Shown here piece by piece: positions 1 to 38,689 of a DNA stretch of 38,689 nucleotides (the stretch's first letter is position 1; the number at the start of each line of letters is the position of its first letter). The DNA comes from Candidatus Saccharimonadota bacterium (GTDB lineage: Bacteria; Patescibacteriota; Saccharimonadia; Saccharimonadales; OFTM59): positions 1 through 38,689 of the forward strand of contig JAJDCL010000018.1 in NCBI GenBank assembly GCA_029260875.1, in the 5' to 3' direction. The notes under the pieces are model-generated. The model saw only the letters and a list, made by a program, of their open reading frames with translations. It was not told the DNA's origin and did not search any database. The translations under genes and the position numbers were made by a program.

Positions 1-131
1 ACCTAGACTTTAAGATCCCAAACACACAAATACAGACTAAACTTAACAACTACCTGAAGTTCTACAACACTAAGCGTGTACACTTGAGCTTGCAGTACAG
101 GACACCAAGCCAAATGTTGCAAAGCTCCTGA
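1..131 (+). pseudogene. 3' end of an IS481/IS3-type transposase gene, cut by the contig edge
   Basis: Reading from position 3 gives 42 residues ending in TGA at 129-131. The end reads YLKFYNTKRVHLSLQYRTP followed by SQMLQSS, the C-terminal signature of DDE (rve) transposases of the IS481/IS3 group (YN-x-x-R-x-H-x-x-L-x-x-x-TP). The same sequence occurs inverted at the other end of the window. The catalytic D, D and E lie outside, so only the tail is visible. Identification rests on this signature; the exact IS family is not certain. Confidence 0.75.
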
Positions 132-141
132 GTTTTATACG
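2..141. repeat. 140-bp terminal inverted repeat, left copy (end of an insertion sequence)
   Basis: Positions 2-141 are a perfect inverted copy of 38550-38689. The copies diverge exactly after position 141, ten bases past the transposase stop codon, which likely marks the end of the insertion sequence. A shared length of 140 is what a de Bruijn assembler with k=141 would leave at a repeat branch, so the symmetry is probably an assembly boundary in a multicopy IS and not a replicon end. Confidence 0.85.
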
Positions 142-219
142 TAGTGCCGTACGGGTGGTGTAAGCTACTTGTGTCAAGTGACCCACATTAATCCGCACAT
201 GCTAGTACTCATCTGTGGT

Positions 220-1017
220 TTAATGTTCTTTTTGCGCGATAGAAGTTGTTAAGGCTTCAAAGGCTTTTAATGGATTTTGGATCCACCAGACGCTTGCTTG
301 CGCGGCGATTTGGACCCGCCATATCTCTTTGTTTTCACTTAGCTGGGTTGTGCTGACTTGCCCGTCAGAAGCCACTATAATTTGGTCCAGGTGTTTGACG
401 ATAATATTAGCTGTGTAAACGGAAGTAAACTCATGTAGCGTTTCCACCAGCTTTACAAGTGACATTTCAAAAGTCACAGGCTTCTCAAAGCCAGAATTTT
501 GTATCAGCTTCTGAAGTTGAGCCAAACTGATTATAAGCGTTGTATGTTGTCTTCTGAGTAGTTGCTTTGGCGTATCTTTAAAGTAATCAGCTGCGTCTTT
601 AGTAAGCAATAGTTGCCCGTTGTACTTGCCGATGAATGATTCCATTACGATAGCTGTTTCGGAGTTACGCCCTAGGTCGCCTGCCAACAAAACCGCATCA
701 GCCCATTCGGCGTGCTCCAAAAATTCTGCTAGTGCCACTTGCCTAAAACTGCCACTTGGTGTGCTGGGTGCAAAAAAAGCTGTTGCAAAAAAACCGCCTA
801 CAATTTTTTGTATGGCATCTGGTAGCACAACTCGTGCCGTCCCGACGCCCGCCAATTCAGCTGCTTGATATGCCTCAGCCGGCGCCGAAAAGCCGTGTGC
901 GTTACCGCCAATTATTACCAGCTTACCAGCATAACGTTTGTTCTCTGGTCGGCTCCACAACAGCTCTGGGAATAACGGTTTATCTGGCGATTGTTTATGC
1001 CAGTATGTACGTTCCAT
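220..1017 (-). CDS. YjeF C-terminal-like (NAD(P)H-hydrate dehydratase family) protein
   Basis: 265 residues. Residues about 30-65 (GKLVIIGGNAHGFSAPAEAY, then AAELAGVGTARVVLP) match the start of the YjeF C-terminal/ribokinase-like fold, which in that family binds ATP or ADP to repair hydrated NAD(P)H. LLAGDLGRNSET around 110-121 occupies the place of the family's GPGLG-E segment. The canonical late G-T/S-GD motif is not evident, so activity may be lost or altered. No YjeF N-terminal epimerase domain is present. It is the last gene of a minus-strand operon, overlapping the HAD gene by 23 bp, which fits a metabolite-repair theme. The fold is fairly supported; the reaction is inference. Confidence 0.6.
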   Translation of the reverse strand: MERTYWHKQSPDKPLFPELLWSRPENKRYAGKLVIIGGNAHGFSAPAEAYQAAELAGVGTARVVLPDAIQKIVGGFFATAFFAPSTPSGSFRQVALAEFLEHAEWADAVLLAGDLGRNSETAIVMESFIGKYNGQLLLTKDAADYFKDTPKQLLRRQHTTLIISLAQLQKLIQNSGFEKPVTFEMSLVKLVETLHEFTSVYTANIIVKHLDQIIVASDGQVSTTQLSENKEIWRVQIAAQASVWWIQNPLKAFEALTTSIAQKEH

Positions 1018-1711
1018 CTTTTGGCTCCAATTCGTAAATGACGTTTTTGCGTTCTATTACAATTTTCCAGCCCATATCCCTGGCATGGTCAAACAAGCTT
1101 TTGTTGGGGTTAAAAGCAATTGGGCTCTCAACGTATTGCAGCATTTCAATATCGCCGTGCGTGTCGCCGACTGCAACACTGCCCCGCAAAGTGCAGCCAT
1201 GCTTATCAACTAATTTTTTGACATGTGCCGTCTTGTTTTCATATGTCGCCCCTGTTTTGCCCGTGAAATACAATCCGTCATGCTCGTACTCGTTGCCAAT
1301 CCAATCATCAAAGCCGTATTGTTTGCAAAAGCGTTCAACAATGCTATGCTCCGATCCCGAAACTGCAAAAATCATATATTGCTTTTCTTTTAAAGCTTTA
1401 ATGAGATTAATGTTGTAACGGTAGATTTTATGTGCAAATTTATCCATAACCTCGTCTATTACTGCCTGATAGGCGCTGAACTTAATCGTTGGTAGCGCTC
1501 GGCCAAAAATCTTTATACATAGCGTCGCGTACTCTTCAAAACTTTGGTCGCTACTCCTGCCTAGCCAGGCTTGGAGTGCTTCGTCAATCGCTTTTGAGTC
1601 GGAATCAGGCAGCATGCCCCGACGCTTCATAGCGTGCACTGTTGCTAAATAAAGGCTTGTGCGCGCCACCGTGCCATCAATGTCAAACACCGCAAACGGT
1701 TTTTGATTCAT
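995..1711 (-). CDS. HAD-IB family phosphatase (SerB-like)
   Basis: 238 residues with all HAD motifs: DIDGT (nucleophile Asp10 and acid/base Asp12), the motif II serine in AVSGS, a lysine in the NKTAHVKK stretch, and GDTHGDIEML (motif IV). The SerB-like order and the cap between motifs I and II point to subfamily IB, phosphomonoesterases acting on small molecules such as phosphoserine. The substrate cannot be read from sequence. It overlaps the upstream MazG-like gene by 4 bp (ATGA) and the downstream YjeF-like gene by 23 bp, so the three are translationally coupled. Confidence 0.8.
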   Translation of the reverse strand: MNQKPFAVFDIDGTVARTSLYLATVHAMKRRGMLPDSDSKAIDEALQAWLGRSSDQSFEEYATLCIKIFGRALPTIKFSAYQAVIDEVMDKFAHKIYRYNINLIKALKEKQYMIFAVSGSEHSIVERFCKQYGFDDWIGNEYEHDGLYFTGKTGATYENKTAHVKKLVDKHGCTLRGSVAVGDTHGDIEMLQYVESPIAFNPNKSLFDHARDMGWKIVIERKNVIYELEPKDGTYILA

Positions 1712-2082
1712 TTTTTGTTTTCCCTGTATGCTTTTTTGATTTTTTTATAGTCTTCATAGCCGACCCTATCCTTATTGAACAGTTCCACAGGATACTTTTT
1801 ATTTTGTTTTTTTATCTTTTTTGCCACGACTTCACTAATATCAATATCTTTAACCATCGCAAAAGTTAAGCAGTACATTATTATATCGGCAAGCTCTTCT
1901 GCTACGGCTTCGCTATCTTGGCCCTGATCGTCATCCCATTGATAGTGTTCTAGTAGTTCTGCGGCCTCTATGCAGATAGAAGCTGCTATGTTTTTTTGAC
2001 GGGGTCGGTGCCAGCCCCTCTCCTTTAAGTGCTTAAAAAGCATAGCCTTTGACTCGGCAATAGAGGTAGAATTATCGGCCAT
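1708..2082 (-). CDS. MazG-like / dCTP pyrophosphatase-type nucleotide pyrophosphohydrolase
   Basis: 124 residues. The all-alpha NTP-PPase metal site is visible as EAAELLE (Glu39, Glu42, Glu45) and EELAD (Glu62, Glu63, Asp66). Length and motif spacing match the DCTPP1/RS21-C6 branch, which removes pyrophosphate from non-canonical or excess (d)NTPs. A strong Shine-Dalgarno GGAGG lies just before the ATG on the minus strand. It is the first gene of the operon MazG-like, HAD phosphatase, YjeF-like, joined by ATGA overlap. The product fits cytoplasmic nucleotide-pool sanitation. Confidence 0.85.
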   Translation of the reverse strand: MADNSTSIAESKAMLFKHLKERGWHRPRQKNIAASICIEAAELLEHYQWDDDQGQDSEAVAEELADIIMYCLTFAMVKDIDISEVVAKKIKKQNKKYPVELFNKDRVGYEDYKKIKKAYRENKK

Positions 2083-2136
2083 TATTTTTTATCCTCCATA
2101 GATCTATTGCAATTTTACACCCTAGGGCTCATTTGC

Positions 2137-2928
2137 CTATATCTCAATACTTATCGGGCAGTGGTCGGAACCCATGATGTCGGCGTGGATGTCAGCAGAT
2201 TTGATTTTGCTTTTCAGTGAGTCTGAGACCAGGAAATAGTCAATGCGCCAGCCGACGTTGCGGGCTCGAGCGTTAGCCCAGTGCGTCCACCAGGTGTAGT
2301 GACCGTTGCCTTTAGTGAACATTCGGAACGTATCAATAAAACCACTGTCAATAAAGTTTTGGAATCCTGCGCGCTCCTCGCTAGTAAAACCTTTTTTGCC
2401 TACGTTTTCTTTAGGCCGCGCTAGGTCATCCTCACTATGCGCAACATTCAAATCACCGCAGAAAACCACCGGCTTTTCCCCCTCTAGCTTTTTTACGTAT
2501 GCCAGAAAGGCTGGGTCCCATTGCTTGTGTCGCAAGCCGACGCGCGACAAATCATCCTTAGCATTCGGTGTATATACCGTAACAACATAAAAATCTTCAT
2601 ATTCCGCAGCTATTACCCTCCCCTCTTTATTTGGGTCACCGTAGTTGTCGGCGTTGAGTTTGTATTTTTTAATAATGTCATCTGGCATGCCATTGATGAC
2701 GGCAATCGGCTTAACTCTAGTAAATATTGCCGTACCGGAATAGCCCTTTTTATCAGCCGAGTTCCAATATTCTTCATAGCCTGGCATATCAATTACAGCC
2801 TGGCCCTGCTCGGCCTTAGTCTCCTGCAAGCACAATATATCTGGCTGCTGTTTTTTGACGAACTCCTGAAAAGTACCCTTTTTGACAACTGCCCGTATGC
2901 CATTCACGTTCCACGAATAAATCTTCAT
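2137..2928 (-). CDS. xth: Exodeoxyribonuclease III / AP endonuclease
   Basis: 263 residues, the normal ExoIII length. Diagnostic motifs run in order: SWNVNGIR at the N terminus (metal and phosphate ligands), LQETKAE (catalytic Glu), GDLNVAHSEDDLARP (Asp and Asn of the active site), RIDYFLVS and SDHCPI (Asp255-His256 pair). The enzyme cleaves at abasic sites and degrades 3' ends in base excision repair. It starts with ATG at 2928 and stands alone, with the coiled-coil gene ending 5 bp upstream on the same strand. Confidence 0.95.
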   Translation of the reverse strand: MKIYSWNVNGIRAVVKKGTFQEFVKKQQPDILCLQETKAEQGQAVIDMPGYEEYWNSADKKGYSGTAIFTRVKPIAVINGMPDDIIKKYKLNADNYGDPNKEGRVIAAEYEDFYVVTVYTPNAKDDLSRVGLRHKQWDPAFLAYVKKLEGEKPVVFCGDLNVAHSEDDLARPKENVGKKGFTSEERAGFQNFIDSGFIDTFRMFTKGNGHYTWWTHWANARARNVGWRIDYFLVSDSLKSKIKSADIHADIMGSDHCPISIEI

Positions 2929-2933
2929 CTACT

Positions 2934-3173
2934 TTAGTAATCGAGCTTAATACCTGATTTTTGTGCCAGGGTCTGAACCCACTGTTCTAGACGATCAACT
3001 TTTCGGCCAAGCATGAGAAACTCTTGGTTTAAATCCAAAACCTGTTTGGCATATGCGTCAACAGATCCTTGTAAGCGGTCAAAACGCGTGTTTAATCCGC
3101 CAAAATGCGTTTCCATATCTGAAAAACGCTTTTCCATATGCTTAAATAGTTTAGAAAACTGATCGCCACTCAT
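2934..3173 (-). CDS. Small coiled-coil hypothetical protein
   Basis: 79 residues from the ATG at 3173. The reading frame is open further upstream, but that extension would overlap the start and promoter of pyrH on the other strand and has unlikely composition, so the internal ATG is preferred. The protein is one amphipathic helix with heptad-like spacing (FSKLFKHMEKRFSDMETHF ... VDRLEQWVQTLAQKSG), predicted to form a coiled coil. No catalytic motif. It sits 5 bp upstream of xth in the same direction, so the two may be co-transcribed. Function unknown. Confidence 0.6.
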   Translation of the reverse strand: MSGDQFSKLFKHMEKRFSDMETHFGGLNTRFDRLQGSVDAYAKQVLDLNQEFLMLGRKVDRLEQWVQTLAQKSGIKLDY

Positions 3174-3220
3174 AAGTCCAGTGTAGCATGAGACGATAGC
3201 GATCTGATAGACTTGGAACG

Positions 3221-3925
3221 ATGTATAAGCGTGTGCTTTTAAAAATATCGGGCGAACAGCTAGCTGGTAACTACGATGCTGGCATTGACCCGCAAGTTGC
3301 CACATATCTTGCAGAAGAAGTTAAAAAAGCCTGTGAAAGCGGGTGTCAGATTGTAATGGTCGTAGGTGGGGGTAACTTAGTGCGAGGTGCCGAGATAGCA
3401 AAGCACGGGATCAAGCGTGCTACTGGCGACCACATGGGCATGCTTAGTGGCCTGATAAACTCTATGGCACTGACCGACATATTTGAGGCGCAACGAATTT
3501 CTACACGCTGCCTTAGCAATGTCTTTGCTCAGCAAGTTGCAGAATCTTACTCTTTCCGGCTAGCGGAAAAACACCTAGAAAAAGGACGGGTTGTCATAGT
3601 TGCTGGCGGGATTGGAAGGCCCTACTTTACTCACGACACTGCAGCTGTAAACATAGCTCTGGAGCTGGGTTGTGACGTAGTCCTGAAGGCAACAAAAGTT
3701 GATGGCGTATACGATAAAGACCCGGCCAAAAACGACGATGCCAAAAGGTTTGATAAGCTAGACTACCAACACGCTATAGAGAATGCGGCAATAAAGGTTA
3801 TGGACAAAGCTGCTTTAGGACTAGCCATGGAGCAAAATATTCCTGTAGTAGTATTTGACGCAATGAAGACCGGTAATTTGCAGGGGGTTGTTGAGGGTAA
3901 GCCTGTGGGGACAAAAGTCAGCTAA
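3221..3925 (+). CDS. pyrH: UMP kinase
   Basis: 234 residues, full length. The amino-acid kinase fold is clear: LLKISGE at the N terminus, VVGGGNLVRG, the ATGDHMGML stretch typical of bacterial UMP kinases, VIVAGG, and VVLKATKVDGVYDKDP, which is the nucleotide-binding segment. It phosphorylates UMP to UDP with ATP, an essential pyrimidine step. The start codon lies 7 nt after a -10 like box (TAGACT, 3208-3213) with no Shine-Dalgarno, so the mRNA is probably leaderless. It converges with tRNA-Ser downstream. Confidence 0.95.
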   Translation: MYKRVLLKISGEQLAGNYDAGIDPQVATYLAEEVKKACESGCQIVMVVGGGNLVRGAEIAKHGIKRATGDHMGMLSGLINSMALTDIFEAQRISTRCLSNVFAQQVAESYSFRLAEKHLEKGRVVIVAGGIGRPYFTHDTAAVNIALELGCDVVLKATKVDGVYDKDPAKNDDAKRFDKLDYQHAIENAAIKVMDKAALGLAMEQNIPVVVFDAMKTGNLQGVVEGKPVGTKVS

Positions 3926-3936
3926 AAATAAAAATC

Positions 3937-4027
3937 TGGCGGAGAGGGGGGGATTCGAACCCCCGATGGAATTGCTTCCATACCCGCTTTCCAAGCGAGC
4001 GCACTAGGCCAACTATGCGACCTCTCC
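3937..4027 (-). tRNA. tRNA-Ser (anticodon GGA)
   Basis: On the minus strand the cloverleaf is complete: acceptor GGAGAGG paired with CCTCTCC, a D arm, an anticodon stem around loop TTGGAAA (anticodon GGA), a long class II variable arm (stem TGGAA/TTCCA), a T stem GGGGG/CCCCC around TTCGAAT, discriminator G and an encoded CCA. It reads UCC and UCU serine codons. Its first 15 bases are also the last codons and stop of the upstream TyrA-like gene, so it is probably cut out of that transcript. Confidence 0.97.
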
Positions 4028-4771
4028 ATGTTTGGTCTTCTTGCCAGAATCAAGCTGCTCATCAAGCATAGCAAATGCTGCACGCAACTCTCCAGTGACC
4101 TGCTCGGCATACGGGTTGGTGCGCATGATTGAATAAAACAAATCCCACGAGTCACTGCCTTGGATAGCCCGCATTTCCATTAAGCTCTCGTATGCTGGGG
4201 TCGTCAGCTCAGTGTCGTGCGCATGTACAGCTTGCAACGCTCGTCCGACGTACTGAGTCAGGCTTAGTACATACGCCATAGCTTTGTCGTGTTCTTCGGG
4301 CGACTTTTCAATCACTACTAGCTTTTTATATTTTAATAGCGACCGAAACATCATAAGGGACTCGGGGCGACAACGCACCGGACACAGCACAATCCTATGG
4401 CCCTCAATGCCCTTCGCTGCACTTCCCGGCCCGAATATCGGGTGCGTGCCAATAATTTCGCAGCTACTAGGCAAATAACGTTTCATGTCGGCAATAGGCT
4501 GCAATTTGACGGACGCAACGTCTACTACTAGCGCATCAGGGTTTACAAGGGTCCTGTTTGTTTTTAAAAACTCGCCAATGTACTGCGCCGGTATGCTTAG
4601 CACGATCAAATTTTGGCTAAGTGCTGCTTCTAAAGATACGAATTTGAACTTGAGGCCATTCTTATTTTTTGTTGCGCCCCTTGAATAAACCACAATATTA
4701 ACGCAGTCTTGTAGGTGTTGGATCATTAATTTGCTGAATGCGCCGTAACCGATAATACTGATTGTTCTCAC
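4013..4771 (-). CDS. Prephenate/arogenate dehydrogenase-like protein (TyrA family)
   Basis: 252 residues from GTG at 4771; a TTG at 4792 is in frame but overlaps a likely -10 box (TATACT), so the GTG is preferred and puts the Rossmann loop IIGYGAFS near residue 7, as usual. VVDVASVK and GTHPIFGPG are the TyrA signatures for cofactor and prephenate contact, followed by a mostly helical C-terminal dimerisation domain. The family oxidatively decarboxylates prephenate or arogenate to tyrosine precursors. No other aromatic pathway genes are nearby, so the substrate may differ or be scavenged. The TAG stop lies within the tRNA-Ser gene. The promoter region is shared with the divergent ABC gene. Confidence 0.8.
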   Translation of the reverse strand: MRTISIIGYGAFSKLMIQHLQDCVNIVVYSRGATKNKNGLKFKFVSLEAALSQNLIVLSIPAQYIGEFLKTNRTLVNPDALVVDVASVKLQPIADMKRYLPSSCEIIGTHPIFGPGSAAKGIEGHRIVLCPVRCRPESLMMFRSLLKYKKLVVIEKSPEEHDKAMAYVLSLTQYVGRALQAVHAHDTELTTPAYESLMEMRAIQGSDSWDLFYSIMRTNPYAEQVTGELRAAFAMLDEQLDSGKKTKHGEVA

Positions 4772-4848
4772 GAGAATCTTAGTATACGGCAAAATTACTA
4801 CACTTACACCTTGAAGTATTTCATAAGACAGAGGTACACTAAGGTACT

Positions 4849-5721
4849 ATGTCACTTATTGATCTTTCAGAAGTCAGCAAATTATATGGGTTTGGTGATG
4901 CTACGACGATCGCCTTAGATGAGGTTAGTCTAACGATTAACAAAGGCGAGTTTGTCGCAGTGATGGGGCCTAGTGGTTCCGGAAAATCCACACTCATGCA
5001 CATGATTGGCCTTCTAGACCGACCTACTCACGGGACCTATACGTTTAACGGCAGGCTTATTAGTCACATGAGCGTGGCCCGCCGTGCTCGGTTGCGTCGC
5101 GATACGCTAGGTTTTGTTTTTCAGTCGTCAAATCTTATCCCCCGTCTTAACGTTCTGGAAAACGTTGCACTCCCCCTTGCATATAAAGGCATGACTCAAA
5201 CTCGGCGGCTAAAACAGGCCAGCGCTGTTCTTGAACAAATTGGGCTGGCTGACAGAGAATACTTCATGCCAAAGCAGCTTAGTGGCGGGCAAACACAGCG
5301 AGTCGCGATTGCCAGGGCTCTTGTTAATAACCCAGACGTTATAATTGCTGACGAACCAACAGGCAATCTTGATAGCGCCTCTAGCTTGCTGGTAATGGAG
5401 CTTCTAAGCGATCTACACAAAATGGGCCATACAATCTTGCTGGTGACCCATAACCCCGAGTTGACGCGCTATAGCAGCCGTGTAGTGTTTATGCGTGACG
5501 GGCTTATAATCGCAGACGAGCAGACACAGGTTGGTCGCATACCCGCTCTAGCTCGCAAATTATATTTTATGCAGCGTAAAACTGTAGACGATGATTTGGC
5601 CGGGGTGTCAGCCCTCATGAAAGCGCTGTCTAGCGACGCAGCTCAAAATAAATCAAAAAAGGTTAAAAAAATAAAAACTAAATCATTCAAGCGTCCGCGC
5701 AAGAAACGAGTGGCCAAATAA
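4849..5721 (+). CDS. ABC transporter ATP-binding protein (MacB/LolD type)
   Basis: 290 residues. Walker A GPSGSGKST (40-48), a Q loop in FVFQSSN, ABC signature LSGGQTQRVAIARAL, Walker B and D loop VIIADEPTGNLDS, and the H-loop VTHNPE are all present. The closest class is the lipoprotein/antimicrobial peptide group of mechanotransmitting ABC proteins. The last 55 residues form a tail unusual for the family and end in a lysine/arginine-rich stretch, possibly binding nucleic acid or acidic membrane surface. The start lies 8 nt after TACACT (4835-4840) with no Shine-Dalgarno. The stop codon shares one base with the permease start. Confidence 0.9.
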   Translation: MSLIDLSEVSKLYGFGDATTIALDEVSLTINKGEFVAVMGPSGSGKSTLMHMIGLLDRPTHGTYTFNGRLISHMSVARRARLRRDTLGFVFQSSNLIPRLNVLENVALPLAYKGMTQTRRLKQASAVLEQIGLADREYFMPKQLSGGQTQRVAIARALVNNPDVIIADEPTGNLDSASSLLVMELLSDLHKMGHTILLVTHNPELTRYSSRVVFMRDGLIIADEQTQVGRIPALARKLYFMQRKTVDDDLAGVSALMKALSSDAAQNKSKKVKKIKTKSFKRPRKKRVAK

Positions 5722-6956
5722 TGTTCTCTGGTACGTACTTAAAACTAGCCCGTGCAGCTATCCGAAGCAATAAGTGGCGAAGCCTGTTGACTATGTTTGG
5801 CGTCGTGATCGGCGTCGCCTCAGTGGTAACCATCGTGAGTATAGGCGAAGGCGTGAAGCACCAAGTATCTGAGCAAATCAAGCAGCGTGGCGATGATCTT
5901 ATAACTATTTTGCCTGGCGGGCGTATTAAGCGTGACCACAACGGTCAGATAACCAACTTTAACCCACTGGACGTTCAAGGTGGTGTCAGTTTTTCAGAAG
6001 CAGACTACAAAGCAGTTCTGCAAATACCGAGTGTTAAGCCTGTTGTGCCTTTTGGGCGAGTCGTGGGACTGGCGAAAACCGCAAGTAACGAGTACGAGGG
6101 AGCAGAAATCATTGCAGCTACTGAGGGCGTTCCGTTAGTGCTTAACCAGAAGCTGGCTTACGGGAGCTTTTTCGCCGACAACGAACTCAAGGCGAATAGC
6201 GCGGTGATTGGTCAGCGGGTAGCAGAGCGTTTATTTGGTGAGAACGTGCCTCTCGGAAAATCTTTAATAATTCGGGACCGTGAATTTATAGTGCGAGGCA
6301 TCTTTGACAAGTTCAGTAACGGCAGCGCTTTCGTGGCAAGCGCAGATTACGACAATGCGATTTTTATACCATATAAGGCCGGCCAGGAAACAATGGGCGG
6401 GACAATTCAGATTTATCAGATACTAACGCGTCCCACAGACGCACAACACATGGATGATACGGTCGCAGCCCTAGCCCAAGCTCTTAAAACTGCACGAGCG
6501 GGTCAAGAGGACTTCACGGTACTTAAACAAGATGAAAACCTAGCACTCGCCAATAATTTTCTGAACGTTCTTACAAGCATGATATCTGCTGTGGCCGCTA
6601 TATCCCTTGTGGTAGGTGGCATAGGGATTATGAACATAATGCTAGTGTCGGTTACTGAGCGTACTAAGGAGATCGGCATAAGAAAGGCGGTTGGGGCCAC
6701 CAATCGCCAAATTTTGTATCAGTTCCTCACGGAAGCTACTGTTATTAGTTTGCTGGGGGGTATCCTGGGCGTTATCATTGCTTTGCTCGCTAACTTCTTG
6801 CTACGGATTTTTACAGACCTTCGGCCAGTTGTTACTTGGCCTATAGTCATAGTTGCCTGTGGTATAGCACTGATAGTTGGGCTGTTCTTTGGAGTTGCCC
6901 CAGCATTGAAAGCGGCACGCAAAGACCCGATTGACGCTCTCCGCTATGAACAGTAA
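5721..6956 (+). CDS. ABC transporter permease (MacB-PCD and FtsX domains)
   Basis: 411 residues. One membrane helix near residues 20-45 is followed by a large extracellular MacB periplasmic-core domain (about 50-270) and three C-terminal helices of the FtsX domain, with the typical IGIMNIMLVSVTERTKEIGI and RKAVGAT segments. These permeases act with the preceding ATPase to move force across the membrane and extrude or release peptides, lipoproteins or other substrates. No MacA-like adaptor gene adjoins it. The start overlaps the ATPase stop (TAATG), implying strict coupling. Confidence 0.92.
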   Translation: MFSGTYLKLARAAIRSNKWRSLLTMFGVVIGVASVVTIVSIGEGVKHQVSEQIKQRGDDLITILPGGRIKRDHNGQITNFNPLDVQGGVSFSEADYKAVLQIPSVKPVVPFGRVVGLAKTASNEYEGAEIIAATEGVPLVLNQKLAYGSFFADNELKANSAVIGQRVAERLFGENVPLGKSLIIRDREFIVRGIFDKFSNGSAFVASADYDNAIFIPYKAGQETMGGTIQIYQILTRPTDAQHMDDTVAALAQALKTARAGQEDFTVLKQDENLALANNFLNVLTSMISAVAAISLVVGGIGIMNIMLVSVTERTKEIGIRKAVGATNRQILYQFLTEATVISLLGGILGVIIALLANFLLRIFTDLRPVVTWPIVIVACGIALIVGLFFGVAPALKAARKDPIDALRYEQ

Positions 6957-7162
6957 GCATGCCTCATATTTATATGACGACGAAACGGTGGCTCGGGTTC
7001 GTCCAAAAAATTCGTAAATTCATCAGGCAGTTCGTCATTAGCGTCTGTTTCACCATCCAAGCTATATGCTCTAGGGTAAATGTTTTGACCCCAGCTGGCG
7101 TGTTGCCTGTGTTTGTCTGGCTTAGGCTTGTCGGTACCATTCCAAATTGTTGTCAACTTCAT
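6944..7162 (-). CDS. Small hydrophilic hypothetical protein
   Basis: 72 residues from ATG at 7162, chosen because a G-rich Shine-Dalgarno stretch (GGGGGG) lies 5 bases before it; an upstream ATG at 7228 would overlap the GlsB-like gene. The sequence is acidic and proline-rich towards the end (DELPDEFTNFLDEPEPPF) with no membrane helix. It follows the GlsB-like gene by 28 bp on the same strand and overlaps the last 13 bp of the convergent permease gene. No family recognised. Confidence 0.5.
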   Translation of the reverse strand: MKLTTIWNGTDKPKPDKHRQHASWGQNIYPRAYSLDGETDANDELPDEFTNFLDEPEPPFRRHINMRHAYCS

Positions 7163-7190
7163 AATCCCCCCAATAATCCCCCTCCCCTTA

Positions 7191-7454
7191 TTAAAGCTCG
7201 GATTTTCGTCCACGAAAGAGCTGTACAAAAAAGATTAATATGACCGCGCCTAGTGTTGCCACCAAGATACTAGTAAGGTTAAACCCGGTAACTTCCGGCC
7301 CTCCGAGCATACTGGAAAGCCCGCCACCAATGAACGCACCAACAACACCTACAATTATATTCATCACTGCACCCTGTTCGGCGTCAGTCTTCATTATGAG
7401 TGATGCGATCCAGCCCACTAATGCTCCAAAAATCACCCAAAGTAAAACACCCAT
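7191..7454 (-). CDS. GlsB/YeaQ/YmgE-family stress-response membrane protein
   Basis: 87 residues from ATG at 7454, preceded by the Shine-Dalgarno AAAGGA. Three membrane helices and the glycine-rich pattern LWVIFGALVGWIASLIM, NIIVGVVGAFIGGGL and ILVATLGAVILIFFVQLF are typical of the transglycosylase-associated (GlsB/YeaQ) family of small membrane proteins, linked with stress and envelope integrity in other bacteria. The biochemical role is not established. It is probably first in a two-gene operon with the 72-residue protein. Confidence 0.85.
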   Translation of the reverse strand: MGVLLWVIFGALVGWIASLIMKTDAEQGAVMNIIVGVVGAFIGGGLSSMLGGPEVTGFNLTSILVATLGAVILIFFVQLFRGRKSEL

Positions 7455-7598
7455 AACATTACCATCCTTTCCATTAATGCCGATTGGCACTTTGTATACT
7501 ACGTGCAGCAAGATTTGGCTGCTATAAGATTTTTAACAGTCCGTCTTGATGTGTTGTCTGCCACCGAAGCTGTGGTTATTTTGTGATACACTTTATTC

Positions 7599-8327
7599 AT
7601 GAATAAAAGCATAAAAATTACTGTCGACCTAAAAGCTATCACGATCGTGCTTACTGTAGTGATTATCGCCATGCTTGGGGCATGGCAGCCTTGGCGCGTA
7701 TCTGGCGAAACACGTAAAATCACAGTCGCCGGGCATGCTCGTATCAAGGCCCAGCCTGACTACTACCAATTTACGCCAATGTATCAAAAGGATAATGCAA
7801 ATAGAGACAAAGCAATCGCAGAATTAAATGCACACATAGCACAAATCGTGGAGGAGCTAAAACGGCTCGGCATAGAAGAGAGATACATCGAGCTACAAAC
7901 CAGCGCCTATGACCAGCCATATGTTGAGCCGCTTAAAAGAGGCGAGAATGCCGTTACAAGCCACTTAACGGTCAAAGCAATTAACAAGGAGCTCGCAGAG
8001 AAGGTTCAGGATTATTTGCTAACAACCAGCCCGCAGGGCAGCATTACGCCGTATCCAACATTCTCAAATGAAAAACGCGAGCAACTCGAGAATGAGGCCC
8101 GAGATAAAGCCATTGCAGATGCAAAGGAGCGAGCAGAAAGAACTGCTAGGCAATTGAGTGGTAGGCTCGGGAAGGTGCTGGAGGTTAAAGATACGGTTAG
8201 TGGTGACATAGTGCCTTTTAGCCGAGAGGCAGTGTCGTTAGACGGTGCAACTTCTTCTACCCCACCCATACTGTCTGGTGAGCAAGAAATCAGCTTTAGT
8301 GTAGAGGCGGTTTTTGAGGTCAAATAA
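7599..8327 (+). CDS. SIMPL (DUF541) domain protein, membrane anchored
   Basis: 242 residues. An N-terminal membrane anchor (about 12-32) is followed by a SIMPL domain beginning ITVAGHARIKAQPDYYQF and ending with GEQEISFSVEAVFEV, the usual borders of DUF541. Such proteins sit on the outer face of the membrane and form oligomeric assemblies in other bacteria; molecular function is unclear. The ATG is 6 nt after TACACT (7587-7592) without a Shine-Dalgarno, so a leaderless mRNA is likely. A 22-bp inverted repeat overlaps the stop codon. Confidence 0.85.
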   Translation: MNKSIKITVDLKAITIVLTVVIIAMLGAWQPWRVSGETRKITVAGHARIKAQPDYYQFTPMYQKDNANRDKAIAELNAHIAQIVEELKRLGIEERYIELQTSAYDQPYVEPLKRGENAVTSHLTVKAINKELAEKVQDYLLTTSPQGSITPYPTFSNEKREQLENEARDKAIADAKERAERTARQLSGRLGKVLEVKDTVSGDIVPFSREAVSLDGATSSTPPILSGEQEISFSVEAVFEVK

Positions 8328-8352
8328 GTAAATATGTTTATCATATTTACTT
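8326..8352 (+). terminator. Hairpin at the end of the SIMPL gene
   Basis: AAGTAAATATG and CATATTTACTT form a perfect 11-bp stem with a 5-nt loop, starting in the TAA stop. No U tract follows, so this may protect the 3' end and need not be an intrinsic terminator. Confidence 0.45.
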
Positions 8353-8431
8353 AAGACTATAAGACGCAAAGCCTGGTCTTGCCATGCAAAAACTAGTTGC
8401 GTAAGTAGCAAATCTTACGCGCTGCCTGATT

Positions 8432-9694
8432 TTACAAAGTTACCGGTTTGCCCGATCTCTCAACATGCTCCCACGAGGCTTGCCCCGCATCATTTTTGTT
8501 TAATTTTTTTGAGTCTTTTATGGACTGGAAGAGTGCAATGAACTCTACTAGCGAAAGTATGTACATTAGAAAGTAAGCAAAAGGTAACAAGGCTGCCAGT
8601 ATAATTTTCGTATACAACTTTTCTGTTTGTTCACCCAGCAAGAGCAAAAAGATAAAACTTGTGACTATTATGTATACGCTCAGTAACGAGCTCATATCAG
8701 AAAACCTTAAGGTTACGTATAGAATATATCCAATCAACAGAGGTTCAATTAATAAAATAAATTCACCGAACAATGCATACGGGAGCTGATACCAGGTTAA
8801 TCGCTTATCGTACTTCTCTGATCTGCTAAATAGCATTTTGTAGTTTTTTAGCAGGGTTTGAAAGCGTCCGTACTTCCACCGGAACCTTTGTCTTATAAGC
8901 GAGCGTAGGTTTAAAACGTGTTCTGTATATGCCACACAATCAGCAGCATAATGTATACGATAATACTTATTGCCGTGCTTTTTTATCAGTTTAACAGTCA
9001 GGTCAATATCTTCTGTCATTGTATCTGTATCGTAGCCACCCACCCTTAGTAATGCAGATTTTCTAAAGGTAGAACCAACTCCTCCGACTATATATTCCAT
9101 ATTAAGCATACTGAGTGCGCGCTTCATTCTGTACGATATAAGGTATTCAAATCGTTGGGCTATGCCAAGGACTTTCCGCGTGGGGATGATTTTGACATTA
9201 GACGCAGCTGCAATAATTCTTTTATCCCGAAAATGATTAACCATCTTAGCTATGCTGCCCGGACTAAGTATAGAGTCAGCGTCTAGAACCATTATCAGGC
9301 TGCCCTTGGCCCACCTATTAATAGCTCGATTTAGAGCAGCAGCCTTTCCGGCGTTTGTCTGATTTATGACTGAAAAAGTGCCCGGGTTTTTCCGTTGAAA
9401 TGCGCGTAAAAAAGCTAATGTACGGTCCGTTGAGCCATCGTTTACGACTATAACTTGCATGTTTGGATAGGCATTATCCAAAACCGACCTTACTGTACGC
9501 AGTACTCCGGTCTCTTCATTATAAGCAGGTATAATCACCGAAATCATAGGTTTGTATGCTCTCTTTTTGTGCCTTTGCTTAAGAATCATCTTAAAATCGT
9601 AAACATCAGAAGCTATCAGCATGACAAAAATGCGTGTCAAATTAAGCAGGCTGAGGCCAGCAATTAGTACATAAAATACATGCGCCCAAACCAT
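8432..9694 (-). CDS. Family 2 processive glycosyltransferase (PgaC/hyaluronan-synthase-like)
   Basis: 420 residues. An N-terminal helix precedes a GT-A domain with VIIPAYNEE and VVNDGSTD, the DxD-type VLDADS, the acid/base motif TEDIDLT, and QRFRWKYG, the Q-x-x-R-W motif of processive synthases. Several C-terminal helices (about 290-390) form the membrane channel. Such enzymes polymerise and export polysaccharide from nucleotide sugars. The gene starts at the last base of the sortase stop (ATGA overlap), so it belongs to the surface operon that begins with the LPNTA protein. The polymer is unknown. Confidence 0.88.
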   Translation of the reverse strand: MVWAHVFYVLIAGLSLLNLTRIFVMLIASDVYDFKMILKQRHKKRAYKPMISVIIPAYNEETGVLRTVRSVLDNAYPNMQVIVVNDGSTDRTLAFLRAFQRKNPGTFSVINQTNAGKAAALNRAINRWAKGSLIMVLDADSILSPGSIAKMVNHFRDKRIIAAASNVKIIPTRKVLGIAQRFEYLISYRMKRALSMLNMEYIVGGVGSTFRKSALLRVGGYDTDTMTEDIDLTVKLIKKHGNKYYRIHYAADCVAYTEHVLNLRSLIRQRFRWKYGRFQTLLKNYKMLFSRSEKYDKRLTWYQLPYALFGEFILLIEPLLIGYILYVTLRFSDMSSLLSVYIIVTSFIFLLLLGEQTEKLYTKIILAALLPFAYFLMYILSLVEFIALFQSIKDSKKLNKNDAGQASWEHVERSGKPVTL

Positions 9695-10314
9695 CAGCTT
9701 GTCCTCACGTGATTCGCGGGTGTCTCTAGCTCTCCCACAAATAGAAAGTGTAGTATCCTTCTGTTTTCATATCTTTTGCCGGAGCAAGTCATGATCAAAA
9801 AAGTATTGGGTAAAAATCTCTGGGTCGCGGCGTATGCTGAAGGTTCGACTGTTTCGTCGCTAACGTATTTGAACAGATATGTTTTGCCTCCGCCCGTCTC
9901 CACAATAAGTATTTCATCCTCAGCCACGCCACCCAACGGCTTAAAAACAGACTCAATATTGTGACCGTACACCAAGGGTGTTTTGGAGCTATTCATCCAG
10001 AATGCATTTTGTTTATCTAGTGTCCACCTCCCACTATTTTTGTCATAAAAGCCCTGCTTAATTTCCTTCTCAAGTTCTAGCCGAGGCAGACTAAGACGCA
10101 CAGGATTTTCTAGCCGTAGGTCGTTATTCTGTTTTGTATCCTGCTCGACTTCGGCTAATCTTTGCGAGTTGATACTTTCGCCCACAGAGCGTTTATGTGC
10201 CGCAGCTAGATCAGGAACTAAAAAATATGCAGACCCCACAACAAGTAAAAACAGAGCAAATATAGTTAGGGTATTTGCTCTGTTCTGCCATACATTGATA
10301 CGTAATTTTTTCAT
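9694..10314 (-). CDS. Sortase (LPXTG transpeptidase)
   Basis: 206 residues. One N-terminal membrane helix (about 16-35, ALFLLVVGSAYFLVPDL) is followed by a sortase barrel. Catalytic residues are visible: His in LVYGHNIESVFKPL, Cys in LIMTCSGK and Arg in ENRRILHF. The length and single N-terminal anchor resemble classes C/D/E more than A; the class is not assigned. Sortases cleave a sorting motif and join the product to a surface amine. The neighbour upstream encodes a 61-residue protein with LPNTA, the obvious candidate substrate; the downstream neighbour is a glycosyltransferase. Confidence 0.88.
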   Translation of the reverse strand: MKKLRINVWQNRANTLTIFALFLLVVGSAYFLVPDLAAAHKRSVGESINSQRLAEVEQDTKQNNDLRLENPVRLSLPRLELEKEIKQGFYDKNSGRWTLDKQNAFWMNSSKTPLVYGHNIESVFKPLGGVAEDEILIVETGGGKTYLFKYVSDETVEPSAYAATQRFLPNTFLIMTCSGKRYENRRILHFLFVGELETPANHVRTS

Positions 10315-10349
10315 GCGTATAGCTAGCTTAGTCTGAATAGTAGTAAAAA

Positions 10350-10535
10350 CTATCGTGTGACGCGGCGTGCAATCCGAACCGCCAACTGGCTTGTTAAAGC
10401 TAGGATGCCGATTGTTATAGCTGAGTAAGCTAGAATAGTGCCTAAAGTGTTCCCTGCTGTGTTAGGTAGTAATACTATGCCACTACCAGAAGTCGTTGTT
10501 GCTGCTAAAACCTGCCCTACGTCATTTGAATACAT
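10350..10535 (-). CDS. 61-residue LPNTA protein, putative sortase substrate
   Basis: The protein reads LPNTA at residues 23-27, then a hydrophobic helix (about 30-53) and a basic tail RIARRVTR, which is a complete C-terminal cell-wall sorting signal. There is no signal peptide: the segment before the motif is only 22 residues, Thr/Ser/Gly-rich and carrying one acidic residue. The charge pattern predicts N-outside, C-inside insertion, which would expose LPNTA. Cleavage after Thr26 would release a 26-residue peptide. Start ATG at 10535 with Shine-Dalgarno AAAAGGAG six bases upstream. First gene of the sortase and glycosyltransferase operon. Confidence 0.75.
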   Translation of the reverse strand: MYSNDVGQVLAATTTSGSGIVLLPNTAGNTLGTILAYSAITIGILALTSQLAVRIARRVTR

Positions 10536-10537
10536 AC

Positions 10538-10637
10538 TTAACTCCTTTTAATTAAAAAGGCCCCGCGTGTTAGTACGCGGAACCCTCTTAACATTGATTT
10601 ACTACTGTACTTTATCAGTAAAGCGCGGATAGGTCAA
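10538..10637 (-). promoter_or_regulatory. Promoter and structured leader of the sortase operon
   Basis: On the minus strand a -35 TTGACC (10632-10637) and -10 TAAAGT (10609-10614) are 17 bp apart, giving a start near 10602. The leader of about 65 nt contains a 10-bp terminator-like stem (10559-10568 with 10575-10584) followed by five T, then a 6-bp inverted repeat CCTTTT/AAAAGG (10544-10560) that overlaps the Shine-Dalgarno. An 18-codon open frame (10594 to 10538) runs through the hairpin. Attenuation or ribosome-site masking is an inference. Confidence 0.55.
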
Positions 10638-10791
10638 CAATATTTTAGAATAATCAAAGTTAAAATGATGTTGCAGTTAGTGGCATGGTTTTTTGGCCTG
10701 TTTGGGCTGGTTGAAGCTCAGTTCACACCGATCAACATAATAAAATCAGCATACTCATAAAGAAGTCTATTTTGACAGCACTACTAAATTA
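10638..10791. other. Intergenic stretch with no confident gene
   Basis: A 31-codon plus-strand frame at 10665-10760 encodes a hydrophobic peptide (LQLVAWFFGLFGLVEAQF), but it has no clear ribosome site or well-placed promoter, so it is only mentioned here. No other feature seen. Confidence 0.3.
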
Positions 10792-11136
10792 TTAGTTGGA
10801 AATTTCGGCAAGACGGAAGAGAACGATTTCTTTAAGCAATTGCTCTGGGATGGAGGCGTTTTCTGTAAACCGTAAAGTTCCCTTGCCCGTACGGAAGCCG
10901 GCCAATTCTTTGCCGACCACCTTGATCATTTTATCCGACGCAGGATGTATACTCATATGATCTTTGTAGGCGGCGTAGTATATCAATGCCCGCTTGTTGT
11001 GTTTGAATGTAGGGATGCCGTAGCTTATAACTTCTTCGGCATCGGGGACCAACCGCTTCACAGCTTGTCTAATCTTCTCAAGTTCCACTCTTTGCGCTGA
11101 GCTCGCTCTATTAAGGTAGTCACTAACGTCTGTCAT
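10792..11136 (-). CDS. DUF1801 protein (YdhG/iron-chaperone-like)
   Basis: 114 residues with the DUF1801 pattern: a helical start (VELEKIRQAVKRLVPDAEEVISYGIPTF as adjoining segments), ALIYYAAYKDHMSIHP, and a C-terminal KGTLRFTENASIPEQLLKEIV. Relatives include the Fra/YdhG group with a frataxin-like fold, suggested to bind iron in Bacillus; the role here is unproven. It starts 12 bp after the stop of the VOC gene on the same strand. A TAAACT box 6 nt before the ATG may give an internal leaderless promoter. Confidence 0.85.
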   Translation of the reverse strand: MTDVSDYLNRASSAQRVELEKIRQAVKRLVPDAEEVISYGIPTFKHNKRALIYYAAYKDHMSIHPASDKMIKVVGKELAGFRTGKGTLRFTENASIPEQLLKEIVLFRLAEISN

Positions 11137-11148
11137 ATAGATAGTTTA

Positions 11149-11607
11149 TTACAAATCGGCGATTACGATTTTCTTCATCTCCATCATCCGTGCAAAAGCG
11201 CCGGGCTTTTTGATGAGGTCGTCCATATTCTTGGGTGCTACCTGCCAGCTTAAGCCGTACTTGTCCTTGAGCCAACCACATTGTTCTGATTCTGGGGCCG
11301 CTGAAAGTCTCCCCCAGTAATAATCAATCTCTTCCTGATCCTCGCAAGCTATCAGAAACGACACAGCCTCGGTAAACTTAAACTCTGGTCCGGCGTTGAC
11401 GGCCGTAAAACGCTGACCAAACAGCTCAAAGTCAATTGTTAGCACCTTGCCAGCAAATTCTTGCTGAAAGTCGGCCAAGCCTTCCCTGGTGCTTTTCGGA
11501 TAATAAGTAGTGTTTATAATCTTACCGTCTGGAAAAACCGAAACATAAAAGTCCACGGCCTCCTGAGCGTTTGCATTAAACCACAAATTTGCTGTAATTT
11601 TTTGCAT
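11149..11607 (-). CDS. VOC-superfamily protein (PhnB-like)
   Basis: 152 residues. The opening ITANLWFNANAQEAVDFYVSVFPDG and the central LTIDFELFGQRFTAVNAGPEF (read as adjoining segments) are typical of the PhnB/3-demethylubiquinone-methyltransferase-like branch of the glyoxalase (VOC) superfamily. YWGRLSA and CGWLKDKYGLSWQV complete the second beta-alpha-beta-beta-beta unit. Enzymatic activity is not established for most members. A Shine-Dalgarno AGGAGG-like stretch precedes the ATG. It lies between a second VOC gene and DUF1801 in one operon. Confidence 0.85.
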   Translation of the reverse strand: MQKITANLWFNANAQEAVDFYVSVFPDGKIINTTYYPKSTREGLADFQQEFAGKVLTIDFELFGQRFTAVNAGPEFKFTEAVSFLIACEDQEEIDYYWGRLSAAPESEQCGWLKDKYGLSWQVAPKNMDDLIKKPGAFARMMEMKKIVIADL

Positions 11608-11616
11608 AATTCCTCC

Positions 11617-12000
11617 TTAACTTTCTAATACTGCTAGAACGTTGCCTGCGGGGTCTTTGAACCAGGCGATATCCGGGCCTTGACCGCTTGTCTTGCCGCG
11701 GGCGATGTTCTGCTTGTCGGTACTGATCATCTCCTCGTCGTAACTTTCAAATTCCACATCTTTGTCTTTTAGTTCTTTGACAGCCTGCTCTATGTTATCA
11801 ACCACAAAGTTAAGAACCGTAAAGCTAGCTGGCGCATGGTCCGGTTTTTCGTAAATAAAGAGTTGCCCCCCGCCCGGCAGATCAAAGCCTAGGCCCATTC
11901 GCTCGTCGGTTAATTTCAATCCTAGTTTTTTAGTATAAAACTCTTTGGCTTTCGCTAAGTTATCTACCGAAAACCCACTAAATGCCGCTTTGTAATTCAT
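11617..12000 (-). CDS. VOC-superfamily (glyoxalase/bleomycin-resistance fold) protein
   Basis: 127 residues with two VOC half-folds: FSVDNLAKAKEFYTKKLGLK opens the first, FTVLNFVVDNIEQAVKEL the second, and IAWFKDPAGNVLAVLE is the usual end. Members bind a metal in a cupped site and act on small molecules or sequester antibiotics; ligand residues are not all conserved here, so the role is open. First gene of the operon VOC, VOC, DUF1801, with a 9-bp gap to the next gene. Confidence 0.85.
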   Translation of the reverse strand: MNYKAAFSGFSVDNLAKAKEFYTKKLGLKLTDERMGLGFDLPGGGQLFIYEKPDHAPASFTVLNFVVDNIEQAVKELKDKDVEFESYDEEMISTDKQNIARGKTSGQGPDIAWFKDPAGNVLAVLES

Positions 12001-12151
12001 GACCTACCCCCCCAAAGATTTAATAATTCCCTACTTAATAATACAGGGTTTGGCAACCAGCTAGAATAAACTGTTTGTGGTTGAGCCCTAACTATTATTA
12101 GCTAACTTCTGCCTGGTTAGCATAAATCATAAACTTGGGTAAAATAAGTTT

Positions 12152-12463
12152 ATGACTAAAAAAGAAATTGCCAGGGGCGTAGTGCATGAAGTCCCAGCGG
12201 ATTTACGAAAAGCCTTAATGGCTAACGAACCCGCTCTGAAGCTGTGGCAGGGTCTTACGCCACTGGCGCGGAATGAGTGGATTTGCTGGACAATAACTGT
12301 GAAGCAGCCGGAGACAAGGAAAAACCACATTGAGCGCACCATTACAGAGTTAAGGGAAGGTAAACGTCGTCCCTGCTGCTGGATCGGCTGTATCCACCGT
12401 ACAGATAAGCCAATTAGTCCGTCAGTGCAATGGGCGCTCAACAAAAGTAAGCGCGCTGGCTAA
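12152..12463 (+). CDS. YdeI/OmdA-like protein
   Basis: 103 residues. HEVPADLRKALMANEPALKLW, taken with TPLARNEWICWTITVKQPETR and RTITELREGKRRPCCW (adjoining segments), matches the OmdA (bacteriocin-resistance/YdeI) family: a short helical domain with the L-P-x-x-R-x-E and E-R-x-x-x-x-x-x-L-x-x-G patterns. The cellular role is poorly known. The ATG is 6 nt after TAAAAT (12140-12145) and lacks a Shine-Dalgarno, indicating a leaderless transcript. It converges with the heliorhodopsin gene. Confidence 0.75.
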   Translation: MTKKEIARGVVHEVPADLRKALMANEPALKLWQGLTPLARNEWICWTITVKQPETRKNHIERTITELREGKRRPCCWIGCIHRTDKPISPSVQWALNKSKRAG

Positions 12464-12517
12464 GTCAATTTGCAACAGAAGACAAGCACAGGCCATATAG
12501 GTTATACAGAACTTTTA

Positions 12518-13285
12518 TCAGCCGACCAGGGTAGCAGCAAATATTTGCCAAGCTAGCAACGACTTGGCCACAAAGCTAAGAATTATATAGGCTTTCTCAC
12601 CCCTTAAGTAATTAGCCCACTTACCCTTTGCCCTATATTGCTTGTATTGGACTAACGCAAAACAGTTAAATAATACGAAGAGCGAAATCACAATTCCATA
12701 CACAAAGCCAGGAGCAGAAGCGCCTTCGGGCCCACCTGGAGAAAGCAGTTGAGTTACTATAATTATCCAAGGAATAGCCCCGGCAATAGAGCCGAATATA
12801 AATGGTAGCCATTGGCCATTGCCAGGCTGAGCGTATTTTTCTTGCAGCCAGCCAAACAAAATCATCAATACATTCACGCCGGAAATAGCCATAAGTGCCG
12901 CATAGTCGCTGATGCCGTTTATCTGGGCGATCAAAAAAATCATCAGCGAGGAACTAAGCGAATACTCTACCCAGCGGAATATATTACGACTTTGTTTTAA
13001 CCCTTCCGCATATCTAGGGAAGAATTTTTTTGACGACACAAGAAAGTGAAAAAACGCCGATAGTCCCAAAAAGAGAGCCACGGTATAGCTGACGTTGCTG
13101 CTGAACAACAGGATCGGTTCGGTAAAGGTTGTTCCGGGAGGCCCCGTCATGTACGTCGCGGTTATGGGCAAGGAAAAATTGTTAGAAAGACTTAAGACCG
13201 CAATCAGCGATGCTAGGTGCAATAGCCCTGCTGAGATGTTCCACATTTTCAAAGGCTGAATGTGTGAACCGGTCGGTTTGCTCAT
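12518..13285 (-). CDS. Heliorhodopsin
   Basis: 255 residues, seven membrane helices. FVAKSLLAWQIFAATL in helix 7 carries the retinal-binding lysine at residue 241; the counterion Glu lies in RWVEYSLSS at 107; His23 and His80 are present. These positions match the numbering of the characterised heliorhodopsin 48C12. Heliorhodopsins are inverted relative to type 1 rhodopsins and have slow photocycles with sensory or enzyme-regulating roles proposed. The ATG at 13285 is 6 nt after TATTAT (13292-13297), so a longer upstream frame is rejected and the mRNA is probably leaderless. No carotenoid or retinal synthesis gene occurs in the window, so retinal would have to be acquired. Confidence 0.95.
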   Translation of the reverse strand: MSKPTGSHIQPLKMWNISAGLLHLASLIAVLSLSNNFSLPITATYMTGPPGTTFTEPILLFSSNVSYTVALFLGLSAFFHFLVSSKKFFPRYAEGLKQSRNIFRWVEYSLSSSLMIFLIAQINGISDYAALMAISGVNVLMILFGWLQEKYAQPGNGQWLPFIFGSIAGAIPWIIIVTQLLSPGGPEGASAPGFVYGIVISLFVLFNCFALVQYKQYRAKGKWANYLRGEKAYIILSFVAKSLLAWQIFAATLVG

Positions 13286-13492
13286 TACTGAATAATAACA
13301 CACAGGGGGCGCAACTGGGGCTAAGCCGGCTATTGGCTGTAACTGAGCGCAACATTTTCCGCAATAAATACTCTTGGAGGAATGCCAAGCCCGAAAACAC
13401 CGTAGCACGTTAATTCGCTTTTCTGGCCTACAAAATAACTTGAGACACCCAAAGCACAGGGCTAGTATAATACGTAAAGTATGATATAACAT

Positions 13493-14203
13493 ATGAGTAT
13501 GAGACTTTTTGATCCTACCATACACACGCCGGAAGGGTTGGCGGCGCAGCTTGAAACAATGTCTGTGCAACAAGAGACACTTATTGGTTCGCTTGGGAGA
13601 GCGGTACTCTACCATTGGTACGGATCGGACCCAGAGCGTGAGTTTCGTATTAGAGGCGAACCGGTAGAACGATCAGGCGCCAAGGCCCGCGACATAGACC
13701 TTTTAGGCATGCCAGAAGTAGCCGGGCGATATACAGAAGCGCCATTCGAGGTGGATTTTTGTACGCATGATGAATTTGTCCAAGTAGTAATGGATCGTGG
13801 CGACTGGATATTAACCTCGCCAAGAAAAACATTTTGTGAACCTGTTAGGCCAGAGGTTATGGAACCAATCAGAGGGGAGACAGTCCTTGGTGTCTCAGCT
13901 CAAACACTGCCACCCCAAACCCAGCTTGCCTTATATGGCCTAAAAGGTTTGTTGCGACCAAAGGATAGGCTTACCATGGTACCGTTACAGGAACTTGTGT
14001 CTCACCTCAACCCACAGGATCGCCTCCCAGGGGTTATGTTTCAGCCATTCCAGGCGTTGCGCAGGCTAAATCAGCAGGATCCATATATTCGGTTACTGAG
14101 GGCATATACTGCAATTGTCCCAGACTGCGTTAGGGTACAAGTTCGGCCGCTTGAAAAAGTTCTAAAGAGGCTATTGTTATCTGCGCAGATTAGCAAAAAC
14201 TAA
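13493..14203 (+). CDS. Hypothetical protein with possible nucleotidyltransferase fold
   Basis: 236 residues, no membrane helix. IGSLGRAVLYHWYG followed by a conserved-looking ARDIDLLGM and a later Asp in FEVDF resembles the G-S...D-x-D...D site of polymerase-beta-type nucleotidyltransferases, with the caveat that the spacing between GS and DxD is long. The second half (about 130-236) is helical and basic. The ATG follows TATGAT (13480-13485) by 7 nt. It is divergent from the heliorhodopsin gene and alone in its transcript. Fold assignment is tentative. Confidence 0.5.
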   Translation: MSMRLFDPTIHTPEGLAAQLETMSVQQETLIGSLGRAVLYHWYGSDPEREFRIRGEPVERSGAKARDIDLLGMPEVAGRYTEAPFEVDFCTHDEFVQVVMDRGDWILTSPRKTFCEPVRPEVMEPIRGETVLGVSAQTLPPQTQLALYGLKGLLRPKDRLTMVPLQELVSHLNPQDRLPGVMFQPFQALRRLNQQDPYIRLLRAYTAIVPDCVRVQVRPLEKVLKRLLLSAQISKN

Positions 14204-14235
14204 TTTGCCAAATGACGAGACCAGTTGAATAAGAC

Positions 14236-14283
14236 CAAAATAAAACAGGGCAACTCAGATTTCTGCTGCCCTGCTCTGTTTTT
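14236..14283. terminator. Bidirectional intrinsic terminator
   Basis: CAGGGCA (14246-14252) and TGCCCTG (14267-14273) form a stem flanked by an A-rich stretch on the left and a T run on the right, between two convergent genes. It can serve both the NTase-like gene and DUF378. Confidence 0.7.
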
Positions 14284-14303
14284 ATGTGTTGCGTGAAGGC
14301 TTG

Positions 14304-14513
14304 TTAAGCTTTGTCACCCTTTGACATCATAGATACAATTGAGTAAACACCGTATACCGCTGCTAGTCCCACTACGACATAAATAATTCTAGATAGCGCA
14401 GATTCTACCCCAAAAATGCTGTCCACAAGGTTGTAATCAAATGCACCTACTAACCCCCAATTCAGCCCCCCGACTACTAATAGTAAATATGTAACTTTTT
14501 CTGTTGCACTCAT
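14304..14513 (-). CDS. DUF378 small membrane protein
   Basis: 69 residues. KVTYLLLVVGGLNWGLVGAF followed by DYNLVDSIFG is the DUF378 (YuzA-like) signature, then a second helix IIYVVVGLAAVYGVYSIVSM and a short basic end. Two helices place it in the cytoplasmic membrane; function is unknown. A Shine-Dalgarno (AGGAGAG) lies before the ATG on the minus strand. Its neighbours do not suggest a pathway. Confidence 0.88.
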   Translation of the reverse strand: MSATEKVTYLLLVVGGLNWGLVGAFDYNLVDSIFGVESALSRIIYVVVGLAAVYGVYSIVSMMSKGDKA

Positions 14514-14746
14514 CTCTAACTCTCCTCGTTAATTACACTTATATTGTACGCCTACATGGCAAGCACCTCCTGGCCCTACTGCTGAGCACTATGCTGTATA
14601 CCCTGTTAAGAGTAGGCGCGCGCAGCGATGTTTAGCCTTTTTAGCTAAATAAAAAGCCTGAGCAAATGATATCGTCTGGCTGCACTTGCTATTAAGCGCC
14701 CAAAACACACATATGACACTTCATAAACCAGCCAATGAAATGTCAC

Positions 14747-14935
14747 TCAAGATTTGTTGCTTAGATATTTGCCGGCAATACTCAGTGCAAAACTAGGCAG
14801 AATAACAAATACCGAACTCAAGAACAGTTTAAACACCAGTGTTTCTTCATCAGGGTGTACAAAGATGTTGAAAATACCAAGCACCCCAAAAAGGATTGAC
14901 GCGCAAATAAAAATTTTTGTAGCTACTTTTTGCAT
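14747..14935 (-). CDS. Small two-helix membrane protein, hypothetical
   Basis: 62 residues from ATG at 14935, which is 6 nt after a perfect TATAAT (14942-14947); an upstream ATG at 14977 would precede this promoter. Helix one is about 6-27 (KIFICASILFGVLGIFNIFV), then the acidic loop HPDEETL, helix two about 33-55, and a basic tail. No family recognised. Monocistronic and leaderless by inference. Confidence 0.6.
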   Translation of the reverse strand: MQKVATKIFICASILFGVLGIFNIFVHPDEETLVFKLFLSSVFVILPSFALSIAGKYLSNKS

Positions 14936-15076
14936 ATCTTGATTATAACAAAACAGGCCACTGTTGCCACGCCACAAATCCCACCACCTCTGGCTAATTT
15001 ACACACTCCGCAATACTGATTCTACAAACAAGCTAAGCCTTTGCCGGTAAATACGTTATCTAATTATCCCAAGATT

Positions 15077-15187
15077 CTAGAAGCCACTTTCTATTAGTGC
15101 GCCTTCTGTTGCGTCTACAAAGCGTTGAATAATCTCTTTATATTCATCAGCTCTTATGTGGAATATTGAATTAGTCGCGTACTAACT
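15077..15187 (-). pseudogene. Short C-terminal coding remnant
   Basis: The minus-strand frame gives IFHIRADEYKEIIQRFVDA then TEGALIESGF and a stop at 15077-15079. It has protein-like composition but no start codon, and a stop 36 codons upstream. Probably the tail of a decayed gene in a stretch that otherwise (14936-15264) shows no gene. Confidence 0.3.
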
Positions 15188-15264
15188 CAACACCTTTGCA
15201 ACATAAATGGCAGGCATCCTAAACTGTAGTTACTACTAAATAATTACAAGGAAAGGAGCCTACC

Positions 15265-15390
15265 ATGGCTTATTCTAACAACCCTAATCTACCTAAAGCG
15301 AGAGCAATTGCTATGCAGTTGCTCATTTAAGAGAAGATATCATCTCAAGTGGTAGCTAACCGCTGCGGGTCTAGAGGACTACCCCCCCAC
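15265..15390 (+). pseudogene. Broken N terminus of an HTH-type transposase
   Basis: A good Shine-Dalgarno (AAGGAG) precedes ATG at 15265. The frame reads MAYSNNPNLPKARAIAMQLL, one more residue and TAA at 15328, then continues EKISSQVVANRCG. This is the start of an insertion-sequence transposase with an N-terminal helix-turn-helix (the VANRCGV-type recognition segment), disrupted by a stop and then interrupted at 15371 by a palindromic repeat. Whether it is the same IS as at the contig ends cannot be told. Confidence 0.5.
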
Positions 15391-15462
15391 AGAGGATAAA
15401 ATACGAACTAGCTGATCGCCAAAACGCAACAATTCCCTATCTGTTAGAGGACGGACCTCTAG
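15371..15462. repeat. REP-like palindrome pair, first locus
   Basis: A half site CTAGAGGAC at 15371 is followed by TAGAGGACGGACCTCTA (15445-15461), an imperfect palindrome with a 6-bp stem. Bases 15420-15462 are identical over 43 bp to 17937-17979. The unit sits inside the broken transposase gene, so it was inserted or copied there. Confidence 0.7.
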
Positions 15463-15568
15463 AACCAACTGGCGTAACAGTCACCCCGATTAAAGCTCAT
15501 TTTGAGAAGTAGATTCTTCTCTATAGCCGACAAGTAAGTATTTATGCTAGATGCTACTGAGTCAATTT

Positions 15569-16358
15569 CTAGAGCTCTCCAGAGCCATCAGCACCACCAG
15601 AACGCTGCCTATCAGCAAGATGTTCTCCCTGTCGAAGAATATAGTCAACCCAATACAGCTTTCCGTCACTTGCTTGGTTAGGAGTTACACGGTCATTAGG
15701 GTCAATAGGTAACGCCAAGTCTAGGTAAGTACAAAACCCAATATCAAAGCCCATATTGCTAAGAACTAATAATTCGCCCAAACTCCCTGGGGCTAGGTTC
15801 TGCGTTATCCACACCAATATCGCCACCAAGTAGTCGTCTAAATAATTCACATGTTCGTTCTCGGCCCTCTGTATTCGCCCTTCCAAACTCCACACTTGAA
15901 CCATCCACAACAACAGATTGTGGCTTGCCACTTTTATCGAGCACGATAGTTGTGCTGCCGTAATCAGCTGGCTCAACACTAATCCCCTTGTCAAGGCCCC
16001 GACTGCGTAGAATGTGTAAAGCTTGTGCTTCTAATCTGTTGTGACGCAAACTAGCCATACAAAGACCGTAATGGGAAACACCAGACAACCCTATGGTTGT
16101 GCCCATCATAAGAATGTCATCAAGTTGAGCTTGCGCACCTTCTACTGCATGCAGCAGAGCAAAACGTCCAAACTTACCACAAAGCCTATCTTCGGGCTTC
16201 CAGCATTCAACGTCAAGAACGCCTGCATTTGCCTGCTTGAAACCATCAGGTAAATAAATTTTACTTAATCCGTTTACGTAAAACTTAATCGCATCAGCAG
16301 ACACTTCTCGAACGAAGTCCGATGGTTCATGCAGTATAGCAGAAACCGGGCTATCCAT
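15569..16358 (-). pseudogene. Hypothetical gene with probable frameshift
   Basis: From ATG at 16358 (Shine-Dalgarno AGGAGA) the frame runs 199 residues to a stop at 15759, ending AEPSPREFGRIISS. Near 15770 the neighbouring frame takes over with protein-like sequence (GELLVLSNMGFDIGFCTYLD, later PIDPNDRVTPNQASDGKLYW) to a stop at 15569. Joined, the product would be about 260 residues. No recognisable family or motif; no membrane helix. A sequencing error or a real mutation in this decayed zone are both possible. It is flanked on both sides by the palindromic repeats. Confidence 0.45.
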
Positions 16359-16628
16359 TAAATTTTCTCCTAAATATCCTTTAGTTATAGATTATGATTG
16401 CTAATATGTCAAATATGCAATTGTACAGGAAAGTCTTACTGGAGATCAGCTCTGGCGGATAGTGAGGTTGCAGCTCTATGAAGTGAATTTGCGCCAGTTA
16501 TTATTATGGGCGTATTTTACGGCCGTAGTGTTATGAGCAGACACTGCTTTCAAAACGCTTCGTGCAAGAAGGGTTCAAAGGACTGCCCTCTAGAACAGGG
16601 TGCAGATTGTCTTTGGTCCAAACGTACT
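16359..16628. other. Intergenic stretch with a degenerate palindrome
   Basis: AAAGGACTGCCCTCTAG at 16578-16594 is a degenerate copy of the REP-like palindrome. Around it the plus-strand frame reads RFVQEGFKGLPSR, which might be a relic of a transposase tail. Nothing else is recognisable. Confidence 0.4.
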
Positions 16629-17021
16629 CTAGTTGCATGTCTGCTCCATGATACTTTTTAATTTCTCTAAAACATCTTGCGAGAAAGTGTTGTCTAGTTC
16701 GTCCTCATCAACCCATTCGTAATACTCAAACTCACAACCGCCATCGTCCGTTGGCGTAAACGTGTAACGGACGTGATAGTTGCTGTTTATGCGACTTAGC
16801 TCAAACATTTTGTCTTGTTCAAAAGCGGTCATCTTGTATTCGTTCCGGTTACCGCCTTTGCCTTTATTGCGGTAGATTGTGCCTATCTTTGGCGGTGTTT
16901 CGTTTGTTTCTTCTGTCACTATGCCGTCAATCCACTTGGGCGTATTATCAGGATTAACGGTAAAATCAAACACTTCGCTAACTGGCTTGTTTATGACAAT
17001 TTTTAGTCTTTTATCTTTCAT
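16629..17021 (-). CDS. SRPBCC-fold (polyketide-cyclase-like) protein
   Basis: 130 residues with the START/SRPBCC pattern: INKPVSEVFDFTVNPDNTPK at the start, a beta-rich middle (MFELSRINSNYHVRYTF) and a C-terminal helix (DVLEKLKSIMEQ). The fold makes a hydrophobic ligand pocket; the ligand is unknown. It overlaps the HAD gene by 4 bp and is the last gene of the operon HTH, HAD, SRPBCC. Confidence 0.8.
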   Translation of the reverse strand: MKDKRLKIVINKPVSEVFDFTVNPDNTPKWIDGIVTEETNETPPKIGTIYRNKGKGGNRNEYKMTAFEQDKMFELSRINSNYHVRYTFTPTDDGGCEFEYYEWVDEDELDNTFSQDVLEKLKSIMEQTCN

Positions 17022-17665
17022 TTTTTAAGCTCGCTGGTGTTGGCTATACTGCTAGCGTTTTCAGCCTGAAACTGTCCGGCAGTCACTAAACCAGTTTCAA
17101 CGCCAAGAAAGCTAAATCCAGCTCCTTTGGCAGCTCGCATATCGTGTAACCCGTCGCCAACGTAAACTACTTCGTCGGGGCGTATTTGTTGCTCGGCTAG
17201 CCATTCTAGAGCAGGTTCAAAAACCCTAGGGTCGGGTTTGTGATATGGTGTGTCGTCAGCTGTTTGCGTATAGTCAAGCAGCTCCCTTGGTATTTGGTGC
17301 AATGTTAGGTCATGCTCAAAACTAAAACGGCTTGTTGCGGTAATGATGCCTATGAGTTTTCCAGTAGCACTTATATGACGAAGCGTCGGTATCGTTGCCG
17401 TAAATAGTTCCTTCGGAAAATCCTCGTGTGTTGCTGTATTGTGAGCCATAGCTTGTTCTACGTCGTCCGTGCCATACAGTAGACATACAAGCTCTCTCAA
17501 AGGCTTACCCCAATGTTCTTTTATTTCATCGTCAGTAAGCTCTTTGCCATAGAAAGTTCGTGCTACGTGTTTGTGTTGCTCCCATTTCGTACCGATAGTG
17601 CCAACGAGCGTATCGTCGTGGTCAAAAAAGACAACCTTAATGTTATCTGCAATATGCTCGCTCAC
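17018..17665 (-). CDS. HAD-family hydrolase (PpaX/phosphoglycolate-phosphatase-like)
   Basis: 215 residues. VVFFDHDDTLVG holds the nucleophile motif DHDDT, GIITATSR is motif II, the lysine in YHKPDPRVF is motif III, and VYVGDGLHDMRAAKGAGF is motif IV. An alpha-helical C1 cap lies between motifs I and II. Members hydrolyse small phosphate esters; substrate unknown. It is coupled by 4-bp overlaps to the HTH gene upstream and the SRPBCC gene downstream. Confidence 0.85.
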   Translation of the reverse strand: MSEHIADNIKVVFFDHDDTLVGTIGTKWEQHKHVARTFYGKELTDDEIKEHWGKPLRELVCLLYGTDDVEQAMAHNTATHEDFPKELFTATIPTLRHISATGKLIGIITATSRFSFEHDLTLHQIPRELLDYTQTADDTPYHKPDPRVFEPALEWLAEQQIRPDEVVYVGDGLHDMRAAKGAGFSFLGVETGLVTAGQFQAENASSIANTSELKK

Positions 17666-17856
17666 TTTTTATGCTCCGTAAATTTCATCAAGTCTTCCTT
17701 CCTGTAGCGTCTCAATTTTCGCTCACCAATCCGAATTGCTTTAAGGGGGCCTTTCTTGTCCCAGGCACGAAGCGTGTTGGGGTGAACTTTTAGTAGCTCA
17801 CTTGCTTGCTTTAGGGTTAGTAATTCTTGCAATTGCTCTTGTGGTATTTTCCTCAC
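17662..17856 (-). CDS. MerR/excisionase-type HTH protein
   Basis: 64 residues. LLTLKQASELLKVHPNTLRAW followed by DKKGPLKAIRIGERKLRRY is the helix-turn-helix and wing of the excisionase/MerR-like (HTH_17) family, with the tail RKEDLMKF. Start is a GTG at 17856; an ATG nearby (17863) is in another frame 6 nt after a TATAAT box, so the true start is uncertain. It heads the operon with HAD and SRPBCC genes and may regulate it. A palindromic repeat pair lies just upstream. Confidence 0.75.
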   Translation of the reverse strand: MRKIPQEQLQELLTLKQASELLKVHPNTLRAWDKKGPLKAIRIGERKLRRYRKEDLMKFTEHKK

Positions 17857-17910
17857 TCCTCATAGCTGTATTATACAACCATAAATTAGTAGGATTACTT
17901 AGCCAGGAAT

Positions 17911-17979
17911 CCAGAGGACTGTCCTCTAGGGCCATTCAAAACGCAACAATTCCCTATCTGTTAGAGGACGGACCTCTAG
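17911..17979. repeat. REP-like palindrome pair, second locus
   Basis: AGAGGACTGTCCTCT (17913-17927, a near-perfect palindrome) and TAGAGGACGGACCTCTA (17962-17978) are separated by about 35 bp. Bases 17937-17979 equal 15420-15462. The pair is placed between the HTH operon promoter and the end of the diaminopimelate decarboxylase gene. Confidence 0.75.
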
Positions 17980-18047
17980 GGGCCTATAGGGACTCTGGGG
18001 AATGGGCTTTTCTGTCACTGATTTTAGTGTTTCAGATCTGTAAATAA

Positions 18048-19208
18048 TCAGACAACAATCTCGGTCGCTTTCGGAATGTCATTGTATTGCACAGGGGCCA
18101 TACTTGCACAGTACGCGCCAGCTCCGCGGATAGCAACATAATCGCCAATTTTCGCTTTTTTCAACATTCTTGGCTTTACTTCTTCTGGGTTGCCGCTTGC
18201 TGGTGTTAGTATGTCTCCGCTTTCACAACATGGTCCGACTACAACGTAATCTTGATATATAGTTTCATCATTTAGAACCTCAATTGGGTGCTGTGCGCCA
18301 TAAATTGATGGCCGGAGAATTGCGTTCATCCCCGCGTTTAGCCGAAGGAAGTTGTATTTTGGAGTTGAGACTATATCTTCAATTCTGGCAAGCAATGTGC
18401 CGGCGTTGCCAACGAGCCACGTACCCGGCTCGATCTCAAGCCTCAGCCCCCGCCCTGTTTTATCAGCAAATTTTCTTAGTTCATGGGCAAAGATCTCCAG
18501 CACCTTCATCATGTCTGTCGGCTTATCTTCTGGCATGCGGGCAATTTTGAACCCACCACCAACATCAAGAGTCGTTGCTGTTGGTACAGCTTTAACTACG
18601 GTTAGACTTCTTTGAATCGTATCTTGCCAAACGCTTGGGTCGACGCCGCTGCCAATGTGGGTATGAACCCTATTAATGGACATGCCTTTTTGCTTGACAG
18701 ATTCAAGCACTTCGGGCAACTGTTCGTGCCATATGCCAAAACTGCTGACTGGGCCACCGACGGTTGTACGATTATTGTGGCCTGAACCCTTTCCGGGGTT
18801 GATACGAACAGCTATGGAAGTTTTGTTGAGCTGGTGCAATGTATCAATCTGTTTGAGTGACGTTGCAACAGGCAAAACTTTATGATCTAAAACAGCCTGT
18901 GTGGTTGGAGAAGATTGTAGAATCTGTGGGCAAAGACTAATTTTTTCTCCCTCAATGCCGTAGCCGAGTAATCGCTCTGATTCCTGGGGTGAACTCGCAT
19001 CAAAATGTAGCCCGAGACCGTTAAAGTGCTGAATAATTTCAGGATGAGGGTTGGCTTTGACAGCATAGCGGACAGTCATTCCGTAAGGCATTTTAGCTGA
19101 GAGTAATATTTCTGCAGCAGCAGTCATCGTCTCTCGTTCATAAACAAAAAGGCCGCCCTGGCCCATATGTTGATCAGCGATTACGCGCAGCCGTTCGGTA
19201 CTTATCAT
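18048..19208 (-). CDS. lysA: Diaminopimelate decarboxylase-like PLP enzyme
   Basis: 386 residues of the fold III ornithine/DAP decarboxylase group. The PLP lysine is Lys51 in VRYAVKANPH; HTHIGSG, LDVGGGF, EPGTWLVG (phosphate contacts), LNAGMNAILRPSIYGAQHPI, GPCCESGD and GAYCASM (substrate site) follow in order. The reaction would be decarboxylation of meso-diaminopimelate to lysine. Without other lysine genes in view it might act on scavenged diaminopimelate from host wall or on a related amino acid. Shine-Dalgarno AAAAGGAG precedes the ATG. Monocistronic. Confidence 0.85.
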   Translation of the reverse strand: MISTERLRVIADQHMGQGGLFVYERETMTAAAEILLSAKMPYGMTVRYAVKANPHPEIIQHFNGLGLHFDASSPQESERLLGYGIEGEKISLCPQILQSSPTTQAVLDHKVLPVATSLKQIDTLHQLNKTSIAVRINPGKGSGHNNRTTVGGPVSSFGIWHEQLPEVLESVKQKGMSINRVHTHIGSGVDPSVWQDTIQRSLTVVKAVPTATTLDVGGGFKIARMPEDKPTDMMKVLEIFAHELRKFADKTGRGLRLEIEPGTWLVGNAGTLLARIEDIVSTPKYNFLRLNAGMNAILRPSIYGAQHPIEVLNDETIYQDYVVVGPCCESGDILTPASGNPEEVKPRMLKKAKIGDYVAIRGAGAYCASMAPVQYNDIPKATEIVV

Positions 19209-19325
19209 AATAAAAATAGCTCCTTTTTATCGCGATTGCCGTTAATCATTATTACCATATACCATAAGAATAGTTTATCAAGGACCAATTTAACACCCCA
19301 TATGACAGGCCTCAATTTTTGCTAT

Positions 19326-19528
19326 GAGGTCCGTCCTCTAACAGATTAGAAAAAGTTGAATTGTACTATAGTCGCATTATGCCTTCTCGGAATGTGCTTA
19401 AAATTGATGTCGCAAAAAGCTACTATCATGTCTATGCGCGTGGAGCTAGTAATAGCGAGATATTCTTGGAAGTTGCAAATTATGATCTAGAAGATCTACA
19501 GGACGGACCTCTGGAACCTAGAACATAG
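19326..19528 (+). pseudogene. Truncated REP-associated tyrosine transposase (RAYT) relic between inverted palindromes
   Basis: ATG at 19379 opens MPSRNVLKIDVAKSYYHVYA followed by RGASNSEIF, the hallmark N terminus of Y1 (IS200-like, TnpA-REP) transposases. After about 36 residues the frame enters a palindrome (AGGACGGACCTCT at 19500-19512) and stops at 19526. The HUH motif and catalytic tyrosine are missing. A palindrome in the opposite orientation (19326-19346) lies upstream, sharing 21 bp with those at 15440 and 17957. The unit is a deletion derivative of a RAYT and its flanking REPs. Confidence 0.7.
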
Positions 19529-19597
19529 CTGTAATCAAGCAATATTTAGGAATGAGCCCAAATGGACTTACTTGACAACTTGATTAACGCAAAAGTC

Positions 19598-20221
19598 TTA
19601 TGTTTGTGGCTGGAATGCAAATGTTCGCCAAAGTTCGCCTCTTACATATTGTGGAACATGCCTAAAATTACAAGTATCTCTGACTTTAGCCCATGCCTCA
19701 GCTGCTTCTGATGGTAAGTCCTGACCACGTTCATGAAAGTACTTTGTTAATTTTTCTAATATGTTGGGGCTAATTTGATTAAGTGGAGTAAATTCAAAGA
19801 ACTGTTCTAGATTAGTATTCTCGTAAATAGTCCCATTTTTATCTGCAACAAATACACCAGTTAAGCTCTCGAAAGTCATGGAAGGTCCTGTTAATTCCGG
19901 AACGCTTGCATTGTAGCTTCTCCACAGCACTAATCCGCCGGCAGATAAAGTTAAGTTTGTCAGTACTTTCTCTTTGCCCTTGTCTCCTAGGTCAAACATA
20001 GCAACAATGTCTACTTCATCCTCCACCTTATACGTCGTGGCGTTAGCTTGAATGATTGCTTTATTGCCAGCGTAACGTGCAATATCAACATAGGTTATTC
20101 TGCCTAAGCCTTCAAAGCTTAAATCATCACCGCAACCAGGATAATAGATATGTGGGTTTTCCACCCCAATCATGTCGATTGCCATTTTCATAGCTTCAAC
20201 TCGTGGATCTAAGCCTGTCAT
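19598..20221 (-). CDS. Hypothetical protein, possible degenerate methyltransferase fold
   Basis: 207 residues. HIYYPGCGDDLSFEGLGRIT then YVDI, and later DEVDIVAMFDLGDKGKEKVL and SAGGLVLWRS, follow the spacing of the nucleotide-binding strands in Rossmann methyltransferases, with PGCGDD in place of the glycine motif. No substrate can be suggested. ATG at 20221 is close to a TATAAT, leaving little or no leader. It is the last host gene before the integrated element on the left side. Confidence 0.5.
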   Translation of the reverse strand: MTGLDPRVEAMKMAIDMIGVENPHIYYPGCGDDLSFEGLGRITYVDIARYAGNKAIIQANATTYKVEDEVDIVAMFDLGDKGKEKVLTNLTLSAGGLVLWRSYNASVPELTGPSMTFESLTGVFVADKNGTIYENTNLEQFFEFTPLNQISPNILEKLTKYFHERGQDLPSEAAEAWAKVRDTCNFRHVPQYVRGELWRTFAFQPQT

Positions 20222-20408
20222 TATTATAACTAGAACATATAAGATTTAATAGTCAATTCTTGGCTTTTGGGCTTGCCTGTAGGCGGGGCCGGACAGCGTT
20301 TCCCTCGCTTTGCTCGTCGCTTCTCCACTCAAACATGCTCAGTGCAAGCACTTGCGCGTGTTTTCGCTACGACGACCTCCGGTTCGAGATTCTGATTCTC
20401 AGAATCCC
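20222..20408. other. Intergenic stretch at the host side of the element
   Basis: No gene seen. GATTCTGA and TCAGAATC (20389-20407) form an 8-bp hairpin with a 3-nt loop. The rest is GC-rich spacer with no clear motif. Confidence 0.4.
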
Positions 20409-20449
20409 AAAGTAAAAGCCCCAACCAAAATGGCTAGGGCTTTTACTTT
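20409..20449 (-). terminator. Strong hairpin, probably the original terminator of tRNA-Asn
   Basis: AAAGTAAAAGCCC (20409-20421) and GGGCTTTTACTTT (20437-20449) form a perfect 13-bp stem. It abuts the left attachment core. If the element is removed, this hairpin lies directly after the CCA end of tRNA-Asn on the minus strand, the expected place for its terminator. Confidence 0.7.
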
Positions 20450-20455
20450 GGCTCC
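20448..20455. other. Left attachment core (attL)
   Basis: TTGGCTCC between the orphan terminator hairpin on the host side and the detached recombinase tail on the element side. Confidence 0.65.
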
Positions 20456-20574
20456 CATTGATGGACGTTCTTCGCAACTCTTTTAAACAACTAACAGAGG
20501 TAGATCCTTCTATCACTCACTCCCTCTCTGCATTAGTGAGCCTATCCCCCCCTGAGCTAATGGCAACAGATTAG
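20449..20574 (+). pseudogene. Detached native C-terminal tail of the serine recombinase gene
   Basis: From the core, the frame that matches the recombinase reads WLPLMDVLRNSFKQLTEVDP, then 21 more residues (including SLSALVSLSPPELM) to TAG at 20572-20574, 41 codons in all. There is no start codon. In the circular form this follows residue 479 of the recombinase, giving a 520-residue enzyme. Composition is protein-like. The link is inferred from reading-frame phase and position. Confidence 0.65.
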
Positions 20575-20580
20575 GGCGTT

Positions 20581-20601
20581 GTACAATGTCGAATATTGTA
20601 C
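20581..20601. promoter_or_regulatory. Operator-like palindrome
   Basis: GTACAAT (20581-20587) and ATTGTAC (20595-20601) are perfect inverted repeats, centre to centre 14 bp, located about 185 bp before the STAND gene and just inside the element's left end. Could be a repressor or recombination-factor site. Confidence 0.35.
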
Positions 20602-20784
20602 GATGACCCTGTTGCACTATGTATGTTGTAAAAGAACTTTTACGACTTATCGCCGCGTGATAGCCGGTAGAACGTACCCCACCTTCTCTTTTTATTCCCT
20701 ACTCTCTGTACTAAGTATGCGCGCAAAATTTTTTAGTACTTTATATTCATTAGCTACGATTATAACAAATGTTAAGATTATTAT

Positions 20785-23094
20785 ATGAATAACTATAGTT
20801 TCAGTATGCTATCGCCTGATGAATTTGAAGAGTTAGCCAAAGACATTTTATCTGCTGAGCATGGAGTAATCTATGAATCTTTTGCAAGTGGACGTGATGG
20901 TGGAATTGATTTACGTTATTCTCGCCCTAAAGGTCAAACAACTACAATCGTTCAGTGTAAACGCTATACCGATGCCTCAAAATTAGTAAACAATCTTATC
21001 CATCATGAGCGCCCAAAAATCGACCACTTAAAAGAGAAACCAACCAGGTATATTATTGTATGCTCTGTAGATTTAAGCCCATCCAAGGTAGATCTGATAT
21101 TTGATGCGTTCTCTCCATATATGGTGAGTAAAAGTGATATTATTACCCCAAGACAGATCAATTCATTACTTGCGAAGCATTCAAGTGTCGAGAAGCGACA
21201 TTATAAGCTCTGGCTTCTGAGTACGAACGTACTCGAACGAATCGTACATTCAAACATTGGGAACTACGGACATCTAACTGAATTAGAAATTAAAGAAACG
21301 CTTAGGCAGTACGCTCCGTTGCCAGTGATGGATGAAGCACTCGATAAGCTTCGTCAGTATGGCTATATAATCATCGCAGGACAACCGGGAGTTGGTAAAA
21401 CAACATTAGCAAATGTTATGTCGTTTTTACTGCTTGGCGATGAGGAGAATGGCTTTGAGGAGCTTATATCTATACCACGAGACTTCAATGATGCGATCAC
21501 CTTACTGAGTGCTGATCCCGACAAGAAACAGTTGTTTTTGTTCGATGACTTTCTTGGTGAAAATTTTTTGCAGTCTGGACTCGATCGGCATGAGAGTACC
21601 GTATTTGCAAATTTCTTGCGACACATCGAACGCTCGAAGAAAAACAAAGCCCTAATTATGACCACACGCGAGTATATCTTACGTCAAGCCGCTGAGACCT
21701 CTCGTATATTACGAGAAAGAACAACGCGAGAGCGAGAGTACATTGTTGATCTCACAAAGTATCCCCTCGAGACAAAAGCACGCATATTATACGAGCATGT
21801 ATCTCGATGGGACATTCCAGAGGAGCATTTGCAATATTTTCTAAGTAATCATATCTACAGAAAAATAGTAAAGCACCGAAACTATTCTCCGCGTCTGATA
21901 GAAGGTATTAAACGATACAACCTATGGCAAGATACTACGCCAGAAGAGTTTTGCGATAAGCTTATCGAGGTATTCGATTACCCTGAGAGCTTATATAAAG
22001 GCATTGTTGATAACGAGCTAAGCCAAACAGAACGAGCCTTGCTTCTGGTTATGATGTCGTTTGGTGGAAGTGTACCTTTAAGTGACCTGCGAAAGGCGGT
22101 CTTGGCGTACAGCTCTGATATAGATGAGGTGTCCTTCGAAAAATCAATCGATATACTTGATGGAACATTCTTACTAACCAATCAAATTTCTAGCACCACT
22201 ATTGTTGGATTTTATAACCCAACTATTTACGACTTTTTGCTTCGCTATTTCGAGAAAAAAATTGAAAGCCAAAAACGACTCATTGAAAATGCAATTTATC
22301 TTAATCAGATTGTAAATAGCTTCGCCTTCAATAAGCCTGCTATTGATGCCCGTGAACTTTTCGGAACTAAAGTAAACATGTTTTTGAATCCGTTCACAAA
22401 AAAGATCCTCGTAGAAAACAATATCAAGCAGTGCATCTCTGGTGTGATTCTATCAAGGCGTAATCAGTTAAAATTTATTGATAAAGATATGCAAGTCAAT
22501 GACTATAGTGAAGATCTCTTTGAGCATGCCGAACGTTTAACTAATAACGAGTTAAGCTCACCGGCTATCGAAAAAGTTGTCGTGCAAGACATTGTTAACG
22601 CTCTACAAGAAGGCTCACTTATAATTAATTCTGCAACAAATGCCTTATATATCTATGAATATCACCTAGCAGATATATTAAATGCAGGGCAAACAAAGTA
22701 CTTAGCCGAAGAGGTCGCACAAGTATGCTCAAATTATGATGATTTGTCTAGAGTCCAAGAGCTTACATTGAATCCATCAACAAGAGATTTTGCCGAATTC
22801 ATTATAGAAGGGATTCACAATACACTCAGCGTTGAAGAAATGCTCGATAACGAGATACAGCAGAGGTTTGAATCAGAAGATGATTACGACGATATCATAC
22901 CAGAACTTCATGATGTCGCCGAGGCATTCTCCGTTCCAATCTCCAGCTTAGAAAGCTACCTTGACTCATTAATGGAACCCCCGGAAGATGCAGCCGGATT
23001 CTTTAGCAGAAACGACGACGCATTTGAGTCATCCCGTGAGATTGAAGGTTCGGAAAACGATATCATGGACAATATTTTCGATTCCTTGAGGTAG
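20785..23094 (+). CDS. Mrr-type nuclease fused to STAND NTPase (Avs-like defence protein)
   Basis: 769 residues. Residues 8-130 form an Mrr-like PD-(D/E)xK domain: Glu15, GRDGGIDL (Asp42 as the metal ligand) and VQCKRY (Gln57, Lys59). The NTPase has Walker A GQPGVGKT (199-206), Walker B LFLFDDF (Asp254-Asp255) and MTTRE (292-296), resembling nSTAND3. A helical region follows (about 350-720) that could sense a ligand, and the last 60 residues are acidic. Proteins with this layout in antiviral STAND (Avs) systems detect phage proteins and cleave DNA. The trigger here is unknown. ATG follows TAAGAT by 6 nt, suggesting a leaderless mRNA. Convergent with the PHP-ATPase gene. Confidence 0.82.
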   Translation: MNNYSFSMLSPDEFEELAKDILSAEHGVIYESFASGRDGGIDLRYSRPKGQTTTIVQCKRYTDASKLVNNLIHHERPKIDHLKEKPTRYIIVCSVDLSPSKVDLIFDAFSPYMVSKSDIITPRQINSLLAKHSSVEKRHYKLWLLSTNVLERIVHSNIGNYGHLTELEIKETLRQYAPLPVMDEALDKLRQYGYIIIAGQPGVGKTTLANVMSFLLLGDEENGFEELISIPRDFNDAITLLSADPDKKQLFLFDDFLGENFLQSGLDRHESTVFANFLRHIERSKKNKALIMTTREYILRQAAETSRILRERTTREREYIVDLTKYPLETKARILYEHVSRWDIPEEHLQYFLSNHIYRKIVKHRNYSPRLIEGIKRYNLWQDTTPEEFCDKLIEVFDYPESLYKGIVDNELSQTERALLLVMMSFGGSVPLSDLRKAVLAYSSDIDEVSFEKSIDILDGTFLLTNQISSTTIVGFYNPTIYDFLLRYFEKKIESQKRLIENAIYLNQIVNSFAFNKPAIDARELFGTKVNMFLNPFTKKILVENNIKQCISGVILSRRNQLKFIDKDMQVNDYSEDLFEHAERLTNNELSSPAIEKVVVQDIVNALQEGSLIINSATNALYIYEYHLADILNAGQTKYLAEEVAQVCSNYDDLSRVQELTLNPSTRDFAEFIIEGIHNTLSVEEMLDNEIQQRFESEDDYDDIIPELHDVAEAFSVPISSLESYLDSLMEPPEDAAGFFSRNDDAFESSREIEGSENDIMDNIFDSLR

Positions 23095-23141
23095 ATAATC
23101 GAGTAACTTACTCTGTTTCTATGCTTAACGCACGTAAATTT

Positions 23142-25985
23142 TTAGTTTATTCTGTATTTTTTCTGGCGCTTTTTGAATGCCGTATGTCCACCTTCTAATA
23201 CCTTGAGAGCAATTTTACGGATATCATCATCTTCCAATGAACCGGCAAGGTAGTGTATTTCAGATTCATTTTTCTCAGCAATGATTAACTGATCAGCATC
23301 ACTATTGATAACAACATTTCCATTGTTAGAGACAATGATTACTTGACGAGTTTTCTTTGCTTCCCTAAGGGCCGGAACTAGCTCGTCCATAATGAATGCG
23401 TTGTCGAGGTGGTCATCGTGCGAATCAATAATAATTGGATGCTCACCTTGTGCTAAATAAACCTTGATTAGAACTGTAGCCTTTTGGCCTAGAGAAAGCT
23501 TGTCGATGGCCACTGATTTGTACTTTGCTGACGGGTACACGGTTAAGTATTCACCGTACAAAAATCGATAGAAACTAAACAGATTTACATTAGGTGATTT
23601 TTTCAGTTTTGTTTTTAGACCAGTCCTGATTGACTCTAATTCAGCGAGTAAGTTAGGAATTTCTTCGGAGTCTCCGGATCGAATCTTGCGGTAAGCCTCA
23701 AGTGTTTTGAATAAATCAGAACCTTCCTTATCGTTTGTATTGACCGATCTAAGGTCAAAAATTTCTTCTGCCAATTGAACAAATTTCTCAGCATCAAATT
23801 TGATTGTTGCCGAGAATTCAACATCCTCAAGGATCTTCCCTTTATTCTCACCAAAAGTATTAGTTATCTGGATGTACTTGTCTTTGAGGCTGATCGACTG
23901 CTTGATGAGTTTTTCGAAGGCCTCATTGCGCCTACCTTCAAGTTCTTCTAGTTCAAGTTTGTTGGCGTTAAGCTTGTCTCGCTTAAGTTTATTCTGCTCT
24001 AAAGCATGTTCAAGATCTTTAATTTCCTGGCTTAGGGTCGCATGGCTTTTTGTAGTTGATTCCAATTTTTCTACTACCACTTGGCTCGTTTTCAAGTCGG
24101 TGATTGTCTTAGTTAGTTTCTGGTGAATTTGTTTAGACACATTCTCAAAGATAGGTTGGTATGTCGTAGAATTAATTTCAATTTCCGGGATAGTTTTATC
24201 AATCTTAAAGGCAATTAATGAGGTATTAATCTGCTTTATAGATGCATTGACAGTAGATAATTCGTACTCAACTTTGTCCCCTAATTCGCGTAAATGTAAC
24301 AATGTCGATTCATATTTTGACTTTTCTAACTTCAAATTCTGTACGTCTTGCTGCTTGGACTTTGCGAGATCGATAGTCTCTTTGCTCAAGCTCTTTTCAA
24401 GTTCAAGAAGCTTTTGTTTCTTGTCCTTTAATTGTTCATTGGTTTTCTTGTCAAACGTTGCTAAGTTCGTTATTTTCTCGGTGCTGGTCTCGGACTCAAG
24501 GGAGATAATTAACTCGTTAAGCTTCTTAATTCGTTCTTTAAAAAACGACTTCTCTTCCCTGATGCTCTTAAACTCAAATTCTAATTGAGAGTCTTTTATT
24601 TCCTTGCTTCCGAATACTACCTCATGGATCTGGCTATTAAGCCCACCACTCTTGAAGATGGCTTCTTCTAATTCCGCTTGCGCAATATAAGTTATATCCG
24701 CAAAGTCAACAAACTTATCCTCTAGGGCGTTTTTTGAAAAAGAGTTATTGTTGACGTACTCTAGAGAGACTTTAAGGCTTATACCTGTATTCGATGAGAT
24801 TCTCTTTACAAAAGAGTTTGGATCATCGCTTTGTTTCCTATCAAAGTAGCAGTTCGCGAGTAGGTCTACAAAAGCAGTCTTACCCGAACCCTTTGCTCCT
24901 GTGACTGCAATCAAGTCAGCATTCAAAGGGATGTGGACTCCTTGAATCTTTAGGTGTTTATCGATGATTGTCTCTTCAATATCTATTGATTCCAAGGACA
25001 GGCCACTTTTTAAGAACGTGGGATCTGTTGGCTGAATCGAAACTCTCTCCTCAGGCTCATACAAGAGTTGTCTTAAACCTTCAAAAGAAGGATTCGCCCT
25101 AACCCAACAGAACCGCATCTCGCAGTCGGTGTCGTTGCATACGTGCCCTTTCTTACCACGTAGTGCGCAGGGCCTAAGAAGCTCGTTTAGCTCGTGCCCA
25201 TCACTACCATGTATGCATGGTTTAAGAGTTTTGAACTCTTTTCGGAATGCTCCTTCGCCTTCTTTGTAGGGGTCTTTGCCCAAGCACCATTGCGAGGTCT
25301 TTGCGTTAGAACTGAAGACCATATCACTTGCTTGTAAAAGTGTTTTCCTTGTCTGGTGATCTTGCCCTTCCCATGCTATGTCTGACCAGATCTGCTCCGC
25401 GACAACTAGAATGTACTTATCTTTAAAACGCTTATCTTCTGTCAGCACTTTGATTACATTCTCAAGACTGACTACCGCATTGCCCGCACCGACTTCAATC
25501 TCAGTGCCATTGAGGCTATTGTCTTCTTCGCGTAATTTTTTTCCAAGTTCTCTGAGGTTGGTTTCATCTATTCGCATCTTATACTGAGTATCTTGCGGCC
25601 GGTTTTCATAAACGAAATTTAAGTTGCCTAAAAACTGTTGTTCAATCAGGGACGCAGGGAGCGTTTCTGAGAAAATTACATGGTAGTTTATGCGTTTGTC
25701 ATCAACGAAGTTATCAAGCCTTAGCTCTATATTTGGAAGCAACTGGTGAACATTCTTCAGCCTCCCATTGTCTTTAAACTCTTGTAACTTCTTGTATCCC
25801 TCAATAGAAAAGTAGTCTGTAATTCCAAGTACGCCAATCTCGCCTCTTGATTCAATCTCTTTAAGATATGTTTCCCAATCTGGTTGCCCATCACCAAGCC
25901 TTGGAAATTTATTGTTAAGATAGGAAGTTGGACTATGTATATGCAAGTCCCATTTTCTCCATATTGATCCGCGTTTGTAGTCCAT
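23142..25985 (-). CDS. PHP-domain/SMC-like ATPase (TrlF/Ppl type)
   Basis: 947 residues from ATG at 25985; a TTG at 25994 is an alternative start. The N-terminal PHP phosphoesterase has KWDLHIHSP (H-x-H), GITDYFSI, a Glu in LLPNIELRL and CIHGSDGHE (Asp and His). A Cys cluster (CALRGKKGHVCNDTDCEMRF, then C) may bind zinc. The ATPase has Walker A TGAKGSGKT, a long coiled coil (about 475-720), the ABC signature LSLGQKA and Walker B PIIIDSHDDH. PHP plus SMC-like ATPase matches the TrlF family and the single-gene Ppl antiphage system. Residues look intact. The end is 48 bp from the convergent STAND gene. Confidence 0.82.
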   Translation of the reverse strand: MDYKRGSIWRKWDLHIHSPTSYLNNKFPRLGDGQPDWETYLKEIESRGEIGVLGITDYFSIEGYKKLQEFKDNGRLKNVHQLLPNIELRLDNFVDDKRINYHVIFSETLPASLIEQQFLGNLNFVYENRPQDTQYKMRIDETNLRELGKKLREEDNSLNGTEIEVGAGNAVVSLENVIKVLTEDKRFKDKYILVVAEQIWSDIAWEGQDHQTRKTLLQASDMVFSSNAKTSQWCLGKDPYKEGEGAFRKEFKTLKPCIHGSDGHELNELLRPCALRGKKGHVCNDTDCEMRFCWVRANPSFEGLRQLLYEPEERVSIQPTDPTFLKSGLSLESIDIEETIIDKHLKIQGVHIPLNADLIAVTGAKGSGKTAFVDLLANCYFDRKQSDDPNSFVKRISSNTGISLKVSLEYVNNNSFSKNALEDKFVDFADITYIAQAELEEAIFKSGGLNSQIHEVVFGSKEIKDSQLEFEFKSIREEKSFFKERIKKLNELIISLESETSTEKITNLATFDKKTNEQLKDKKQKLLELEKSLSKETIDLAKSKQQDVQNLKLEKSKYESTLLHLRELGDKVEYELSTVNASIKQINTSLIAFKIDKTIPEIEINSTTYQPIFENVSKQIHQKLTKTITDLKTSQVVVEKLESTTKSHATLSQEIKDLEHALEQNKLKRDKLNANKLELEELEGRRNEAFEKLIKQSISLKDKYIQITNTFGENKGKILEDVEFSATIKFDAEKFVQLAEEIFDLRSVNTNDKEGSDLFKTLEAYRKIRSGDSEEIPNLLAELESIRTGLKTKLKKSPNVNLFSFYRFLYGEYLTVYPSAKYKSVAIDKLSLGQKATVLIKVYLAQGEHPIIIDSHDDHLDNAFIMDELVPALREAKKTRQVIIVSNNGNVVINSDADQLIIAEKNESEIHYLAGSLEDDDIRKIALKVLEGGHTAFKKRQKKYRIN

Positions 25986-26059
25986 ATGTAACAATTCTAC
26001 ACCCTATTAACGAGGTAATTAAGTACTTAAGGTTGCTTATGTGTTTTAAATACAGGAGT

Positions 26060-26224
26060 TTATTCTGTTTTTAAGACATGGTGTTTTTTTATAGCTTCTT
26101 GTAGAGCGTATTTTGCTATTACGTCTAAATCATAGACGAGCTGTTCAATTTCGATATCTGTCATATTTTTGGCTGAGCTACCAAGAAGTTCTCGAGCCTC
26201 TTCAGTGCTTAATACTGGATCCAT
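26060..26224 (-). CDS. 54-residue acidic helical protein
   Basis: ATG at 26224, two bases after the DUF805 stop, so the genes are coupled. The product starts MDPVLSTEEARELLGSSAKN and continues MTDIEIEQLVYDLDVIAKYA, then LQEAIKKHHVLKTE. It is fully helical with a regular acidic/hydrophobic pattern. Small proteins of this look (S-x-E-E-A-R-x-L-L-G ... L-x-D-L-x-x-I-A) recur in mobile elements, but function is unknown. Confidence 0.65.
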   Translation of the reverse strand: MDPVLSTEEARELLGSSAKNMTDIEIEQLVYDLDVIAKYALQEAIKKHHVLKTE

Positions 26225-26226
26225 TG

Positions 26227-26685
26227 TTATTCCCCTGTCATGAGTAGGAATGAGAAGAACAATCCAGAAAGATAGATCATGAACAAAGTAACAGACACTA
26301 TTCCGGCGATTCTGCTTCCGCCCTTGAAACGAATGCCGTAGATACGACTTATCCTAGACTCTTCGCCCCACCTATTCTCGCCTTTAGTACTGGGAAGTAT
26401 CCAGAGGTATATCAGAAAGAATAGTGTTGCTGGTGGCAGCAAGAAGAGTGCCCGCCAGCCGCTTTTATTGCCATCGTGCAGACGCCTGACTGACCATAAG
26501 ATTATGAATACGACCAGTACTATGCTGGTAGCGCGTGCAAAGGTCGCTACATTCATATTCGAATCAACAGTACCTTCCACTGATCTTGCTAAAGAAAGTG
26601 CCGCCGAAAACGCTGGAAACGCAAAAAGCATAGTCCAGAAATAAGATATTTGATTTAGTCTAGCTTTATTTGAATGCTCCGACAT
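26227..26685 (-). CDS. DUF805 membrane protein
   Basis: 152 residues with four likely membrane helices. SVRRLHDGNKSGWRALFLLP then LFFLIYLWILPSTKGENRWG is the DUF805 (YhaH-like) signature. Role unknown; cargo membrane proteins in elements can act in immunity, exclusion or surface change. Shine-Dalgarno AAGGGAG lies before the ATG at 26685. Upstream is a structured leader RNA ending in a terminator-like stem, so expression is probably conditional. The 54-residue gene follows directly. Confidence 0.82.
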   Translation of the reverse strand: MSEHSNKARLNQISYFWTMLFAFPAFSAALSLARSVEGTVDSNMNVATFARATSIVLVVFIILWSVRRLHDGNKSGWRALFLLPPATLFFLIYLWILPSTKGENRWGEESRISRIYGIRFKGGSRIAGIVSVTLFMIYLSGLFFSFLLMTGE

Positions 26686-26713
26686 ATGGCTCCCTTGTTA
26701 ATGGGGCTGAAAT

Positions 26714-26839
26714 AAAAAAGGACAACCCCTCTAGATTGTCTAGACCAACACAGGTTGTACCCTGCGCTTTCGAGAGGTTGCCCTTTTTGGGTACAACCAA
26801 TCAAAAATTGGCTTTCTTACAAGCTGTGTTGATCTAGAC
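26714..26839 (-). ncRNA. Structured leader RNA with pseudoknot/terminator, before DUF805
   Basis: Minus strand, 5' end at 26839, 6 nt after a TATGAT box (26846-26851). P1: 26824-26839 pairs with 26738-26753 (16 bp, one G-U; on the plus strand this would be a C-A mismatch, so the RNA is minus-sense). A small hairpin lies at 26797-26811. P3: 26789-26798 pairs with 26753-26762 (10 bp, perfect). The loop of P3 (26772-26788) pairs with 26715-26731 beyond P1, about 17 bp ending in a U tract. The last stem can be an intrinsic terminator or a pseudoknot. No known family recognised. Confidence 0.65.
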
Positions 26840-26873
26840 CTCCATATCATAGCAAAAGATCTATACTATCTGT

Positions 26874-27349
26874 ATGGGTGATAACGACCATTCTGATAAA
26901 AGTCTTGAGCAAAGGTATCTCAAAGCACTCTTTCTTATTGAAGAAAGATTAGAATACATGTCCCAAGCAATTGACAGAAATACAGCAGCAATCAATATAA
27001 TCAGGGAATCTTTGCCACCGGTTCCCGTAACTCCTATTCTTGTTTCTGAATTGAAGTATGATTATAAAACTAAGACTCTATGGGCTGACGAACGTTATTA
27101 CATTAAATTTGAAGGTAAACAAGCCCAGTTGCTCGCACGACTATTTACCAAAACAGGCATACCACGAAGCACACCCTTGCTTATTGACACATTAGTAGAG
27201 GAATCTTTTGATTATGCAACGAATAAGTCGCAGAAACCAAGAACTTCTACTTAAGAGCTAATGAAGTAAAGAAAAAACTTGATGAGGGTTTTAGGACAAA
27301 TAACTTACTAACCGTTACGTTGAAAAAGATCTATTTCAATCACGATTAA
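26874..27349 (+). pseudogene. Winged-helix-like element protein with a -1 frameshift
   Basis: The first frame runs 126 residues to a stop at 27252. From about 27215 the -1 frame continues VAETKNFYLRANEVKKKLDE then GFRTNNLLTVTLKKIYFNHD to TAA at 27347. The joined protein of about 158 residues has a helical N terminus (1-45) and a C-terminal half resembling an OmpR-type winged helix (LKYDYKTKTLWADERYYIKF ... LTVTLKKIYF). No slippery heptamer is present, so mutation or sequencing error is likelier than programmed shifting. ATG follows TATACT by 6 nt (leaderless), divergent from the leader RNA of DUF805. Confidence 0.6.
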
Positions 27350-27396
27350 CAGGGGCGCATAGTTTTAGAACGTTTTATCGTCAATGAGTTGCTTTA

Positions 27397-27513
27397 ATGC
27401 TAATCATGCAGGACAAGATAGGCGATTTAGATCCTCAAGAGCTTAACCAATTAGTTGAGTTCTTTAAGCTTCTTGCTGAGATTGAGAGTGGTGATGCAGA
27501 GAAAACCAAGTGA
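27397..27513 (+). CDS. 38-residue hypothetical protein
   Basis: ATG at 27397 (or 27406). The sequence reads IGDLDPQELNQLVEFFKLLA then EIESGDAEKTK, acidic and helical. It overlaps the start of the next gene by 20 bp, suggesting translational coupling. No family recognised; kept because composition and coupling look real. Confidence 0.45.
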   Translation: MLIMQDKIGDLDPQELNQLVEFFKLLAEIESGDAEKTK

Positions 27514-28036
27514 AGATATGCCGAGGGGCTTAAAGCCGTTGCAGATAAAGTTTTTTGCCCTTCTGGGACAAGAAGGGCCTAAGCCTATCCCACCAAAACT
27601 TGTCTTGATTTTTGGCTATCCGTTATCAGTTATGATCGTGCAGCTTCTTTTTTGGAAAGGCATGCAAATGCGGAAAGATGGGTTCATTTTTAAAACAGAG
27701 AAAGACTTCATTGATGAAGTCGGGTTAACATCAGCTCAGCAGAAGCTTGCGATCAAAAAAGGTAAAGCATTTGGATTCCTGACTGTTGAGCGTAAAGGTA
27801 TTCCTGCTAAGCGCCACTATCTACTTGATTTTGATAGATTGGTTGATGCAACGATCAATGAGGCAGCCCGAAAAGGCATTGTGCTAACAAAAAGCTATTT
27901 CAAGTTAGCTTCTAAGCACCGACAGCACTCAGGTGCTAAGAGCCAATCTAATACAGATAACACTACAGAAACCACAGCAAGATATCACAGTACCCAATCA
28001 ATCGGTTCTGTATTGCCCAATAAATACAAACGGTAG
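27494..28036 (+). CDS. Winged-helix DNA-binding protein of mobile elements
   Basis: 180 residues from ATG at 27494. Residues about 40-125 (YPLSVMIVQLLFWKGMQMRK, then FIFKTEKDFIDEVGLTSAQQ, GFLTVERKGIPAKRHYLLDF) match a winged-helix domain seen in plasmid and phage proteins linked to replication or regulation, where a W-x-x-x-T-x-x-E-x-x-x-x-x-G-L-S pattern is common. The C-terminal 45 residues are Ser/Thr/Asn-rich and likely disordered. It precedes the recombinase; the promoter of the recombinase leader RNA overlaps its 3' end. Confidence 0.65.
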   Translation: MQRKPSEDMPRGLKPLQIKFFALLGQEGPKPIPPKLVLIFGYPLSVMIVQLLFWKGMQMRKDGFIFKTEKDFIDEVGLTSAQQKLAIKKGKAFGFLTVERKGIPAKRHYLLDFDRLVDATINEAARKGIVLTKSYFKLASKHRQHSGAKSQSNTDNTTETTARYHSTQSIGSVLPNKYKR

Positions 28037-28042
28037 TAAAAT
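28013..28042 (+). promoter_or_regulatory. Promoter of the recombinase leader RNA
   Basis: TTGCCC (28013-28018) and TAAAAT (28037-28042) are 18 bp apart. The start expected near 28048 coincides with the first base of helix P1 of the RNA. Confidence 0.5.
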
Positions 28043-28047
28043 GAAAG

Positions 28048-28167
28048 GGCTTTTCCAGTTTAATACTATATCGCAGCGCCTTTTTATTTCTGCTCTTAAT
28101 GGGCGGTTGTGTTCAGAAAGACGCTGCAAAGTTGTTGGACTGGAAAAGCCACAACCGTCCATTTTTT
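28048..28167 (+). ncRNA. Structured leader RNA with pseudoknot/terminator, before the serine recombinase
   Basis: P1: 28048-28059 pairs with 28139-28150 (12 bp, perfect). P2: 28073-28078 with 28122-28127. P3: 28087-28092 with 28114-28119. The apical loop segment 28098-28110 pairs with 28151-28163 (13 bp, one G-U), directly 3' of P1 and running into a T tract to 28167. That last stem can act as an intrinsic terminator or, with P1-P3 kept, a pseudoknot. The recombinase Shine-Dalgarno (AAGGAG) starts 7 nt later. Same topology as the RNA before DUF805. Confidence 0.65.
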
Positions 28168-28185
28168 GTATTTAAGGAGCAGCCA

Positions 28186-29664
28186 ATGAAAGCGTTTCTA
28201 TTAGCCAGAGTATCTACTGATGATCAGAAAGATGCGTTACCTGCCCAGACTTTTCGGTTAACGGAATACGCTAAGCGAAGAGGATATGACTTCAAGCTAT
28301 TTGAGCTGAAAGAATCAGCATACAAAGGTAATCGTGATTATTTCGGTCAGGTTGTGCGTGAAATTGAACTCAATAATGATCCAGCAATTGTAGTTTTTGG
28401 TAAGATTGACAGATATACCCGTGATTCTAGTTCAAATGAAGTTCGTATACTGCAGTCGTTGTACCGATCTGGTAAGATTGAACTTCACTTCCCCTCTGAT
28501 AACCTCTTCATTCATAAAGACTCACCAGCTACCGATCTCCTCAGATTAGGTATGGGAATTGTCGTTGCGCAATATTACTCTGATGCAATCAGCGATAATG
28601 TTAAAAGACGGTTTGAGCAGAAATGGCGAGATGGAGAATGGACTGGTGTAGCACCTATAGGTTATAAGAACACAGTTAAAGAATCAGGTAAGAAATGGAT
28701 TGAGATTGATACCTTCAAGGCTGAAGCCGTAAGAGAAGCTTTCAGGTCATATGCAACAGGACTTACATCACTTCGAGAAATAAGTAAGAAGTGGCAATCA
28801 GACTTTGGAATCAAAGTTAATCAAAGCAGTATCGACATCATGCTCAAGAATCCGTTTTACTACGGCGTAATGCGCGTTAAGGGTCAATTGTACCCTCATA
28901 AATATGAAGCTCTCATTTCTAAACAACTATATGATGATGCTGAACGGATCAGAAATGGGTACAAAGTTAAACCTCATAGGTGGGGCGGACTTCCCTATGC
29001 ATATAGGGGGCTGATAAGTTGTGCGGAATGTGGCTGTAGAATTACTTTTGAAAAGAAGAAAGGTAAATATATTTACGGGCATTGTACGCAATATAGAGGC
29101 AAACATAACGCTACATATATTTCAGAGGATATACTTACCGTTCAGCTTGCTGAACTATTCAAATCTATCCAGATACCACGCAATGCGTATAAGCAAGTGA
29201 GCGAGGCTCTACGAGCTTCACACCAAGACAAAATTCGCATGAGAGATTCATCATTGGCAACCTTGGATACCGAGATAGAAAAGTATCAGAGTCGTATTGA
29301 GAAAGTATATGAAGACTACTTAGATGAGAAGATTCCTGAGGACCTATATCAGCGTAAATTTGATGAGTATAAAGCCACCCAGAAGAATCTTCAAAACAAG
29401 CGATTAAACATCGAACAAATCGAAGAAGAATACTACGGAACAATGGCTCATCTGTTAAAGCTCTCGAAACATGCTCCTATGCTTTTCGGAAAGGGCGATG
29501 TGGAGCAAAAACGCGCGATCATTAATTTAACGCTTTCGAACTTATTGCTGGATGGAGATAAACTTCGGTGGGAACTAAAAAAGCCATTCGATACAATGGC
29601 TTTTTGTAATGATAATGGTAATTGGCTCCTGGGGCCGGACTCGAACCGGCAACCATTCGATTAA
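28186..29664 (+). CDS. Large serine recombinase (integrase) of the element
   Basis: 492 residues from ATG at 28186 with Shine-Dalgarno AAGGAG. N-terminal resolvase domain with catalytic Ser10 in FLLARVSTDDQ; recombinase domain (about 160-260); zinc ribbon (CAECGCRITF ... YGHC); coiled coil (about 345-420) typical of this class. It makes strand exchange between attP and attB. The last 13 residues (WLLGPDSNRQPFD) are read through the attachment core into the antisense strand of tRNA-Asn; the native tail lies orphaned at 20449-20574. An 11-bp hairpin with A and T runs is inside the coding 3' end. Expression is probably controlled by the leader RNA. Confidence 0.92.
   Translation: MKAFLLARVSTDDQKDALPAQTFRLTEYAKRRGYDFKLFELKESAYKGNRDYFGQVVREIELNNDPAIVVFGKIDRYTRDSSSNEVRILQSLYRSGKIELHFPSDNLFIHKDSPATDLLRLGMGIVVAQYYSDAISDNVKRRFEQKWRDGEWTGVAPIGYKNTVKESGKKWIEIDTFKAEAVREAFRSYATGLTSLREISKKWQSDFGIKVNQSSIDIMLKNPFYYGVMRVKGQLYPHKYEALISKQLYDDAERIRNGYKVKPHRWGGLPYAYRGLISCAECGCRITFEKKKGKYIYGHCTQYRGKHNATYISEDILTVQLAELFKSIQIPRNAYKQVSEALRASHQDKIRMRDSSLATLDTEIEKYQSRIEKVYEDYLDEKIPEDLYQRKFDEYKATQKNLQNKRLNIEQIEEEYYGTMAHLLKLSKHAPMLFGKGDVEQKRAIINLTLSNLLLDGDKLRWELKKPFDTMAFCNDNGNWLLGPDSNRQPFD
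29578..29605. terminator. Bidirectional terminator inside the recombinase 3' end
   Basis: AAAAAGCCATT (29578-29588) and AATGGCTTTTT (29595-29605) are perfect inverted repeats with a 6-nt loop. On the minus strand it lies 18 nt after the CCA of tRNA-Asn and ends in a T run, so it can replace the tRNA's displaced terminator. Confidence 0.65.
29622..29629. other. Right attachment core (attR)
   Basis: TTGGCTCC covering the encoded CCA, the discriminator and the last acceptor bases of tRNA-Asn; identical to 20448-20455. Confidence 0.65.
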
Positions 29665-29697
29665 CAGTCGAATGCTCTACCATTGAGCTACCCAGGA
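29623..29697 (-). tRNA. tRNA-Asn (anticodon GTT)
   Basis: Minus strand: acceptor TCCTGGG/CCCAGGA, D arm, anticodon stem TTCGA/TCGAA with loop CTGTTAA, T arm GCCGG/CCGGC, discriminator G and encoded CCA. Intact after integration. The 3' 42 bp also encode, antisense, the end of the recombinase. Confidence 0.97.
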
Positions 29698-29810
29698 CCG
29701 TAATGAGACAAACCTACGGTTTTTCTCATCGTCACTTGCGAAGTAAATTCGCATCCCGCACAGCGGGACCGCTCCTGCTCTTTTCCCTCGAATAAGGAAT
29801 AGACTGCCAA

Positions 29811-29839
29811 ATTATACCTAAGCGTGGGGTTCGGTGCAA
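29811..29839 (-). promoter_or_regulatory. Promoter of tRNA-Asn
   Basis: TTGCAC (29834-29839) and TATAAT (29811-29816) on the minus strand are 17 bp apart, giving a 5' leader of about 105 nt before the tRNA. It abuts the divergent cfa promoter. Confidence 0.6.
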
Positions 29840-29874
29840 TTGTATCTGATGACCAGAGTGCTACAATGCCAATT

Positions 29875-31044
29875 ATGGAAAAGCGATTCCTAGGCAGGAT
29901 CTTGTCGCAAATACAGGGTGGAACGCTAAAAGTGACGTATTGGGACGGCGAAACACGCGAATATGGCGCCGGTGAGCTCTCGGTCCATGTAATTATCCAT
30001 AAGCGCAGTGCTTTAAGAAAAATGCTAAAAAGCCCTAGCCTGGCAATCGGTGAAGCGTACATGAACGGCGATGTAGAGTTTGCCGGACAAATAGAAAATT
30101 TATTAGAGCTGGCGCACCGTAACCACTGGCTGTTAGGCTCTAAGTTTAGTCGCAAGTTTAACGGCTTGCACAAAAATAAAAAGTCGCACCAGGCCAAATA
30201 TGTCTCGCACCACTACGATATAGGCAATGATTTTTATAAGCTCTGGCTGGACGCGAGCATGACTTATTCCTGCGCCTACTTTCATAAAAAATCAGATAGT
30301 CTAGAACAAGCCCAGCGCCAAAAGATAGACCACATTCTAAAGAAGCTGCAGCTTAATCCCGGCATGGAGCTGCTGGACATAGGCTCTGGCTGGGGGCATT
30401 TGCTGGTTGATGCCGCCAAGAAATACAAAGTCAGATGCACGGGCGTAAGCCTAAGCCGCGAGCAAATAAAGTTTGCCCGGCAATTGGCTAAGCGCGAGGG
30501 TGTAGACAAGCTGGTTACCTTTAAGCTGCAAAACTATCTGGATCTGCCCGCCAAGCAGGCCTTTGACCGAGTGGTGAGCGTGGGCTTTTTTGAACACGTT
30601 GGTTATGGCAACCACAGGGATTATTTTGCACAAATTCAGAAGCTATTGAAACCGGATGGCATATCGGTACTGCATTCGATAACTCACCAGAAAGAATCCC
30701 CAACCGAACCGTGGATTGACAAGTACATCTTCCCTGGCGGCTACATTCCAAGCGTACGCGAAACGACTGCCTTATTGCCGAAATACAATCTTTACCTGTT
30801 CGACTACGAGAATCTTGGCCAACATTATGCTATGACGCTTGAAAGGTGGTGGCACTCCTTTGAACAGCATAAAGATGAAGTTATCAATATGTATGACGAG
30901 CGCTTCTACCGTATGTGGCGGCTGTATTTGGCCGGTTCTATGAGCACCTTTAAGACCGGCAGTGCTCAGCTGTCACAATGGACGTTCAAAAAAGGCTCGG
31001 ATCCCTCCTGGCCCCTAACCCGTGGTTATTTATACAAACCTTAA
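29875..31044 (+). CDS. cfa: Cyclopropane-fatty-acyl-phospholipid synthase
   Basis: 389 residues from the ATG at 29875, 7 nt after TACAAT (29862-29867) with TTGTAT (29840-29845) upstream; this favours a leaderless start over upstream ATG codons. N-terminal lipid-binding part (IGEAYMNGDVE), VSHHYDIGNDFYKLWLD, SAM motif LLDIGSGWGHL, GFFEHVGYGNH and YIFPGGYIPS, FDYENLGQHYAMTLERWW are all Cfa hallmarks. The enzyme methylenates unsaturated acyl chains in membrane phospholipids using SAM, on lipids likely taken from the host. Convergent with smpB, with 2 bp between stops. Confidence 0.93.
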   Translation: MEKRFLGRILSQIQGGTLKVTYWDGETREYGAGELSVHVIIHKRSALRKMLKSPSLAIGEAYMNGDVEFAGQIENLLELAHRNHWLLGSKFSRKFNGLHKNKKSHQAKYVSHHYDIGNDFYKLWLDASMTYSCAYFHKKSDSLEQAQRQKIDHILKKLQLNPGMELLDIGSGWGHLLVDAAKKYKVRCTGVSLSREQIKFARQLAKREGVDKLVTFKLQNYLDLPAKQAFDRVVSVGFFEHVGYGNHRDYFAQIQKLLKPDGISVLHSITHQKESPTEPWIDKYIFPGGYIPSVRETTALLPKYNLYLFDYENLGQHYAMTLERWWHSFEQHKDEVINMYDERFYRMWRLYLAGSMSTFKTGSAQLSQWTFKKGSDPSWPLTRGYLYKP

Positions 31045-31046
31045 GC

Positions 31047-31514
31047 CTAGCGATATTTTAGTGCGGTGCTTATATTGCGTTGTTCGTCGCGGGTTTTGAG
31101 TGTTTGGCGTTTGTCGTACTGCTTTTTGCCGCGTCCTGTGGCTATGCGCAGCTTGATGTAGTGGCCACGCGTCAGAAGTGCTAGCGGGATGAGCGTAAGT
31201 CCTTGCTGCTTTTTGGCCATCAGAGCCTCAATCTCCTTGCGCTTAGCAAGCAGGCGGCGATCGCGCGTTTGGTCGGCCTCTGAAATTGGTATGCCTTTGT
31301 CTCCGTTGATGCTGGCATTAACTAGCCAAAGCTGATTGTCTCTAATGGTTACGTAAGCTCCGCGCAACTGGCCGTGCCCGCGCCGTAGCGACTTGGTCTC
31401 TGCCCCAGTGAGTTCTATGCCCACCACTAATTCATCGCCCAGGGCATAATCATGCCGGGCGCGACGGTTACTAATAGAACCAGGTGGGACTTTACGCTTT
31501 TTCACGATAAACAA
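31047..31514 (-). CDS. smpB: SsrA-binding protein
   Basis: 155 residues, standard SmpB length. RRARHDYALGDELVVGIELT then GAETKSLRRGHGQLRGAYV, LWLVNASI and the basic C terminus KKQYDKRQTLKTRDEQR are the conserved segments that bind tmRNA and reach into the ribosome in trans-translation. No tmRNA gene is seen in this window. Confidence 0.95.
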   Translation of the reverse strand: MFIVKKRKVPPGSISNRRARHDYALGDELVVGIELTGAETKSLRRGHGQLRGAYVTIRDNQLWLVNASINGDKGIPISEADQTRDRRLLAKRKEIEALMAKKQQGLTLIPLALLTRGHYIKLRIATGRGKKQYDKRQTLKTRDEQRNISTALKYR

Positions 31515-31544
31515 TATTCTATCCTAAAATACCCCTTGTGTATA

Positions 31545-31573
31545 TAGACACATATTGACAATTGTGATATAAT
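31545..31573 (+). promoter_or_regulatory. Promoter giving a leaderless transcript
   Basis: TAGACA (31545-31550) and perfect TATAAT (31568-31573) are 17 bp apart; the ATG of the next gene begins 7 nt after the -10 box. Confidence 0.6.
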
Positions 31574-31580
31574 AAACCAA

Positions 31581-32588
31581 ATGTCTCGAATAGACTACGA
31601 AGCTCTATCCACAAGCCGCTTAGAAGGAGCAGGATTTTTTAGCGCCGGACTGTCCGACCTGGAACTAGTGACTCCCACCACGCGTATGAACGGAGCAACC
31701 CTTGTGCGTTTTTCTGCTTATGGCAACCCATCTGAGGCTGAAACTATAGTTTTTGAGCCTTTGCCCGGAACGGTAAAGTTAGATGATCTAACTATTCAGT
31801 TGCGACTTAAGGCACAGCAAACAGCTCTGGGTGAAGATTATGCGCTTGTAGGTGTTGAGCTGTACAACCCCCGTGACATAAGGTTAAATCGTGATGAACG
31901 AAGAACAACATCACAGGGATTCTTTGGGCCATTTGCTCTGCGACTTCTAAAGACTATCGAAACGGTCGGGCCACGCGATGATCAAAAAGTTGGTCTTTAC
32001 GGATATTCACTTGGCGCGGATGTTAGTGTAGAGGCAGCTTATGAGAACCTAACCAATGAGACATTCGGTCAGACTAAAATTGAACACCTCGGCGTGTACG
32101 AAGCGTGCCGTATGCAAAACCGCGGACGAGTTGCTTTGCAGCGAGCTGCTAAAGTCGGCCAGGCTTTTAAAGACTCTGGACCAGATTTATTTAATAATAT
32201 AGTTAATACTGCTTCCCCGGCCCTTCTAGAGGCGTCTGGCATAGACATAAATGACCCGGATGCAGAGCGAAAACATGCCAAATCTGTTGAAAAAGTCGTA
32301 AAGAAATATATAACGAAAGACATACTTGGCAACATCGCTATTTCAAGTGGACTTGGCCATGATATAACTATCGATCAGTTAAAATTTTTGTGCCAACACA
32401 AGGATATGCCCTGGACCACGCTGGGGCGTATGCGAAATTCTACGATGAGCCCACCTGGAGTAGCGTTTTTACACCTGCCATTCGTGGAGCGCTTGCGTAC
32501 GCGGCTTCACGACGGTGATCACTCTAAGGCGGATAACCTTAGATACAGTGCCGCTTTTGTGCTTGAGACAGTAGACTTCGGTAAGTAA
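31581..32588 (+). CDS. Alpha/beta-hydrolase-like hypothetical protein
   Basis: 335 residues. VGLYGYSLGADVSVEAAYE is a nucleophile elbow (G-x-S-x-G form GYSLG) after a strand, at about residues 137-155, as in alpha/beta hydrolases. TIVFEPLPGTVK and a later Asp/His-containing stretch may complete the fold, but the triad is not sure. No signal peptide. Leaderless start from the promoter at 31545. Substrate unknown. Confidence 0.55.
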   Translation: MSRIDYEALSTSRLEGAGFFSAGLSDLELVTPTTRMNGATLVRFSAYGNPSEAETIVFEPLPGTVKLDDLTIQLRLKAQQTALGEDYALVGVELYNPRDIRLNRDERRTTSQGFFGPFALRLLKTIETVGPRDDQKVGLYGYSLGADVSVEAAYENLTNETFGQTKIEHLGVYEACRMQNRGRVALQRAAKVGQAFKDSGPDLFNNIVNTASPALLEASGIDINDPDAERKHAKSVEKVVKKYITKDILGNIAISSGLGHDITIDQLKFLCQHKDMPWTTLGRMRNSTMSPPGVAFLHLPFVERLRTRLHDGDHSKADNLRYSAAFVLETVDFGK

Positions 32589-32595
32589 AGACGCG

Positions 32596-33681
32596 CTAGC
32601 GGTAGTTTTGTAACGAACGTTGGGCGGTTTTCCAGAGTTCGGGCTCGCCACGCTTTTCTTTCATGTAGTACCACCATTCCACACCCCACAGGTCTATGCG
32701 GCGGATGCCGGTAGCCACAGCGTAGTCCAGACGGTCTTCTAAGCGTTCTGGGTTCATGGATTTATAAAGTTCTTCAGTAGGCGCCGTGTCCATGGTAAAC
32801 CCGTCCGGTAGCCATGATTCGGCCTGCAATTCATGAATTATTGTATCGGTGCCGTGCAGCAGCTCGTTCCAGCCTGCCAAATTTGCATAAAACCAGGCCG
32901 GGAACGGGTATTCTACGTAACGTTTGGTGATAGTCCTATCCCAGACTCGTTTATAAACAGATACGGCGCTAATGTCGGGGCGCGGTTCGCCTACGGCCCA
33001 TCCCAGGGCATTGTTGCTTCGGCTCACTATAAGGGGCCGCGTACGGTCAAGGCTCTTAACCATGTCGTATTCGGCTACTAGGCGTTCGCGGCTGTAATCC
33101 GGACAGATACCAAAAGGTCTTAGGAAATATTCATTTTCTAGCTGCCAACTTTCGATAACGGGGTCATTTTTATAGCGTTCAACAGTTGCGCGGATATAAT
33201 CCATAAGTGGCTGCTCCCATTCGCTTTTTGCTAATTGCCTTGCCCAGGTGGGCATGTGACATTCTGGCCAGCGTGGCTGCCTGAGGCCTATTGCTAGTGA
33301 TACGCTCACCCCTTCTTTTCTTGCTTTCTCTAACTGCCAATCCAAAAAAGAAAAGTCGTATGTACCGCGTAGTTTTTCGCCCTCAGACCAATAGCTGACA
33401 AAACGCAAATGCTTAATACCCAAGTCGTTGATAGTCGCGTCTAGAGTTTCTTCTGCACTTAAGCCAAAGGATTCGGCGTAGCCCGGGATGAAGGTGGCCC
33501 CAAAAACAAGTGGCTTGTCTTTGTTGCGAATGATGTACCACTGGGCTACCCCATACATGCCGCTAACGAACAGCAAGATAATCACAGACAGGCATATCCA
33601 GGACTTCTGCCAAAGGCCACGTTGCCAGTAGCGTTTCAGTCCCAAAATAACCCCTGCTTGCTTTTTTTGTGATTTTTTCAT
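32596..33681 (-). CDS. Membrane-anchored glycoside hydrolase, clan GH-A-like
   Basis: 361 residues. A basic N terminus and one membrane helix (about 28-50) anchor a TIM-barrel domain facing outward. LRFVSYWSEGE, then SWQLENEYF with the acid/base Asn183-Glu184 pair, and HELQAESW (nucleophile Glu284 or Glu288) match the GH5/GH42 style of clan GH-A. Family and substrate are not assigned. It could trim host or own surface glycans. Divergent from the glycosyltransferase gene. Confidence 0.75.
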   Translation of the reverse strand: MKKSQKKQAGVILGLKRYWQRGLWQKSWICLSVIILLFVSGMYGVAQWYIIRNKDKPLVFGATFIPGYAESFGLSAEETLDATINDLGIKHLRFVSYWSEGEKLRGTYDFSFLDWQLEKARKEGVSVSLAIGLRQPRWPECHMPTWARQLAKSEWEQPLMDYIRATVERYKNDPVIESWQLENEYFLRPFGICPDYSRERLVAEYDMVKSLDRTRPLIVSRSNNALGWAVGEPRPDISAVSVYKRVWDRTITKRYVEYPFPAWFYANLAGWNELLHGTDTIIHELQAESWLPDGFTMDTAPTEELYKSMNPERLEDRLDYAVATGIRRIDLWGVEWWYYMKEKRGEPELWKTAQRSLQNYR

Positions 33682-33696
33682 CTATACTTGTTACTA

Positions 33697-34506
33697 ATGT
33701 CCAAAAACAATTTAAGCTTGAGCATAATCATACCAGCTTACAATGAGCAAAACCACCTAAAGGCGTGTCTTGACGCTATTGCAGGGCAATCTATCAAGCC
33801 AGACGAAGTGATAGTAGTGGATAATAATTCCTCTGATAATACTGCTGAAATTGCTCGTAGTTATTCCTTTGTGACGCTTTTAAGCGAGAAACGCCAAGGT
33901 GTTGTGTTTGCCCGTGACCGCGGGTTTGACGCAGCTAAGAGCGACATAATCGGGCGGATAGACGCCGATACAATACTGCCGCTGGATTGGGTGGCGCGGG
34001 TAAAAGACTTCTTCAAAAATCCAAAGCACAAAACACACGCACTTACAGGTGGTTGTTATTTTTATAATATTCGCTTACCGCGATTTCAGGGCTGGTTGCA
34101 AGGCCAAGTGGCCTTTCGGTTCAACCGGTTCTTAATGGGCCACTATATACTGTTCGGGTCAAACATGGCGATGTCCCGTGCACTGTGGCAGGCTGTAAAA
34201 AGCGATGTCTGCCATGACCTGGATGTACATGAAGATCTTGATTTAGCTATTCATTTGGACCGTTTAGAGCACGACATAACTTACAGAGACACGCTCAAAG
34301 TCGGTACAAAAATGCGGCGTGTGCGTTCTGAGCGCAGCGGTCTATGGCACAATTTGCTGTTATGGCCGCGAACACTCCGGCGCCACGGCAAAAAAGCTTG
34401 GGTATTCGGTCTAATGGGCGCAGCAGTTATCTACGCTGTGGCTCCGTTTGAAAACCTGTTTGAAAAAATAGCCCGCCTCTTCGCCCGCCCTCCTCTAGAC
34501 GAATAA
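33697..34506 (+). CDS. Family 2 glycosyltransferase
   Basis: 269 residues from ATG at 33697, 8 nt after TATACT (33683-33688); a TTG at 33688 overlaps the -10 box and is rejected. SIIIPAYNEQNHLKACLDAI opens the GT-A fold, VVDNNSSDNT and IGRIDADT (D-x-D) bind the nucleotide sugar, and DLDVHEDLDLA carries the ED motif. One possible C-terminal membrane segment (AWVFGLMGAAVIYAVAPF). Likely transfers a sugar to a lipid-linked or surface glycan. Acceptor unknown. Confidence 0.85.
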   Translation: MSKNNLSLSIIIPAYNEQNHLKACLDAIAGQSIKPDEVIVVDNNSSDNTAEIARSYSFVTLLSEKRQGVVFARDRGFDAAKSDIIGRIDADTILPLDWVARVKDFFKNPKHKTHALTGGCYFYNIRLPRFQGWLQGQVAFRFNRFLMGHYILFGSNMAMSRALWQAVKSDVCHDLDVHEDLDLAIHLDRLEHDITYRDTLKVGTKMRRVRSERSGLWHNLLLWPRTLRRHGKKAWVFGLMGAAVIYAVAPFENLFEKIARLFARPPLDE

Positions 34507-34507
34507 A

Positions 34508-35083
34508 TTATTCTGGGTTTGGGGTAAAGCCGCCGTATTGGTTTGGGGTTAGCTCGCAGGATCCCCATAAGCCTTTGTTCTGTTGGCGTGCTGATGTTTC
34601 AAGAGCCTTAAATTCTGTAGATTTAGTAAACGGGAAGCTGGTGTAGGCAAAACCGTAGCCTTCGCGAATAATTTCGGCTTGAACCAGTCGGCCATCTGGT
34701 AGGTATATGTAGCGCAACAAACGGTCGTAACGGTCACGGTTGCTGCTGAGTGGATCTGATTCCAGCCGGACATCATGGGTGCCAATTAGCTGTTTGGTAA
34801 AATCGCTGGCTGCACGGCCAAAACACTGTACCGGCTTACGCGGGTCTTGAGTTTCTGGCGTGTCTACGCCAATAAACCGAACCCTCTCCACGCTCCCGTT
34901 CATATTGACCGTAACAGTGTCGCCGTCTTCTATGCTGACAACTTGATACATGCCTGGAGTATGGGTGCCTAGCAGTCGCCCGACTTCTCCTGGTTGCTCC
35001 CCTCCAAGATAAGTTATCAACATGCCCAGCAGGCTGACAACTAACCCGATAAGAATTTTTTTATGACGACGCTTAAGCTTCAT
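34508..35083 (-). CDS. Secreted/anchored thermonuclease (SNase family)
   Basis: 191 residues from ATG at 35083, 7 nt after TACAAT (35091-35096), which rules out the ATG further upstream. N-terminal helix (about 9-27) as signal or anchor. SNase fold: VVSIEDGDTVTV, VRFIGVDTPET (Asp and Arg of the active site), SNRDRYDRLLRYIYL (Asp, Arg) and YGFAYTSFPF. Cleaves DNA and RNA outside the cell with calcium; may feed nucleotide uptake in a parasite that cannot make them. Conserved catalytic residues appear present. Confidence 0.88.
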   Translation of the reverse strand: MKLKRRHKKILIGLVVSLLGMLITYLGGEQPGEVGRLLGTHTPGMYQVVSIEDGDTVTVNMNGSVERVRFIGVDTPETQDPRKPVQCFGRAASDFTKQLIGTHDVRLESDPLSSNRDRYDRLLRYIYLPDGRLVQAEIIREGYGFAYTSFPFTKSTEFKALETSARQQNKGLWGSCELTPNQYGGFTPNPE

Positions 35084-35148
35084 GCTACAGATTGTACGGA
35101 TATTACTAAAGGTATACAATCAAGCTCAAGCTTAACTAAGGACAAATT

Positions 35149-36531
35149 ATGGACGACTCGCAAACTAACTTTAACAATCCAGACACATCCCCAGACTCTG
35201 AAAACAATATGTTACAACCTAATGACACCCCGCCTCCGCAGGATGCTCAGGAGCCTCAGCCGAAGAAAAAACGACGTGGCCGGCCCCTTTTGCTGCTTAT
35301 GATTTTGCTTATAGCGGCGATTGGCGGTGCGGTAGGCTATTACAGATTTTATAGAGTTGAGCCTGTAGCTATAGATGACTCGTCAGCTCAAGGCGGTGTT
35401 ACACCACAACAAAATTTGTACTATCAGGTCGGCAGCAAAATTGTGAAATATAACCAGGACAACAAGACCACATCTACGCTAACAGCCGCTATGCCAAAAG
35501 GCGCTGAGGTGCTGGATTTTTTTAGTGATGGAATAAACTGGAGAGCGATTTATCAGACTACGCCACAAACCACTTCAGAGACACGCAAAATTGCTCTAAT
35601 CGAAAACGGTAAGCCAGCCATAACTCTTGTAGAAAATGCAGAGTACATAGCTGTGGCGTCGGCACAATTCAATTTGGTAGCTTATGCGTTGCCGGCCGAC
35701 ACAACTAAGTCATCGGGCGAGGGCACTCGAACACGCACATTTCTGGCTAAGGCGGGCGATAAAACTGAAGAGATATTTACTAGCAATTCATGGAGCCACG
35801 AAGCTTTAGTCACGGATATTAATAATTATTTGTATGTTCCGCGCGAAATATCTAATAACGGTGACAAACTCTTGTTTAACCTTCTATCGTGCTTTCAGTG
35901 TGATGGTCCGCCTCTGGCAGCTGCTTTTGAAATGGACATAAAATCAAAAGAGGTAAAACCTATATATTTGAGTGAAGAGCCAGGCTACGTTACGTTTAAC
36001 TCTTCTACAGACGGGTTTAAGGGCTACAAAGTCATTGAGTCAAACAACCTGAGTCTGGCCTCAGACGGGCCGTACGAGCTTGCAATAAGTCAAGTTGACA
36101 CGCCCGGGGGTCCAGCCAAGCAAGAATTCAAAGCTACAGAAGATGAATGGGCACACATAGTATTCTCACCCAGCAGGGATTATATGGCTATTGAGAAGAA
36201 AATTAAGACATTCGCCGAAACTGGTAAGACGGCCTTTGACGGAATATATGCGTCTGCTGATGCCGGCACACCAGCTGATATGACCAAACTAGCTATTTCT
36301 GATTTTCCTTCTGATAACTTTGCAGTGCAATCCCTCGGTGGTTTGTATGGAGACTGCTTTGGCTTAAGTATGTTTGAGCGCGCAACGAACAATCCGACAA
36401 CCAATATGACGCGACAAGAGGTTGGTGTTATCTGTAAGTCCGGTGCTGGCTACGATTACACAAAAATAGACACAATTGAATATGACAGTAGCGAAATCTA
36501 CCAGAATACTAAAGTGCTAAACAGGCTATAA
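35149..36531 (+). CDS. Membrane-anchored extracytoplasmic hypothetical protein
   Basis: 460 residues. An acidic, proline-rich cytoplasmic N terminus (1-40), a basic patch KKKRRGR, one membrane helix (about 46-65) and a large outer domain of about 390 residues. The outer part has repeated beta-strand segments with a propeller-like look (KIVKYNQDNKTTSTL, EYIAVASAQFNLVAYALP, WAHIVFSPSRDYMAIEKK). Two Cys occur in LLSCFQCDG. No enzyme motif. A weak Shine-Dalgarno (AAGGAC) and a short leader after TATACAAT suggest conventional translation. Confidence 0.6.
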   Translation: MDDSQTNFNNPDTSPDSENNMLQPNDTPPPQDAQEPQPKKKRRGRPLLLLMILLIAAIGGAVGYYRFYRVEPVAIDDSSAQGGVTPQQNLYYQVGSKIVKYNQDNKTTSTLTAAMPKGAEVLDFFSDGINWRAIYQTTPQTTSETRKIALIENGKPAITLVENAEYIAVASAQFNLVAYALPADTTKSSGEGTRTRTFLAKAGDKTEEIFTSNSWSHEALVTDINNYLYVPREISNNGDKLLFNLLSCFQCDGPPLAAAFEMDIKSKEVKPIYLSEEPGYVTFNSSTDGFKGYKVIESNNLSLASDGPYELAISQVDTPGGPAKQEFKATEDEWAHIVFSPSRDYMAIEKKIKTFAETGKTAFDGIYASADAGTPADMTKLAISDFPSDNFAVQSLGGLYGDCFGLSMFERATNNPTTNMTRQEVGVICKSGAGYDYTKIDTIEYDSSEIYQNTKVLNRL

Positions 36532-37041
36532 GCCCAAACGCAGTTTTACGTAATTTCTAGTAATCTGTGTGCCGTCCAATTCTATAACTTGCTCGTCTGC
36601 ACCTGGCGATTCGATGTCGTTGGCTATGCGCTCAAACTGGTCCTCTGACATGACCTTAGGATATGTATTTCTTTCTGCGTGTTCTGAATGGGTCGCTCGT
36701 TTTTTGGCCAGAGTTTTGCCTACCTTGACCCAGATCAGCTTAACAAATGCTCTGTGTCTGGTGGCTATCTCGCGCAAATGTTCCCTATCTTTATAGAAAT
36801 TAAACCCGGTGTCAAAAACCACACTTTGGCCCGTGGCAAGCAACTCGGCGGCTAATTCATTAAGATGATCGTAGAGTTCAATGTTTTCTTGGTGAGAATG
36901 TGTCGGGTTGTGGTAGCGTTCGTTACGAATCTTGTCCGCCCAAAGGTGTACCGCGCCGGTAAGCTCATGAATCAGCTTTGCTGTCGTGGTCTTGCCTGCA
37001 CCAGGATAACCCAGCATAAGGTATAAGGTCGGTCGGCTCAT
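36526..37041 (-). CDS. P-loop kinase (zeta-toxin/PNK-like AAA_33 family)
   Basis: 171 residues. Walker A GYPGAGKTTTAK (11-22), a DxG-type segment VVFDTGFNF, and the arginine-rich lid LAKKRATHSEHAER fit the AAA_33 nucleic-acid/small-molecule kinase group. Substrate unknown; no antitoxin gene adjoins it, so a toxin role is not supported. It overlaps the convergent membrane protein gene by 6 bp. Confidence 0.75.
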   Translation of the reverse strand: MSRPTLYLMLGYPGAGKTTTAKLIHELTGAVHLWADKIRNERYHNPTHSHQENIELYDHLNELAAELLATGQSVVFDTGFNFYKDREHLREIATRHRAFVKLIWVKVGKTLAKKRATHSEHAERNTYPKVMSEDQFERIANDIESPGADEQVIELDGTQITRNYVKLRLGL

Positions 37042-37080
37042 ATGGACTCATGGTAACACGAAGGCTATAAGTGATTGACT

Positions 37081-37575
37081 CTAGCTTGCATTCTCAAGCT
37101 GTACGGCCTGAGGAGCTTCTGATGCTGGCTCCTCTTGCTGGCTATTAAAAGCAGCTAAACGACCCCCGTAAATAGCTATTCTTAGCCGCATTTTTGCGCG
37201 CTGGTTTGCTTTCTTCCTTTCAATCGATACCCTGCCCTTTGCCAGGTCTTTGTCTTTGCTGATCAGCCGATGCATCTCAGGGTCTTGGCTTATTGCAGTT
37301 TCGGTATCTTCATCAAAGCGTGCAAGAGCAAGAGCGCCAAATGATTTGGCGTGGCGCCAAGCTTCCCACAAAGCCTCTATCTTTTCTCGGTTTTCTGACC
37401 TTACTAAAGGTAAGCTGCTTTGTGGCTCAGGATGTATGTCAACTTGCTGTAATGCTGATAGCAATTCTTCTCTAGAAAAATCCGTAAGAGCATTGCCAAG
37501 CTCTAATAGAGCTGCTTTCTGCTGAGGGGTCGCATCTTCTGCCACTGTCATTTCTGGGCTTGATTGCTCTACCAT
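37081..37575 (-). CDS. Hypothetical helical protein
   Basis: 164 residues, charged, alpha-helical, no membrane segment. Starts ATG at 37575, 6 nt after TATAAC (37582-37587), so leaderless. Middle part EKIEALWEAWRHAKSFGALA and the basic SIERKKANQRAKMRLRIAIY have no recognised family. Confidence 0.6.
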   Translation of the reverse strand: MVEQSSPEMTVAEDATPQQKAALLELGNALTDFSREELLSALQQVDIHPEPQSSLPLVRSENREKIEALWEAWRHAKSFGALALARFDEDTETAISQDPEMHRLISKDKDLAKGRVSIERKKANQRAKMRLRIAIYGGRLAAFNSQQEEPASEAPQAVQLENAS

Positions 37576-37630
37576 AGTTTAGTTATATAGAATATAACCA
37601 GTAGCGTATGTGATATTTTTCACTACAGGG

Positions 37631-37870
37631 CTAAACGAGTTTTTTGGCGCGTAATGCTGAGTCGATACGTTCGCGGTCAAACCCTAAAATGATTTCACCG
37701 TCTATATCTGTGACAGGCGTAGCTAACTGCCCTACTGTGTTAGCGACCCAATCCATGGCTTCTGGATCCTGGCTAATGTCTCGCTCCTTAAACGGAAGGC
37801 CCTTGCTCTCTAAATATGTTTTTACCATGTGGCAAAAGCCGCAGGATGGACTGGTGTAAACTGTTATCAT
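37631..37870 (-). CDS. Glutaredoxin-like thiol oxidoreductase
   Basis: 79 residues. MITVYTSPSCGFCHMVKTYL has the CGFC active site (Cys10, Cys13), followed by ERDISQDPEA, QLATPVTDIDGEIILGFD with the cis-Pro before Val and the GFD end. It matches NrdH/glutaredoxin-like proteins that reduce disulfides in the cytoplasm. Starts 9 nt after TATAAT. Confidence 0.9.
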   Translation of the reverse strand: MITVYTSPSCGFCHMVKTYLESKGLPFKERDISQDPEAMDWVANTVGQLATPVTDIDGEIILGFDRERIDSALRAKKLV

Positions 37871-37912
37871 GTAACTCTAATTATAACATTGTTATACTAA
37901 TGGCATACAAGC

Positions 37913-38527
37913 ATGCTGCACATACCTAAAAAACTAGTCTTAGTCGCGTTGATCAGCTTTCTGGCTGGTATTTTGTGGTTCGTAATGGTCAGGTTTGTTA
38001 TGTATAAAAGCAACGATGTACATTACCATGCCAATTTTGCTGTTTATATAGATGGGCAGCGCGAGGCATTTGATAACTTTACTTTTTATGAAGAGGTGGC
38101 TAGCTGCGGAGCCGACGAACTAAATAATCCTAAAGCACGTGGCCATATGCACGACAGCATAAATCACGTGGTACATGTGCACGACAACGCTGTTACTTGG
38201 GGGCATTTTTTTGCGAACCTGGGCTATACGCTTGGGAACGACATATTAAAGACTGACAAGGGGCGCTTCGTTAGTGGTGAGGATGCCAAAGAACTAAAAT
38301 TTATTTTAAATGATACCGAGGTAAGCAGTATCGCAAACCAGACTATCCGCAGTGAGGATGTTTTATTGATTGATTATGGGATTAGCACCGGTGAGGAGCT
38401 AAAACAGCGCTACGACACAATTACGCGTGACGCAGCTGAATACAATCGCCGTGCAGACCCCTCGGCCTGTACCGGCAGCCAAGCCCCAACTTTTGCCGAC
38501 CGCTTTGAACATGCTCTAGGTTTGTAA
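37913..38527 (+). CDS. Membrane-anchored His-rich protein, putative metal binder
   Basis: 204 residues. One N-terminal membrane helix (about 8-30), then an outer domain with DVHYHANFAVYIDGQ and HMHDSINHVVHVHDNAVTWG followed by HFF. At least eight His in two clusters plus Asp residues suggest a divalent metal site. Two Cys are far apart. No named family; similar His-rich anchored proteins recur in Patescibacteria and some archaea, from memory. Monocistronic; a TATACT box lies 14 nt before the start. Confidence 0.6.
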   Translation: MLHIPKKLVLVALISFLAGILWFVMVRFVMYKSNDVHYHANFAVYIDGQREAFDNFTFYEEVASCGADELNNPKARGHMHDSINHVVHVHDNAVTWGHFFANLGYTLGNDILKTDKGRFVSGEDAKELKFILNDTEVSSIANQTIRSEDVLLIDYGISTGEELKQRYDTITRDAAEYNRRADPSACTGSQAPTFADRFEHALGL

Positions 38528-38549
38528 CCAGCAAATCTCCACAAAATAC

Positions 38550-38689
38550 CGTATAAAACTCAGGAGCTTTGCAACATTTGGCTTGGTGTCCTGTACTGCA
38601 AGCTCAAGTGTACACGCTTAGTGTTGTAGAACTTCAGGTAGTTGTTAAGTTTAGTCTGTATTTGTGTGTTTGGGATCTTAAAGTCTAGG
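38550..38689. repeat. 140-bp terminal inverted repeat, right copy
   Basis: Exact inverse of 2-141. On the minus strand it encodes the same transposase C terminus, stop codon at 38560-38562. Confidence 0.85.
38560..38688 (-). pseudogene. 3' end of an IS481/IS3-type transposase gene, cut by the contig edge
   Basis: Second copy of the transposase tail (KLNNYLKFYNTKRVHLSLQY ...) reading out of the window on the minus strand. The two copies point inward, showing that insertions of the same IS flank this 38-kb segment in opposite orientation. Confidence 0.75.

Follow-up and report, generated by a model that had tools for sequence, protein, structure and literature searches.

In the BPs-group mycobacteriophages attP lies within the repressor gene and integration changes the C terminus of the encoded protein; the gene that is switched there is the repressor, whereas at the locus described here it is the integrase itself. 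The large serine integrases of the A118, Bxb1, phiC31 and SPbeta type generally have attP beside the integrase gene, not inside it. They share with the present enzyme the catalytic, Recombinase and zinc-ribbon domains and the coiled-coil helices, and the tail discussed below lies past the part that can be aligned to the A118 integrase. Integrons employ tyrosine integrases that act on folded attC sites. Some relatives of the integrase studied here likewise adjoin arrays of small cassettes bounded by repeated recombination sites, but these integrases are of the serine family, the arrays are anchored at tRNA genes and each site carries a coding tail. Islander/TIGER-class islands resemble the present element in that they insert at the 3' end of a tRNA gene and regenerate the tRNA; they usually carry tyrosine integrases (PMC4383910), and the integrase is not rewritten, whereas here a serine integrase is.

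The archaeal suicidal integrases of the SSV, pTN3 and pT26-2 type have in common with this locus an attP inside the integrase gene and an alteration of that gene upon integration. They are tyrosine recombinases whose gene is split in two with separation of the catalytic domain, and their exit is believed to require an intact integrase supplied in trans (PMC8371274). The same 2021 review states that self-disrupting recombinases are exclusive to archaea and of the tyrosine class (PMC8371274). A first-pass annotation of the DNA analysed here had drawn the comparison with SSV-type viruses, which is apt as an analogy but does not extend to the enzyme: the present integrase also holds the site within its gene, yet it is of the serine type, its catalytic part stays whole and a predicted C-terminal helix alone is replaced. 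The open-access literature yielded no account of a serine integrase gene with attP in its interior, nor of serine-type cassette arrays at tRNAs.

The window, that is, the whole stretch of 38,689 nucleotides that was analysed from a Saccharibacteria-type genome, contains a 9.17 kb element inserted at the 3' end of a tRNA-Asn gene and bounded by copies of the 8-mer TTGGCTCC. The features of the element and its junctions are as follows.

20409..20449, minus strand: original intrinsic terminator of tRNA-Asn, now at the far (attL) side (-28.1 kcal/mol, z -6.1)
20448..20455, plus strand: left-hand copy of the att core TTGGCTCC (attL), its junction established from the empty site of genome G001
20449..20574, plus strand: severed 3' part of the integrase gene with the tail WLPLMDVLRNSFKQLTEVDPSITHSLSALVSLSPPELMATD and its stop codon, the first ~10 codons being conserved; it also supplies the P' half of attP (in-frame join)
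20785..23094, plus strand: Mrr-type nuclease with nSTAND3 NTPase, candidate defence protein PDC-S73 (Pfam, PADLOC)
23142..25994, minus strand: TrlF-family AAA-like ATPase (NCBIfam NF045780, 469 bits, above cut-off)
26060..26224, minus strand: small ORF, no family match
26227..26685, minus strand: DUF805 membrane protein
26874..27254, plus strand: ORF of 126 aa, no family match
27455..28036, plus strand: replication-initiation O-like / DnaD-like protein (PHROGs 9773, E 9e-19)
28045..28165, plus strand: structured integrase leader containing interleaved inverted repeats
28186..29664, plus strand: large serine recombinase, integrated form, 492 aa (Pfam; PHROG 95; model m01b2cce017d2)
29575..29610, minus strand (antisense): terminator-like hairpin inside the integrase coding sequence (z -4.05)
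29622..29629, plus strand: att core TTGGCTCC, right copy (attR), the 3' end of the tRNA
29623..29664, plus strand: tRNA-derived replacement tail WLLGPDSNRQPFD and stop, 13 residues (ORF reading)
29623..29697, minus strand: tRNA-Asn (gtt), the target, intact after integration (ARAGORN; Rfam RF00005, 75 bits)

Insertion at the tRNA 3' end, regeneration of the tRNA and the existence of an empty site identify the locus as a tRNA-targeted integrative element. Rfam returned nothing besides the tRNA in the window. No family matches to conjugation or virion genes were obtained within the element, which was therefore classed neither as an integrative conjugative element nor as a phage; the TrlF-family ATPase is distant kin of the anti-phage protein Ppl, the match to Ppl itself falling below its cut-off. 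By its cargo the element is a small defence-type island. The recombinase scored above cut-off for PF00239, PF07508 and PF13408 in Pfam, as is expected of a large serine recombinase and not of the tyrosine IntI of integrons, and R8, S10, D75, R76 and R79 were invariant in recombinase alignments.

The repeat alone is weak proof of the element's boundaries, since a third copy of TTGGCTCC lies at position 1021 and 1.2 copies per window are expected by chance. The core consists of the last 7 bases of tRNA-Asn (GGAGCCA) and one further base. Proteins flanking the element are not conserved in relatives and offered no route to an empty site, which was located via the tRNA itself. In the sole other genome of the genus (G001:C6) the tRNA-Asn locus is naturally empty, and the gene is followed by the same terminator and the same downstream sequence. 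Alignment of this locus with the joined flanks of the window spanned 242 columns at approximately 92% identity and crossed the junction ungapped, and it is on account of this match that the length of the element and its shared core could be set. Joining the outer flanks in silico placed a perfect terminator hairpin directly 3' of the tRNA CCA end, while the predicted circular junction, likewise joined in silico, contains AATGGTAATTGGCTCCCATTGATGG. Comparison of occupied and empty sites shows the outcome of integration, which would proceed by attP x attB recombination.

In the integrated state the integrase frame runs from ATG 28186 to a stop at 29662-29664, with the catalytic, Recombinase and zinc-ribbon domains intact. 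The in-frame join combines 479 and 41 residues into a protein of 520 aa that ends at TAG 20572-20574; 479 of the 520 residues, including all catalytic residues, hence stay together upon integration. The tail starts with W in both states because the universal CCA end of tRNAs, read in antisense, supplies the core codon TGG. The repeat positions (20448 and 29622) and the protein lengths given in the first-pass annotation (492 aa integrated, 520 aa after joining) were both correct, and the empty-site junction that it predicted was found in G001, continuous across the position of TTGGCTCC. Its central proposal of an attP internal to the integrase gene and a swapped C terminus is backed by this empty site, by homologous tails and contiguous genes in relatives and by codon tests, and we regard the placement of attP within the element's own integrase gene as almost certain.

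The hairpin inside the integrase gene is encoded by its last codons (KKPFDTMAF) and takes the place of the tRNA-Asn terminator displaced by integration. For the most part, the hairpin in the window's clade was stabler than most synonymous recodings, its stability being reached in several cases by 5 or fewer out of 100. An in-gene terminator as a general trait was rejected, as synonymous recoding was clearly beaten in the window's clade only.

The best explanation combines the layout, selection on the tail and a self-limiting role of the tail switch, and as a whole it appears somewhat probable. By its sequence, the integrase gene of the circle runs through the core and encodes the 520-aa enzyme, the C terminus of which starts with a conserved helix of approximately 10 residues. 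Integration places the tail 9 kb away, at the opposite end of the element, and fuses the gene to antisense tRNA-Asn; the tRNA is regenerated, and the terminator-like hairpin within the integrase gene stands in for the lost terminator. We infer that the full-length enzyme, expressed from the circle or from a gene to which a tandem neighbour supplies the tail, would be the integration-competent form and that integration would be self-limiting because the recombining enzyme removes its own C-terminal helix. Excision could then depend on residual activity of the tail-less form, or on a complete integrase supplied by a neighbour, as at L089, or by an incoming element, in line with what has been argued for the archaeal suicidal integrases (PMC8371274). 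Self-limitation is the favoured reading of the switch, held tentatively. Most integrated copies retain an open reading frame; this counts against self-limitation, as a tail-less form that had long been useless would not be expected to keep one.

Related recombinases were searched for in 295 genomes of the order and in GTDB contigs, and their ends were then read. The integrase ORF entered an antisense tRNA in 75 of 104 distinct loci, the tRNAs being of ten isotypes in all (Asn 35, Gly 15, Gln 13 and others). Joining the integrase in silico to the upstream copy of the core resulted in a homologous tail in dozens of relatives, among them WLSLMDVLRN, WLPLVDVLRN, WQPLVDEFRT, WLGLVDEFQE and WCKIVDAFQT; the tail of the window opens with the approximately 10-residue WLPLMDVLRN. 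The conserved motif among related recombinases was W-[LQC]-x-[LI]-[VM]-D-x-[LF]-[RQ]-[TN], and tail motifs were practically absent (~0) from a shuffled-sequence control. Locus L089 (JAAXIO010000026.1) is a tandem of two elements. The frame of integrase 1 continues past the core into the left end of element 2 and terminates in WLTLVDELRNDFEQSTEIDISRTCSVSTLATLLPPV, recognisably the tail of the window, while integrase 2 ends in tRNA-Asn. In six distant relatives that have no tRNA at the junction (L128, L159, L099, L109, L125 and L151) a related short tail follows after the same point. Among these, the viral contig L159 has terminase-like genes as judged by eye. A member of the same family on plasmid 24 of the cultured isolate Legionella adelaidensis NCTC12735, in a 12.4-kb element, likewise runs into antisense tRNA-Asn, and the remnant of a second integrase there continues in frame into such a tail. 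Viral loci were recovered by the alignment query only: phage records (INPHARED) queried with the 41-aa tail alone gave no match, and viral contigs queried with a single protein or the att pattern returned nothing. The trait occurs in bacteria, within the serine class, and is widespread in a large family of serine recombinases. The first-pass annotation had made its claim depend on relatives resembling the 41-residue tail and aligning across residues 479-520. The claim withstood this test in that relatives do carry a homologous tail, but only about 10 of its residues look constrained in the window's clade.

Tails were also found in cassette arrays at tRNA genes. In genome G279 (L048), seven cassettes of 0.6-1.2 kb at tRNA-Trp separate the chromosomal flank from the integrase unit; most have a single main gene, and each opens with a core and a tail. 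Arrays of 4-8 att+tail units were observed at tRNA-Trp, tRNA-Gln and other loci, both with and without an integrase, and at L219, L221, L222 and L223 (tRNA-Gln, tRNA-Trp) no integrase was recognisable nearby. The right ends of cassettes likewise carry hairpins. A DNA pattern of att site and tail matched approximately 100 places in 61 of the 295 genomes of the order, compared to 2 for a reversed-pattern control, and was rare in a phylum-wide sample outside the order. Tails on integrase-less cassettes still look protein-constrained, which suggests a shared pool of tails open to pick-up by an integrase. It is possible, and we put this forward with reserve, that these arrays form a counterpart of the integron in Saccharibacteria and their relatives, built on serine recombinases and with tRNA genes as anchors, in which the cassettes are non-autonomous and the att site doubles as a replacement C-terminal helix. 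The window itself holds one element with several genes and a single tail, and is no integron-like array of the kind found at L048, L221 and L223.

The same arrays, the spread of the pattern over 61 of 295 genomes and the tandem at L089, where integrase 1 uses the tail of element 2, could alternatively be accounted for by a platform in which tails are interchangeable cassette ends, the integrase borrows the adjoining one and self-truncation is a by-product. This alternative is compatible with the best explanation. The one tail and one element of the window speak against it, and we consider it somewhat unlikely.

Selection on the tail as protein, which the best explanation includes, was evaluated at the codon level. 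Tail sites had been collected by an amino-acid motif, which biases conservation at codons 1-10. Codon-position entropy over all 61 tails was consequently rejected as proof, being partly circular as the motif had chosen the sites, and tests on codons 11 onwards and on a free base were used instead; these avoid the motif bias but not shared ancestry. At tail codons 11 onwards pN/pS was 0.33 in the Gly clade (12 sites; codon-position differences 0.30/0.19/0.56), 0.17 in the ADTFRT clade and 0.18 for L040/L078, compared to 0.84 or more in other reading frames. In the window's clade (three sequences) pN/pS at these codons was 0.94, meaning that residues 11-41 of the window's tail drift. Conservation of the whole 41-aa tail was accordingly rejected for this clade, in which only approximately the first 10 residues look constrained. 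The third base of an Arg codon had been left free in the DNA search pattern. It was A or G in 27 of 28 cases after AG and in 23 of 55 after CG (AGR 27, AGY 1; CGR 23, CGY 32), and the resulting p=7e-7 is indicative only because the sequences are not independent. Codons 1-10 are also under DNA constraint because they overlap the expected P' half-site. Protein and DNA both appear to be conserved, at different places of the tail. Family-wide selection at the protein level, and therefore translation of the tail at some stage, is in our view very probable.

An alternative in which the tail is conserved as DNA only, as the P' arm of attP, with an idle peptide and an enzyme that works equally with either tail, would fit the end of conservation at approximately 30 bp in the window's clade, which is the length of a serine-integrase half-site. 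It would also fit the similarity of the P' arms to the tRNA half-site (TGGCTGGGGCTAGTGGAT vs TGGCTGGGGATGAGGGAT), the presence of the same arms on integrase-less cassettes and the intact state of many integrated ORFs. It is at odds with the synonymous pattern at the Arg codon, with pN/pS values of 0.17-0.33 far past the half-site in three clades and with the retention of the helix motif in distant relatives with contiguous genes. We therefore judge it unlikely.

Protein models were compared for the two states. The natural full-length relative at L089 was modelled with AlphaFold at a pLDDT of 85.9. Its closest solved structures in Foldseek were serine integrase-DNA complexes (E 7e-20), and coiled-coil helices were predicted at residues 332-379 and 385-411, in agreement with the serine-integrase fold. 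The start of the tail (residues 481-493) was helical at a pLDDT of about 69, and the rest of the tail was mostly disordered. The AlphaFold model of the window's integrated form had no structure after residue 480, being disordered. The tail lies beyond the conserved fold, as the profile match to the A118 integrase stops at position 465. With moderate model confidence, a piece of the tail is thus predicted to be helical in the full-length form and disordered in the integrated form.

The first-pass annotation had proposed an effect of the switch on directionality or stability of integration. The switch could in principle set the direction of the reaction, with the full-length enzyme performing attP x attB and the tRNA-tailed form attL x attR, such that no excision factor would be needed. 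DNA state and protein state are exactly coupled, read-through tails keep W and often have D/E at the matching position, and in large serine integrases direction is governed by the C-terminal part via the coiled coil and the recombination directionality factor (PMC10754689). The replacement tails, on the other hand, vary wholly from one tRNA isotype to another and lack order in the model. This makes it unlikely that excision activity is specifically gained, loss of function being simpler, and we find a directionality switch distinctly improbable. Chance or artefact, be it a coincidental repeat and frame or a misassembly, is refuted for practical purposes: the 8-mer alone would be expected about once per window, but G001 has the empty site, the same layout recurs in dozens of independent assemblies and the plasmid of an isolate has it as well.

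On the favoured reading, a recombinase that is rewritten by its own reaction constitutes a built-in record of state and offers a simple means of restraining or steering the reaction with no additional factor. Many odd C termini that genome sequences show for serine recombinases, which are antisense tRNA peptides, are explained by this layout. The loci furthermore provide candidate attP/attB pairs for ten tRNA isotypes, possible genetic tools in Saccharibacteria. If the arrays are indeed a counterpart of integrons, cassette movement would be coupled to integrase activity through the protein's own tail. The cassette arrays look like an unrecognised gene-capture system in bacteria with tiny genomes.

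Upstream of the integrase start, the leader of the window's serine recombinase gene was found to carry interleaved inverted repeats in the order A-B-A'-B', formed by GGCTTTTCCAGT and GGGCGGTTGTG together with their complements, in a pseudoknot-like arrangement.

Window 28045-28165: integrase leader and its interleaved inverted repeats

Pairing of arm A is kept despite altered sequence at six related loci (L039, L042, L051, L078, L089 and L092), and a search of Rfam with this leader returned no match.

Four additional serine recombinases of the same family are present in the window's own genome on contigs C5, C30, C3 and C20 (L002-L005), all adjoining tRNA genes (Gly, Leu, Arg and Ser). The tail of the tRNA-Gly recombinase, that is its C-terminal piece coded beyond the att core, is located 10.2 kb away (L061:204). 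In-frame stops within the body were observed in a few integrases of the family, a single one each in L079 (codon 256, TAG), L081 (codon 393, TAA) and L093 (codon 249, TAA); these are assembly errors or decaying copies. At L079/L040, L056 and L091/L049 no tRNA was detectable at the core where the integrase ends. A likeness to a degenerate tRNA T-arm nonetheless persists in the sequence beyond the core, and these ends are perhaps secondary sites or tRNA remnants.

An integrase of this family with a likewise self-overlapping att site was also found in a cultured isolate, Legionella adelaidensis, within an element whose genes include restriction and AbiE-type genes.

NZ_LR134433.1 241494-253931: 12.4-kb element (L233) in tRNA-Asn of an L. 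adelaidensis plasmid

In some relatives, units of att core plus tail form arrays of 3-8, spaced 0.4-3.5 kb, at tRNA genes (L048, L047, L051, L046, L219, L221, L222 and L223), and some of these arrays have no integrase nearby.

G279:C6, oriented 7925-18504: att-plus-tail array L048, at a tRNA gene

The L048 cassettes mostly hold one main gene each, of types that include C39-like, NUDIX and ADP-ribosyltransferase-like as judged by eye. Immediately outside the core at cassette right ends, GCTTATGCT or its inverse AAGCATAAGC is conserved (L040, L043, L044, L046, L048, L219 and L221), a sequence that is absent from integrase-coded right ends and that is probably a recombinase half-site. The layout of the arrays is integron-like, but they are of the serine type.
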